IMG/VR virus record: IMGVR_UViG_3300020193_000042
Coordinates: 1 to 43,099 of that record
DNA length: 43,099 bases
Reading direction: 5' to 3' (one strand)
Source: a virus
Shown here: positions 1 through 43,099 of the stretch, piece after piece
How positions within the stretch are numbered: the first letter of the stretch is position 1
Layout of the letters: every line of letters starts with the position of its first letter
Made by a program: the position numbers and the translations under genes
The notes under the pieces: model-generated
Told to the model about the DNA's origin: nothing
Database searches by the model: none
What the model saw: the letters and a program-made list of their open reading frames with translations, nothing else

Positions 1-2
1 GC

Positions 3-317
3 GTGTCCACGTCCAGCTACATGGACCCGCTCGGGGTGACGAGGGAGACCCGCAACGATCCGTGGCCCACGACGATGGGCGGGTTCCCATTGCCTGTGGC
101 CAAGATCGAGGGGGCGTACAAGTACGACGGCCCCCCGCCTCCGCCCGAAGTGCAGAAGGAGATCGATGCGAACAGGCGGGCCAAGCGGACGCGCAAAGCG
201 TACCTCGCCCCACCCGTCGGGATCACCAACCTCGCAGGCTACGGGCTCGGCCAGCTGCAGAACTACGGCGTGGGCTCGCTCCAGAACTACGGCATCAACG
301 CACTGAGAAGGAGATAA
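3..317 (+). CDS. hypothetical protein, 5'-partial; probable C-terminal part of the gene at the window end
   Basis: The reading frame is open to the window edge and the first GTG is simply the first possible start, so the true start is probably upstream of the window. The product (at least 104 aa) is rich in Pro, Tyr and Gly, with a proline run (YDGPPPPPE) and a short internal repeat (GLGQLQNYG/GVGSLQNYG) near the C-terminus. High GC at third codon positions supports this frame over the overlapping open frame. It ends just before the Shine-Dalgarno sequence of the next gene. The gene at the far end of the window runs off its edge toward this sequence and ends in a Gly/Pro-rich tail, so the two may be one gene cut by the window. 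No function recognised; virion module by position. Confidence 0.6.
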   Translation: MSTSSYMDPLGVTRETRNDPWPTTMGGFPLPVAKIEGAYKYDGPPPPPEVQKEIDANRRAKRTRKAYLAPPVGITNLAGYGLGQLQNYGVGSLQNYGINALRRR

Positions 318-319
318 TC

Positions 320-796
320 ATGCCATACTACAGCCCGTTCCAGAGCGCACCCGACCCGCGGTTCGACCCGCGGATGTTCGCCCCGCGTATGGGCGTCGAC
401 ATGGGGCTCGCCGGCCGTCAGCTCTCGCCGCTCAGTGCCCCGCCCCCGAGCATGATGGGCGGAGCGCCCGGCCGTGGCGGCTGGGCCGGAGCGCTCGACA
501 CCGTGCGCGGGGGGCTGGGCAGGGTCGGTGACTTCATCACGCCCGCGAGCGTGTCGGCGCGCGGGGAGCTGGGCAGGGTCGGTGACTTCATCACGCCCGA
601 CGGTATGAGTGGGTACGAGAAGGCGTACCTCGGCCTGAGCGCGGTCGGTGGGATCGCGGACTACTTCGAGCGTCGTAGCCAGCGGCAAGACGAACAGCGC
701 CGCTACGAGCAGGCTCTCGAGGAGGCGCGCCGGCACCGGGCGATGATGGGCGCCAACTGGAACCGGGCGAACCGGGCGATGGGGGGTGTGCCATGA
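320..796 (+). CDS. hypothetical virion-module protein with internal repeat
   Basis: 158-aa protein. The ATG is preceded by AAGGAGA at good spacing. The N-terminal half is rich in Pro, Met and Gly. The middle carries two copies of LGRVGDFITP about 18 residues apart, encoded by a near-perfect DNA direct repeat. The C-terminal third is charged and helical (YFERRSQRQDEQRRYEQALEEARRHR), likely a coiled coil. The stop overlaps the next ATG (ATGA). It lies between a Gln-rich coiled-coil protein and other internal-virion-like genes, so a minor structural or ejected role is inferred from context. No family recognised. Confidence 0.65.
   Translation: MPYYSPFQSAPDPRFDPRMFAPRMGVDMGLAGRQLSPLSAPPPSMMGGAPGRGGWAGALDTVRGGLGRVGDFITPASVSARGELGRVGDFITPDGMSGYEKAYLGLSAVGGIADYFERRSQRQDEQRRYEQALEEARRHRAMMGANWNRANRAMGGVP
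505..599 (+). repeat. 41-bp direct repeat inside the 320-796 gene
   Basis: Positions 505-545 and 559-599 match with one mismatch; 514-545 and 568-599 are identical over 32 bp. The 54-bp offset is a multiple of three, so the reading frame and the peptide LGRVGDFITP are repeated. It looks like a simple in-frame duplication. Confidence 0.9.
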
Positions 797-1485
797 GCTG
801 GCTCGGGGCGCTCGGCGCGGTCGGTGGCGCGATCGGCGGAGGGGCCAGGGGTGCAGCGGGCGCGTACCCGACGATCATGGAGAGCGCGGCGCGGCGCGCA
901 TCGCTGGCGCAGGACCAGAACCAGTTCGACGCGCAGCAGGCCGACCTCGCGCAGTACCGTGCCGACACGCTCGCGCAGGATCAGAGCCAGTTCAACCAGA
1001 CGTTCGCTGAGACGCAGACGAACAATCGCTGGGAGCGCGCGCTCAACAGGCGCGAGCTTCACATTCGGCGCATCAACGCCGAACGTGACCGCATCCGCGA
1101 AGAGAACGACAACATCCGGCTGACGATGGCGAGCCGCCGCGATGGGCCGACCCAGGAGGCATACGAGGCTCGGCTCAAGCGAGCGGAGAACGTGCTCTCG
1201 CGTGCAACGATCGACATGAGTGACGAGGAGCGCGACCACCTCGCGCGCCTCAACCTATTCGAAAACTTCGCGCAGGCGCAGGCGGTCGCGGGCAGGCAGG
1301 CGTGGGCTCCGGCCCCGCCCCCGCCCCCGCTCCTCTCGCGTCAGCCGATGCCCGCGCAGACGCCCGGCTGGAACCCTGACCTCGCGGGGATTCCGCGGCG
1401 CTCCGCTGGCGGCGGTTCCGCCCTGAGCGACGAAGACGCGATGTTCCTGGAGACGATGGCACGCCTCCGCAGCGAACAGCCGTGA
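793..1485 (+). CDS. putative internal virion protein with glycine zipper and coiled coil
   Basis: 230 aa. Starts at an ATG overlapping the previous stop by 4 nt. Residues 1-25 form a glycine-zipper-like hydrophobic stretch (MSWLGALGAVGGAIGGGARG). Residues about 30-110 are Gln/Asp/Arg-rich heptad-like helix with repeated QDQ(N/S)QF motifs, followed by a Pro-rich linker (about 170-185) and an acidic C-terminus. A glycine-rich amphipathic N-terminus followed by a long helix is seen in the small ejection proteins of podoviruses (T7 gp14-like in architecture), and the gene directly precedes a giant virion-type protein. The internal-virion role is inferred from layout; no sequence family is recognised. 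Confidence 0.6.
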   Translation: MSWLGALGAVGGAIGGGARGAAGAYPTIMESAARRASLAQDQNQFDAQQADLAQYRADTLAQDQSQFNQTFAETQTNNRWERALNRRELHIRRINAERDRIREENDNIRLTMASRRDGPTQEAYEARLKRAENVLSRATIDMSDEERDHLARLNLFENFAQAQAVAGRQAWAPAPPPPPLLSRQPMPAQTPGWNPDLAGIPRRSAGGGSALSDEDAMFLETMARLRSEQP

Positions 1486-1486
1486 C

Positions 1487-4400
1487 ATGCCGGATCGGGC
1501 CACCCGCGTTCGCGAGCTGCTAGGCCAAGGACTCGGAGTCGACGAGGTCGTTCGTCGGGTCCGCCAGGAGGAGTGGGAAACCTCCATTGCGGGTATGCCC
1601 GACGACGAGATGCGCGCGGCGTACGAGTCGTTAGCTGGGTTCAAGCAGTTGGGGAGAATGATCAAGGGCGTCCCCCGCTGGTTTCTCCAGGGCGCGCACG
1701 GCATCCACGAGACCGTCTACGGGGCACTGGAGGGACTCAGCCGCTTCGGGCAGGAGGTTCGCCCACCACACGGCATGGGCACGCCCGCGCAGGAGGAGGA
1801 GATGCGCGCGGCGTATGAGTCCGCAAAAGGACTCGGCGGTCTGGCTGGCTCCGACCCAGAACGGTGGGAGCGGAAGCGCCAGGAGTCTGCGGAGAAGGTC
1901 GGCCTCCCACGGAACGCTGCGGAACTCGGCTTTCGCATCGGCGGGATGCTGGTCCCCTACTTCGCACTCGGCCGCTTTGCTTCGGCCCGGTTGGGCCCTC
2001 AGATCGCGGCCGGCATGGCGCTCGATATCCCAGTTGCGATGGGCAAGCGCGAGTACTCGCTCGCCGGCATCGCGGCAGACATGAGCGACCCGCTTCGTGA
2101 CGTGCCGACCGAACGCATCGCGCCCTTCGAGGACCAGCGCGAGGAGGAGTTCCAGGGCTGGTACGCTGACCGCGCTCGCACGCTGGACCTGGACCCCGAC
2201 CCCGACTCGCAGTCCTACGACTACCGGCGTGCGTGGGAGGCGGGCGCGGAGCCCGACGAGGACGGCCACTGGCCGAGCGACTTCAAGCTCCGCTACCACC
2301 CCAACCTGATCGTGGACGGGCAGGTGACGGCAACCGGGGAGGACGCACGCGGTAGCCGCTTCCATCGTGCAGCCGAGTACGTCGCCGATGACTTTCTGCT
2401 CCGTGGGCTCGCGGAAGGTGTCGCTGGCGGGACCATCACTGCCGCCCTTTTGAAGGGCATACCCGCACTGCGCTCACTGCGCTCCCCTGCGGTACGCGCG
2501 TTCGGCGGCGCAGCGGCCGGCGGCGTGATCGGCGGCATGGTCAACGAGGACAACCGCATGGCTGGCATCACGGGCGGCGCGCTCCTCGGCATGGGCGCTG
2601 CGATGACGCCGGAGCTGGTGCGCGCTGCCGGTGGTCAGTACGCGACCCCGCTACCTGAGGGAGCCCGCGCGACACGCGGCGCGGTCGTCAACCCGGTGGC
2701 TCCGCGTGTGGCGGGAGAGACGGATACCGGGATGCGTGGTCGCTGGTACTCGCGGCTGAACCGCGCGATCGAGCAGGCCCCGCAGGATCAGATGCCGGCC
2801 TCTCAATGGATGGGCTCGCTCAGGAACACGAAGGAGGGCCTGTCGGGCACGGAGGTCGAGTGGACCAAGATCGAGGAACTGCTCGCGGAGAGGGGCGACG
2901 AGATGCTCACGCGGGGTCAGGTGATGGAACTAGCGCAGCGGAACCCGATCCGGTTGACGGAGACGGTACGGGGGCGGGCGGCCGTATCAGAGGGACTGAA
3001 CATGAACAGCCCGTACATGACGCCACGGGTCCGTGAGATTCTCATGGAGAACCAGGGCGAGGCTGATGACGCACTCCGGATGACGTTGGAGAACGACGGC
3101 GCCGCATACCGGGAACTGACCGCGAAGTTTCCGGAACTGGCGGAGAACGAGGACTGGGCCGATGTCGTTCTTAGGGACGTGGTCGGTACAGCAGAAGACC
3201 CCCAACTTGTCGCTCCCAAATACCCTGGCATCACGCTCGGGGCGCGCGGCAAGGAGCCGGACGCGAACTATCGCGAGATCCTGATCCGGCTGGACGACCA
3301 GAGAGGTCCGAGCGCCAAGTTGGCGAAGGACGGCGATCTGTGGGGCGTCAAGGACCAGAACACGGGCGAGTGGCTCATGCGCGCAGAGTCGTATCCCGTG
3401 GCGAGCATGTACGTGGATCGCCTAGACCAGGAGGCCGGGCGTAGGGCTGGACGGTTTACGGGCGGCCACTGGTCCGAGCCGAACGTGCTTAGCTCCCTCC
3501 GCGTAACCGATGAGGTCGGTGAAGGTAGCGAGAAGATACTGCGCGTGCGCGAGATGCAGGACGACTGGGCGCAGCAACTGCGCGCAGGGAGGGATGTGCC
3601 CGATCGTCCATTCAAGAAGTCGTCCGAGTGGACCGCACTCCAGATTCGGCGCGCGCTCCAAGAGGCGGCTGATGGCGATTACGACCGCATCATGTTCCCG
3701 AGCGGCGACGAGCAAGTGTACCAGTACGGAACGCAGCGTGTGAGGTGGAGCACGCGCACAGATGGTGCCTTTGATGTCGAGATCGAACCGCAAGTGGGCG
3801 GTGACACGATGGGTCACGACCTAGGAGCGTTTGCCGACGAGCAAGGCATCAAACGGAGGGCGGCGATTGTGCGCAGCCCTGATGAGTTACAGCGGGCGCT
3901 AGACGCGAGCGACGCCGAGGGCGTTGATGGACTGGGCGAAAAAATCTGGCGGCGGATGCAAGTCGAACCCGAAGGCGTGAGCACTCCGCGCGCGGAGGGC
4001 ATGCGCAAGTTCTACGACGAAGACATCGTGCCGAACGAAATCGCGCGTGAGGCACGCCGTGTCGGCGCCGTAGCTGAGCGCATCCCTTCGCCGGATGCAC
4101 AATTGATTCCCACGGAAGACTGGGGTGTCTTCGGTACGCGGACGAATGAGCCGTACTACGCCAGGTTCGCGACGCGCGCCGAGGCAGCGTTGTATACATA
4201 CGGACACGCGCTGCCGCCGGGGTTCGTGTTCAAACAAGTGCGTCATGGCGTGAACCGCCCGATAACGTTCGACATTGTGGACGAGGTCGGCGAGGTCGTC
4301 GGCAGCGGTAAGAACAAGTCCTACGCTGTCCGCGACGCAGCGAACGTAGACAGTGAGTTCCGCGAGGCATATAGGGAGGTGTACCGCCCGCTCATAGAAC

Positions 4401-7400
4401 GCGGCCGCGACCCGCTCGGCGACAGTTACGACGCTTTCGGGAGCCTCGACTTTGGGCAATCTAGGCCGATGAGCGAACACTGGTCCATCCGCATCACGCC
4501 GCAGGCTCGTGACCGCATCCTGAACCAGGGCCAGCGCATCGGCGGGGCTCCCCCCGCGATGGTGCGCGGGATCACAGGCATGGCAGCTGGTGGCGCGACG
4601 GGGGCTGCGGTCGACGACGAGAACCCGGCGCGTGGCGCAGCGTTCGGCGCGCTCGCGGGCATGGGCGCGGGGCTTGCGCCGGAGCTGCTCCGGGCGGCTG
4701 GTGGTCAGTACGCGGACGAGATCGCGCGTCAAGGCGAGGCCGGCCGCCTCGTCGCCGCCGTTCGCAACCCGAAGACTGGGCTCACCGCACTCGGCGCGAC
4801 GCACCCGACGATCCTGAACGAGGCGTTCAAGCGTGGGGTCGACCTCGGTGAGGACGCCTACGCGCTGCGCGGGTTCCACGAGACGACAGAGCCAGGGAGC
4901 TTCCTCGATCGCTCGCAGGCTGCGGGCAGACTAGGAAGTGGCGGCCAACTTCGTGCCGAGCATCTCGAAGGGTTCGAGGCCGAGCCGTTCCGCGTGATCG
5001 AGACCTCGCGTCCTGACCGCCCGTTCAAGATCGCCCAGGAGTTCGTCTCCCGTGGCAGGCATGGCGTATTCCGGGCGGTGCCGCCGGAGATGGATCTCGA
5101 GTTCGGTCGCCACATGGTGCGCGCGCTCGGCAGCGACATCACGAACCTGGTCAACCCGAAGATCGCCATGGTCGCGGAGGAGGGTCGGGGTGTGTGGGCC
5201 CAGACCGTCAGCCCGAACACGCTTCTGGCGCTCGAAGGAGCGAGTAGGGACGAGGCCCTGCGCGTGGCCGCCCTTTACGGGATCGCCACCGGCCAGGACG
5301 TCGAGGCTGGGTACCGGATTCTGGACGACGCCATCAACACGATCGACGACGCTGGCCGGGTGCTGGAGGACCCCACCAAACGGCTCGCAGTGGTGCTGAC
5401 GGGCGACGTAGACGATATTATACGGCGTCTCGCGGCTGCCAACATAGGGGCCACCGCGGAGCGCGGCCGGGTCGTCGTGGGCGACTTCGGCGGGATTGGT
5501 ATCGAGGCACTGGACGCACGTCTCAACAGGGCTTTGGAGGGTGCTGATGTCGGAGAACCAGAGGTCGCCGCTCTCGACGCGCTTGAAGTTTCTCGCGCGG
5601 GCTACGGGCCTCTCGCCAGAGACGCGAGAACTCTTGAAGGGCTGGCGGATGTCGTTGAGGCCAAGATCGGCCCAGCCTACCGAGAGTTCGCCGCCCAGCG
5701 CGGGCTCGACATCTCGGCCGACCTCTCCTCGCTCGGAGAAATCTCCAGAGCACTGAGGGCCGCGCCCGGCGAGCAGCGCTGGTGGCTCGAGGCGGGCGCT
5801 GCGCGGGTGAAGAGCGGCGCGGCGACCGCACGGGCGGTCGATCTCGTGCCACGCCTGCCGGTCGACGACACGGTCGGCGAGCTGGCTTCCAAGCTGCGCG
5901 TGAAGCGCGGGCGCGTCAGCCAGCGCGAGGTCCTTCAGCTCGCTGGCGGTGACGAGAAGCTCGCCAAGCAGGTGACGCGGTTCTTCCAGGCCCGCATGAG
6001 CGAGACGCTCAAGGACCTGCCGCTGCCGACCGCAGATCGTATGCGCGAGATGGTGGCCGGCGGACGCGGTGGGGCATCCTTCTTCGAGGTCCGCCCGATG
6101 GTCGAGGAAGTGCTCGGCAACGATGATGCGGACATGTTCCTCCGCTTCTACGCGATTACCTCCTCCGGGACCGACGCGGCGGAGGCGAACATCACGCTCG
6201 CGGCGAAGGCGTATGCCCAGTGGAAGCTCGGCCTGCCATTCACCGGATACCGGCGTGCGACGATCGGGCCGATGCTGCAGCAGGCTACCACGGGTGCGGT
6301 CTTCGGGGAGCGCAAGATCCAGCAGATGTACCGCGCTCTGATGGGCGACACCAACGCATACGTCCATGACATGTGGATGTCGCGCCTGTTCGGATTCCCG
6401 GAGGGCGTCACCGCAGGCCAGTACCGCTACGCGGAGCAGACGGTGCGCTCGCTCGCGAAGGAACTTGACCTGTCGATTCGCGATACGCAGGCGATCCTCT
6501 GGAGTGGGATCAAGAGGTGGTGGGGCGATGTGGGGCTCGGGCGCGTGACAGACGCGGACGACTTCCCTGCCCTGCTGCGCTCTGCGCTCACCGAGCAGCA
6601 GCCGCTGAGGCCGGGCCAGAAGCCGTGGGCCGACCGGAGCATCGTCGGGCGCTGGGGCTCGCTCGACGACGCCACGAAGGAGAACATCCGCCGGGTGATC
6701 GCGGAGGACGAGGCGGTCTACACGGCCACCTACGGACCACGCGCCGGGAACGTCGACCTGATGATGCTCAGGATGCTCGCCATCGCTGGCGGCGGGATCA
6801 CGGGCGCGGTCGCAGACGAGGAGAACCGGCTGCGCGGGTTCGGGCTCGGGCTCGCTGCAGGGGCCGGCGTAGCGCTCATCGATGTCGGTCGGGTTCGCGC
6901 AGTCGGACCAGATGCGCGTCTCATCCCCGAGGCCGTGCGTGGGCTGGTCAAGATGGACGACGCTGGCCATCTCGTGACGCCCGCGAAGGGCTCGAGGCAG
7001 GGGCTCGAGCTGGGATCGTGGTGGTCCGACACGACCGGCCGGCCGCTCGCTGACTGGAACGCTTTCACGAAGGCCGAGCAGGACCAGCAGATCGTGCAGC
7101 TCGCGCGTGCGGAGCGCGACCTGAAGCTCGGCGGGCCCGGCACGGTGATCGGCGACCGGGGCGGGTACGCGCTGCCTGGGTTCGTGGGAGCGGTAGCGCG
7201 GACAGGCGTGGGCGCGGCGGTTGGCGCAGCGGTAGCGCCGGAGGACCAGGAGCTGCTCGGCGCGACGGCGGGCGGCCTGCTGTTCCTGCTCGGCGGCGAG
7301 GTGATGGCCGGAGAGGGCAGCCCGCTCCTGCGGGCCCTGTCGCTCAGGAAGGCGGGTCTGCTCTCCGCGTTTTCGACGACCGGCCTGAACGTTGCCTCGA

Positions 7401-9142
7401 CCGCGACGATGGTCGGTGCCGAGGCGCTCAAGGACGCGCCCGCGGCGGCGTGGGACTGGCTGATCTCTGGCGTGACTGGCGTGCGCTCGAAGGACGGTCT
7501 CTCGCTGTCCACCCTGCGTGCTTCATACGACGCGGCCGGCGAGGGGTGGGAGGCTGCCAAGAAGATTTGGCGCGAGGGCGAGTCTGTCGCCGACCTGGCG
7601 AAGTGGGATCAGGTGCGCGTGACGTTCAAACACGAGCTCGTCCAGAGACTGCACGACGCTGTGTTTAGGTCGCTCGGCGCGCAGGACAGGTTCTTCCACA
7701 CGGTGGCCGCAGCGCGCTCGCTTCAGGAGCAGGCGAACGTGATTGCGCGGGAGGCGTTCAGGGGTCGCGGCATGAAGGAGTTCTCCGAGTTCGCGCCCGC
7801 ATTCTCGGACTGGCGCGAGATGTCTTCCTGGCTGCAGGCGAACCCGACCGCCGACATGGCGCTCCGCTCGCAGGTCGACGCATCGCTCGCGGTGTTCAGG
7901 AACCAGGACGGGCTGCTGGCTAACGCCGCCAAGAATCTCAGGCAGGCATTCTCGGACCACAGCCCCGAGGCCGAGGCCGTGTTCGATCTGTTCCTGCCGT
8001 TCACGACCACGCCGGCCAACGTCGTGTCGCGAGTGGCTGAGTACTCGCCGCTCGGGTTCCTCGGCGTGAGCCGCGACCTGATCGAGCTGCGGAAGATCGT
8101 GCAGGAGGGCTCCGACGATCTCGCTCCACTGTTCGCGAAGCAGCGGCGGGTCTCCGACCGGCTCGGGCGCGCGACCCTGGGCACGGGCGCTGTCATGCTC
8201 GGCATGTGGCTCGCGCACAAGAAGCTGCTCTCGCCCGGCTACCCACAAACCGCCCGCGAGCGCAACGTCCAGCGCATCACCGACCGCCCGGCCGGCTCGA
8301 TCAGGATCGGCTCCAAGGACTACCCGATCGAGCGGATGGCGCCGTTCGGGCCGCTGCTCGTCATGGGTGCGGAGCTGTACGAGGGCGCGAAGAGCGGTGG
8401 CCGGCTGGCTGGCATCCTGCAGGGTACCAACTACCTGGCTCGCAACGTGACGAACGAGAGCTTCCTCGGCGACGTCGATGTGGCGCTCAACATGCTGTCG
8501 GGCCCGGGCGAGCTGAGTGAGCGCGCGGACGACTTCACGTCCGACGTCGCGTCCTCGTTCGTGCCGAACATCCTGCGCCGGGGGCTGGCCGGCTGGGACC
8601 CGACGATCAGGGAGCCGCGTAGGCCGTCGTTCACGGAGCCCGCCACCCTGGTCGACCGGGCCGCGACCGCGATTCCGGGGCTCAGGCAGGAGATGCCGGC
8701 CCGTGTCGACCCGCTCGGCGAGTATGTCTCCAGGGGGCGCGGTGGCGTGCTCGGTGCGGTCGAGCGCATCTTCAACCCGTTCACGGGCCAGGTCGACCTG
8801 TCGGACACGGACCCGCTCCGCGAGACGATCGAGCAGTACGGCGCCTCGATCCCCTCGGTTGACGAGCGGCTCAGCAAAGCGGGGATCGAGCGCGGCACCC
8901 GCGAGTACGAGATGCGCTCGCGGATGTACGGTCTGCGCGTGCGTGCCAAGCTCGAGCAGGCCCAGCAGGGCGCAGAGTTCGAGTTCACGATCGCAGGCAA
9001 GCGCGTGAAGATCACGTGGGACGAGGCGACGCCTGAGCAGCGCCGCGCCATCCTCGAGCGCGCGGCCGAATCCGCCAAAGACTGGGTGACCGACAAGTTC
9101 AAGTACCTCGAGGATCGGGGCCTCTACCAGAGCCTGCCGTGA
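1487..9142 (+). CDS. giant multidomain (polyvalent) virion-associated protein, putative DNA-ejection protein
   Basis: 2551 aa, 18% of the window. It begins one base after the preceding stop. Residues about 145-200 are hydrophobic. Residues about 590-745 match the widespread phage domain whose hallmark is EIQSDWHQ...VPDAPFK...GYDRI; here the key parts are REMQDDW, VPDRPFKKSSEW and YDRIMFPSG. Around 1560-1670 is a helical phage domain with KIQQMYRALMGDTNAYVHDMWM, perhaps DUF7178-like. Residues about 2165-2310 (FTTTPANVV...YSPLGFL, later APFGPLLVMGAELY) resemble the LPD38 domain of large polyvalent phage proteins. Four Gly/Ala-rich segments, each beginning with an acidic motif such as NEDN, DDEN or DEEN, occur near residues 345-385, 1033-1075, 1766-1800 and 1900-1945. 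Such giants are typically packaged and ejected with the DNA; the exact role is inference. Confidence 0.75.
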   Translation: MPDRATRVRELLGQGLGVDEVVRRVRQEEWETSIAGMPDDEMRAAYESLAGFKQLGRMIKGVPRWFLQGAHGIHETVYGALEGLSRFGQEVRPPHGMGTPAQEEEMRAAYESAKGLGGLAGSDPERWERKRQESAEKVGLPRNAAELGFRIGGMLVPYFALGRFASARLGPQIAAGMALDIPVAMGKREYSLAGIAADMSDPLRDVPTERIAPFEDQREEEFQGWYADRARTLDLDPDPDSQSYDYRRAWEAGAEPDEDGHWPSDFKLRYHPNLIVDGQVTATGEDARGSRFHRAAEYVADDFLLRGLAEGVAGGTITAALLKGIPALRSLRSPAVRAFGGAAAGGVIGGMVNEDNRMAGITGGALLGMGAAMTPELVRAAGGQYATPLPEGARATRGAVVNPVAPRVAGETDTGMRGRWYSRLNRAIEQAPQDQMPASQWMGSLRNTKEGLSGTEVEWTKIEELLAERGDEMLTRGQVMELAQRNPIRLTETVRGRAAVSEGLNMNSPYMTPRVREILMENQGEADDALRMTLENDGAAYRELTAKFPELAENEDWADVVLRDVVGTAEDPQLVAPKYPGITLGARGKEPDANYREILIRLDDQRGPSAKLAKDGDLWGVKDQNTGEWLMRAESYPVASMYVDRLDQEAGRRAGRFTGGHWSEPNVLSSLRVTDEVGEGSEKILRVREMQDDWAQQLRAGRDVPDRPFKKSSEWTALQIRRALQEAADGDYDRIMFPSGDEQVYQYGTQRVRWSTRTDGAFDVEIEPQVGGDTMGHDLGAFADEQGIKRRAAIVRSPDELQRALDASDAEGVDGLGEKIWRRMQVEPEGVSTPRAEGMRKFYDEDIVPNEIAREARRVGAVAERIPSPDAQLIPTEDWGVFGTRTNEPYYARFATRAEAALYTYGHALPPGFVFKQVRHGVNRPITFDIVDEVGEVVGSGKNKSYAVRDAANVDSEFREAYREVYRPLIERGRDPLGDSYDAFGSLDFGQSRPMSEHWSIRITPQARDRILNQGQRIGGAPPAMVRGITGMAAGGATGAAVDDENPARGAAFGALAGMGAGLAPELLRAAGGQYADEIARQGEAGRLVAAVRNPKTGLTALGATHPTILNEAFKRGVDLGEDAYALRGFHETTEPGSFLDRSQAAGRLGSGGQLRAEHLEGFEAEPFRVIETSRPDRPFKIAQEFVSRGRHGVFRAVPPEMDLEFGRHMVRALGSDITNLVNPKIAMVAEEGRGVWAQTVSPNTLLALEGASRDEALRVAALYGIATGQDVEAGYRILDDAINTIDDAGRVLEDPTKRLAVVLTGDVDDIIRRLAAANIGATAERGRVVVGDFGGIGIEALDARLNRALEGADVGEPEVAALDALEVSRAGYGPLARDARTLEGLADVVEAKIGPAYREFAAQRGLDISADLSSLGEISRALRAAPGEQRWWLEAGAARVKSGAATARAVDLVPRLPVDDTVGELASKLRVKRGRVSQREVLQLAGGDEKLAKQVTRFFQARMSETLKDLPLPTADRMREMVAGGRGGASFFEVRPMVEEVLGNDDADMFLRFYAITSSGTDAAEANITLAAKAYAQWKLGLPFTGYRRATIGPMLQQATTGAVFGERKIQQMYRALMGDTNAYVHDMWMSRLFGFPEGVTAGQYRYAEQTVRSLAKELDLSIRDTQAILWSGIKRWWGDVGLGRVTDADDFPALLRSALTEQQPLRPGQKPWADRSIVGRWGSLDDATKENIRRVIAEDEAVYTATYGPRAGNVDLMMLRMLAIAGGGITGAVADEENRLRGFGLGLAAGAGVALIDVGRVRAVGPDARLIPEAVRGLVKMDDAGHLVTPAKGSRQGLELGSWWSDTTGRPLADWNAFTKAEQDQQIVQLARAERDLKLGGPGTVIGDRGGYALPGFVGAVARTGVGAAVGAAVAPEDQELLGATAGGLLFLLGGEVMAGEGSPLLRALSLRKAGLLSAFSTTGLNVASTATMVGAEALKDAPAAAWDWLISGVTGVRSKDGLSLSTLRASYDAAGEGWEAAKKIWREGESVADLAKWDQVRVTFKHELVQRLHDAVFRSLGAQDRFFHTVAAARSLQEQANVIAREAFRGRGMKEFSEFAPAFSDWREMSSWLQANPTADMALRSQVDASLAVFRNQDGLLANAAKNLRQAFSDHSPEAEAVFDLFLPFTTTPANVVSRVAEYSPLGFLGVSRDLIELRKIVQEGSDDLAPLFAKQRRVSDRLGRATLGTGAVMLGMWLAHKKLLSPGYPQTARERNVQRITDRPAGSIRIGSKDYPIERMAPFGPLLVMGAELYEGAKSGGRLAGILQGTNYLARNVTNESFLGDVDVALNMLSGPGELSERADDFTSDVASSFVPNILRRGLAGWDPTIREPRRPSFTEPATLVDRAATAIPGLRQEMPARVDPLGEYVSRGRGGVLGAVERIFNPFTGQVDLSDTDPLRETIEQYGASIPSVDERLSKAGIERGTREYEMRSRMYGLRVRAKLEQAQQGAEFEFTIAGKRVKITWDEATPEQRRAILERAAESAKDWVTDKFKYLEDRGLYQSLP
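6881..6922. repeat. 42-bp perfect inverted copy of a terminase-gene segment
   Basis: The reverse complement of this stretch is identical over 42 nt to positions 25929-25970 in the terminase large-subunit gene. The match extends a few bases either way with mismatches. It sits just after the third Gly/Ala-rich segment of the giant gene and is translated here as IDVGRVRAVGPDAR, while in the terminase it encodes ETRIWSDCANPTDI. See findings. Confidence 0.95.
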
Positions 9143-9582
9143 GAACCCCGATCAGTATCCTGTTCTTCACGGCCGCGTCGACGACGCTGCTCGGGCTCTC
9201 GATGATCATGAGCACCGATGCTGCGGCTTACCTGCTCGCTCAGGAAGCGATCGGCGCTGACACACCCATCTCTGGCATCACGGTCGGCGTGATCGGCATG
9301 GGGATCGTCACAGGGTTCGGTGGGCTGCTCTGGACCGTGCGGCTGGTGTTCAAGTTCGGCGGTCAGGTCGCGCTCTGGATACAGACGGTCGAGAAGGCGG
9401 CGAAGATCGCGGAGATCGTCGACCGGCTCGAGGAGCGGATGGGCGAGCGGGAACGGCAAGCTGCGGACACTCAACGCGAAGTCGACGCGCTCCAGAGGTG
9501 GCGCATCCACCTCGTGGACCCTTCATTAGTGAGGTCCGGGGCGACGATGAGACAGGACCTTCTTGACGAGGCGGCCGGATGA
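9139..9582 (+). CDS. membrane protein with two TM segments and coiled coil, holin-like
   Basis: 147 aa, GTG start overlapping the giant gene's stop (GTGA). Hydrophobic segments at residues about 7-32 and 46-72 are separated by a short polar loop (QEAIGADTP). A long charged helix follows (about 82-118, VEKAAKIAEIVDRLEERMGERERQ), probably a coiled coil. Two TM helices plus a charged C-terminus at the head of a membrane/lysis cassette fit a class II holin or a holin partner. No specific holin family is recognised, and the adjacent two-TM gene is an equal candidate. Confidence 0.5.
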   Translation: MRTPISILFFTAASTTLLGLSMIMSTDAAAYLLAQEAIGADTPISGITVGVIGMGIVTGFGGLLWTVRLVFKFGGQVALWIQTVEKAAKIAEIVDRLEERMGERERQAADTQREVDALQRWRIHLVDPSLVRSGATMRQDLLDEAAG

Positions 9583-9917
9583 GCGCAGAGACTGAGAACC
9601 GAAGGGAGGATGGTGGCGGCCCACCGACCGTCATCATGCGGGCGTACCAGGCGATGGACGAGCGGCTCAAGCGGCTGCTGCAGAAAATCGGGCTCGGCAT
9701 GGTCACGGTGGGCATTGTGGCGCCGATGGCGATTGAGCCCTTTAGGCCGTTGTCGTGGGTGTACTGGACTTTTGCGGCTGGCGTGGTGGTGCTTGGGGCG
9801 TGCCTGCTCTGGCCGCCTATCGGCATCTGGTTTGGCAACTTCATAATCAGCGCTGCGGTCAAGCTCCGGCCGTCTGCAAAAAATGTGCTCCAACCTGACC
9901 GAAGGGGCAACTCGTGA
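9579..9917 (+). CDS. small two-TM membrane protein, second holin/antiholin candidate
   Basis: 112 aa, ATG overlapping the previous stop (ATGA). A hydrophilic N-terminus of about 33 residues precedes TM segments near residues 36-53 and 58-88, then a short basic tail ending in DRRGNS. The topology suits a class II holin. With the preceding two-TM gene it could form a holin/antiholin pair; this is inferred from topology and position beside the DUF5675 gene. Confidence 0.5.
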   Translation: MSAETENRREDGGGPPTVIMRAYQAMDERLKRLLQKIGLGMVTVGIVAPMAIEPFRPLSWVYWTFAAGVVVLGACLLWPPIGIWFGNFIISAAVKLRPSAKNVLQPDRRGNS

Positions 9918-10369
9918 ACCTGCGCCTCGAACGCTTTGGGTTTGGGCTCGACTCCACTCTCGGCGTCCTGTCGATTGACGGGATGGCTGTGGCGTTCACG
10001 ATTGAGGACGAGCGCCGCAAGGTAAAGCTGCCCAAGGAGACATGCATTCCGGCGGGTGTTTATCCGCTTCGCGTGCGGAAATACGGGCGTTTTCATGAAT
10101 CTTACGCCAAGCGGTTTTCTGGCCTTCACGAAGGCATGATTGAAGTGGATGAGGTGCCGGGGTTCTCAAACATCCTGATCCACTGCGGTAACAACGACGA
10201 TGAAACCGAGGGTTGCGTCCTGCTCGTCACGACACCGGTTGTACTGCCTGACGGCGAGTTTCAGGGCTCGGAGTCGTCGCGCGCCTACGGAAAGGTGTAT
10301 CCGCGGATCATCAAGGCGATGGCGGCCGGGCTAGTGTCGCTCGTCGTGACGGAGCGTGAGGCCGCGTGA
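9914..10369 (+). CDS. DUF5675 family protein, possible cell-wall enzyme
   Basis: 151 aa, GTG start overlapping the previous stop (GTGA). The pattern of the DUF5675 family is clear: TLGVLSIDGMAVAFTIEDE near residues 15-33, IPAGVYPLRVRKYGRFHESY near 45-64, and VPGFSNILIHCGNNDDETEG then Cys near 81-101. The family is common in phages, often near lysis genes. The H90-C-G-N...T98-E-G-C101 arrangement resembles the His/Cys pair of L,D-transpeptidase-like folds (HG...GC), which would give it a peptidoglycan-directed role. That catalytic reading is inference. No other endolysin is visible in the cassette. Confidence 0.7.
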   Translation: MNLRLERFGFGLDSTLGVLSIDGMAVAFTIEDERRKVKLPKETCIPAGVYPLRVRKYGRFHESYAKRFSGLHEGMIEVDEVPGFSNILIHCGNNDDETEGCVLLVTTPVVLPDGEFQGSESSRAYGKVYPRIIKAMAAGLVSLVVTEREAA

Positions 10370-10599
10370 AGCGCCGTCCCCCCACGTTTGCCGGCGAAAA
10401 GGGCTCTGACCCTGCGACGCTCGACCTGATGGACGTTGCGTTGTTCCTGCCGTCGGTCGAGCAGGGGGCCCGTGCGCTTCGCCGGATGCAGGCGATGGAA
10501 GAACGGGCGCTGCGTCTCACAGAGGCCGCCATACTCAATGCGGACGCCAAGAGACTAGAGCGGCTCGTGTATCTCGTTAATAAACGGAGGTATGCATGA
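10366..10599 (+). CDS. small hypothetical protein
   Basis: 77 aa, GTG start overlapping the DUF5675 stop (GTGA). No TM segment; the C-terminal half is helical and charged (ALRRMQAMEERALRLTEAAILNADAKRLERL). The stop overlaps the next ATG. Not recognised; membership of the lysis/membrane operon is clear from the overlaps. Confidence 0.6.
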   Translation: MKRRPPTFAGEKGSDPATLDLMDVALFLPSVEQGARALRRMQAMEERALRLTEAAILNADAKRLERLVYLVNKRRYA

Positions 10600-11003
10600 G
10601 GATCAATCGCAACCCTCACCTGGCGTTCGCTGCCGCCTGGGCCGTGTGGCTCGGGTGCGTCTACTTTGCGCTGATGTCGTCTGAGACTCCGGCCTACGGT
10701 CTCATTGTCCTGCTCGCGTTCTTCTTGATCGAGATCCCGGCCACGCTCTACCGCTCGCGAGCCAACGCGCGAGACACGCTATCGGAGATTGCCACATGGT
10801 TGCAGCGGCATAGTTCGAAGCATCAGAGGTTCGCGCGCGGCTGGAACGCCGCACTGTTTGCGGGCCTGATCCTGCCAATTGCGTGGCTGCTTATGCGAAC
10901 GGTCGTGTACTACTCGGGGAGCCTGCTGCTCGGTGTCGCGATGGGGGCGTTCTGCGCAACGTTCTTGTGGGATCACTTCGTTGACCCGGTGACGCATGGG
11001 TAA
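10596..11003 (+). CDS. four-TM membrane protein
   Basis: 135 aa. The ATG overlaps the previous stop and is preceded by ACGGAGGT. Hydrophobic segments lie near residues 8-26, 32-52, 84-102 and 106-124, with a charged cytoplasmic-type loop (YRSRANARDTLSEIATWLQRHSS) between the second and third. It lies in the lysis cassette between the DUF5675 and spanin-like genes. No family recognised. Confidence 0.6.
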   Translation: MRINRNPHLAFAAAWAVWLGCVYFALMSSETPAYGLIVLLAFFLIEIPATLYRSRANARDTLSEIATWLQRHSSKHQRFARGWNAALFAGLILPIAWLLMRTVVYYSGSLLLGVAMGAFCATFLWDHFVDPVTHG

Positions 11004-11526
11004 GCGCCTCACCCTGCCCTGGCTGATCGCCGCGGCGCTGCTCTTCTGGGCGCTCATCCAGGGCCGGGGCACATCGGGGCTCGAGGACCGGGCGATCGCC
11101 GCGGAGGCAGCGGTCGCGACGCTCAGGCCGCTCGCTGACTCGCTCAGGGCCGAGGCGGTGCGGAGGGATACAGTGCTCGTGGCGGTGACCGACACCGTGC
11201 GGGTGACTGTGACCCAGGAGCGGGTCGTGCAGGTCGCGCTCGTGGACACGCTCCGGGCCACGCTCGACTCGACCGAGCTACCGCTGCTCGACTCGCTGGT
11301 GGCGTCGGAGGAGCGGGAAGATGTCGCCCAGGACCGGCTCCAGGCCGAGACGCTCCTCTGGGGGCAGTCGTGGCAGAGGTCCGCCGAAGCGAACCTGGCC
11401 GGCTGGAACGCGGAGCGGGCGCGCGGCGACGCATGGGAGGCTGTAGCTCGCGCCCGGAAGCGTCAGGCGTGGTACGAGCGGCTGGCCGTCGCCGTGGTGG
11501 TGACCGGCGTGCTCGTGCTCCGGTAA
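10996..11526 (+). CDS. spanin-like membrane-anchored coiled-coil protein
   Basis: 176 aa, overlapping the previous gene by 8 nt. An N-terminal TM anchor (residues about 6-22) is followed by a long, mostly helical or extended periplasmic-type region rich in Ala, Asp, Glu and Val, with a repetitive stretch (DTVLVAVTDTVRVTVTQERVV). A second hydrophobic segment lies at the extreme C-terminus (about 160-176, LAVAVVVTGVLVLR). Last gene of the lysis cassette, where inner-membrane spanins usually lie. A C-terminal TM is atypical for an Rz-type i-spanin, and there is no lipobox as in a unimolecular spanin. No embedded Rz1-like lipoprotein was recognised. Confidence 0.45.
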   Translation: MGKRLTLPWLIAAALLFWALIQGRGTSGLEDRAIAAEAAVATLRPLADSLRAEAVRRDTVLVAVTDTVRVTVTQERVVQVALVDTLRATLDSTELPLLDSLVASEEREDVAQDRLQAETLLWGQSWQRSAEANLAGWNAERARGDAWEAVARARKRQAWYERLAVAVVVTGVLVLR

Positions 11527-11534
11527 AACGAAAA

Positions 11535-11562
11535 GGCCCCCACCGCCGGAACGGTGGGGGCC
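11535..11562 (-). terminator. intrinsic terminator for the leftward operon
   Basis: Perfect 11-bp stem (GGCCCCCACCG/CGGTGGGGGCC) with a 6-nt loop, between convergent gene ends. Read leftward, the stem is followed by a U-rich run (TTTTCGTTTT), so it fits a rho-independent terminator of the minus-strand genes. Read rightward there is no T-run, but the hairpin may still slow lysis transcripts. Confidence 0.85.
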
Positions 11563-11566
11563 AGCC

Positions 11567-11770
11567 CTACGCCTTCTCCTTCGCCTTGCGGGTCCTGGGG
11601 GTGATGGTCTGTTTCGACTTCGCGACCAGCTCCTCGGTCCACTCCGCGCCTAGCTGGCGAAGGTCCGCCTCCGAAACCTCGGACACCGGCACGCTGAACA
11701 AGCGTGTTGCGCCAGGGATCAGCGCCGTGAGGTAGTTCGGCACCGCGGGGGTCTTCAGTTTGACCTGCAT
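11567..11770 (-). CDS. small hypothetical protein (last gene of leftward operon)
   Basis: 67 aa. The start MQVKLKTPAVPNYL is chosen because AGGAGG lies 6 nt upstream; an in-frame longer version lacks a Shine-Dalgarno and has shadow-like composition. The sequence has a mixed alpha/beta look with a basic tail (TPRTRKAKEKA). It ends a few bases before the terminator. Not recognised. Confidence 0.65.
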   Translation of the reverse strand: MQVKLKTPAVPNYLTALIPGATRLFSVPVSEVSEADLRQLGAEWTEELVAKSKQTITPRTRKAKEKA

Positions 11771-11795
11771 GGTCCTCCTGGGTTGATGGGTGATA

Positions 11796-12255
11796 CTAAC
11801 TCCGGGTCCTGACGAACTCGCGCCAGCCAGAACCCTGGAACTTGCCGCCGCACTCGTGCTCGACCACCTGCACGACGAGATCGGTGACGTCGGTGAACTC
11901 GCCCTCGTTGCAGCGTCCGTAGATCGTGCTGGCCTTGTGCTCCGGGTCGAGGTCGGTGTCCTCGGCGTAGTCTCCGACCAGCGCGATCCGGTCACCAGCC
12001 CACCTGCCGATGGTCTGCTTCGCGACGTCGTTGTACTCGGCGATCACCGGCCCGGGGTTGTCGCGTTGCCGCTCGGGGCCGTGGTAGTTCGAGTCGAGGT
12101 CGAAGTCGCCGCCCCCGCGTCGCTCCGGCATCGGCGTCAGCAACGATCTCCCATGCCTCCGGCCAACTTCCAATCCCTTCCGGCGCGATCGTGACGACGT
12201 CAAGCGTCAGCCGTTCGCAAATCGCCTTCGCCCTCTCGGCCGCCGTGAGCGTCAT
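11796..12255 (-). pseudogene. frameshifted hypothetical gene (two overlapping frames)
   Basis: The gene starts at an ATG (12255) overlapping the upstream stop by 4 nt and reads MTLTAAERAKAICERLTLDV...WEIVADADAGA, then degenerates to Arg/Pro-rich sequence. In the +1 frame a well-composed protein continues (GGDFDLDSNYHGPERQRDN...GKFQGSGWREFVRTRS) to a stop at 11796. The frames would join by skipping one base in a run of five identical bases at 12112-12116 (GGGGG on the coding strand), giving about 150 aa. The second frame has an ATG at 12131 but no Shine-Dalgarno. A sequencing indel, a real frameshift or programmed slippage are all possible. No family recognised. Confidence 0.55.
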
Positions 12256-12473
12256 GCGTCCGCCGCCTCGAGGAGGTCGTCTACCCCGTGCCGAAACGTT
12301 CCGAAACCTTCTGCACTAACTCTCTCACGCGACGCATTCCCTAGAGAAACTTGCCGCCGGCTGTTTCGGAGTGTTTCGGAGCCAGTGTTTATGCGGATTC
12401 CCAGGTAGGTCCATCGGCGGGTGACCGGATCTTTCTTGCGGTCTAGGTTGACCGGGTACCAGTACTGTCCCAT
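12252..12473 (-). CDS. small conserved-type phage protein (MGQYW... N-terminus)
   Basis: 73 aa. The start is set by GGAGG 6-7 nt upstream of the ATG. The N-terminus MGQYWYPVNLDRKKD resembles small hypothetical proteins beginning MGQYY..VNLDK found in phages and bacteria. The rest is unusual in composition and encodes an internal inverted repeat of TTTCGGA-type motifs. The stop overlaps the next ATG (ATGA). Confidence 0.6.
   Translation of the reverse strand: MGQYWYPVNLDRKKDPVTRRWTYLGIRINTGSETLRNSRRQVSLGNASRERVSAEGFGTFRHGVDDLLEAADA
12291..12379. repeat. inverted repeat of paired TTCCGAAAC-type motifs
   Basis: 12291-12307 (CCGAAACGTTCCGAAAC) and 12363-12379 (GTTTCGGAGTGTTTCGG) are inverted copies matching at 15 of 17 positions. 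Each arm contains two copies of the CCGAAAC core. They lie inside the 12252-12473 gene, 55 nt apart. They could act as a regulatory or protein-binding site or form a large stem; no function is known. Confidence 0.7.
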
Positions 12474-12484
12474 GTGAGCCTCCG

Positions 12485-12748
12485 CTAGTGAATGGTTCCG
12501 CCGACGACGGTCAGCACGCGCGCCTCGGCGACGCGCAGCGTGCCCTCCTCCTTCAGTACTCGGAGCAGCTCCCACGCGGGCCGGTGATCGGCCACGAACG
12601 ATGGGCCGTGCCACTGGTAGCTGGCGATCTCTACGTTGGTCGCAAGCCACTCCTCTGCGGCCGCCGTGAGGGGCGTAAACACCACCACGCTCCCACGTGA
12701 CGAGAACACTATATCGACCAGGTCGACAACGCTCATTGCCCTAGGCAT
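12485..12748 (-). CDS. small hypothetical protein
   Basis: 87 aa. The start at 12748 is supported by GGAGG 7 nt upstream; a second in-frame Met four codons later is an alternative. It has the look of a compact alpha/beta fold: FTPLTAAAEEWLATNV, then a C-terminal region ending in TVVGGTIH. Such short proteins with a TP.T..A..WL motif are common among uncharacterised phage early proteins. Overlaps the upstream gene by 8 nt. Confidence 0.6.
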   Translation of the reverse strand: MPRAMSVVDLVDIVFSSRGSVVVFTPLTAAAEEWLATNVEIASYQWHGPSFVADHRPAWELLRVLKEEGTLRVAEARVLTVVGGTIH

Positions 12749-12839
12749 TTGAATCCTCCGCCAGGTGTGCCCACGTCAGGAATCTCGGGACGGTACCGCC
12801 ATCGCGGCGCATGATGTCCTGCAGGACGGTGGCGGTCAT
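12741..12839 (-). CDS. very small hypothetical protein, 32 aa
   Basis: MTATVLQDIMRRDGGTVPRF... (32 aa). The ATG overlaps the upstream stop (ATGA), as for its neighbours, and ends inside the next gene. A weak Shine-Dalgarno (GAGGTGG) precedes it. Recognised only from operon structure; no function. Confidence 0.5.
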   Translation of the reverse strand: MTATVLQDIMRRDGGTVPRFLTWAHLAEDSNA

Positions 12840-13096
12840 GGCACCACCTCGTGGACTTCGTATTTCCGCCAGCGACCCTCGATGGCGGCTACGATGCCCT
12901 GCGCGTTGCAGGGGATGTTGATGACCCGAGCCTCGGGCCGCAGCGCGAAGTACGCCCAGCTGCTTTTCTCTGCGGCGCCTACCTCGTCCTTCTCCAGCTC
13001 GCGCAGCCTGATGCGAGCCGACCGGGCGGTGAGGTAGCACTCGTGCTCCTGCTCCTGCTCGCCCTCCAGCAGGTACGACACCACGTGGATCTTCAT
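12836..13096 (-). CDS. small hypothetical protein
   Basis: 86 aa. Start chosen at MKIHVVSYLLEGEQEQE, with AGGAGG 5-6 nt upstream. A beta-strand/helix pattern is followed by SSWAYFALRPEARVINIP and a charged end (EGRWRKYEVHEVVP). The longer upstream reading is Arg/Pro-rich shadow. Cotranscribed with its neighbours by 4-nt overlaps. Not recognised. Confidence 0.65.
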   Translation of the reverse strand: MKIHVVSYLLEGEQEQEHECYLTARSARIRLRELEKDEVGAAEKSSWAYFALRPEARVINIPCNAQGIVAAIEGRWRKYEVHEVVP

Positions 13097-13299
13097 GTGA
13101 CCTCCTCTACTCGGAGTTCGCTCGGTTCTCCCCACAGCGAGCGCAGGGAGTCGTGCGAGTTGACGGCGAGGGCTGCGGTGAGCCACTTCTGGGCCGCCTC
13201 GCGCGTCGGCCACGGGTCTCCTGTGAACTGGTTGCACGTGACCATGATGTGGCGCACGCCGCCCTCGCCCACGCCGGAGATGTAGAAGCCCGGCTTCAT
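13093..13299 (-). CDS. small hypothetical protein
   Basis: 68 aa, beginning MKPGFYISGVGEGGVRHIMV after a GAGGAGG Shine-Dalgarno. The middle (PWPTREAAQKWLTAAL) has the small strand-helix pattern, with a WPTREAA motif, also seen in the N-terminal domain of the adjacent P-loop protein (FPTREEAEGVAQ). This suggests a shared small fold that may act on or sense the same partner. Function unknown. Confidence 0.65.
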   Translation of the reverse strand: MKPGFYISGVGEGGVRHIMVTCNQFTGDPWPTREAAQKWLTAALAVNSHDSLRSLWGEPSELRVEEVT

Positions 13300-13847
13300 G
13301 TGTCCCTCCTCGGTGCGTTGAAGTCGATGACCGTGACCCGGCGAAGGATCAGGTCGGGGATGATCTCGCGCATGACCGTGTGCGCGCCCTGCCCCATCGT
13401 GACCTGGCCTGGGGTGAGATGCACGTGCGGGTGGCCCATCCAGATCACCCGATCGACCGGGCGGCCCTCTGGGTGCGTCGCGAGCCACTTCCTGAGCGCA
13501 CGCGGGACCGCCATGCCCTCGACTACCAGCGCCTCGTCGGAATCGTTGAACCAGCTCGCCGCCGCAGCGCTTGCCTCCGACCAGCCGAGCCCGATCAGAT
13601 CGTCGGTCGAGCGGTGCCCGCCCTGCGCGATCTTGGCGGCCAGCGTGGTCTTGCCCGCACGCGGCACCCCGGCGATTGCCGTCCGCACCGTATGCGCGAG
13701 CGTACCATCGATGATGCCCTGCGCCACCCCCTCCGCCTCCTCGCGGGTGGGGAAGTCGTCCTCCACGTAGCCGCAGACGCTGACCTCGTAGCTGACCCTG
13801 CCGTCGCTCTCGACCTCGGCGACGCTGACCTCGTGCGCGGGCCTCAT
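13296..13847 (-). CDS. P-loop NTPase/kinase-like protein
   Basis: 183 aa. Start MRPAHEVSVAE is taken at 13847; the longer in-frame reading lacks a Shine-Dalgarno and looks like shadow. Residues 1-50 form a small alpha/beta domain (FPTREEAEGVAQG). Residues 56-71 carry a Walker A motif, IAGVPRAGKTTLAAK (G60, K66, T67). A likely Walker B or switch region follows near 105-111 (EALVVEGM). The C-terminus contains GHPHVHLTPGQVTMGQGAHTV and ends VTVIDFNAP. Size and layout resemble small phage kinases or AAA-like P-loop proteins. Substrate unknown; nucleotide binding is well supported. Confidence 0.7.
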   Translation of the reverse strand: MRPAHEVSVAEVESDGRVSYEVSVCGYVEDDFPTREEAEGVAQGIIDGTLAHTVRTAIAGVPRAGKTTLAAKIAQGGHRSTDDLIGLGWSEASAAAASWFNDSDEALVVEGMAVPRALRKWLATHPEGRPVDRVIWMGHPHVHLTPGQVTMGQGAHTVMREIIPDLILRRVTVIDFNAPRRDT

Positions 13848-14218
13848 GTGACTCGCTCCCTCGCCTCGGCCTGACTCAGCCCGTGGCGCTCGTAGTAGGC
13901 CACCGCGATGTGCGGCAGCACGCGACCCCGCCCACGGCACTCCTTGCACAGCCCGAGGATTGGCTCGGGCGGCGAGGACCACGTGGCGGGGGTCCAGCCC
14001 ATCAGCGGCTCGCCTTCGCCGCTGCACTCGGGGCAGTCGACCCCGTACAGCGTCACCATCTCGCGCTGCAACAGCCGCGAGGCCGCGACGTACCGCTCGT
14101 AGGTCTCGGTCGTCGGGCCCCGCTGGAAGTCGAGCGCTGCGGAGGCGACGTTGCTCCTGAGCCCCTCCAGGTACGCCTCCATGGGGTCTGCCGTCTCCAG
14201 ATAGGTCTCGGTGGTCAC
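13844..14218 (-). CDS. DnaJ-type zinc-finger protein
   Basis: 124 aa, GTG start overlapping the upstream stop (GTGA); an internal Met at residue 13 is an alternative start. Two CxxCxGxG repeats, C62-PE-C65-SGEGE and C91-KE-C94-RGRGR, form the zinc-binding motif of the DnaJ cysteine-rich domain. A helical N-terminal region and a C-terminal helix (YYERHGLSQAEARERV) surround it. There is no J-domain, so it is a stand-alone zinc-binding accessory protein. Partner unknown. Confidence 0.7.
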   Translation of the reverse strand: MTTETYLETADPMEAYLEGLRSNVASAALDFQRGPTTETYERYVAASRLLQREMVTLYGVDCPECSGEGEPLMGWTPATWSSPPEPILGLCKECRGRGRVLPHIAVAYYERHGLSQAEARERVT

Positions 14219-14475
14219 CTTGCCACCCCCTCGACCTCGCGGGCCACCTGCTCCGGCCCGTCAGCCCGGAACGTCGCGATCACCTGCTCGCGGTCGCCGG
14301 GGGCCCACACCTTGCCCTCCCAGCACGAGAGGGTGTCGCGCGAGCCCTGGACCGGGTAGATGTCCGCGTGGCCGCGCTTGCCCTTGAAGCTGAACCCCAC
14401 CTGCCCGAGCTGGAAGACATCGCTCGTGCGGGTCCAGGCGGTCCAGCCTGGGCCACTGAACGTTGGGCGTCTCAT
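14215..14475 (-). CDS. small hypothetical protein
   Basis: 86 aa, beginning MRRPTFSGPGWTAWTRTSDV. The ATG overlaps the upstream stop (ATGA) and a GGAGG lies just upstream. Several aromatic and Gly residues suggest a small beta-rich fold (VGFSFKGKRGHADIYPV). A much longer in-frame reading runs into the tRNA-like leader and is rejected. Not recognised. Confidence 0.6.
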   Translation of the reverse strand: MRRPTFSGPGWTAWTRTSDVFQLGQVGFSFKGKRGHADIYPVQGSRDTLSCWEGKVWAPGDREQVIATFRADGPEQVAREVEGVAR

Positions 14476-14783
14476 GCGTCCTCCCCCAGCGCCGCACGGG
14501 CGATGCTCTCCGGCGTCTCGCCGCGCTCCAGCTGACCGTTGGTCAGGCCGCGCGCTATCGCCTTCAGCGCATCGCGCATGGCCGACGCTGCGAGGCCGTC
14601 GCGCATAGCCTCCATGACCGCGGCCTGGTGGCTGGGGCCGACGCAGAAGAGCGTGATCTCGTCGACCAGGCCCTCCGCGTAGGTGACCGTGAGGTCGATC
14701 CAGTGTGCGGTGTGCTGGAGCGAGTCTCGCGGGGTGACGGCGACCTTGTCGGCCGGATTGAGATGGATCGAGATGTTTGCCAT
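14472..14783 (-). CDS. small hypothetical protein
   Basis: 103 aa. Start MANISIHLNPADKVAV is preferred over an upstream in-frame ATG (14807) because AAGGAG lies 7 nt before it. The N-terminus looks beta-stranded (KVAVTPRDSLQHTAHWIDLTVTYAEG); the C-terminus is helical (MRDALKAIARGLTNG). First gene after the 187-nt leader downstream of the DUF932 gene. No function recognised. Confidence 0.65.
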   Translation of the reverse strand: MANISIHLNPADKVAVTPRDSLQHTAHWIDLTVTYAEGLVDEITLFCVGPSHQAAVMEAMRDGLAASAMRDALKAIARGLTNGQLERGETPESIARAALGEDA

Positions 14784-14849
14784 GGTGAGTTCTCCTTGGG
14801 TCGGCACGTTCCCGTCCGAACCCGTTGGGGTTGAACTGCACGGGCCGTG

Positions 14850-14864
14850 GGGGATTCGAACCCC
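14850..14864 (-). other. tRNA T-arm-like sequence (tRNA fragment or attachment-site-like)
   Basis: Read leftward this is GGGG-TTCGAAT-CCCC, a perfect 4-bp stem around a canonical T-loop, followed by ACGGCCCG as an acceptor-like end. No matching 5' acceptor or D-arm could be found, so it is not called a tRNA gene. A perfect 9-bp hairpin with a 7-nt loop (14883-14907) lies where an anticodon arm would be, but lacks U33. Confidence 0.35.
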
Positions 14865-14882
14865 GCGAACGCCAGGCGGCCC

Positions 14883-14907
14883 CCCGCGTCGTCTCGGCCG
14901 ACGCGGG
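14883..14907. other. strong hairpin in the 187-nt leader
   Basis: CCCGCGTCG and CGACGCGGG pair perfectly around the loop TCTCGGC. There is no T-run after it in either direction. It lies between the DUF932 stop and the next leftward gene, so a regulatory or RNA-processing role is possible. The rest of 14784-14970 holds no gene. Confidence 0.55.
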
Positions 14908-14970
14908 CCCTGCGAGAGTCACCGGGGGGTAGCTTGCCGACGGTGCGACCGTCCCGAGCCCCGGCTCTCC

Positions 14971-16059
14971 TCAGAACTGAATCTGGAGGATCTTACCGGC
15001 CGCCCTGTCGAGCGCGAACCGATCCTCCGCGAACTGCTGCTTCTGCGATGCGCGGGTCACGCCCTGCACGATGCCCCACGGGCTGCGCGGGTCACCGTCC
15101 TCCTCGGGCACGACCGCCTCATACGACTCCTCCAGCGCCTTCCTCGACAGCCCCACGGCCTTGTTGCCGAAGAGCACGTCGAGCACGTCGTCCTTCGTGC
15201 CCGCGATCGGCACGGTCATCTTGTCGAACGCCGCCTGATCGAACGAGCCGACGGTGTCGTGGTACCTCCGCAGCTCGGCGAACGCCTTCGAGGACTTCTC
15301 CTCGATCTCGCCCGTGTGCTGGATGCGAACCTCGCACACCTGCTTCGCGCCCCAGATGATGTGGTTCTGGCAGAGGTCGCGGAACCAGAACGAGATGACG
15401 ATGAACGACTTGTCGCCGACCTCGCTGTTGATGACGATGTAGCCCTCGCGGAGCGTCTGCCCCACCGGGTCGGTGATCGTCCGGGTGCCCATCACGAACG
15501 CGAACATGTCGTGGTCGCTCGCGTACAGCGACTTCTGGAGCTTCGCGACGTCGCCGATGTCCGAGCCGTTCCAGTTGAACGTCGCGTGCGCCGGCTCGAG
15601 CCCCCGCGCCGCGCAGAACTCCATCAGCCTGCCGATGACCTCGTAGTTCCAGAGCCGCTTGTACTTCTCGCTCGTCGCAGCGCGGAGCAGCATGTCGCCG
15701 TTCCGGTGGAAGAGCAGCTGCGCGTCCGACCCGCCCGCGACGTCGGCCCGCGCGAGCCCGTAGTTGAGGCACTGCGCCGCGAGCGTCGGGGCGAGCGAGC
15801 GCAGGTACTGCGCGGGGGCCTCGACCTTCCGCGCCAGCTGGCCCAGCGCGTAGTTCGTGAGCCGCGCGTGCGCGCCGGTGTCGCCGATGACGAGCAGCTC
15901 GCTGCCGCTCGCCTGGGCGCGCAGGCTCGACCACGGCACGGTCGCCTCGACCGCCGACCGCGCGTAGTTGAGCGTCGCCTCGTACATGCTCTCGAGGCTC
16001 AGGAAGTTCTCGTCTGCCGGCCTGGTGGCCCACTGGTTGTGCGCGTGAAACAGTTGCAT
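14971..16059 (-). CDS. DUF932 family phage/plasmid protein
   Basis: 362 aa. Start MQLFHAHNQWATRPADENF with AGGAG 6 nt upstream; an in-frame extension of 97 codons has no Shine-Dalgarno and poor composition. The pattern of DUF932 proteins is visible: an N-terminal block around FLSLESMYEATLNYARSAV, the middle (GEL/SELLVIGDTGAHARLTNYALGQLARKV) and the central beta-rich region (DMFAFVMGTRTITDP...REGYIVINSEVGDKSFIV). The C-terminus is helical. The family is widespread in phages and plasmids and its biochemical role is unknown. First gene of the leftward operon, separated from its promoter by a leader of roughly 240 nt. Confidence 0.75.
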   Translation of the reverse strand: MQLFHAHNQWATRPADENFLSLESMYEATLNYARSAVEATVPWSSLRAQASGSELLVIGDTGAHARLTNYALGQLARKVEAPAQYLRSLAPTLAAQCLNYGLARADVAGGSDAQLLFHRNGDMLLRAATSEKYKRLWNYEVIGRLMEFCAARGLEPAHATFNWNGSDIGDVAKLQKSLYASDHDMFAFVMGTRTITDPVGQTLREGYIVINSEVGDKSFIVISFWFRDLCQNHIIWGAKQVCEVRIQHTGEIEEKSSKAFAELRRYHDTVGSFDQAAFDKMTVPIAGTKDDVLDVLFGNKAVGLSRKALEESYEAVVPEEDGDPRSPWGIVQGVTRASQKQQFAEDRFALDRAAGKILQIQF

Positions 16060-16305
16060 GGTGTCTCCTGTGGGTCGGCTCGCTTGCGCGACCGCACCCG
16101 TTGAGTGGTGCCCCGTCGTGCCTGACCTAGAATCAGTTGGTCCTACTGGTGGGCTCCGGCCGCCGGGCTCTTCGCGCCCTGCCGTCCCTTCAGATGGCAC
16201 CGCGGTTTCGGCGTCTCTGGCCCAGGCCATTCGCGGAGCGAGCCTGCTCGGAGCCACCCGAGGAGCGTCCTGCTGGCTTTTCCTTCGGTCCTGCCCTACG
16301 CCATG

Positions 16306-16334
16306 AATTAAACACCCTGGTTGGGATTGCACAA
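16306..16334 (-). promoter_or_regulatory. putative leftward promoter
   Basis: On the minus strand, TTGTGC (-35) and TTAATT (-10) are separated by 17 nt. Each matches the sigma-70 consensus at 4 of 6 positions, in one of the few AT-richer spots of the region. It would transcribe the DUF932 operon. Confidence 0.5.
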
Positions 16335-16356
16335 GGGGGTAGGTGGGCACTAGAGT
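16327..16356 (+). promoter_or_regulatory. putative rightward early promoter
   Basis: TTGCAC (-35) and TAGAGT (-10) with an 18-nt spacer, 39 nt upstream of the TTG-start regulator gene. Its -35 overlaps the -35 of the leftward promoter, so the two could not be occupied together. Confidence 0.45.
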
Positions 16357-16394
16357 AGGGGTGGTCAGGACCCCCCCCTAGCAAGGAGGCACGC

Positions 16395-16652
16395 TTGGCG
16401 AAGAAGGCGGTTGTAGGGGTGCAAACCCTTGTAGGCATTGGACTTACCTTCCCGGTGGCGGTTCGCTGTTGGCTCGATCAGACCGGCCAGACCTGGCGGC
16501 AGATCGCCCGCCGGCACCAGGTCGTCGACCTGAAGGCGTTCTCGAGCCTCGTCAACGGCAGCTCCGACTGGCCCCACGACCGGCTGCGGAACATCCTCGC
16601 CAAGGAGCTTGGGGTCGAGCGGTCGTGGCTGGACGCACAGCTCGGGTCGTGA
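16395..16652 (+). CDS. small helix-turn-helix regulator (TTG start)
   Basis: 85 aa. The only well-placed start is a TTG 5 nt after AAGGAGG. Residues about 30-80 read as a Cro/XRE-type helix-turn-helix: TWRQIARRHQVVDLKAFSSLVNG, followed by WPHDRLRNILAKELGV. First gene after the divergent promoters, which is where phage repressor or Cro proteins act, so it probably controls both operons. The weak TTG start would keep its level low. The DNA-binding call is from pattern and context; no exact family. Confidence 0.6.
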   Translation: MAKKAVVGVQTLVGIGLTFPVAVRCWLDQTGQTWRQIARRHQVVDLKAFSSLVNGSSDWPHDRLRNILAKELGVERSWLDAQLGS

Positions 16653-17008
16653 TGTCCCCAGCCGAGAGGTACTCCTATAAGTACTGCTCGCGGCTGCGCG
16701 TATCCTACGTGCAGCGGCAGCCCTGCTGCGTGTGCGGGCGCCTGCCCACCTTCGCCTCGCCGTCGCACAACCACCACGTCATCGCGGACGGCACGGGGAA
16801 GAAGGCGAAGTACATCTGGGTCACGCCACTCTGCGAGCGGTGCCACAGGCGGTACCACTCGGCGGGTAAGCTGTCGCTGCTCCAGTGGGTGATGAGTACG
16901 CACGGCGGCCTGCTGATTGGGGGCCGCAGAATCTACGAGCAATGGGAGGACGCTGCCGCAGCAACCGAGGCGATGTGGCGGCGCTACGAGACAGCCTTGG
17001 AAAACTGA
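16652..17008 (+). CDS. HNH-like (zinc-bound His-Me finger) phage protein
   Basis: 118 aa. The ATG overlaps the previous stop by one base (TGATG); the longer reading is shadow. C26/C28, H39-N-H41-H42, DGTGKKAKYIWVTPLC61ERC64H65 and a further H69 form the Cys/His layout of HNH nucleases, close to DUF968-like phage proteins. This suits a small structure-specific nuclease, and it is followed directly by the ERF and exonuclease recombination genes. Nuclease activity is inferred. Confidence 0.65.
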   Translation: MSPAERYSYKYCSRLRVSYVQRQPCCVCGRLPTFASPSHNHHVIADGTGKKAKYIWVTPLCERCHRRYHSAGKLSLLQWVMSTHGGLLIGGRRIYEQWEDAAAATEAMWRRYETALEN

Positions 17009-17023
17009 ACGGAGGAGGTCGCC

Positions 17024-17791
17024 ATGGGCGCCAAGGGCCAGATCGTGCCCGTCGTCGAGGCGGAGGTTGTGCAGCACGCAGGACCGGATGTGGGGCGTCT
17101 GATGGAGATGGCGCTCGGGCAGGGTGAGGGTGGGGTGGCCGCTCTGGAGCGGTTGGTCTCGCTGCAGGAGCGGATGCTGGTGGTGCAGGCGGAGCAGGCG
17201 ATGGACCGGGCGCTCGCGAAGTTCCACGCCGAGTGCCCGCCGATCCCGAAGGACGCCGAGATCGGGCACCTGCAGGTGACCAGGAACGGGCGGAAGGTCG
17301 CGGTGCGCTACACGCGGCTCGAGACGCTCGTGCCGATCATCAGGCCGACGCTCCAGTCGTGCGGCCTGTCGTTCGGCTGGACGCAGCAGGACCGCGAGGG
17401 CGAGGTCGAGATCACGTGCTCGCTCTACCACGTGCTGGGCGCGAAGCGGCATTCCTCGGTGGTCATGCCGGTGCCCGAGAAGGCGGCCGGCCAGTCGCCG
17501 ATGCAGACGAAGAACTCCTCAGTGAGCTACGGGCGGCGCGTGACGCTCACGGGGGTGCTGGGGCTCGTCTCGACCGACGAGGACGTTGACGGGCAGGCTG
17601 GGACGGCCAGCGAGAAGCTGACCGGGGAGGAGGCGGGCCACCTCGCGGTGCTCGCCGACGAGGTGAACCTGTCCGAGGCGGCGCTCACGAAGCTGCTCGC
17701 GCTGCTCGGGGTGTCCGCGTTCGCGGAGCTGGACCGCTCGCTCTACCCGACCGCGCTCCGCATGATCGAAGCGAAGAGGGCCGCCAGATGA
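17024..17791 (+). CDS. erf: ERF family single-strand annealing protein
   Basis: 255 aa, ATG after GGAGGAGG. The ERF core lies near residues 50-185: ALAKFHAECPPIPKDAEIG, RYTRLETLVPIIRPTLQSCGLSFGW and the diagnostic end SPMQTKNSSVSYGRRVTLTGVLGL. ERF proteins bind ssDNA and anneal complementary strands in phage recombination, genome circularisation and repair. The C-terminal region (about 200-255) is helical and may mediate partner binding. The gene overlaps by 4 nt the YqaJ-type exonuclease gene, which would supply the ssDNA: a two-component Red-like system. Confidence 0.9.
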   Translation: MGAKGQIVPVVEAEVVQHAGPDVGRLMEMALGQGEGGVAALERLVSLQERMLVVQAEQAMDRALAKFHAECPPIPKDAEIGHLQVTRNGRKVAVRYTRLETLVPIIRPTLQSCGLSFGWTQQDREGEVEITCSLYHVLGAKRHSSVVMPVPEKAAGQSPMQTKNSSVSYGRRVTLTGVLGLVSTDEDVDGQAGTASEKLTGEEAGHLAVLADEVNLSEAALTKLLALLGVSAFAELDRSLYPTALRMIEAKRAAR

Positions 17792-18720
17792 TCGTCCACA
17801 AGCTGAACGACCTAGGCAACGAGATCAAACAGGGGACCGCAGACTGGTTCCAGCTGCGGCTCGGGAAACCGACAGCGTCCGAGTTCCACCGGGTCATGAC
17901 CAACGAGACGCTCCAGTACTCGAAGGCAGCCTACGAGTACATCGCCGAGCTGTTGGCGGAGAAGCTGCTGGATGCGCCGCTCAAGCCGTTCGATCCCTCC
18001 TCGCGGTGGGATGTCGATGTGCCTGGCCGTGCGTTCACCGACTACACGCAGCGCGGCCAGATCCTCGAGCGCGAGGCGTACTCGTTCTACGAGTTCTTCC
18101 GCGAGGTCGAGCTGGAGCGGGTCGCGTTCGTGGAGCTGGACGACCACTCAGCGGGCGGCAGCCCTGACGCGCTCGTGGGGAAGGATGGGATCGTGGAGAT
18201 CAAGTGCCTCGCCCCGAAGGGTCAGGTCGGCCGTGCGCTCAAGCTGGACCCGATCGCCAAGAAGACGCAGGTGCAGGGCCTGCTCTACATCTGCGAGCGC
18301 GACTGGTGCGACGTGGTCTCCTACAGCGTCCACCCGAAGATCCCGACGCTCGTCGAGCGGCAGTACAGGAACGACCTCTTCATCAAGGCGCTCAGGGACT
18401 GCCTGGAGCAGTTCGGTAGGGACTTCGCGAAGGCCGAGAAGCACCTCGAGATGATCTCCGAGAACGGGGTCTGGGTCGAGGACGGCGGGCTCAGGGCGCA
18501 GCTGCTCGCGTCGCTCGCGCTCGGCTCGAAGCTGCCCAAGGACGCGCTCACGTTCGACGAGGTCGAGGCGCTCGACGCCGACCTGAAGCTGGCGCGTCTG
18601 AACGGCTGCATCGATGAGGCCGACGAACAGCGTATCCGCCAGGATGTGCTGGCCGGCAAGTGGGGCGAGGTTCGCGCGATGTGGGACTGGATGCGAAAGG
18701 TTACGAGGAGGGCAGAGTAA
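17788..18720 (+). CDS. YqaJ-like (lambda exonuclease fold) viral recombinase
   Basis: 310 aa, ATG overlapping the ERF stop. The N-terminal signature GTADWFQLRLGKPTASEFHRVMT (residues 16-38) is typical of YqaJ-like alkaline exonucleases. The PD-(D/E)XK core is visible as GSPD127ALVG...GIVE137IK139C, followed by a helix with a Gln (KKTQVQGLLYICERDW). It would resect dsDNA 5'-3' and hand ssDNA to the ERF annealing protein. The C-terminal 90 residues are an added helical region, longer than in minimal family members. Confidence 0.88.
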   Translation: MIVHKLNDLGNEIKQGTADWFQLRLGKPTASEFHRVMTNETLQYSKAAYEYIAELLAEKLLDAPLKPFDPSSRWDVDVPGRAFTDYTQRGQILEREAYSFYEFFREVELERVAFVELDDHSAGGSPDALVGKDGIVEIKCLAPKGQVGRALKLDPIAKKTQVQGLLYICERDWCDVVSYSVHPKIPTLVERQYRNDLFIKALRDCLEQFGRDFAKAEKHLEMISENGVWVEDGGLRAQLLASLALGSKLPKDALTFDEVEALDADLKLARLNGCIDEADEQRIRQDVLAGKWGEVRAMWDWMRKVTRRAE

Positions 18721-19001
18721 TGATTGAGCCCAAGGACGGGACACAGCTCGCCTCCGTGCTCTCCTACTCCAGGATACACGGGTCGATCACGCCGCTCGAA
18801 GCGCTGCGCGCGTTCGGCTGCATGAGGCTCGCCGCACGCATCGAGGAGCTGGAGAAGGACTACGGCTGGAAGTTCGACGTCGAGATCGTGAAGGAGAACG
18901 GCAAGCGGTGGGCGCGGTACACGCTGGTCGTCCCGCGCGTGACCGACGTGGAACTCGAGGACGCGGGTCAGCTGGGGATGTTCTCAGGCTTGCGGCCATG
19001 A
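18720..19001 (+). CDS. winged-helix DNA-binding protein (HTH_39-like)
   Basis: 93 aa, ATG sharing one base with the previous stop (TAATG), with GAGGAGG upstream. GSITPLEALRAFGCMRLAARIEELEKDYGW (residues 21-50) followed by NGKRWARYTLV is the helix-turn-helix plus beta-wing pattern of the HTH_39 family, common in phages near recombination and replication genes. Probably a transcription or replication accessory factor. The C-terminal DAGQLGMFSG tail ends with a helicase- or clamp-binding-like QLGMF, of unknown significance. Confidence 0.75.
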   Translation: MIEPKDGTQLASVLSYSRIHGSITPLEALRAFGCMRLAARIEELEKDYGWKFDVEIVKENGKRWARYTLVVPRVTDVELEDAGQLGMFSGLRP

Positions 19002-19132
19002 GGGCCCAAGCTCAACTTGATGGGTGGCGGCGGCGGGCCCGACCTGCAATCGGGGCCGCGTCGTCGGTGCAGGGGGTCGCCGGAACCGGCCACCTCCCCG
19101 CCGCTCGCCAGTTCTCGTTCCGGGAGGTGAAG

Positions 19133-19285
19133 ATGGCCCAGCAGCCCCGTCGCATCAGCGACATCCTCCGCGACCTGGCGTCGCGCCCAGGGCTCCCCAA
19201 AGACGTCCAGGCCGCCCTCCGCGAGGGCCTCAAGCCCCGCGGCCTACCGCTCGGCTGGGAGAACGTCCCGGTGGTCGAGCCATGA
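19133..19285 (+). CDS. small hypothetical protein, 50 aa
   Basis: MAQQPRRISDILRDLASRPG... The start is set by GGGAGGTGA 3-10 nt upstream. The same frame is open back to an ATG at 18998 that overlaps the previous stop, which would give 95 aa; the extra part has irregular third-position GC. Another frame in the gap contains a 36-aa Gly/Pro-rich reading (19020-19130) that ends at the Shine-Dalgarno. The short form is preferred. Just upstream of the replication genes; function unknown. Confidence 0.55.
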   Translation: MAQQPRRISDILRDLASRPGLPKDVQAALREGLKPRGLPLGWENVPVVEP

Positions 19286-19941
19286 AAGAGGAGCTTGTCC
19301 GCGTGCGGAACTGGAACGTGTGGCAGTCGTACCGTACCGACCGCGATCCGCCCCCCTGGATCAAGGTCCACAGGCGCCTCATCCACGACCCCAACTTCGT
19401 GCGCCTGACAGACGCCCAGAGGGGCCAGTTGGTCTCCATGTGGATTCTGGCCGCCGACCGCGACGGGACAATCCCCGCGGACACCAAAATGCTGCAGAAG
19501 CTGTGCTACATGGACTCCGAGCTTGACCTGGAAGTCTTTGTAGCACATGGCTTTCTGGAGCCGTGGCGCCAAGGTGACGTCACCGTGACGCCAACCCGGC
19601 GTCAACCTGACGCACCAGAGAAGAATAGAAGAGAGAAGAATAGTGGCGGCGCGGCGTCGCGCCGCGTGGCGTACAGCGAGGCATTTGAGGAGGTCTGGAT
19701 AGCTGGCCTACGAAGGGGTGACAAGCCGAAAGCTTTCACCGAATACCAGAAGGCTGTCCCCTCAAAGATCGCGCACTCACCCCTGCTTGCAGCAGTAAGG
19801 GCGCATGTGGCGGCAGCTCGCGAGCCGCAGTACGTTGCCCACCTGCACCGCTGGATTCATGGCGAGCGGTGGCAGGAGCTGTCGTTGAACGGGAGCGGTG
19901 GTCGGCCTGGGTTCCTGCAGCCGTCGAGGAGGCCCCAGTGA
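19282..19941 (+). CDS. putative replication initiator / helicase loader
   Basis: 219 aa, ATG overlapping the previous stop (ATGA). Residues 20-85 (WIKVHRRLIHDPNFVRLTDAQRGQLVSM...DRDGTIPADTKMLQKLCYM) form the N-terminal winged-helix domain seen in phage replisome-organiser proteins. A basic, low-complexity linker follows (EKNRREKNSGG), then a C-terminal helical domain (FEEVWIAGLRRGDKPKAFTEYQKAV...HLHRWIHGERWQEL) like the helicase-interaction domain of phage O/DnaT-type proteins. It directly precedes and overlaps the DnaB-like helicase gene, as lambda O/P-type loaders do. Origin binding is inferred. Confidence 0.75.
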   Translation: MKEELVRVRNWNVWQSYRTDRDPPPWIKVHRRLIHDPNFVRLTDAQRGQLVSMWILAADRDGTIPADTKMLQKLCYMDSELDLEVFVAHGFLEPWRQGDVTVTPTRRQPDAPEKNRREKNSGGAASRRVAYSEAFEEVWIAGLRRGDKPKAFTEYQKAVPSKIAHSPLLAAVRAHVAAAREPQYVAHLHRWIHGERWQELSLNGSGGRPGFLQPSRRPQ

Positions 19942-20930
19942 GAGAGCGCGATCCGCAGGCGAGCGCGGTCGACACGGTCGAGACCACGTTCCTGCACCCG
20001 CACAGGAACATCCTGACGGGCTCCGTGATCGAGAACCACTTCCGGCGTCAGGCGAAGCCGGTCGAGATCGGGCGTGATGTGATCCCCACCCCGTGGGTCT
20101 CGTGGAACCGGGCCTGCATGGACGGCGGAGGGCAGATGGGCCTCTCGCGTGGGTGGCACCTGATCCTTGCGGGCAACACGGGCTCGGGGAAGTCGATCTT
20201 CTCGCTGAACATGGCAGCCGCGGCTGTGCGTGCTGGTGTCTCAGTTGGGTTCATCAACCTCGAGATGTCGTCCGAGCAGTTGCTCTCCAGGCTGCTCGGC
20301 ATCCTAACGGACGAGCCTGTCGCGCATATGATGCGAGGACGGCGGTTCGATCCCACCAGCGCGGAGCGGGTGCAGGAGCGCCTGCAGGAGGTCGTTGGGG
20401 ATGCGAGGCTGATCGTGAACGACGACGAGCTGGCCGAGGAGCCGCTCGAAGCGCTGCACGACATCGTTGCCCTGATCGAGCACTGGGCGAAAGCGCTGGA
20501 GGTCGGCATGGTGATCGTCGACTACATGCAGCTCGCTGGCACAGGGGCGAGCGAAGAGGTCGCGGAGCGGGTGACGCAGATCAGCCGAGCGGTGCGGAAG
20601 GTCGCGAAGGCGCGCAAGATCGTGACGGTCGGCCTGTCGCAGTTCAACCGAGGGACGTCAGGCAACTACCAGGAGTCGCCACGCATCCAGGGCCTCTTCG
20701 GTGCGTCCGGCCTCGAGAACGACGGCCATCAGGTGATGATGATCGACCACTCGCGCTACGAGAAGGTCGAGGACAAGGACGGCTCCGCGATGGGCGCGAG
20801 GACCTGGCTGCTGCTCGGCAAGAATCGTCACGGGCCCACGACGGACATCCCGGTGTGGTTCGACTACCGGACGCTGCGCGTCGAAGAGGCGATGCCTCAC
20901 GAGGAGGACAAATGGCCGGGAGCGAGATGA
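19938..20930 (+). CDS. dnaB: DnaB-like replicative helicase (RecA-type ATPase core)
   Basis: 330 aa, GTG start with GGAGG upstream and a GTGA overlap; the longer reading is not needed. Walker A is G79-NTGSGKS86, Walker B is MVIVDYMQLAG, and GLSQFNRG follows as motif 3, with an Arg/Gly-rich segment after it, as in the DnaB C-terminal domain. The N-terminal DnaB domain is absent and only about 70 residues precede the core. The protein should unwind phage DNA in the 5'-3' direction with the neighbouring initiator as loader. No polymerase or primase gene is visible, so host proteins probably complete the replisome. Confidence 0.88.
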   Translation: MRERDPQASAVDTVETTFLHPHRNILTGSVIENHFRRQAKPVEIGRDVIPTPWVSWNRACMDGGGQMGLSRGWHLILAGNTGSGKSIFSLNMAAAAVRAGVSVGFINLEMSSEQLLSRLLGILTDEPVAHMMRGRRFDPTSAERVQERLQEVVGDARLIVNDDELAEEPLEALHDIVALIEHWAKALEVGMVIVDYMQLAGTGASEEVAERVTQISRAVRKVAKARKIVTVGLSQFNRGTSGNYQESPRIQGLFGASGLENDGHQVMMIDHSRYEKVEDKDGSAMGARTWLLLGKNRHGPTTDIPVWFDYRTLRVEEAMPHEEDKWPGAR

Positions 20931-21955
20931 GCGCGCCTGAGGGGGATGTGCTGGAGCGCCTGGAGGCCCTCAAACGTAGCCCGCCAGACTACGGCAGTCG
21001 CAGCGAGTGGATCGACTTGGCGATGGACGAGGCCGCCGAGATCCGCGCCCCCGAGCAGACGAAGCTCTCCGACTTGGAGGGCATCATTGAGAGGGGGTTG
21101 CAGACGTTCGTGGAGGTGGGCGCCGCGCTGTCGATCATCCGGGAGCAGCGGCTTTACCGCGCGGGGCACGCGACGTTCGAGGAGTATTGCCGCGAGCGGT
21201 GGGGGTGGACGCGACTCCGGGCCGACCAATTGATCCGCGCGTCGGACGCCGTGCAGTCGCTCAATACAACTGTATTGCCCACCAACGAAGCCCAGGCCCG
21301 CGAGCTAGTACCCGTCCCCGAGGAGAGGCGGGCGGAGGTGTGGGAGACGGCTGTTGCTGAGACAAATGGAAAACCCACCGCGAAGGCCGTGCGCGAAGCG
21401 GCCGAGCCCGCATTACGCGAGCAGAGAGAGATGCAAGCAACCGAACGCGAGCGACGGGGGCAGACGATTTCGCTACCAAAAGAACTGACGCCCGAGGCGG
21501 CGGTCCTCCAGTACGCCCCACAACGGGAAGCGGGCGCTTCGCTCATGGACGTCGCGAACGCGCTAGGGATGCATGTCGCGCTCTACGCCCAGATGGAAAA
21601 GATCGTCCACCTGGCCCACCGAACCGATCTGTCGGCACGCGATCGTAAGGAGGCCAGGGCGGCCCTGGACGAACTCAATGAGGGGCGACAGGTCACCCCC
21701 GCATGGCGCCGCGCCGCCCCGCTGTTCGAGAAGGTCTACGGCAACGGAAAGTCTCCGTCGTTGGGTCGCCGAGAGGCCGTGCGCATGGAGGCATTTGACC
21801 GCGCTTTCGGCGCGCTCACGCAAGCGTGTTCGATGGCCCCGGAGATTGAGGTTCCATATCTCGCACCGGATCGCAGGACCGAGGTGGTGTTTGAACTCGA
21901 GAAGGGTGTCGCGGATCTGCGCGCCCTAATCGCCAAAATCATGGAGGCAGTATGA
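20912..21955 (+). CDS. ParB-like / KorB-like DNA-binding protein
   Basis: 347 aa. The ATG at 20912 is 4-5 nt after GAGGAGG; an ATG at 20927 overlapping the helicase stop is an alternative. Residues about 45-135 (LEGIIERGLQTFVEVGAALSIIREQRLYRAG...FEEYCRERWGWTRLRADQLIRASDA) are a helical pattern common in phage and plasmid DNA-binding or partition-type proteins, followed by LPTNEAQARELVPVPEERRAEVWE and PTAKAVREA. The C-terminal half is helical. It overlaps a second ParB-like gene. Regulation of replication or partition is inferred. Confidence 0.65.
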   Translation: MAGSEMSAPEGDVLERLEALKRSPPDYGSRSEWIDLAMDEAAEIRAPEQTKLSDLEGIIERGLQTFVEVGAALSIIREQRLYRAGHATFEEYCRERWGWTRLRADQLIRASDAVQSLNTTVLPTNEAQARELVPVPEERRAEVWETAVAETNGKPTAKAVREAAEPALREQREMQATERERRGQTISLPKELTPEAAVLQYAPQREAGASLMDVANALGMHVALYAQMEKIVHLAHRTDLSARDRKEARAALDELNEGRQVTPAWRRAAPLFEKVYGNGKSPSLGRREAVRMEAFDRAFGALTQACSMAPEIEVPYLAPDRRTEVVFELEKGVADLRALIAKIMEAV

Positions 21956-22746
21956 CGCAGTTCCCGAAGCAGGACTACCCGATCAAGTGGGTGCGCGTCC
22001 GCGATCTCAGTGTGGTGTGGTCCCAGGCCCAGCGCACGCTCAATGAGAGGCGGGTGAAGTCGATTATGGACGCCTTCGACACGGATGCCTTCGGCGCTCT
22101 GACTACAACCCTCCCCAACGGACACGGCATCCACCACGTGATTGATGGCCAACATCGCGCCGAAGCAATTCGGCGCATGTGGGGCGACGGCGAGATGGTC
22201 CCGTGCATTGTGCTGCCGAAAACGTCCCCGCAGCAGGCGGCAGATATCTGGTTAAAAATGAACGGTGCCCGCGCGAAACCAGGGGCGCTAGACAGTTTCC
22301 TGGTCGCCGTATACGCCAAGCGCCCGGAGGAGTCCGCCGTCTACGATCTACTCACCGGCATGGGTTACCGCGTGGGCCTCGGCGGAGAGGATGGGACGGT
22401 ATCCGCAGTCAGCACTTGCATGGCGATCTCCAGGAAGGCGGGAATCGACGTGCTGCGCGAGTCGTTATTGGTCATCCAAGGAACGTGGGGCAGGGCGCGT
22501 GACTCAGTCCACCAAATCACGCTGGGTGGATATGCAGAAGTGGTTGCGGCACACAACGCAGACCTCGATCGCAAGCGCCTCGTGTCGCGTGTGTCGAAGA
22601 AGTACACGGCGGCACGCTTCATCGGTGCGGCGCGTCAGGCAAGGGAGTTTCACGGAGGCACCGTCGCGCTTGGGGCGAAGCATGTGCTCGTGACGACATA
22701 CAATACTGGCCTCGCGGCCGACAAACGTCTCGACGAGACCAGGTAA
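21952..22746 (+). CDS. ParB/Srx-fold domain protein
   Basis: 264 aa, ATG overlapping the previous stop (ATGA). The ParB box is visible at residues about 58-75 (GIHHVIDGQHRAEAIRR), preceded by RTLNERRVKSIMDAF and followed by VPCIVLP and QAADIWLKMNGARAKPGALDSF. Such proteins bind DNA and in some families hydrolyse CTP or act as nucleases. No ParA is encoded in the window. With its partner at 20912 it may form a DNA-binding pair used in replication control or transcription rather than true partition. Confidence 0.7.
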   Translation: MTQFPKQDYPIKWVRVRDLSVVWSQAQRTLNERRVKSIMDAFDTDAFGALTTTLPNGHGIHHVIDGQHRAEAIRRMWGDGEMVPCIVLPKTSPQQAADIWLKMNGARAKPGALDSFLVAVYAKRPEESAVYDLLTGMGYRVGLGGEDGTVSAVSTCMAISRKAGIDVLRESLLVIQGTWGRARDSVHQITLGGYAEVVAAHNADLDRKRLVSRVSKKYTAARFIGAARQAREFHGGTVALGAKHVLVTTYNTGLAADKRLDETR

Positions 22747-22813
22747 TGAGCCGCCGTCTCGCCTACGCCGATTTGAAGTCGTCGGCAATTCCAAACCCAT
22801 AGAGGAGGCACGT

Positions 22814-22942
22814 ATGGCGTTCGTAAGCGGGTACGTGGTCGGGTTCGCGTCGGGTATCGGGTTGGCGTTCGCGCTCGCGCTCTGTAAGATCGCGGCGGAC
22901 GCGGACGCCGGGCTGGAAGGGCGCGATCCTCGTGGCAGCTAG
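22814..22942 (+). CDS. tiny single-TM membrane protein, 42 aa
   Basis: MAFVSGYVVGFASGIGLAFALALCK followed by a charged tail. The ATG lies 6 nt after GAGGAGG. One hydrophobic segment (residues 3-24). A still smaller reading of 18 codons (22746-22802) sits between this gene and the ParB-like gene and overlaps its stop, but lacks other support. Function unknown. Confidence 0.6.
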   Translation: MAFVSGYVVGFASGIGLAFALALCKIAADADAGLEGRDPRGS

Positions 22943-23111
22943 GTCCGTGCACTGCTACGTGCTCGGTGTGATGCTGGCGAGGTCGAGCTTTGACAGCCGG
23001 CAGGAGGAGAACGAGGCTTGGGCCCGGCGGTTCCAGATCGTCGGCCCAAGCGACCTCGACACTCGAACTTCGCTGACCACGCCCTCGTCGCCCGCGCACG
23101 GGAGGCGCTGA
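22932..23111 (+). CDS. small hypothetical protein, 59 aa
   Basis: GTG start within the end of the previous gene; a purine-rich site (GGAAGGG) lies about 10 nt upstream. Product begins VAARSVHCYVLGVMLARSSF and is charged in the middle (RQEENEAWARRFQ). Codon third positions are GC-rich in this frame. Short early-type gene of unknown role. Confidence 0.45.
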   Translation: MAARSVHCYVLGVMLARSSFDSRQEENEAWARRFQIVGPSDLDTRTSLTTPSSPAHGRR

Positions 23112-23115
23112 AGCC

Positions 23116-23286
23116 ATGAGCGAGCGGCGCAGCGGGACGCCGAGGCGACGGAGGCGCGACACCGACCGCAGGGTGACGAAGGCCGCCGCCGTGTTCGGCT
23201 TCGCCCCAGCCCACGGCGAGTCCATCGAGCAAATGCTGGTGCGGTGGGACGCACAGGTAGCGTGGCTGCGCGAGCACTGGGAGTAA
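23116..23286 (+). CDS. small basic protein, 56 aa
   Basis: ATG preceded at some distance by GGGAGG. The N-terminus is strongly basic (MSERRSGTPRRRRRDTDRR), followed by a helical part (AAAVFGFAPAHGESIEQMLVRWDAQVAWLREHW). The basic arm suggests nucleic-acid binding; this is inference only. Confidence 0.55.
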   Translation: MSERRSGTPRRRRRDTDRRVTKAAAVFGFAPAHGESIEQMLVRWDAQVAWLREHWE

Positions 23287-23290
23287 CGAC

Positions 23291-23479
23291 GTGACGACGC
23301 AAGAACTCGTCGAGTTCCAGATCTCGCTCTCGACCGCCGAAGAAGAGCGGACTTTGTTTGAGGGCGTGGAGGCACTTCAGGGCCATCCGCCCGAGCCGAT
23401 TCCGCTTCCGGCCGGTGCCTATCGCATCATAGACGGACATCTGTATCGGATTGTTCCGGGATTGCCCGAGCCGGAATGA
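23291..23479 (+). CDS. small acidic protein, 62 aa
   Basis: GTG start 8 nt after GGGAG, 4 nt after the previous stop. Acidic, Pro-rich, with a beta-like C-terminus (AYRIIDGHLYRIVPGLPEPE). Its stop overlaps the ATG of the PIN-like stub (ATGA). No function recognised. Confidence 0.55.
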   Translation: MTTQELVEFQISLSTAEEERTLFEGVEALQGHPPEPIPLPAGAYRIIDGHLYRIVPGLPEPE

Positions 23480-23583
23480 TTCGCACGGCGTACGACAACA
23501 TCGCTCTCATCGATACGTCGGCCGTCCTCGCCCTTCTGGACCCCGCAGAGCAGTTCCACGCTTACGCAGGGAGGGAGCCATGA
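23476..23583 (+). pseudogene. N-terminal stub of a PIN-domain (VapC-like) protein
   Basis: 35 codons: the N-terminus reads NIALIDTSAVLALLDPAEQF followed by HAYAG, which is the first strand and helix of a PIN nuclease domain with the first catalytic Asp (IDTSA), and then stops at the start of the next gene. A complete PIN domain is about 130 aa, so the remaining acidic residues are missing. It overlaps both neighbours by 4 nt and could still be translated. It is either a decayed toxin-type gene or a repurposed short peptide. The fold call rests on one motif. Confidence 0.5.
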
Positions 23584-23906
23584 GACCCAAGCTGCTGATC
23601 GGACCACCACGCCCGCCCTCAAGAACGCCGCTCTACCTCGCGCTCGCCCTGCTCTGGGCAGCGTCGGTCTTCGCTGCATGGGGATGGGGATGGCAGATGG
23701 CCTACGAGGTGACCGAGGAGGAACGCTTCGAGGCGGAGCGCACGCTCGCTGACCTCGAGACCTGCCTCGCGCAGGGTGACCGGGTAGCAAGAGCCGCGTC
23801 GCACGCGCTCGTCGAAGTGCGGAGCGTCGGGCAGCTGCTCGAGGAGATGGAGCAGTACCGGCAGGGCATGACGATGCCCGCGATAGTTGCGACGGCGCTC
23901 GACTGA
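23580..23906 (+). CDS. membrane-anchored coiled-coil protein, 108 aa
   Basis: ATG overlapping the PIN stub stop, with GGGAGGGAG upstream. A basic, Pro-rich N-terminus precedes one TM segment (about 17-40, YLALALLWAASVFAAWGWGW) and an acidic helical region (VTEEERFEAERTLADLETCLAQ...LLEEMEQYRQG). Topology resembles an inner-membrane anchored periplasmic protein. No family recognised. Last gene before the packaging module. Confidence 0.6.
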   Translation: MRPKLLIGPPRPPSRTPLYLALALLWAASVFAAWGWGWQMAYEVTEEERFEAERTLADLETCLAQGDRVARAASHALVEVRSVGQLLEEMEQYRQGMTMPAIVATALD

Positions 23907-23960
23907 GCGCATCTTCGGCTGACCTCCACCGTAGCCTCGAGCCCCGGCAGAGTGAATAGC

Positions 23961-24353
23961 ATGGCTGAACCGAAAGTCTCCGGTGAGGACTCCGGTGTGT
24001 TGGTCGTGCAGCCGCATGGTGGCGCGCTCCGAAGGGGCAACCCAGGGAACAAGGGGGGGAGGCGGTACACGGACGCGGTGCTAGACGCGCTCGAGGAGGA
24101 CCTGGTATCGGCGCAGGCGATCCTCCGCGCGAAGCTGCTGAAGGGCGACCTCACGAACATCGAGCTGCTCAAGTACGCCGAGTTCACCGCACGCAGCGTG
24201 CTGCCCGATCAGGCGGCCGGCATCAGCAGCGAGATCGTGCGTAGCCTCGCGGCCGAGGTGAGCGCCGTCCTGATGCCGCTGGAGAACGGGGAGGCGCTGC
24301 TGCGTGAGATCCTCGCGCGCTGGATACCTGTGATCGCGAGGCGGGGCGCGTGA
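23961..24353 (+). CDS. putative terminase small subunit
   Basis: 130 aa. ATG chosen; an in-frame GTG three codons upstream is possible, and neither has a strong Shine-Dalgarno. GGALRRGNPGNKGGRRYTDAV (residues 23-43) is a GNPGNKGG signature seen in small terminase-type and DUF5681-like proteins. A helical body follows (LVSAQAILRAKLLKGDLTNIELLKYAEFTARSVLP) and could oligomerise. It opens the packaging module, two small genes upstream of the large terminase. DNA recognition for packaging is inferred from position and motif. Confidence 0.6.
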   Translation: MAEPKVSGEDSGVLVVQPHGGALRRGNPGNKGGRRYTDAVLDALEEDLVSAQAILRAKLLKGDLTNIELLKYAEFTARSVLPDQAAGISSEIVRSLAAEVSAVLMPLENGEALLREILARWIPVIARRGA

Positions 24354-24562
24354 GCCGCCCCCTCTTCGACGGGTACGACAGCGACTACGCCAACGGCATC
24401 AGGTACATTCGCCGCATCAGCTCCAACCGTGCGCCGCTCAGGTTGCCGGCACCTGACTGTGGCTGTCGGCGGGAGCACAACAGCGGCGTGTGGACGCTGC
24501 ACCTCTGCGCTCGCCACCAGGTGGAGCAGGGCATCGTGCAGTACTGCCTGGAACACGCATGA
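24350..24562 (+). CDS. small Cys/His-rich protein, 70 aa
   Basis: GTG start overlapping the previous stop (GTGA). C37-G-C39...H43 and H51-L-C53-ARH56 could bind one zinc. Located between terminase genes. Not recognised. Confidence 0.6.
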   Translation: MSRPLFDGYDSDYANGIRYIRRISSNRAPLRLPAPDCGCRREHNSGVWTLHLCARHQVEQGIVQYCLEHA

Positions 24563-24786
24563 GCGAACTCGTGATGCAGCTGATCTACCATGCCGAGTAC
24601 GGGCTCTCGCCAAGGCCGAACGTGTCGCTCGAGCGCACGTTCTCCGGTCGGTTCGTGGTTCGCAGCGGCAGTCTCGCCCCGCTCACGCTGCCGCAGCATC
24701 CCGAGGTAGACGAGGCGGCCAAGCTCGAGGACTGGGCCAAGGATGCCTTCGACCAGATATACGGCTGGCTGCGCGGGTGGCGGTGA
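24559..24786 (+). CDS. small hypothetical protein, 75 aa
   Basis: Start MSELVMQLIYHAEYGLSPRPN at an ATG overlapping the previous stop; the longer reading is shadow. The stop overlaps the GTG of the terminase gene. A beta-rich N-terminal half is followed by an acidic helix (DEAAKLEDWAKDAFDQIYGWL). Unknown; tightly coupled to packaging genes. Confidence 0.6.
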   Translation: MSELVMQLIYHAEYGLSPRPNVSLERTFSGRFVVRSGSLAPLTLPQHPEVDEAAKLEDWAKDAFDQIYGWLRGWR

Positions 24787-26438
24787 TCTCGCTGATCGAC
24801 GAGTACCTCTCGCCTGAGCGGCTGCAGGAGCACATCATCCGCGCCGAACTCGAGCCCGCGCTCATGCTCAGGAACGAGACCGACATCGACCCGATCGCGC
24901 GCCTACTCGACGAGAAGTTCACCGAACGATTCTGGGAGTACGAGCACTCGCAGATCGGCGACGTGATACCGGGCGAGTTGCACGTGAAACAGCTCGAGGC
25001 GCTGCACGAGGACGTCAGGCATCGCTTCCTGTTCTGGGGCAACCAGGTCGGCAAGACCACGCTCGGTGCGGTCGAGTGCGACCTCGTCGCGCTCAAGAGG
25101 CATCCGACGATCAAGCCGCAGGGCCCGGCTGTGGTGTGGGCGTCGGCGCTGACCTGGGAGCTGTGGGAGCAGATCCTGCTGCCTGAGCTGCTCACCTGGC
25201 TGCCGCAGGACCGCATCATCAGCGCGCCCGAGCCGTTCCGCTCGACGCCCGGCCGGCGCACGATCCTGGTTCGCGCGGACGATGGATCGGTCGCGCGCAT
25301 CGTCGGAAAGAGCGTGCAGCAGGGGCGGCGGTCCTACCAATCCGCGAAGGTCCACTTCGTCTGGCTCGACGAGGAGCATCCCGAGCAGGTGTGGGACGAG
25401 ATCCAGCCGCGCCTGCTCCGGTTCGGTGGGCGCACGCTCACGACCGCGACTCCGCTGCTGGGCCTGACCTGGCTCTTCCACCGCGTCTACGAGAGCTGGC
25501 GCCGAGGGACCGAGCCCGAGTTCTGGTGCTCGCACGCCGGGCTGATGGACAACCCCGCGATCGACGCCGAGATGGTCGCCGCGACCCGCCGCCAGTTCGC
25601 GCACGACCCGTCCCAGCTCGCTGCACGGCTCGATGGCAAGTTCGCGCGGCCGACTGGGCTCGCGCTCTCCGCCTACGACCCGAAGAAGAACCTTGAGTCC
25701 TTCGGGCTCGCGGACGCGGAGGAGGCGAACAGGGCAGGGCGCACGGGCAGGGGCTGGACGCACGTCTGCGGGCTCGATTTCAGCTACTGGCGATTCGCGT
25801 TCCTGCACGGGATGGTCGACCACGCGGGCCGGCTGCACATCGTGAAGGAGTATTTCAGCCAGAAGCAGACGCTCGAAGTCAGGGCCCGGCATGTGCATGA
25901 GCACCTCGCCGCGTGGGGCGCGCCCGAGGAGACGCGCATCTGGTCCGACTGCGCGAACCCGACCGACATCAACGAGCTGAACGCAGCGCTCAAGCGCATC
26001 GGCTCGCCCTACCGCTGCCGTGCGGTCAAGGCTGAATCGAAAGCGCGCAGGACCGGCGTCACGCTGCTCAACGACCTCTTCGCACGCGGCGCACTGCTCA
26101 TCTCGCGCACGGTCGACGACGAGAGCGTCTGGTACCGCGGGCAGGACGCATCGTCCGACGGCCAGCCCGCTGCAGGCTCGAGACTGCTCTACGAGATCGG
26201 GCAGTGGCGCTACGAGAAGCCGACCCAGGACGGCAAGGTGCAGAGCGACGACCCGGTCGACGACACGGCGGATGGCGCGGACTGCTGCGCGGCACTACGC
26301 TACCTGGCGATGAGCCACTTCCGGCCAGCGAAGAAGGCTCCTGTGCCACCGAAGCGGAAGAACCCCAACCTCGACGACGGATACGCGAAAATGCAGAAGG
26401 CGATGCGCGAGCGGATGAAGCGGGAGCAGGTCGCATGA
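24783..26438 (+). CDS. terL: terminase large subunit
   Basis: 551 aa, GTG start overlapping the previous stop (GTGA). The ATPase domain shows Walker A at FWG86NQVGK91T and Walker B at HFVWLD196E197. The RNase H-like nuclease domain begins near residue 328 with GLD332FSYWR, includes WSD389CANPTDI, and ends with an acidic motif near residue 490 (DDPVDDTADGADCC). It drives DNA packaging through the portal encoded downstream. The segment 25929-25970, encoding ETRIWSDCANPTDI, recurs inverted in the giant gene. Confidence 0.93.
   Translation: MISLIDEYLSPERLQEHIIRAELEPALMLRNETDIDPIARLLDEKFTERFWEYEHSQIGDVIPGELHVKQLEALHEDVRHRFLFWGNQVGKTTLGAVECDLVALKRHPTIKPQGPAVVWASALTWELWEQILLPELLTWLPQDRIISAPEPFRSTPGRRTILVRADDGSVARIVGKSVQQGRRSYQSAKVHFVWLDEEHPEQVWDEIQPRLLRFGGRTLTTATPLLGLTWLFHRVYESWRRGTEPEFWCSHAGLMDNPAIDAEMVAATRRQFAHDPSQLAARLDGKFARPTGLALSAYDPKKNLESFGLADAEEANRAGRTGRGWTHVCGLDFSYWRFAFLHGMVDHAGRLHIVKEYFSQKQTLEVRARHVHEHLAAWGAPEETRIWSDCANPTDINELNAALKRIGSPYRCRAVKAESKARRTGVTLLNDLFARGALLISRTVDDESVWYRGQDASSDGQPAAGSRLLYEIGQWRYEKPTQDGKVQSDDPVDDTADGADCCAALRYLAMSHFRPAKKAPVPPKRKNPNLDDGYAKMQKAMRERMKREQVA
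25929..25970. repeat. 42-bp segment shared in inverted form with the giant gene
   Basis: Identical over 42 nt to the reverse complement of 6881-6922. Here it encodes part of the conserved nuclease-domain motif, so this copy is the likely source. Confidence 0.95.
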
Positions 26439-26453
26439 GCTTCCAGGGACCGC

Positions 26454-26543
26454 TTGCCGTTCTCTCCGTACATCAGGGTCACGAAGGATCTGATTCACCC
26501 TGATCCGATCATCGCGGCTGCGCTGCGAGGATACCGCCCATGA
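26454..26543 (+). CDS. very small protein (29 aa, TTG start)
   Basis: Read from a TTG 4 nt after AGGGA: PFSPYIRVTKDLIHPDPIIA and on to RGYRP. Its stop overlaps the ATG of the next gene, as is usual here. An ATG at 26435, overlapping the terminase stop, opens a different frame that ends at 26503; a single +1 shift near 26456 would join MSFQGPL to PFSPYIRVTK. So it is either a tiny TTG gene or a frameshifted 35-aa gene. No function recognised. Confidence 0.5.
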   Translation: MPFSPYIRVTKDLIHPDPIIAAALRGYRP

Positions 26544-27052
26544 CCGACCCGAAGCACCTCGCGATGACGAACGAGGAGATGAACGCGCTCGCTGCGCGCT
26601 GGGAGCGCCTGCCCGAGGAGGCACGCAACTCGTACCTCGAGCAGATGTCGCGCGCACAGAAGGCCCGCTTCGAGCGCACGGTCGAGCGGCATCAGGAGGG
26701 CTCGAAGCACTTCGCGGGCAAGCTGACGACCCGCCAGGACGTGGTCGCGATGATCGCGATGTGGCAGGACAGGCAGCTGCTCCCGCTCGCTGCTCGGCTG
26801 GACAGCGTGGAGCGCTGGATCGAGTTCCAGGAGAGGCCTTTCTGGCGGCGCTGGCGCGTGAAGCTGGCGGTGCGGTGGGCGCTACTGCTACGTTGGCTCG
26901 ACTCGAAGGGCGTCCGGTTCTACCGGGTCGAGTCAAGCACGCTGCAAGAGAACTCGGGCGGGGAGGTCCCTGCGATCGGCGACGACGCGGGTCCGCAATC
27001 ACGAGTCACGGCGGAACCTCCGCCTCCCCGCATCGAGGTCGTCTCGCGGTGA
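26540..27052 (+). CDS. helical hypothetical protein, 170 aa
   Basis: ATG overlapping the preceding stop. Mostly helical and charged (LAARWERLPEEARNSYLEQMSRAQKARFERTVE) with an amphipathic Trp-rich stretch near 115-135 (FWRRWRVKLAVRWALLLRWL) that could associate with membranes, and a Pro-rich tail. The stop overlaps the next GTG. Between terminase and portal; role unknown. Confidence 0.6.
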   Translation: MTDPKHLAMTNEEMNALAARWERLPEEARNSYLEQMSRAQKARFERTVERHQEGSKHFAGKLTTRQDVVAMIAMWQDRQLLPLAARLDSVERWIEFQERPFWRRWRVKLAVRWALLLRWLDSKGVRFYRVESSTLQENSGGEVPAIGDDAGPQSRVTAEPPPPRIEVVSR

Positions 27053-27174
27053 CGCTCGGCGACGTCCTGCTCCGCCTGCTCGGCGTGTACCTGGGCCTCC
27101 TGGCGCTGGGCGGCATCTGGTTCTCCGTCACCTCGATCTACATCGACCTGCGGGCGATGAGGCGTAAGGCATGA
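27049..27174 (+). CDS. tiny membrane protein, 41 aa
   Basis: GTG start overlapping the previous stop. MTLGDVLLRLLGVYLGLLAL then GGIWFSVTSIY is one hydrophobic helix, with a short basic tail (DLRAMRRKA). Stop overlaps the next ATG. Not recognised. Confidence 0.6.
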   Translation: MTLGDVLLRLLGVYLGLLALGGIWFSVTSIYIDLRAMRRKA

Positions 27175-27521
27175 TTTGGCCCTGGGTCTCACGCCTCGCG
27201 TATGACGCGGTCGTGTCCGAGCGCGACATCCTGCGGGCGCAGAACGTCTCGCTGACCGACTCGCTCACGCGCATCCGCCGGGCGGAGACCGGGCTCCGTG
27301 AGGTGCCCGCCCCTCCGAAGCGGCTCGAGCTGCAGAAGCCCGTGACCGTGCCGGCGCACATCGAGCGACTCTACCGAGGGCGGCTCCAGTCTCGTGCGAT
27401 GGAGGATATGTACGAGGCGCAGGCTCGGGACATGCACGCGGCGGGTGCCCCGTGGAACGAGGTCGAGCGGGCGCTGATTAAGGCGCTGGGTGAGCCTCAG
27501 TATCTGGACGGGCACGCATGA
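27171..27521 (+). CDS. hypothetical protein, 116 aa
   Basis: ATG overlapping the previous stop. A helical N-terminus (RLAYDAVVSERDILRAQNVSLTDSL) precedes a Pro-rich linker and a helical C-terminus (RLQSRAMEDMYEAQARDMHAAGAPWNEVERALIKAL). Stop overlaps the next ATG. Unknown; part of the block between terminase and portal. Confidence 0.6.
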   Translation: MIWPWVSRLAYDAVVSERDILRAQNVSLTDSLTRIRRAETGLREVPAPPKRLELQKPVTVPAHIERLYRGRLQSRAMEDMYEAQARDMHAAGAPWNEVERALIKALGEPQYLDGHA

Positions 27522-27873
27522 CCACGGGCCGCCGCCGCTTCCTGCAGGCGATGTTCGGGGCTGCGTGTGGGGTCGCGCTCGGCGACGAGATCCTCGAGAC
27601 GCTCGACCGGCTGGCGCCGCGGCCGGTGGTCGTGCCGGGCGCGGATCTCTCGGGGTACACCCCAGTAGTGATGACGTCGGAGTTGAGTGGGCTACTCCTC
27701 TTGGCGTCCGGTGGCGTCATCAACTTCAATAGCGGCGACGTGACGATCACGCACGCGGCGAATATGTCGGCCAGATCGTGCCGACGGTGAGATGGGACTC
27801 CATCACGGCGCAGATGTTCACGACCCACGTCTACGACGGCGCGCGGGTGTTCACGTTCTCAGTGACCCCATGA
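27518..27873 (+). pseudogene. Tat-signal-like small protein gene, interrupted by a tail-fibre-like segment and frameshift
   Basis: The first frame (27518-27790) starts MTTGRRRFLQAMFGAACGVALG, with a twin-Arg motif (RRRFLQ) and hydrophobic stretch like a Tat signal. It continues to MTSEL and then a segment (LLASGGVINFNSGDVTITHA) that resembles the tail-fibre protein at 38249, and stops at 27790. In the -1 frame, from about 27763, a well-formed end follows (YVGQIVPTVRWDSITAQMF, THVYDGARVFTFSVTP). Its stop overlaps the next ATG by 4 nt, matching local gene spacing. So the original gene probably ended in that frame and was disrupted. No function recognised for the intact form. Confidence 0.6.
27700..27760 (+). 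repeat. diverged copy of a tail-fibre gene segment
   Basis: 61 nt matching 38830-38890 at 53 positions (about 87%) with no gaps. The translated peptide LASGGVINFN(S/N)G(D/N)(V/A)TITH is shared. It ends right where the frameshift of the host gene occurs. Confidence 0.85.
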
Positions 27874-28070
27874 TCCCCCTCACCCCCCGCCAGCGCACGA
27901 TCGTCGAGATGGTCGGCGAGGGCCGCACCTACGTGCAGATCGCGAAGCGCCTGAAGATCAGCAAGCACACGGTCAGGACGCACGCGCGGCTGGTCTACGC
28001 TCGCCTCGATACGGAGCTTCCGCTCCGCTCCGCGCTCGTCGAGCTGTACTGGACCAAGCTGAAGGGCTAG
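27870..28070 (+). CDS. small LuxR/GerE-type helix-turn-helix protein
   Basis: 66 aa, ATG overlapping the stop of the -1 frame of the preceding gene. LTPRQRTIVEMVGEGRTYVQ then IAKRLKISKHTVRTHARLVYARLD is the full GerE helix-turn-helix (scaffold helix, then recognition helix SKHTVRTH). There is no receiver or ligand domain. Likely a DNA-binding transcription regulator; target unknown, possibly the late genes just downstream. Confidence 0.8.
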   Translation: MIPLTPRQRTIVEMVGEGRTYVQIAKRLKISKHTVRTHARLVYARLDTELPLRSALVELYWTKLKG

Positions 28071-28071
28071 G

Positions 28072-28158
28072 ATGGCCACAGTCCTGGACTTGTTCTGCGG
28101 AGCGGGTGGCTGTTCGATGGGCTACCACCGGGCCCGCTCACCCCTCGCCCTCGTGTAG
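28072..28158 (+). pseudogene. N-terminal stub of a C5-cytosine DNA methyltransferase
   Basis: 28 residues, MATVLDLFCGAGGCSMGYHR..., with the diagnostic motif I (DLFCGAGG) of C5 DNA methyltransferases, followed after GYHRA by unrelated sequence and a TAG. A functional enzyme needs about 300 more residues (PC motif, ENV, target recognition). It follows the LuxR-type gene with GAAGGG upstream. A matching C-terminal stub lies at 29072-29170. Confidence 0.7.
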
Positions 28159-28167
28159 GGGGGAACG

Positions 28168-28887
28168 GTGGGACGAGTCCAGAAACGTGAGAGCCCATGG
28201 CTCTTTCAGTGGCGGAAGGTGCTGCTCTCAGAAGCGGGCCCGACGTTCGCACGACGGCACGTGCTCAACGTGCTCGCCGGATACGGCGATGAGCACGGCA
28301 ACGAGATCTTCCCGTCGACTGACACGCTGGCCCGCGCCACGGGCATGTCACGACGCCGCGTGGAGGAGCATCTGCGCAAGGCCGAGGCCGACGGCTGGAT
28401 CGAGCGTACTGTGGCCGGCTCGGGGCGGGGGTGGCGACGCATGACCTACACGCTGCACGTCCCGAAAGGTGCGGACGGAGCGTCCGGACCAAGACTCGCT
28501 GAGGTGCGGACGGAGCGTCCCGACCTCAATTGTCGGCGTGCGGACGATGGAGGTACTGAGGTGCGGACGGAGCGTCCCATTACCTCTTTAGAGACCTCTC
28601 CAAGTATTGCTCGCAATCGCGCAGCGACCGAGACGAGACTTCCTCGAAAGCAGTGCAAGCAAGAGCAGCCGGGCTGGACCACCCGCGCTGGCGATCGGTG
28701 GAGAGCTGCGTTCGGGGGCGTCCCCAACTACGGCAAGATCGGCCGTCACCTGAAGCCGCTTGTCGACGAGCACCGCAGCGTAGTCGATCTCACTCATGGT
28801 CGTTGCTCCCAACGGCTTAGGCCGTTAACTTTGGATGCAGAACGGGGCCATCGGGGGGCGGTTTCCCGCCCCCCTCGCCCCTTCTAA
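28168..28887 (+). CDS. helix-turn-helix protein with internal iteron-like repeats, putative replication-type protein
   Basis: 239 aa, GTG start after GGGGGGAA. Residues about 20-95 (FARRHVLNVLAGYGDEHGNEIFPSTDTLARATGMSRRRVEEHLRKAEADGWIERT) form an HTH_36-type winged helix, often the N-terminus of phage replication initiators. The middle encodes three 19-bp DNA repeats. The segment WRAAFGGVPNYGKIGRHLKPLVDEH looks like the usual conserved C-terminal domain, but after it the sequence becomes Arg/Pro-rich and the DNA holds two hairpins, so the 3' end may be frameshifted or fused. Second initiator-like gene in the window besides 19282. Confidence 0.65.
   Translation: MGRVQKRESPWLFQWRKVLLSEAGPTFARRHVLNVLAGYGDEHGNEIFPSTDTLARATGMSRRRVEEHLRKAEADGWIERTVAGSGRGWRRMTYTLHVPKGADGASGPRLAEVRTERPDLNCRRADDGGTEVRTERPITSLETSPSIARNRAATETRLPRKQCKQEQPGWTTRAGDRWRAAFGGVPNYGKIGRHLKPLVDEHRSVVDLTHGRCSQRLRPLTLDAERGHRGAVSRPPRPF
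28467..28577 (+). repeat. three 19-bp iteron-like direct repeats; candidate origin
   Basis: AGGTGCGGACGGAGCGTCC occurs exactly at 28467-28485, 28502-28520 and 28559-28577, with a partial copy (GTGCGGACG) near 28538. Copy 1 lies in a different reading frame from copies 2 and 3, so the DNA rather than the peptide is conserved. A comparatively AT-rich stretch (about 28577-28620) follows, as in iteron origins placed inside initiator genes such as lambda O. Confidence 0.7.
28853..28874 (+). other. hairpin at the 3' end of the helix-turn-helix gene
   Basis: GGGGGGCGG and CCGCCCCCC pair perfectly around TTTC. Another short hairpin (AACGGC/GCCGTT) lies at 28811-28826. Both are within the annotated reading frame, which suggests that the last 25 or so codons are not the gene's original end. 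No T-run follows directly. Confidence 0.55.
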
Positions 28888-28922
28888 GGGCGACTAGTCT
28901 TTCATGGTCGGCCCCTGATTAG

Positions 28923-28980
28923 GCGGCGGCTCCGGGAGTCCTCTCCAGGGAACTCATCCCAGAGCCGCCGCTCTGTTTTT
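28923..28980 (+). terminator. rightward intrinsic terminator
   Basis: GCGGCGGCTC (28923-28932) pairs with GAGCCGCCGC (28962-28971) around a 29-nt loop, followed by TCTGTTTTT. This fits a rho-independent terminator at the end of the terminase/accessory block. A second small hairpin (CCGGGA/TCCCGG) follows at 28981-28998. Confidence 0.7.
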
Positions 28981-29071
28981 CCGGGAACCGTCTCCCGGAT
29001 GACGCCAATGGACCCGCGCCGATGGCACCGAGCACCGCGCGGTACGGAGCCTCGCGGAAGGTGCCGCCGCT

Positions 29072-29170
29072 ATGGGCATCGACTGGATGGACTGGGACGG
29101 GCTCCGTGAGTCAGTCCCACCCGCGTACACCGAGTACATCGGCCGCGCTATCCTCGGGCGCCACGGCTAG
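29072..29170 (+). pseudogene. C-terminal stub of a C5-cytosine DNA methyltransferase
   Basis: 32 residues, MGIDWMDWDGLRESV followed by PPAYTEYIG and a short tail. MGIDWM...IPPAYTE(Y/H)IG is the typical end of phage C5 methyltransferases. The same frame is open upstream only to a stop at 29000. The N-terminal stub is about 0.9 kb upstream (28072-28158) in the same orientation, so one gene appears to have been gutted and its middle replaced. The rest of 28888-29220 holds the terminator and no other gene; no clear promoter is seen before the portal gene. Confidence 0.65.
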
Positions 29171-29220
29171 CCACTTAGGGCGATTACGCGCGCTCGCGCG
29201 GCCCGCGCATCTTTCGGCGC

Positions 29221-31473
29221 GTGGCGGACATACCCTTTCCTGAGACTCCGCCCGGCGTACCAAGCCCGGCGTCCGACCAGACCCAAGGCGGCGAGGTCGA
29301 GCTTCAGCGTAAGGCAAAGCGAACCCTCGACTTCCACACGAAAGGGCTCGACTCGCTCCGCCTCCGCATCCTGACCGCAGAGAAGTACATGCTGCACGTC
29401 GATGGCGAAGGGCTCTCCCAGTGGTACGACATCATCGACGGGCAGCGGCTCTCGATGATGCCATCGCTCAACGGGTTCAGTCCGACGCAGGACAACCAGA
29501 TGAGCCCGATTCTGGACAACTTCATCGCGCACCTGACGAGCCAGCCCTATCGGTTCGTGGTCGACGCGAAGCGCGACAAGAAGAGCCGCCAGTCCGCGAT
29601 CATCGATCAGGCGCTGATCAACGCGCAGGCGAAGGTGCAGAAGTGGAACTCGCTGATGGCGCAGGCGAAGGCGTTCGCCGCGGTGTTCGGCTCCTGCCCG
29701 ATCCACTCGATGGTCCGCGAGCACAACAACGACTACGAGGCGGTCGCGACCAGGGGCGCGCCGATCAGCATCGACTCGTTCGTCGGCAACCCGTTCGACC
29801 ACGTGAAGAACGGCGGCGCCGTGCGTGGGAGTACGCACCGCAGGACGTGGGGCCGCTCACTGCCCGCCGACATGGTGCGCCAGATATTCGGGCGGCCCGA
29901 CCTACGCGGATCGACGCGACTGCCTTCGGCCGCATCGTTCCAGCGCGCGGTCAGGAAGTGGACCCGGCTCGGGCACCGGAAGCACGGCAACGCGGAGATG
30001 GTCGCGTCGGACGGGCACGAGGAGCTGATCGCGCTGATCTACGACGAGGTGCTGGCCGGCGTCGACCCGATGTATCCCGAGAACTCGCTCTGCATCATCG
30101 CGATCCAGGACTCGGCGACCACGAACCCTGAGGACGCGCGGAGCGCGCAGGGTCGGGCGGTCCACCTCTGGTCGGGCCCGCTACCTGGCGGCTTGTTCTC
30201 AGCGATCGACACCTACTCGCATCACAGGTTCGACGACCCATACGGCAAGCCGTACCTGGCCGATGTGGACGAGGACCAGATCGAGATCAACCAGCTGCAG
30301 ACGATCTTCAAGGAGTACCAGCGCCGCGCGTCGCGCCCGGAGCTGGGCGGATCTGGTGGGGTCGAGGTCGATACGGTCGGCCCGCAAGGCGACACCTACT
30401 TCCAGCTTGAGCAGATCGTCGGCGGCGCGCAGACCGAGCTGCAGTGGCTCCAGTTCCCGAACGCGCACATCCCGCCGCTGCAGGCGCAGCTGCAGATGCG
30501 CTACGACTCGATGTACCGGAAGGCCGGCTGGCAGGCCGCCTCGAGGGGCGAGACGCAGGGGAGCGGCAAGGCGATCATCGCGCTGCAGGTCGCAGACGAC
30601 TCGATCATGGGCCCGATCTCAGGGCGCACGGCCGAAGACCTCGAGGACATGGCCGTCCAGAACTGGCGGCTGCTCAAGACGTTCATGACGGCCGATCAGG
30701 TGATCGAGGCAGCGGGCTCGGAGCTGGCGCATCTCGCAAGCTCCTACGTGAACAACACGATGATGAGCGACACGCCTCCGCGCTTCCAACTGGTGTCCAA
30801 GTTCGGCACGAACACCGAGGCGATCGCGCAGCAGCTGCTCAACATGATCGGCGTCACGGACACGGCAGGTGAGCCGATCCTGACCGCTCGCCAGTTCAAG
30901 AAGCAGTGGCCGGACCAGTCGACCTACCACGAGATCGAGGACCCTCGCGATTTCCGCGAGTCGCGCCCGCTCAAGGTCAACCAGATGATCCGCGACGCGG
31001 CGGACCAGAAGACGGCCGAGCTGATGCAGCAGTTCATGGACCCGATGACGGGCCAGTCCAAGTGGCAGCCGTCGATGGGCGATCCGTTCACTCAGCAGCT
31101 CGGGCTCGTCGTCGAGATGGAGGTCGCCCAGCAGGAAGACGTGCTGATGGACGACGACATGGCGAAGAACATCGAGACGCTCTCGATCATCACGCAGGAC
31201 CCGACCGAGCATCCGGTCGCTCGTCGTGCAGCGATCCAGCGGCAGATGCGCTACATGATGTGGCTCGCCGGCCAGCAGCAGCAGCAGCAGCAGCAGAGCC
31301 AGGCGGTCCAGCAGGAGGCCGCAGGTCAGGCCGCGCGGCAGGGCGTGAAGGATCAGGCCGCAGGTAAGCGGCCGACCGCGCAGGAGGCGTTCAACCCAGC
31401 CGCCGAGGGCGGCACCACGTCGGCCCAAGGCATGGTTGAGGCCGACAGACAATTCTCGAGGAAGACAGCATGA
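29221..31473 (+). CDS. portal protein
   Basis: 750 aa, the size of large P22-type podovirus portals. GTG start without an obvious Shine-Dalgarno; there is no nearer alternative. Features: FSPTQDNQMSPILDNFIAHL near residue 85, EYQRRASRPELGG near 370, a long helical segment near 420-450 (PPLQAQLQMRYDSMYRKAGWQAA), and a Gln-rich coiled-coil C-terminus with eight consecutive Gln encoded by CAG repeats near 31274-31299. It follows the terminase block and precedes scaffold and capsid genes, the normal head-gene order. The portal forms the dodecameric DNA channel. The call combines size, order and motif look. Confidence 0.8.
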   Translation: MADIPFPETPPGVPSPASDQTQGGEVELQRKAKRTLDFHTKGLDSLRLRILTAEKYMLHVDGEGLSQWYDIIDGQRLSMMPSLNGFSPTQDNQMSPILDNFIAHLTSQPYRFVVDAKRDKKSRQSAIIDQALINAQAKVQKWNSLMAQAKAFAAVFGSCPIHSMVREHNNDYEAVATRGAPISIDSFVGNPFDHVKNGGAVRGSTHRRTWGRSLPADMVRQIFGRPDLRGSTRLPSAASFQRAVRKWTRLGHRKHGNAEMVASDGHEELIALIYDEVLAGVDPMYPENSLCIIAIQDSATTNPEDARSAQGRAVHLWSGPLPGGLFSAIDTYSHHRFDDPYGKPYLADVDEDQIEINQLQTIFKEYQRRASRPELGGSGGVEVDTVGPQGDTYFQLEQIVGGAQTELQWLQFPNAHIPPLQAQLQMRYDSMYRKAGWQAASRGETQGSGKAIIALQVADDSIMGPISGRTAEDLEDMAVQNWRLLKTFMTADQVIEAAGSELAHLASSYVNNTMMSDTPPRFQLVSKFGTNTEAIAQQLLNMIGVTDTAGEPILTARQFKKQWPDQSTYHEIEDPRDFRESRPLKVNQMIRDAADQKTAELMQQFMDPMTGQSKWQPSMGDPFTQQLGLVVEMEVAQQEDVLMDDDMAKNIETLSIITQDPTEHPVARRAAIQRQMRYMMWLAGQQQQQQQQSQAVQQEAAGQAARQGVKDQAAGKRPTAQEAFNPAAEGGTTSAQGMVEADRQFSRKTA

Positions 31474-32768
31474 GCGAGGCGACCGGGGTATCCCAAGGGG
31501 CCCCTCCGGCACCAGAACCTGTAGTTGCAGCACCGGCCACGCCGGAGCCTGCAGCACCAGCAGCAGCGGTGCCCGAGGCGCCGAAGGCCGAGGAGAAGGA
31601 ACTCTCGCAGGGCACCGGACTCATGGGCGCGTCTCGTCGTGCTCGCGAGCGAGCAGAGCGTATGGCCGCCAGGGCGGCAGCCGACACGGAGCGTGCCGAA
31701 GCGGCCCGCGAACGCGCACTCGGCCAGCCGCGGCAGGAGGCGGGCGCGACCACCGAGGACGGGAAACCGGCAGGTGGACAGTTCAAGCAGGAAGAGGCAG
31801 TACCCAAGGTGGCCGCGACTCCGGCCCCCGATGCGGGCGCGTTGGCTCCCGCGAAAGAAGGCTCGAGTGCTCCGGCCCCCGAGCTTGTCGAGATCCCGCT
31901 ACCCGACGGCCACCCGCTGAGAGATCGCGGGGTCAAGTCGATCCGGGTAGCAAAAGAGTCCGAGCAGGAAGCGCGCAACGGCGTGAACGCTGCCATCAGG
32001 GCAAGGCAGCTCGAGTCGGAGCGCGACGAGCTGACACGGAACCTGGCTCTGCTCGAGGCGCGCAACAAAGCGCTCTCGGGTGACATCCCCAAGTACGAGA
32101 CCGATCCCAAGTATCTGACGCTGATCGAACAGGTCCGCGCGGCCCCTGGGTTCGGCGACGAGATGGCGGACCAACTGCTCGCCGCGTTCAAGGCGCGCGA
32201 GGAGCTGACCATCGTCAAGGCGGAGGGTACGGCGAGCCGGGAGTTCGATCAGCAGCGGATGGCGATGCGGATCGAGGGCGACATCATGTCGCAGGCGACC
32301 CAGGTGCTCGACATCTGGAACGGCGCGGGTGAGATCGATTTCCGCGTGCCGGAGTTGATCCGGCAGTACTTCGCAGCGTGCGACCAGCGCGATGGCGCGA
32401 CCGGGCGGCAGCAGCCCCCGAGCGCGGCCGAGTTCTTCGAGTGGGTGAAGCCCGCGTACCGGGCGGACCCGCGCGTGAGGACCGCGATCGAGCAGCTACG
32501 GGCGAACGAGGCGAGGCAGCGCGAAAACGCGATCAGGGCCGAGGAGCGCAGGAAGGTCAAGGCCGAGCAGGACGCCCAGGCTGCGGAAGGTGCCAAGCGC
32601 AGGGCCGGCCTACCACCTACCTCGCGGCCGATCCGCGCAGGAACTGACGCAGGAACCACACCCGCACCAGAGCCAGCGAGACAGCCGGCTCAGTTCGGGC
32701 AACATCGAAAACACGCCCGAAGCAACGCGGCCGAGATCGGCCGGCGCTACGGGCAGCCAACGAGATAG
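31470..32768 (+). CDS. scaffolding protein
   Basis: 432 aa, ATG overlapping the portal stop (ATGA). Low-complexity Ala/Pro/Glu N-terminus (residues 1-150), then a charged helical core (NGVNAAIRARQLESERDELTRNLALLEARNKAL) and a basic, Arg/Lys-rich C-terminus, where scaffolds bind the coat. Position between portal and major capsid supports the call. It should be present in procapsids and absent from mature virions. Confidence 0.75.
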   Translation: MSEATGVSQGAPPAPEPVVAAPATPEPAAPAAAVPEAPKAEEKELSQGTGLMGASRRARERAERMAARAAADTERAEAARERALGQPRQEAGATTEDGKPAGGQFKQEEAVPKVAATPAPDAGALAPAKEGSSAPAPELVEIPLPDGHPLRDRGVKSIRVAKESEQEARNGVNAAIRARQLESERDELTRNLALLEARNKALSGDIPKYETDPKYLTLIEQVRAAPGFGDEMADQLLAAFKAREELTIVKAEGTASREFDQQRMAMRIEGDIMSQATQVLDIWNGAGEIDFRVPELIRQYFAACDQRDGATGRQQPPSAAEFFEWVKPAYRADPRVRTAIEQLRANEARQRENAIRAEERRKVKAEQDAQAAEGAKRRAGLPPTSRPIRAGTDAGTTPAPEPARQPAQFGQHRKHARSNAAEIGRRYGQPTR

Positions 32769-32777
32769 GAGTAGGAG

Positions 32778-34094
32778 ATGGCTTACGGTTCACAACAGGC
32801 CAACCTCGACGCGGTCGCCAACATCCAAGGGCTCGTCCACGAGATTTTCGTGGGCGAAGTGCTGCCTGGTGTGCGGTTCGAGTCGGTCACGGCCCAGATG
32901 TATCAGAACGCGCCGGAGGGCAGCTACCGCTACGACGGCGAGAGCCTGAACGGTGCAACGGACCTGCTGCGTCCAAGCGGAGCGCTGGCCACCAGCGGTC
33001 AGCTGCCGGACCACATGCACGCTGATGCGGCCAACTGGCAGACCACGCCCGCGCAGATGTACGTGCGGCGTGCGGTGAACAACTTCGTGGCGGCCAAGGC
33101 GCAGCTCGGCCCCGGCAGCTACGCGGACCTCGGACAGCGCCTGCTCGACCAGATGTGGGGCGCGTTCCGGCTGATGAAGATCCGTCATGCGATCGGCGGA
33201 GCGGACGGCATCCTGTGCCTCTGCGCTGCGCGCTCGAGCACGACGGTGTGGACCGCGAAGAGCGGGTTCAACCACACGAACATGGACCCGTTCATCATGC
33301 TCGACGAGGAGATGGTGCTCACGCACCACTCGACCGACGGCGGTGTGGCGGAAGGAGCTGGCATCGTCCAGTCGCTCGCCGAGTCGGCTGGCACGTTCAC
33401 GGTCACGATGGCCGCGAACTGGGAGCAGACGGCAGCGATCGCGGCGAACGACATCGTCTGCGCCGCGACGACCGACGACTCGACCGCCGACTACTTCGTG
33501 TCCGAGAACAACCTGGCCGCCAACGGTCAGGCCCAGGTCATTGATCCTGATGCGGCTCTGACGACCGTGTTTGGGGTGGCCGAGGGCACGTTCCCCCGGT
33601 GGACGCCGATCCGTATCGCGAGCGGCACGTTCGACCACATCGAGGTGACCGAGTTCCTGCGTATCCTCGCAGCGAAATCGACGTTCCCCGTGACGTCGTC
33701 CAGCCACACGCTGGTCTGCGGTGGAGCGACCTACTCGACGCTCGCGCGCACACTGGTCGGGTTCCAGCAGCAGATGGGTCTCGGCAAGACGTTCGAGGGC
33801 GGATACCAAGCGATCCGCATCGCGGACTACGAGATCGCGGTGGACGACTACCAGCTGCACGACGTGCTGTCGGCCTACTGCACGGAAGACTTGTACACGG
33901 TCTCGCTGGTCGAGGCTGGGTACTTCGACGAGGACGGCTCCATGTATCAGCGGATCGCCGACTTCGACGGCAAGGAGTGGTACGTGCGTGACTACGGCAA
34001 TTCGTTCTCGCCGGCACGCAACCGGATGGGGTGCATCACTGGCATCACCCACACGGTGACGGACGATTACCAGTTCTCGCCGAGCCCGTACTGA
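32778..34094 (+). CDS. major capsid protein
   Basis: 438 aa, ATG after GATAGGAGTAGGAG. The position after portal and scaffold, the size, and the rich beta content (EGSYRYDGESLNG; STFPVTSSSHTLVCGG; KTFEGGYQAIRIADYEIAVDDY; DGSMYQRIADFDGKEWYVRDYGNSF) fit a HK97-fold coat protein of P22-like or N4/T7-like size. Residues about 195-260 form an extra beta-rich insertion that may be a surface domain. Near-certain from context; the exact coat family is not assigned. Confidence 0.8.
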   Translation: MAYGSQQANLDAVANIQGLVHEIFVGEVLPGVRFESVTAQMYQNAPEGSYRYDGESLNGATDLLRPSGALATSGQLPDHMHADAANWQTTPAQMYVRRAVNNFVAAKAQLGPGSYADLGQRLLDQMWGAFRLMKIRHAIGGADGILCLCAARSSTTVWTAKSGFNHTNMDPFIMLDEEMVLTHHSTDGGVAEGAGIVQSLAESAGTFTVTMAANWEQTAAIAANDIVCAATTDDSTADYFVSENNLAANGQAQVIDPDAALTTVFGVAEGTFPRWTPIRIASGTFDHIEVTEFLRILAAKSTFPVTSSSHTLVCGGATYSTLARTLVGFQQQMGLGKTFEGGYQAIRIADYEIAVDDYQLHDVLSAYCTEDLYTVSLVEAGYFDEDGSMYQRIADFDGKEWYVRDYGNSFSPARNRMGCITGITHTVTDDYQFSPSPY

Positions 34095-34100
34095 TGATGG

Positions 34101-34131
34101 GGCCCGGTGAGGCGGCGAGCCTCACTGGGCC
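34101..34131 (+). terminator. strong hairpin after the capsid gene (no T-run)
   Basis: GGCCCGGTGAGGC and GCCTCACTGGGCC form a 13-bp stem with one G-U pair and a 5-nt loop, 7 nt after the capsid stop. There is no T-run, so it more likely stabilises the capsid mRNA or reduces downstream expression than terminates outright. Confidence 0.6.
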
Positions 34132-34158
34132 AGCAGTACCAGCAGTGCCAGCAGTGCT
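34132..34158 (+). repeat. three tandem 9-bp repeats
   Basis: AGCAGTACC, AGCAGTGCC and AGCAGTGCT in direct tandem, just after the capsid hairpin. The remaining bases to 34232 hold the Shine-Dalgarno of the next gene and nothing else recognised. Confidence 0.7.
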
Positions 34159-34232
34159 GATTCAAACACTCACATTCTTTGGGCGTCGCTGCGGCGGGGC
34201 CCCCAGCGCCCTGCGGGGCGGGAGACAGGCAG

Positions 34233-35192
34233 ATGGCAAGCGCAGAACTCAGGAACAGGATGCTTCGCTTGACGAAGGATCATCGGCACAACGACGAGCT
34301 GTTCGCGTACCTGCACGGACCACTCGTGGGGAGCGTGTACTTCGTGAGCTCAGTGACCGGCTCGAGCCGCTATCCGGGCACCGCGAAAGATCGTCCACTC
34401 TCGACGATCGCGGAGGCGCTCGAGAAGTGCTCAGGCACGACGCAGGACGTGATCTACCTGCTACCGGGCCACAACGAGGGCATCGGCAACGCGCAGCTGA
34501 CATGGAACAAGGCGGGCGTCTCGATCATTGGGCTCGGCGAGCGTTCGCTGACGCCCCGGATCGATTTCGACCACGCGAACGCCTCGATCGACATCACGGC
34601 GAGCGGCATGTTCATCAGCAACATCCGGCTGCTCCCGTCGGTGACGATCGTGACGATCGGGATCGACGTGAACGCGGGCGTGACCGACACGCACCTCGAC
34701 AAGATCGAGGTGCTGCCTGGCGAGGACGGCGCGGGCGTGGACGAGTTCGTGCTCGCGATCGACATCAAGGCAGGCTGCGACCGCACGAAGATCAGCCGCA
34801 TGAAGCACCGCCAGCACGCCTCGGCAGCTGGGTCGGTCGCCTCGATCAGCCTGACCGGCGCGTCGGACGACATCCACATCTTCGGCACGATGGATGAGTG
34901 GTGCTTCTTCGACATGGCCGGCACTGCGCTGGTCGCGCCGATCAACGGCATCACGACGCTCTCGACGGGCATCAGGATCGAGCGCTGCCTCTTCATCACC
35001 GACGCTGCCGAGCCCGGCTACGAGCTGATCACCAACTCGACCGGCGTCGCGGTCGACTGCCTCGTGTACTCGAACCATGCCACGCTCGCCGCTGCCCTCG
35101 TGGGCGACGGCGTCGCGCGGTTCCGGTGCGAGAACATCGAGCTGGCGGCCGAGTCGGGCGGCGTCATCGGGGTTGCGAGTGTCGATGACTAA
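34233..35192 (+). CDS. putative parallel beta-helix virion protein (decoration/head fibre)
   Basis: 319 aa, ATG after GGGAGACAGGC; the longer reading to 34179 lacks a good ribosome site. After a helical N-terminus, YFVSSVTGSSRYPGTAKDRPLS leads into repeated short strands (SIIGLGERSLTPRIDF; ASGMFISNIRLLPSVTIVTIGIDV; DDIHIFGTMDEWCFF; STGIRIERCLFIT), the pattern of right-handed parallel beta-helices with a pectate-lyase-like fold. No catalytic motif was recognised. Next to the capsid gene, it may be a head decoration or fibre protein. Confidence 0.6.
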   Translation: MASAELRNRMLRLTKDHRHNDELFAYLHGPLVGSVYFVSSVTGSSRYPGTAKDRPLSTIAEALEKCSGTTQDVIYLLPGHNEGIGNAQLTWNKAGVSIIGLGERSLTPRIDFDHANASIDITASGMFISNIRLLPSVTIVTIGIDVNAGVTDTHLDKIEVLPGEDGAGVDEFVLAIDIKAGCDRTKISRMKHRQHASAAGSVASISLTGASDDIHIFGTMDEWCFFDMAGTALVAPINGITTLSTGIRIERCLFITDAAEPGYELITNSTGVAVDCLVYSNHATLAAALVGDGVARFRCENIELAAESGGVIGVASVDD

Positions 35193-35508
35193 CCACTCCG
35201 TGGAGGTCGATAAGACCTGTACGAAGTGCAAGGCCAGGAAGCCCGTCTCCTCGTTCGAAAGGCGGGGGGGCGGGCGGCTCGGCTACCAGGCACGCTGCAA
35301 GGCGTGTCGTCAGGAACGTCGTAACCAGCTCAGGGCTGAGAATATCGACTTGGCCCTGGAGCGCGAGCAGCGGTGGTGTGAGGCTAACCGCGACAAGATG
35401 CGTGACGCCGACATGCGTTCGTACTACTACAGGGCGAATATCCTGAAGGGCGACGCGACTCTGGCGGAGGTGGAGCGCATCGCAACGTACATGCGGGCGC
35501 GCCTGTGA
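35185..35508 (+). CDS. small zinc-finger protein
   Basis: 107 aa, ATG overlapping the end of the previous gene. C12-TK-C15 and C38-KA-C41 around a Lys/Arg-rich loop (KARKPVSSFERRGGGRLGYQAR) match the zinc ribbon often found at the N-terminus of phage HNH or endonuclease VII-type proteins, but no HNH core follows; the rest is helical. It is an accessory-type gene inside the late structural operon. Confidence 0.6.
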   Translation: MTNHSVEVDKTCTKCKARKPVSSFERRGGGRLGYQARCKACRQERRNQLRAENIDLALEREQRWCEANRDKMRDADMRSYYYRANILKGDATLAEVERIATYMRARL

Positions 35509-35756
35509 GCCTAGTCCTCGATGCGCGCGACGAACTCGTCGATACGGATCTTGGGCCAGCGCTGCAGATCGAAATCTACGAGCCAGGCTACAGAGCACTC
35601 AGCTGGCGCGAGGTGTGGGAGAAGTTCCAGGAGACGTACCCCGGTCGGTGGGCGGTGCAGTGCTTCCCGCCGGCCGGGGCGTTGGTCGACGGGAAGGCGG
35701 TTTACCACCTCTGGGTGCTGTCAAAGGCGCCCAGGGGCTTAGACATCAGGAGGTAG
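35505..35756 (+). CDS. small phage protein resembling DUF7694
   Basis: 83 aa, GTG overlapping the previous stop (GTGA). ALSWREVWEKFQETYPGRWAVQCFPP...YHLWVL resembles the small phage family with W..M...K..F......V.Q.HPP.....HLW. Function unknown. Like the preceding zinc-finger gene it is not obviously structural. Confidence 0.5.
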   Translation: MSLVLDARDELVDTDLGPALQIEIYEPGYRALSWREVWEKFQETYPGRWAVQCFPPAGALVDGKAVYHLWVLSKAPRGLDIRR

Positions 35757-35758
35757 CG

Positions 35759-36358
35759 GTGCTCGAGGCGGGCGTCAGGCAGCGGGTCAAGATCGGGAGG
35801 ACGGGCACAAGGCTTGTCCCGCCCGACTACGCGGATGCGGTCGAGAACTGGGCCAGAGCGCACGGCGGCCACGCGACGCTCCGCTGGATGCCCGCCCCCA
35901 TGAACTGCTGGGCGGTGATCCTCTCGTACCGGGTGGGCGACCCCAGGCAGGCAGGCCCAGACGACGGGGAGCCAGTCCTGCTGCACGACTACTGGACAGC
36001 CCAGGAGTGGGCTCGCCGCTCACCCGCCCGCGCGCGTAGGCACCGGATCACGAACCAGATCATCGCAGGCAACTACGCCTACGAGCTGGACGAGCTCGGC
36101 GTTGAGGGCATCATCGCGAGGCTGGACAAGGGCAACATCCTCTCCGGCCGCGGGCAGTTCACCTCGCCCGCAGACGCGAAGGAGCAGCAGACGAAGAAGC
36201 ACGAGACGGCCAATGAGCGCCGCCGCGCGAGCGCGATGGACAACGCAGGCGCCCGTGCGCGTGATATCCGTAGGTCGAGGATGAAGATCCCCTTCCTTGG
36301 CGTGGGGATCGAGTTCGGCAGTCACGCCAAACCCACCCATGAAGTAACCCAGGAGTAA
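35759..36358 (+). CDS. hypothetical protein, 199 aa
   Basis: GTG start 5 nt after AGGAGG (the Shine-Dalgarno lies at the end of the previous gene); the longer reading is shadow. Features: MLEAGVRQRVKIGRTG, a cluster of aromatic residues (WMPAPMNCWAVILSYRVGD), then LHDYWTAQEWARRSPARARRH and a basic, low-complexity C-terminus (KEQQTKKHETANERRRASAM). Possibly a minor structural or assembly protein; not recognised. Confidence 0.6.
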   Translation: MLEAGVRQRVKIGRTGTRLVPPDYADAVENWARAHGGHATLRWMPAPMNCWAVILSYRVGDPRQAGPDDGEPVLLHDYWTAQEWARRSPARARRHRITNQIIAGNYAYELDELGVEGIIARLDKGNILSGRGQFTSPADAKEQQTKKHETANERRRASAMDNAGARARDIRRSRMKIPFLGVGIEFGSHAKPTHEVTQE

Positions 36359-36361
36359 CCC

Positions 36362-36994
36362 ATGCGTGCAGCGGTACTGGACAGGCCGACGCTCCCACCA
36401 CTCGGCCTCAAGCCACCCCGCAAGTCGAAGGTCGAGGGCGTCTTTCGCGAGCCGGGGTCGGCACACAACGACAAGATCATCTACACGGAGCACGTGCTCG
36501 ACGTCGCCGCATCGAAGGCCGCGAAGCGCGTGAAGATCGACCCCGTCACCGGCCAAGAGGTCTGGAAGAAGAACACGGCCGGCGAGCCGATCTACCCGAT
36601 CCTGGTGCGGAACGAGCAGTTCACGACGCGCAGGTTCGTGCTGCTCGAGACGCCCGGCCGGCACGTCAGGAAGGTATACAACTTCGAGTCGACCCCCGAG
36701 GAACTCGAGGCAGTCGCACGGCAGGAGCGCGAGCAGGACTTCTTCCGCGGGTTCGTCGCGGAGGCGGTCAAGGCCGGGCTCACGCCCGCGCAGCTGATCG
36801 CCCGGATCAAGGCCGACCTGGCGGAGCCGGGCGAGGAGCCCGATCAGGTTGAGTCGTCGATCACCGAGGAGGCGGTCGCGAAGGTCATGGACGAGATCGA
36901 GGAGGAGATGACCTCGATGCCCGACCTCGAGCGCGAGGACACGGCCCCGGTCGCCACCGCTGAGAAGCCGAAGAGGAGGGGTCGCAGCAAGTGA
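36362..36994 (+). CDS. hypothetical protein, 210 aa, virion module
   Basis: ATG after CAGGAGTAA. The first 120 residues look folded and beta-rich (IIYTEHVLDVAASKAAKRVKI; GEPIYPILVRNEQFTTRRFVLLETPGRHVRKVYNF). An acidic helical region and a basic Lys/Arg tail (EKPKRRGRSK) follow. The stop overlaps the next GTG. Probably structural or tail assembly by position. Confidence 0.6.
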   Translation: MRAAVLDRPTLPPLGLKPPRKSKVEGVFREPGSAHNDKIIYTEHVLDVAASKAAKRVKIDPVTGQEVWKKNTAGEPIYPILVRNEQFTTRRFVLLETPGRHVRKVYNFESTPEELEAVARQEREQDFFRGFVAEAVKAGLTPAQLIARIKADLAEPGEEPDQVESSITEEAVAKVMDEIEEEMTSMPDLEREDTAPVATAEKPKRRGRSK

Positions 36995-37707
36995 GCCTAC
37001 TGACCGATCGGGCATCCATCCTGCGCGAGTACTTCCGCCTCGTCGACGCTGACTCGACCGACGAGGACATGATCGAGCACGACTCGACGACGCTCGAGGG
37101 CGCCTACGAGGCGCTCGACGTCGGGGCGGCACGCGCGCAGCTCTACCTGATCGGGATCGGCCAGGGCGCCATCTGGCTGACCACCGGCTCCACGCTCACC
37201 GTCACCGGCTCGGACCCCGACCGTTATTCGAGCCTACCGAGTGAGTTCCTCCGGCTCGACTCCGACCCCGACCAGGGCAAGAGCGGGCTCACGTACCCGA
37301 GCGGACTCGAGTGGGGCCGCGAGATCCATCCCGACGACCAGCGTAAGGTCACGGGCAACTACTACTGGGTCGAGTACGAGGCGACCCCAGCCACGAGCGT
37401 GCATCGAGTGCGCTACGCTCGTGGGGCGGCGGTGCCGTCCTCGCTCGTGCCGAAATACTACCGGCGCATGGACGTGCTCGTCGACTCGACCGCTGCCGAG
37501 ATGAGGGCGGACGACCGGAACCTGATCCCCGCCTACGCGGCGGACTACGCGGCCAACCAGGCGTGGTTCGCGGGAGGGGGGGAGCAGAAGCAGGCGATCA
37601 GGGATCACCTGGCCGGCTGTCAGCGCGAGGCGTTCCGGCGCGGGCGGCTCACGCGCAGAGCACGGAAGGTGCGCGGCCACCAACCGACGGGGCACTGGAT
37701 CGTGTGA
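36991..37707 (+). CDS. putative head-tail adaptor / connector protein
   Basis: 238 aa, GTG overlapping the previous stop. A helical N-terminus (DRASILREYFRLVDADSTDEDMIEHDSTTLEGAYEALDVG), then a beta-rich section (YSSLPSEFLRLDSDPD; YYWVEYEATPATSVHRVRYARG), then a helical C-terminus (YAADYAANQAWFAGGGEQKQAIRDHLAG). A helix-rich protein of this size between capsid and tail genes is the usual place for the portal-to-tail adaptor in podoviruses. Assigned by context, not by a recognised motif. Confidence 0.5.
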   Translation: MSLLTDRASILREYFRLVDADSTDEDMIEHDSTTLEGAYEALDVGAARAQLYLIGIGQGAIWLTTGSTLTVTGSDPDRYSSLPSEFLRLDSDPDQGKSGLTYPSGLEWGREIHPDDQRKVTGNYYWVEYEATPATSVHRVRYARGAAVPSSLVPKYYRRMDVLVDSTAAEMRADDRNLIPAYAADYAANQAWFAGGGEQKQAIRDHLAGCQREAFRRGRLTRRARKVRGHQPTGHWIV

Positions 37708-37765
37708 GCGCACTCAAGACGATCGCGAAGCTCGCCCAGGCCGGCTGTTGGCATCGTGGCGTCGA

Positions 37766-37915
37766 ATGGCCGCCTTTGACTCCGACGCATTCGACACCTC
37801 GGCCCTCGATTCCGACGCCTTCGACTTCGGGGCGGACTCGGCCGGCTCCACCGCCGCGCGCCGCCGTCGCCTACGCAGGTACATCATCATTCTGTTCGCA
37901 CTTCTAGGAGGCTGA
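37766..37915 (+). CDS. small repetitive virion-type protein, 49 aa
   Basis: MAAFDSDAFDTSALDSDAFD with alternating Phe/Asp repeats, then a basic stretch and a hydrophobic end (RRYIIILFALLGG). Short FDS.AF.T-type proteins like this occur in several phage structural operons. It lacks a good Shine-Dalgarno. A competing GTG at 37704, overlapping the previous stop, opens another frame to 37907, so translation may be coupled or a shift may join the two. Only one of the two frames is likely real; the repeat pattern favours this one. Confidence 0.5.
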   Translation: MAAFDSDAFDTSALDSDAFDFGADSAGSTAARRRRLRRYIIILFALLGG

Positions 37916-37916
37916 G

Positions 37917-38252
37917 ATGCCCAGGACTTGGACTTGCCCCGCCACGATCGCGAGCGGGGGGACGACCTCGAGCGTGGTGCGCGTCCACCCAGCTTCTGGG
38001 ATCGCGTTGCAGATGCCCGCCACGTTCACTGGCACGGCGGTCGCGGTCCACGGATGCGCGACTGCGACCGGCACGTTCGCCGCGATCGAGGACCGGGACG
38101 GCAACGCGGTGTCACTTGCCGCAGCTGCAGGTGACCGCGCGTCGCTGACCGGTGAGGAACTCGACGCGGTTATCCAGTGGCCCTACATCAAGCTGGTCTC
38201 GAACGGGGCGGAAGGCGCCGCGCGCGAGATTGGCGTGGTGCTCTCGCTGTGA
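37917..38252 (+). CDS. small beta-rich virion protein, 111 aa
   Basis: ATG after TAGGAGG, which lies in the end of the preceding gene. Rich in Thr, Ala, Gly and Val with alternating strands (TSSVVRVHPASGIALQMPATFTGTAVAVHGC), ending VIQWPYIKLVSNGAEGAAREIGVVLSL. This WPYIKLVS ending resembles the end of the 41257 gene product (YNYIRLVSDGTEW), suggesting two related small beta-sandwich domains. Likely a tail or fibre accessory domain. Confidence 0.6.
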   Translation: MPRTWTCPATIASGGTTSSVVRVHPASGIALQMPATFTGTAVAVHGCATATGTFAAIEDRDGNAVSLAAAAGDRASLTGEELDAVIQWPYIKLVSNGAEGAAREIGVVLSL

Positions 38253-39058
38253 GTTTCGCGTTCGGCGTCAAGGCGCTCCAGCCGATCGCCGGCCAGCCGC
38301 ACATCCTTGGGTTCGCTGCTGCCGAGACGACCTCGGACCAGACGATCGTCGAGGTCTGGAACGGCCCGTCGTCTGCCGCTCGCGTGCTGCGGATCAACAA
38401 GGACGGGCAGATCCAGGCGGCGAACGGCGCGGTAGGCACGCCGGCCTACTCATTCGAGTCGGACAAAGACTCGGGGATGTACCGGATCGGCGCGAACGAG
38501 ATCGGGCTCGCGGTGGGTGGGGCTGCGCGAGTGACGGTCAGTGCGTCGCTCGTGAGCATCGTTGGCTCGTCCGCCGACGAGCAGCTCCGCATCAACCACG
38601 CCTCGGCCACAGGCAATCCGTTCATCGGGTTCTACCAGAACGGGACGCGGCGTGCGTACATCCAGTCTGGTGATTCAGGTGACTACCTCGGCCTCCTCGC
38701 TGAGTACGGTCCCGTGTACCTGGGGTCGGGTAATGATTGGCGCGTGGCCGTCAGCACTACAGCATTTTACCCCTTCGCCGACGACGGCATCACCCTTGGC
38801 ACAGGCACGTACAAGTTCTCCGATCTGTTCTTGGCGTCCGGCGGCGTCATCAACTTCAACAACGGCAATGCTACGATCACGCACTCGGCGGGCAACTTGA
38901 AGTTTAGCAGCGACGTTGAATTAGATGGCGCGCTCAATCACGACGGGACAACCGTAGGCTTCTATGGTACGGCACCCATCGCGCAACAGGCTGGCGTACC
39001 CGTAACTGCCGCCGGCGTCCACGCGGCGTGTGTCGCCCTCGGGCTGTTTACAGCATGA
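38249..39058 (+). CDS. tail fibre / receptor-binding protein
   Basis: 269 aa, GTG overlapping the previous stop. Typical tail-fibre repeats are visible: VGTPAYSFESDKDSGMYRIGANEIGLAVGG, FIGFYQNGTRRAYIQSG, DDGITLGTGTYKFSDLFLASGGVINFN, and the end HDGTTVGFYGTAPIAQQAGVP with a short helical cap (AAGVHAACVALGLF), as in many podovirus fibre proteins. A short segment (38830-38890) recurs diverged in the 27518 gene. Receptor specificity cannot be predicted. Confidence 0.75.
   Translation: MSFAFGVKALQPIAGQPHILGFAAAETTSDQTIVEVWNGPSSAARVLRINKDGQIQAANGAVGTPAYSFESDKDSGMYRIGANEIGLAVGGAARVTVSASLVSIVGSSADEQLRINHASATGNPFIGFYQNGTRRAYIQSGDSGDYLGLLAEYGPVYLGSGNDWRVAVSTTAFYPFADDGITLGTGTYKFSDLFLASGGVINFNNGNATITHSAGNLKFSSDVELDGALNHDGTTVGFYGTAPIAQQAGVPVTAAGVHAACVALGLFTA
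38830..38890 (+). repeat. tail-fibre segment shared with 27700-27760
   Basis: 61 nt matching the copy in the small Tat-like gene at about 87%. This copy sits in frame in the fibre repeat region and is the likely original. Confidence 0.85.
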
Positions 39059-39089
39059 CGCGGCCCATTCCAAACCCTGCCCGAGTGTG

Positions 39090-39170
39090 GTGATCTACGT
39101 GAGCCTGAGTGACAGTGTGGTGGTGACTGATTCCATCAACTACAACCCGCCGTGCGATGGGCGCCGGTAG
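39090..39170 (+). CDS. possible tiny ORF between fibre and next virion gene
   Basis: GTG-start reading of 26 residues (MIYVSLSDSVVVTDSINYNP...). LSDSV(V/S)V.DS repeats occur in small phage proteins. The Shine-Dalgarno is weak and the next gene starts 31 nt later. Low-confidence gene. Confidence 0.3.
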   Translation: MIYVSLSDSVVVTDSINYNPPCDGRR

Positions 39171-39201
39171 GCGCTTTCGCAGACAACAGAGGAGGTGCGT
39201 T

Positions 39202-39582
39202 GTGAGAAAGCTGGAGATGAGCCCGAGCGAGTACAACAACTTCGTGTGGCCGGCCGTGAACGGCATCGCCTCCAAAGACTTCGAGGAGGCCGAGCAGCAG
39301 GCCGCCGTGAACCGCAAGCTGAAGAGCGTCGGGTGCGCGAAGGACCTGAGCGCAGAGCAGCGGCGGCGCGAGATGGAGGGGCTGACCATCTACCCGGACT
39401 ACGAGGCGCAGGGCCCGGTCGAGATCCTGCTCGAAGAGGCCGAGCACAGGTTCCTAACCGAGCGCCTGAAGAAGTTCCTGCCGGCCGTGACCGGGTACGC
39501 GACTGAGGACTTCCTGGCTCTGTTCGCGCGCGTGAAAGACGCGCCGAAGGTCGAGCTGGCCGCACTCAAGGCGAGCGTTTAG
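39202..39582 (+). CDS. hypothetical virion-module protein, 126 aa
   Basis: GTG start 5-6 nt after GAGGAGG. Largely helical: SPSEYNNFVWPAVNGIASKDFEEAEQQAAVNRKL, then DLSAEQRRREMEGLTIYPDYEA and a C-terminal helix (EHRFLTERLKKFLPAVTGYATEDFLALFARV). No family recognised; it precedes the large tail protein and may be an assembly or tail accessory protein. Confidence 0.6.
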   Translation: MRKLEMSPSEYNNFVWPAVNGIASKDFEEAEQQAAVNRKLKSVGCAKDLSAEQRRREMEGLTIYPDYEAQGPVEILLEEAEHRFLTERLKKFLPAVTGYATEDFLALFARVKDAPKVELAALKASV

Positions 39583-39586
39583 TTCC

Positions 39587-41260
39587 GTGCGCCTACTGCG
39601 CGAGTCGGCCGTCAGTTTCGCACGAGGCGTCAACGACGCGCGTGCGCCCACGGAGTACCTGGGCGACGAGCTGGCGCGTCTCGTGAACGGCCACATCAGC
39701 GCGCACGGCAACGCGATCGAGCGCAGGGACGGCTCGCGCCGGTCGCACTCAACCGCCCTCAATTCGGGCGCCACGATCTACGGTGGGATTGAGTTCTATA
39801 CCGCGGCCGGGGCGCAGCAGCTCGTCGTGTTCGCTGGCGACAAGATGTACTACTCGACCGACGTGGGCGCGACGTGGACCGAGGGCGCCTCCGGTCTCCG
39901 TGAGGACTGGTGGAGCCTGAAGATCATTCGCGAGGGCTCGGCGAACGTGCTCTGCTGCGCGAACGGCGGCGCCAACTCCTACCAGTGGAACGGCGTGGCG
40001 TGGGGCACGATCTCGAACATCCCCTCTGGCACAAGCAGCCTCGAGGTGCTCGGCGAGCGTCTGGTAGCGGCGGGCGGCAACGGCGTCACCGTGACGGCGT
40101 CGAAGGTCAATGACATCGACAACGGGTACGGCGCCACGGCCGGCGGGTGGAGCGTGCGCGCGACGACGCACGACGGCGATACGGACGTGCGCGGCCTGTT
40201 CGTGATCGGGTCGGTCCTGCTCGTGTTCAAGCGCAAGAGCGTGGGTTACATCGAGGGGTTCGGCTACCAGACGCTTCAGGTGGAGACGGGCGCGCGCGGC
40301 CTGACCCGGTCGTTCGGGCTGGCGGCCTCGCGCTCACTCGCGCCCGTCGGTGACCAGGGCGTGGCGTGGCTCTCGGAGCGCGGGTTCGAGGCGTACTTCC
40401 TTGGCGGCGCCGTCGTCTCGATCTCTAGGCAGCAACAGGACTTCATAGACACCGCGATCTCGTGGGACTTCCTGCAAGCTGCCCCTGGGCTTGCGACCGC
40501 GTTCTGGTGGACACGTCCCCAGCTCTACTGGTGTAGCGTGCCGTGCGCCGTCGCGCAGAACACGAAAACGTTCGTGTATCGCCCGCCCTCGGCGGAGCAG
40601 CCGGGCGCGTCGTGGCTCCTTGACCACACGCTGGCCGCCGGGTACACGATCCACGCTGACACGGGCTACCTCGAGTTCATCACCGGCACGGCTAGGCTCC
40701 TGGCCCTAGTCGAGGATGGCTACCTGTCGCTGGCGGACTCGCCGGGCGCCACGGGACTGTACGTGTCCGTGACCGCGGAAGGATACCTGGAGCTACACAC
40801 GGCCAACCACGACTACGCCTCGCTCTTCATCGCGGACCACGACCTGGACGTGTCTGCGCCGTGGGCCGGCGGGTACGACGGGTTTATCCGCAAACTGGAG
40901 TACGACAAAGACGGCGACAACGTCGACTCGACGGGCGCTGGCGGGGAGGACATCCTCATGTCAGCGCGCACGCGCCCGCTGATGTTCGGCGACCAGTTCA
41001 CGCGGAAGAAGGCAAAGCGCATCACGGTCAACAGCTCGCAGGGCGCGTCGGCCAGCATCACGGTTCGTGCGATCACGGACGGTGATGTCGGCGATGACCA
41101 CGTACTCTCATTCAGTGCTGCGTCGGACCTCTCCCCAGAGGAGCAAGTCGCGCGTGTCGGTGGCAAGGGGCGCATCCTACAGATCGAGGCGATAACCACC
41201 GACGACGCTCGTATCAGCGGCATGGAGATGGTGGCTGCGCTCATGGACGACCAGCTGTGA
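39587..41260 (+). CDS. large beta-propeller tail protein (nozzle/hub-like)
   Basis: 557 aa, GTG start with a poorly placed purine-rich site. After an N-terminal segment (ESAVSFARGVNDARAPTEYLGDELARLVNGHISAHGN) the body repeats strand-rich blades with Tyr, Trp and Ser (QLVVFAGDKMYYSTDVGATW; VLCCANGGANSYQWNGVAW; RGLFVIGSVLLVFKRKSVGYI; DQGVAWLSERGFEAYFLGG). This suits a beta-propeller tail protein, the role of T7 gp12 or P22 gp10-like tail nozzle and hub proteins. A C-terminal domain after about 470 is a beta-sandwich. The specific family is inferred. Confidence 0.65.
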   Translation: MRLLRESAVSFARGVNDARAPTEYLGDELARLVNGHISAHGNAIERRDGSRRSHSTALNSGATIYGGIEFYTAAGAQQLVVFAGDKMYYSTDVGATWTEGASGLREDWWSLKIIREGSANVLCCANGGANSYQWNGVAWGTISNIPSGTSSLEVLGERLVAAGGNGVTVTASKVNDIDNGYGATAGGWSVRATTHDGDTDVRGLFVIGSVLLVFKRKSVGYIEGFGYQTLQVETGARGLTRSFGLAASRSLAPVGDQGVAWLSERGFEAYFLGGAVVSISRQQQDFIDTAISWDFLQAAPGLATAFWWTRPQLYWCSVPCAVAQNTKTFVYRPPSAEQPGASWLLDHTLAAGYTIHADTGYLEFITGTARLLALVEDGYLSLADSPGATGLYVSVTAEGYLELHTANHDYASLFIADHDLDVSAPWAGGYDGFIRKLEYDKDGDNVDSTGAGGEDILMSARTRPLMFGDQFTRKKAKRITVNSSQGASASITVRAITDGDVGDDHVLSFSAASDLSPEEQVARVGGKGRILQIEAITTDDARISGMEMVAALMDDQL

Positions 41261-41625
41261 ACACCGCCGTCTCCGCCCTACCGCAGATCGGAGTCCCGCT
41301 TCGTCAGCGCGTGACGTGGGACCAGATCGTGCCCGGCATCGGGCCGTTCATCCGCACGATCACCGCGAGCGAGACGTTGGAGATCGGACACAGCCATGTA
41401 CTCGTGAACGCGGTGGGTGGGGCTGTGACCGTGACGTTACCTCCAGTGCGGCTGGCGTACCGTGAGGTCACCGTCAAGAAGATCGACGCGAGCGCGAACG
41501 TGGTGACGGTCGACGGCGACGGGGCTGAGACCATCGACGACGCCGCGACCGCATCGCTCGCGGCCCAATACAACTACATCCGACTCGTGTCCGACGGGAC
41601 CGAGTGGTGGAAGGTGGGAGGCTGA
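41257..41625 (+). CDS. small beta-sandwich virion protein, 122 aa
   Basis: GTG overlapping the previous stop (GTGA). Strand-rich: FIRTITASETLEIGHSHVLVNAVGGAVTVTLPPV, then VTVKKIDASANVVTVDGDGAETI and an aromatic end (YNYIRLVSDGTEWWKVGG). Looks like a small capping or fibre-type domain found in phage tail modules. No exact family. Confidence 0.6.
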   Translation: MNTAVSALPQIGVPLRQRVTWDQIVPGIGPFIRTITASETLEIGHSHVLVNAVGGAVTVTLPPVRLAYREVTVKKIDASANVVTVDGDGAETIDDAATASLAAQYNYIRLVSDGTEWWKVGG

Positions 41626-41627
41626 CC

Positions 41628-43099
41628 ATGCCGGACCTAATGCAACTCTCCACTCCGACGATCAGGCCGCCGTCCTCGCTCGACATGCTCAACACGGACG
41701 AGCGTGACAGCACGTCGTTCAGGCTGCCCCCCCCCTTCCTGGGGCCGCAGATGGAACTTCCTGACAGCGCCTCGTACGAGCGTGACAGCACGTCGTTGTT
41801 GGCGCCGCCCAAGCCCAAGTTCGACGTTGGCTTGGCGCCGCCCAGGACCTCGTCGAATACCTCGACCCTAGCGCCGCCCAGTACAACCAGCCTGCCCGGC
41901 CCCGACGTCAGTACGTTCGCGAGCCAGCAGATGGCGAACCCGTCGCGCTGGTCGAACGACATGATCCGGCAGGGGGTCGACATCATCAACCAGGAGTCCG
42001 ACTTCTCGCGCGAGCGCGGGGTTGCCGACATGGACGAGTTCTACTCGTCGCGCGGGCTGGTCGGCTCCTCCGTCGAGGGTCAGGGACGCGGCGACTTCCT
42101 GACGCAGCTCCAGCGCACGAAGGACCAGCGCATGTTCGATCTCGTGCGCGAGATGGCGAACACCTACTCGCAGGACGTGCAGGCCGCAGGCCAGCTCGGG
42201 CTCCAGGCCCGCCAGCAGGAGCTGGAGATGACCGGCATGAACCGCGACGATGCGTACCGGTACGCGGTGCTCGAGCAGTCAGGTAGCCAGTTCCAGCAGG
42301 AGCTGGGTCAGCAGGAGAGCCAGTTCGCTCGCCAGTTCGGTCTCTCTGGCCAGCAACTGCAACTCGAGGCCCGGAGGCTACAGGAGCAGTCTCGCCTACA
42401 GGGTAGGGACCTCGATATTCGGGAGGCGACCTCGCAGGCCGAGATCAATCTACGCGCGCAGCAGCTTGTGCAGCAGGCAAGGACGGAGGGTCGGACGCTT
42501 GATCTCGCGGAAGCGCGGCTCATGGCCGAGAACGATCAGTTCAACCAGAGCATGGCGCAGGAGCGCGACCAGTTCGCGGCGCAGATGGGACTCTCGCGCG
42601 AGCAGCTCGGCCTGCAGCGCGAGCAGATGACGAGGGAGTTCGGCGACCGGCAGGAGCAGCGTCTGCACGAGATGGGGCTCCAGGAGAACACGCAGGCGTT
42701 CCAGCGGGCGCAGAACGAACTCAACCGGATGCTCGAACGCGAGGCACTGCAGCTGCAGCGCGACGGCATGGACGCCGAGACAGCCTGGCGCGAGGCGGAC
42801 AGGCAGATCGAGCAGCGGGCGCTCGATCTGCAGGATAGGGGCATGTCGCTCGACGATGCGTACCGCAAGATGCTCGCCGACCAGCAGGCGGAACTCTCGG
42901 CGTGGGACATCTACCTGCGCGCGCTGGTGGCTTCGGTGGGCGACGAGATAGAGATCGACTTCCCCGGCTTTACGAGATTTTTTGGCACGGGCACAGGCGG
43001 GGGCACAGGCGGGGGAGGTCGTGGTAGCCGCCCCCGCCGCCGCTCGTCCAACCCGGGCCCCTATCCGCTGATCCCGCCGATTCCGACAGGTGGCGGCGG
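41628..43099 (+). CDS. large Gln-rich coiled-coil virion protein, 3'-partial
   Basis: At least 490 codons, open to the window end. ATG 6 nt after GGGAGG. Residues 1-100 are Pro/Ser-rich with repeated ERDSTS and (L)APP segments. Residues about 105-440 are a nearly continuous Gln/Glu/Arg-rich helix with many FxxxxGLxxQQLxLExxRLQEQ-type heptads, followed by a Gly/Thr- and Pro-rich tail (FFGTGTGGGTGGGG; NPGPYPLIPPIPTGGG). The architecture and position suit an internal virion or ejection protein. The frame has no stop at the window end and probably continues into the gene at the window start. Confidence 0.75.
   Translation, partial: MPDLMQLSTPTIRPPSSLDMLNTDERDSTSFRLPPPFLGPQMELPDSASYERDSTSLLAPPKPKFDVGLAPPRTSSNTSTLAPPSTTSLPGPDVSTFASQQMANPSRWSNDMIRQGVDIINQESDFSRERGVADMDEFYSSRGLVGSSVEGQGRGDFLTQLQRTKDQRMFDLVREMANTYSQDVQAAGQLGLQARQQELEMTGMNRDDAYRYAVLEQSGSQFQQELGQQESQFARQFGLSGQQLQLEARRLQEQSRLQGRDLDIREATSQAEINLRAQQLVQQARTEGRTLDLAEARLMAENDQFNQSMAQERDQFAAQMGLSREQLGLQREQMTREFGDRQEQRLHEMGLQENTQAFQRAQNELNRMLEREALQLQRDGMDAETAWREADRQIEQRALDLQDRGMSLDDAYRKMLADQQAELSAWDIYLRALVASVGDEIEIDFPGFTRFFGTGTGGGTGGGGRGSRPRRRSSNPGPYPLIPPIPTGGG
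41698..41797 (+). repeat. 22-bp direct repeat in the Pro/Ser-rich region
   Basis: 41698-41719 and 41776-41797 are identical (core GAGCGTGACAGCACGTCGTT), 78 nt apart, so in frame (peptide ERDSTS). Three copies of GCGCCGCCCA follow nearby. It looks like in-frame duplication within a low-complexity region. Confidence 0.85.

Follow-up and report, generated by a model that had tools for sequence, protein, structure and literature searches.

A 42-nt inverted copy of terminase DNA in the giant protein gene of an uncultured phage: a probable recent templated insertion

A 42-nt segment in the giant protein gene of an uncultured phage is probably a recent templated insertion, in which terminase DNA was copied in inverted orientation into the gene (probability of about 0.62). 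The phage is represented by one metagenome contig, and the window analyzed here is IMG/VR record IMGVR_UViG_3300020193_000042 from position 1 to 43,099, at its full length of 43,099 nt. The insert most likely arose as a one-off copying accident rather than being a working element.

Inverted match between two phage genes

Positions 6881-6922 of the plus strand and positions 25929-25970 read on the minus strand are identical at 42 of 42 nucleotides, making the two sites, separated by about 19 kb, perfect reverse complements of each other, with exact identity ending at 42 nt on both sides. Considering the length and composition of the window, 2.5e-15 exact inverted matches of at least 42 nt are expected by chance. 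The runner-up exact inverted match in the window measures 16 nt, the same length as the longest match expected by chance, and in six contigs of other phages to which these genes had led (G001-G006, 278 kb in total) the maximum for exact inverted matches whose two sites lie more than 1 kb apart was 18 nt. With only about 2e-15 such matches expected by chance, the match is therefore real in the sequence, and the initial annotation was right both on the perfect 42-nt inverted identity and on the statement that a chance match is not credible.

The 42-mer has no further copies within the record beyond this pair, and no exact copy was found in other IMG/VR contigs by a search that possibly omitted very near records. 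Both the giant gene and the terminase gene are colinear with their relatives; since they run straight through there, the contig is not flipped at the repeat, and an assembler mis-traversal or contig flip at the inverted repeat was rejected.

The terminase gene as the source

The terminase large subunit gene (24777..26438, plus strand) forms the conserved part of the ORF at 24429-26438, matches PHROG 2 with an E value of 4e-20, and is 67% identical in the related contig G001 (IMGVR_UViG_3300022562_000826). Its segment at 25929..25970 on the plus strand encodes ETRIWSDCANPTDI, as the initial annotation had correctly read, and aligns without a gap to the G001 terminase, which displays DTRLWGDCANPTDI at this position with 25 of the 42 nt consecutively identical. 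The stretch DCANPTDINELN is wholly common to the two terminases. A second relative, G006 (IMGVR_UViG_3300005336_000010), reads ANPTD at the donor position, and more distant terminases differ at the segment. The conservation of the donor codons is unexceptional, with a longest run of 12 identical codons (shuffle P of 0.15).

The check proposed in the initial annotation, an alignment of related giant genes and terminases, showed that the donor motif is in place in the terminases of G001 and G006 and that the giant-gene copy is missing from both. Judged from these alignments, the terminase is therefore the source and the giant gene the recipient. The terminase original is intact and colinear with that of G001, which identifies the event as a copy and not a move.

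Insertion site in the giant protein gene

The recipient, a giant protein gene (1487..9142, plus strand), encodes 2551 amino acids. The protein is probably virion-associated, and its C-terminal part bears a distant likeness to an internal virion protein of Synechococcus phage P60. Two relatives with the giant gene, G001 and G006, were available for comparison, with amino-acid identities of 53-65%; no recognizable giant-gene homologue was present in G002-G005, the more distant terminase relatives, and none was found in bacterial genomes.

The inverted copy (6881..6922, plus strand) is read in the giant frame as DVGRVRAVGPDARL; the peptide IDVGRVRAVGPDAR given in the initial annotation was one codon off. 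In its C-terminal part, the giant protein is 58% identical to G001, which lacks exactly 15 residues at the insert site, and G006, with 53% identity over the aligned region, lacks 14. Because both relatives align through the site without the segment, with conserved flanks (NRLRG before and GHLVTPAKG after), the segment is, by comparison with these two proteins, an in-frame insertion of 42-45 nt (14 or 15 residues) and not a replacement. The earlier description, in which it took the place of a PEL(V/L)RAAGGQYA-like stretch, was thus mistaken, as PEAVRGLV, the counterpart of PEL(V/L)RAAGG in the sister repeats, is still present just downstream, and the segment was inserted before it, between a glycine-rich segment and PEAVRGLV. 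Replacement of a repeat segment was accordingly rejected.

The two possible lengths of the insertion depend on the empty site. A 6-nt direct repeat, CTCATC, surrounds the insert on the plus strand at 6875..6880 and 6920..6925, and the 42-nt match terminates in the CTC of the right member. With an empty site of the form ...GCGCTCATCATCCCC..., which fits G006, the gene would have gained 42 nt net, and with ...GCGCTCATCCCC..., which fits G001 and puts CTCATC on both sides, 45 nt; the empty sites of the two relatives differ in length by one codon.

Several further features were observed around the insert. The giant protein contains three diverged glycine-rich repeats (2491-2644, 4561-4714, and 6760-6837), the third of which lies just before the insert. 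On the strand opposite the giant gene, an open frame of 679 aa (4931-6970, minus strand) traverses the insert; it is probably a by-product of high G+C content. AlphaFold2 modeled the insert as a low-confidence coil after a helix, and with a mean pLDDT of 48 the prediction of this region is too weak for use.

Proposed route of insertion

In the proposed route, a strand end from the giant gene, around 6880/6925, would pair with the terminase gene through a very short match during replication or recombination, with the terminase template in inverted orientation, located either on that molecule or on a second phage DNA molecule. The end would be extended by about 42 nt on the terminase DNA and would then rejoin the giant gene, adding 14 residues if the empty site read CTCATCATC, or 15 residues with 3-6 nt duplicated if it read CTCATC. 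The giant frame stays open through the 42-nt insert, as the initial annotation had noted, and since no stop codon was introduced, the insert is probably tolerated and near-neutral. An inverted template switch, already suggested in that annotation together with the erroneous replacement, is still the best reading considering the intact, conserved donor and the two relatives without the copy at a colinear site.

The exact microhomology at the junctions amounts to only 2-3 nt (CTC at one junction). Comparison of the outer flank of the donor with the recipient beyond the junction gave 9 of 15 matching positions on one side (P of 0.01) and 5 of 15 on the other (P of 0.40), with a joint P of 0.02; because the junctions were compared post hoc, this similarity is weak evidence. 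The phage encodes an Erf-type single-strand annealing protein (17024..17791, plus strand; Pfam PF04404 above cut-off, PHROG 155) and a YqaJ-type exonuclease, by its inferred role the partner of the annealing protein (17788..18720, plus strand; Pfam PF09588 above cut-off, PHROG 149). It is plausible that this pair assisted the templated insertion, and given the 2-3 nt of exact junction microhomology we infer its involvement only at that strength. Poorly matched DNA is recombined by Rad52-like proteins, among them the Erf of phage D3, and D3 Erf/Exo equalled lambda Red in one assay (PMC3945230). Lambda joints have been described at identities down to 2 bp, and RecET was reported to join matches of 5-13 bp (PMC2327257).

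So short a microhomology fits the capture of a DNA end as well as template switching. In this alternative, which departs from the preferred explanation in the joining step only, the giant gene would undergo a staggered break that takes up a short loose fragment of terminase DNA, and end joining with fill-in would duplicate CTCATC. Insertions from distant loci at yeast breaks carry 0-4 bp of end microhomology (PMC11724301), so that a model in which a break captures a displaced strand is a close rival. The CTCATC repeat on both sides of the insert and the 45-nt net gain relative to G001 agree with the 3-6 nt duplication expected from it, whereas G006 fits a plain 42-nt gain with no duplication. 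A profile scan of the main ORFs, which was non-exhaustive, recognized no Ku or ligase, though the host could provide them. On balance, fragment capture is considered unlikely as the source of the insert.

An origin in the library is another improbable account, in which an amplification chimera or a polymerase jump in the tube was assembled and the natural phage has no insert. It would agree with a window known as one metagenome contig whose second copy was not found, with the lack of the insert in both relatives, and with the description of inverted chimeras as those that phi29 amplification forms more easily (PMC4595205). Phi29 chimeras, however, mostly join sites less than 5 kb apart (peak at 250-300 nt) through overlaps mostly of 5-8 nt (PMC4595205), whereas the partners here lie 19 kb apart with an exact overlap of at most 3 nt. 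An artefact also needs two junctions 42 nt apart that return to the same place, and the segment could not be invented by an assembler, nor was the repeat mis-traversed, given the colinear genes. The frame that stays open counts against it as well, although a random event leaves the frame open with a chance of about 1/4 (1/3 in frame multiplied by 0.78 stop-free). On the preferred explanation, the insert would be carried by the living phage.

The templated insertion resembles the templated insertions and microhomology-mediated template switching described in yeast and cancer (PMC11724301, PMC8421209), in which a short, exact copy of a distant sequence is made, the donor remains unchanged, and inverted orientation is possible. 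The ends in those cases share 0-4 nt of microhomology, beside 2-3 exact nt here. Unlike those cases, it lies in a phage genome, in frame inside an open gene, and is known from sequence alone. In the quasipalindrome template-switch mutations of E. coli, a strand likewise copies an inverted template and then returns, but the template is a nearby imperfect inverted repeat (PMC7202029), while the donor here is 19 kb off and the two sites were previously dissimilar. With Rad52-like phage recombination (Redbeta, RecT, and Erf; PMC3945230, PMC2327257), the phage shares an encoded Erf and exonuclease, and short, poorly matched joints are allowed in that system; the known role of these proteins is the exchange of modules at related sequences, in contrast to a short inverted insert between unrelated genes. 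Phi29 chimeras also join two sites of one genome in inverted orientation, yet the present case differs by its larger distance, shorter overlap, and two junctions leading back to the same gene (PMC4595205). A limited literature search found no papers on such an event in phage.

Possible functions of the insert

A functional role of the insert is possible but unsupported. Both genes lie on the plus strand, so that their messages are complementary over 42 nt with a duplex energy of about -95 kcal/mol; the giant-gene mRNA might thus act as antisense to the terminase mRNA, which would be cut or blocked with an effect on terminase timing, or the pair might be a DNA site. This reading is regarded as very improbable, since the copy is absent from G001 and G006, identical pairing would follow from any exact inverted copy, the donor shows no excess codon conservation (P of 0.15), and neither other copies nor a conserved site were found. 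Its specific version, in which the insert would be kept because the pairing of the two messages times terminase production, so that a coding insertion would also serve as an antisense acting in trans inside a single phage, is slightly more doubtful still.

The packaging or recombination site put forward in the initial annotation found no support, as neither relative with the giant gene carries the copy, the longest identical-codon run in the donor is not unusual, and distant terminases differ at the segment; a conserved DNA site of this kind is likewise unsupported by that absence and by the codon statistics. No evidence was obtained for the further idea that both strands carry a function; an open frame alone arises in about a quarter of random events. 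A mobile element or transposon was also rejected: such elements have terminal inverted repeats or a transposase of their own and occur in several copies, whereas the insert consists of 42 nt taken from the terminase coding sequence and has the donor as its sole other copy. No feature matched a diversity-generating retroelement.

Other repeats in the window

A second pair of similar segments, 27699-27760 and 38829-38890, extends over 62 nt with 87% identity, in direct orientation and the same frame, with unrelated flanks. The former is the end of a small ORF adjoining the terminase and the latter belongs to a tail-fibre-like gene. The mismatches are not restricted to A, and the pair is therefore not attributed to retroelement-type diversification; it may be an older event comparable to the present one, or else a fibre motif that both segments contain. 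The pair hints at recurrent short ectopic copying in the lineage, though one case proves little.

Two sets of direct repeats were also observed. A perfect 32-nt repeat (514-545 and 568-599) with a period of 54 nt lies in the first ORF, and short repeats of 19-23 nt with the unit AGGTGCGGACGGAGCGTCC occupy 28467-28578.

Significance

If the segment were an artefact, it would serve as a warning that short inverted inserts can hide in viral contigs with their frames unbroken. If real, it would be a clean example of a phage that gained an inverted templated insertion from a distant site while the frame of a probable virion gene was preserved, and its exact product would be usable for testing against Erf-type recombinases. 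It would also mean that phages, as they replicate or recombine, can have short peptides from another context spliced into their proteins.

Follow-up and report, generated by a model that had tools for sequence, protein, structure and literature searches.

Did the DNA between a LuxR-type gene and the portal-like gene of this virus once hold a complete methyltransferase gene, and how did both ends of such a gene come to flank a replication-type segment? The window analyzed here is the whole 43,099-nucleotide IMG/VR record IMGVR_UViG_3300020193_000042, whose ends (positions 1 and 43099) match neighboring sites in a related genome, G001 (L026 9035-10312 and 10572-11287), which suggests a circularly permuted genome that is probably nearly complete. 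In an initial annotation, 28072-29170 had been described as a C5 DNA methyltransferase whose middle was replaced by an incoming module, recording the loss of a DNA-modification defence. The features of the region and its surroundings are as follows.

27518..27870, + strand: adjoining composite stretch, with an ORF start, a tail-repeat-like piece (27691-27766) and a capsid-start-like piece in another frame (27763-27849)
27870..28070, + strand: LuxR/sigma-r4-type helix-turn-helix gene, the left neighbor (GerE, 1.6e-10)
28072..28134, + strand: N-terminal methyltransferase stub, 21 residues, motif I DLFCGAGG
28135..28158, + strand: out-of-family tail of the N-stub ORF, RSPLALV and stop codon TAG
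28168..28887, + strand: O-like/HTH_36 replication initiator ORF, GTG start, 239 aa
28467..28490, + strand: iteron copy 1, AGGTGCGGACGGAGCGTCCGGACC, 24 nt
28502..28525, + strand: iteron copy 2, 96% identical
28559..28582, + strand: iteron copy 3, 79% identical
28923..28980, + strand: hairpin region rich in G+C, with a terminator-like stem and T-run at its end (28960-28980)
29003..29170, + strand: C-terminal methyltransferase stub, 55 residues, family-typical end and stop codon kept
29221..31473, + strand: portal-like gene, the right neighbor (function from its position and from the naming in the initial annotation)

Two Ends of One Methyltransferase Family

The ORF at 28072-28158, translated as MATVLDLFCGAGGCSMGYHRARSPLALV and closed by a stop codon, matches PHROG 363 ("DNA methyltransferase") with an E value of 3.9e-6 and carries motif I near its N-terminus, in agreement with its earlier description as a methyltransferase start that soon stops; against Pfam PF00145 it scores 14.1 bits, under the 22-bit cut-off. 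Its homology ends at residue 21, that is at position 28134, both among the phage matches listed by tblastn and against L027-L030, and the closest sequences are L027 and L028 (94% over 18 aa). The ATG of this stub begins 1 base after the stop codon of the LuxR-type gene.

The typical end of such enzymes had likewise been correctly placed downstream in the same orientation, and its homology extends further upstream than had been seen, to about 29003 (RQWTRADGTEHRAVRSLAEGAAAMGIDWMDWDGLRESVPPAYTEYIG...). The segment AMGIDWM...PPAYTEYIG is present and matches PHROG 363 with an E value of 0.0044. This stub is 62% identical over 50-52 aa to the ends of the intact L029 and L030 (E about 1e-18), and in the best 20 of 54 records its DNA is about 79-82% identical over about 76 bases to Mycobacterium phage methyltransferase genes and to BearBQ gp81. 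Its natural family end falls 50 bases before the portal start.

The two stubs align, in order, with residues 6-23 and 176-226 of the 234-residue L030. As a control, 200 dinucleotide-preserving shuffles of 28072-29170 were compared by blastp with 28 intact relatives, and none of them scored more than 30.4 bits; the real stubs reached 44.7 (N) and 72.8 bits (C), above all of the shuffles, which confirms that these are methyltransferase ends and not chance matches, and nothing in the rest of 28072-29170 rose above the shuffle maximum. Both ends belong to the same C5-type methyltransferase family (PHROG 363) and are colinear.

About 150 residues of L030, including the catalytic motifs, are absent from both stubs. 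No PCQ/PCT/PCK, ENV/KNV or QRR/QRK string occurs in the six frames of 28072-29170, and a profile search gave no PF00145 match anywhere in the window. Nor do the stubs share an ORF, the N-terminal one stopping at 28158 and the C-terminal one lying in another frame from 29003. Both could still be translated, as had been noted, yet neither could be an enzyme. The gap between the matched parts measures 456 bp in L030 (matches 5140-5193 and 5650-5802) versus 868 bp in the window, and these 868 bp differ in content from the middle of L030. An intron or intein splitting the gene was rejected, because about 150 residues are missing from both stubs and no Rfam intron match was obtained in 27400-29400 even at E up to 1. 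Rfam matches to Acido-1, which covers two iterons, and to microRNAs were below gathering scores and were taken as chance. Separately, a gene of the same methyltransferase family in Mycolicibacterium canariasense (L090 3016-4181) has its halves separated by roughly 0.5 kb.

An Initiator-Like Segment between the Stubs

The initiator-like gene, the iteron-like repeats and the terminator that had been reported between the stubs are all present, the repeats as three 24-nt direct copies and the terminator as a terminator-like hairpin. The initiator ORF matches PHROG 270 (E 3.8e-14) and HTH_36 (E 4.1e-9), with weaker matches to PHROG 391 and 1032; a winged-HTH N-terminal domain is present (HTH_36, PHROG 270), and the match to PHROG 270 extends as far as residue 156. 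At third codon positions, the HTH part and 28661-28776 both have a GC of about 0.8, against a low value of about 0.55 in the linker that holds the iterons and 0.56 between 28777 and the stop codon. As coding-like composition ends at about 28776, the true 3' end of the initiator gene was probably lost near there; the homologues found are too distant for the C-terminal (helicase-loading) part to be aligned. Near 28797, a reverse-strand reading (MSEIDYAAV) may be the start of another gene fragment.

The iterons, putative binding sites, sit inside the initiator ORF, and no other 13-mer family in the window has three copies within a span of 600 bases. Three terminator-like sites occur in 27400-29400, versus 0.8 expected.

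The matches obtained for the initiator are all distant. In viral_contigs neither a protein search nor a degenerate pattern for the C-terminal motif (0 matches) found any, and in genome_contigs 117 stretches matched a pattern with no relative among them. Distant matches were found in 23 phage records (about 33% identity among the matches listed), in 4 plasmids and in 7 of 396 genomes of one phylum, some of which (L164 and L166 among them) seem to belong to other HTH families. None of 8 further genomes matched, and a match was found in 1 of 12 related virus contigs (L169, 31%).

The phage also encodes replication and recombination genes elsewhere in the window:

17024..18720, + strand: Erf-like annealing protein and exonuclease (PHROG 155, 1.4e-19; PHROG 149, 5.4e-24)
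19024-19941, + strand: own replication initiator ORF (PHROG 270, 1e-12)
19869-20930, + strand: DnaB-type helicase beside the own initiator (PHROG 19, 1.5e-40)

The possibility that the insert duplicates the phage's own initiator at 19024 was rejected, as the two have no protein similarity and no shared DNA. The Erf-like annealase and the exonuclease are candidate recombination machinery.

The Slot in Related Contigs

Relatives were collected via the capsid-type protein (18 loci) and via portal alignment (32 loci), and the interval compared in the latter runs from the gene matching 27171-27521 to the portal gene. This interval is fully visible in 30 of the 32 contigs, which are not 30 independent cases, L034-L036 for example being near-duplicates in viral_contigs; in L042 and L059 the 27171-27521 gene was unmatched and the contig starts about 0.5 kb before the portal match. 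The portal-like gene is conserved in L001-L018 and L032-L063; it gave no Pfam or PHROG match in profile searches, and the portal-type protein as a single query found nothing in viral_contigs or phages. Homologues of the LuxR-type gene lie just 5' of the portal gene in L001-L003, L017, L032-L036, L039 and L057, and in the nearest relatives, L001 and L002, hardly any sequence separates the LuxR-type gene from the portal gene after it. The flanking genes of the window follow the order of the relatives on both sides of the slot.

Neither the methyltransferase (queried with L020, L028-L030 and both stubs) nor the initiator was found at any of the 32 loci at E up to 0.01; the 1.15 kb present here is thus extra material in a variable slot. 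The intact methyltransferase sought between the LuxR-type gene and the portal gene occurred in 0 of the 30 fully visible intervals, so the gene is not ancestral to this slot. The structure comes from a single contig, and the fully visible slots of its relatives are without a methyltransferase; this does not show that a modification defence was lost, and that part of the initial annotation is not borne out. PF00145 was found in the whole contigs of 1 of 11 relatives (G001); transfer of the methyltransferase from G001 was rejected, as its enzyme is of a different type, beginning LSLFPGIGLLDMAF.

Other cargo is found in this slot. In L063, a Cpn10 (GroES-type) gene with tRNA-Pro and tRNA-Met (2590-3600) precedes the portal gene, and in L034 a LuxR/sigma-type HTH is fused to a MUG113/T5orf172 domain, which we take to be GIY-YIG-like, just 5' of the portal gene (3396-3899), a geometry repeated in L035, L036 and L003.

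Methyltransferase Relics in Cultured Gordonia Phages

A series of cultured phages provides a parallel. Among 41 Gordonia records found, the region was examined in some. Kamaru and Malisha carry an intact methyltransferase (PHROG 363 at 5e-48 in Kamaru), and alignment of Phistory, LitninMcQueen, Horus, Apricot, Ecliptus and Periwinkle shows the first three codons of the Kamaru gene joined directly to its C-terminal part, the resulting stub being annotated as a separate 38-aa gene. The DNA of this stub is identical in five of the six, and LitninMcQueen differs at one base, a non-synonymous change; given this near-identity, the six stubs look like one inherited event, which indicates shared descent and not selection. 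In BearBQ, to which Kamaru and Malisha are related, gp81 (37 aa) consists of just the C-terminal end of the enzyme, with unrelated sequence upstream, and in TwoPeat and Tote the methyltransferase gene is broken into two ORFs. The C-terminal relics, annotated as hypothetical genes of 37-38 aa, are positioned as follows.

L147: 1504-1617
L152: 1525-1641
L153: 1525-1641
L157: 1456-1572
L159: 1203-1319
L160: 1178-1294
L161: 1107-1223

These genes bear on the possibility, raised in the initial annotation against its own reading, that the two peptides are separate conserved genes. Half of it holds: the C-terminal peptide alone is a 37-38 aa gene in seven Gordonia phages, but it is there a relic of deletion. 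The relics in isolates indicate that the gutting of a methyltransferase with its ends left behind is a real outcome, and not one confined to metagenome contigs. No account of a gutted phage methyltransferase was recognized among the titles and abstract openings of the papers listed in searches of open-licence PMC text.

Proposed Origin of the Two Stubs

We favor, with a probability of roughly 0.6, the explanation that phage recombination gutted a methyltransferase acquired next to the portal gene; the structure has the look of a gene-shuffling relic, such as cultured phages also show, and not of a new system. From the arrangement we infer an order of events, a recombinase, a donor and a lack of function. 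A short C5-type methyltransferase, of the kind found in many actinobacterial phages, would have been acquired in the slot that separates the portal gene from the LuxR-type gene. The central part of this methyltransferase gene, about 456 bp in L030, would then have been lost and replaced by about 868 bp from a replication region, carrying the front of an O-like initiator with internal iterons and intergenic hairpins, most likely through error-prone annealing recombination by the phage, which encodes an Erf-like annealase and an exonuclease, and the two ends would remain as non-functional leftovers. A whole gene that formerly occupied the slot would account for the N stub starting 1 base after the LuxR-type stop codon and for the C stub keeping its natural end 50 bases before the portal start. 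The earlier proposal of a middle replaced by an incoming module stands insofar as the ends are colinear with foreign, replication-type sequence between them, and fails insofar as the methyltransferase is not ancestral to the slot. Against a gutted gene stand the lack of any relative with an intact methyltransferase in this slot, so that its former presence in the window's slot is inferred, the differing closest enzymes (L027/L028 for N, L029/L030 for C), with no single known enzyme nearest to both stubs, the unrelated fragments that also collect in the adjoining stretch, and the restriction of the structure to one assembled contig.

That adjoining stretch, 27518-27870, is composite. Within it, the piece at 27691-27766 is similar to a repeat of the tail region that has a paralogue at 38821-38890 (73-78% identity, E 1e-7 to 9e-6), while 27763-27840 resembles the start of a capsid-type protein (E 2e-5 within the window; E 4e-7 against L062 in a four-sequence search). 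These similarities are short, at 19-31 residues; neither stretch has a Pfam match, the first ORF alone has a weak PHROG match, and the whole ends in an ATGA overlap with the LuxR-type gene. Because of this composite, a patchwork origin stays a serious rival, even if we regard it as unlikely: no complete methyltransferase would ever have stood here, and the slot would have gathered short pieces of several phage genes, namely a tail repeat, a capsid start, a methyltransferase start, an initiator and a methyltransferase end, possibly from more than one methyltransferase, as the different nearest relatives of the two stubs would allow. Random pieces, however, are unlikely to be exactly both termini of one family, ordered, on one strand and with start and stop codons kept. 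Somewhat less probable again is an assembly chimera, with metagenome reads of different phages joined at or near 27766, 28134, 28780 or 29000. The abrupt breaks in homology at several places would fit such joints, and the window is a single IMG/VR record for which no second contig with the insert was seen in the records searched; yet composition is even across the region, the flanking gene order matches that of relatives on both sides of the slot, and comparable relics are found in Gordonia phages that have been isolated and cultured. Elsewhere in the window, 6867-6988 and 25878-25984, which lie in the long ORF at 1487-9142 and in the terminase gene, resemble each other reciprocally over short stretches of opposite strands (about 55-85% over 18-38 aa), a similarity that composition may explain.

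A retained function is very improbable. The stubs or the shortened initiator might have been kept by selection, for example as a small peptide, or, just as improbably, as an iteron-binding protein that tunes replication although its helicase-loading part is missing. In favor of this, the two stub ORFs and the HTH part of the initiator are open with coding-like composition, the only three-copy iteron family of the window lies here, and the C stub is annotated as a gene in the seven Gordonia phages. Set against this, the near-identity of the Gordonia sister stubs reflects shared descent and not selection, and the window has its own initiator and helicase. Equally far-fetched is the idea that the slot by the portal gene took up an origin-like cassette, in which a shortened initiator would bind the iteron array without being able to load a helicase. 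Such a cassette would act as a decoy or regulator of replication, either that of this phage or that of a rival, and its insertion would have cost the phage the methyltransferase.

As the relic of a gutted gene, the locus is a clear scar of within-gene exchange with both termini still readable. Taken with the Gordonia phages, whose genes are intact, internally deleted or reduced to a C-terminal stub, it provides a set for studying how phages lose modification genes and why relics of 37-38 aa come to be annotated as genes. It also cautions against reading a short conserved peptide such as MGIDWM...PPAYTEYIG as evidence of a working methyltransferase.

Comparison with Known Systems

In Lambda O-type initiators, iterons lie inside the gene. 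The initiator in the window is alike in its winged-HTH N-terminal part and in its mid-ORF iterons (PHROG 391 and 270 matches), and differs in that its C-terminal part seems cut off and a helicase gene is not adjacent.

De Paepe et al. (2014; PMC3945230) report that phage mosaics are promoted by Rad52-like recombinases. The window would resemble the mosaicism described there in its Erf-like annealase and exonuclease and in exchange borders that lie inside genes, with the difference that recombination is here read from sequence alone.

A close likeness is to the Gordonia phages. In the six sisters, a methyltransferase of the same family has lost its middle, with the first three codons and the C-terminal end kept, and the relic occupies the same gene position as the intact gene of Kamaru and Malisha; in BearBQ, as in the window, a C-terminal stub is joined to unrelated sequence. 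The window locus lies in the packaging/portal region, unlike that of the sisters, and whereas the sisters have undergone a plain deletion of roughly 0.4 kb, the middle of the gene in the window has given way to a larger segment that is foreign and bears an initiator.
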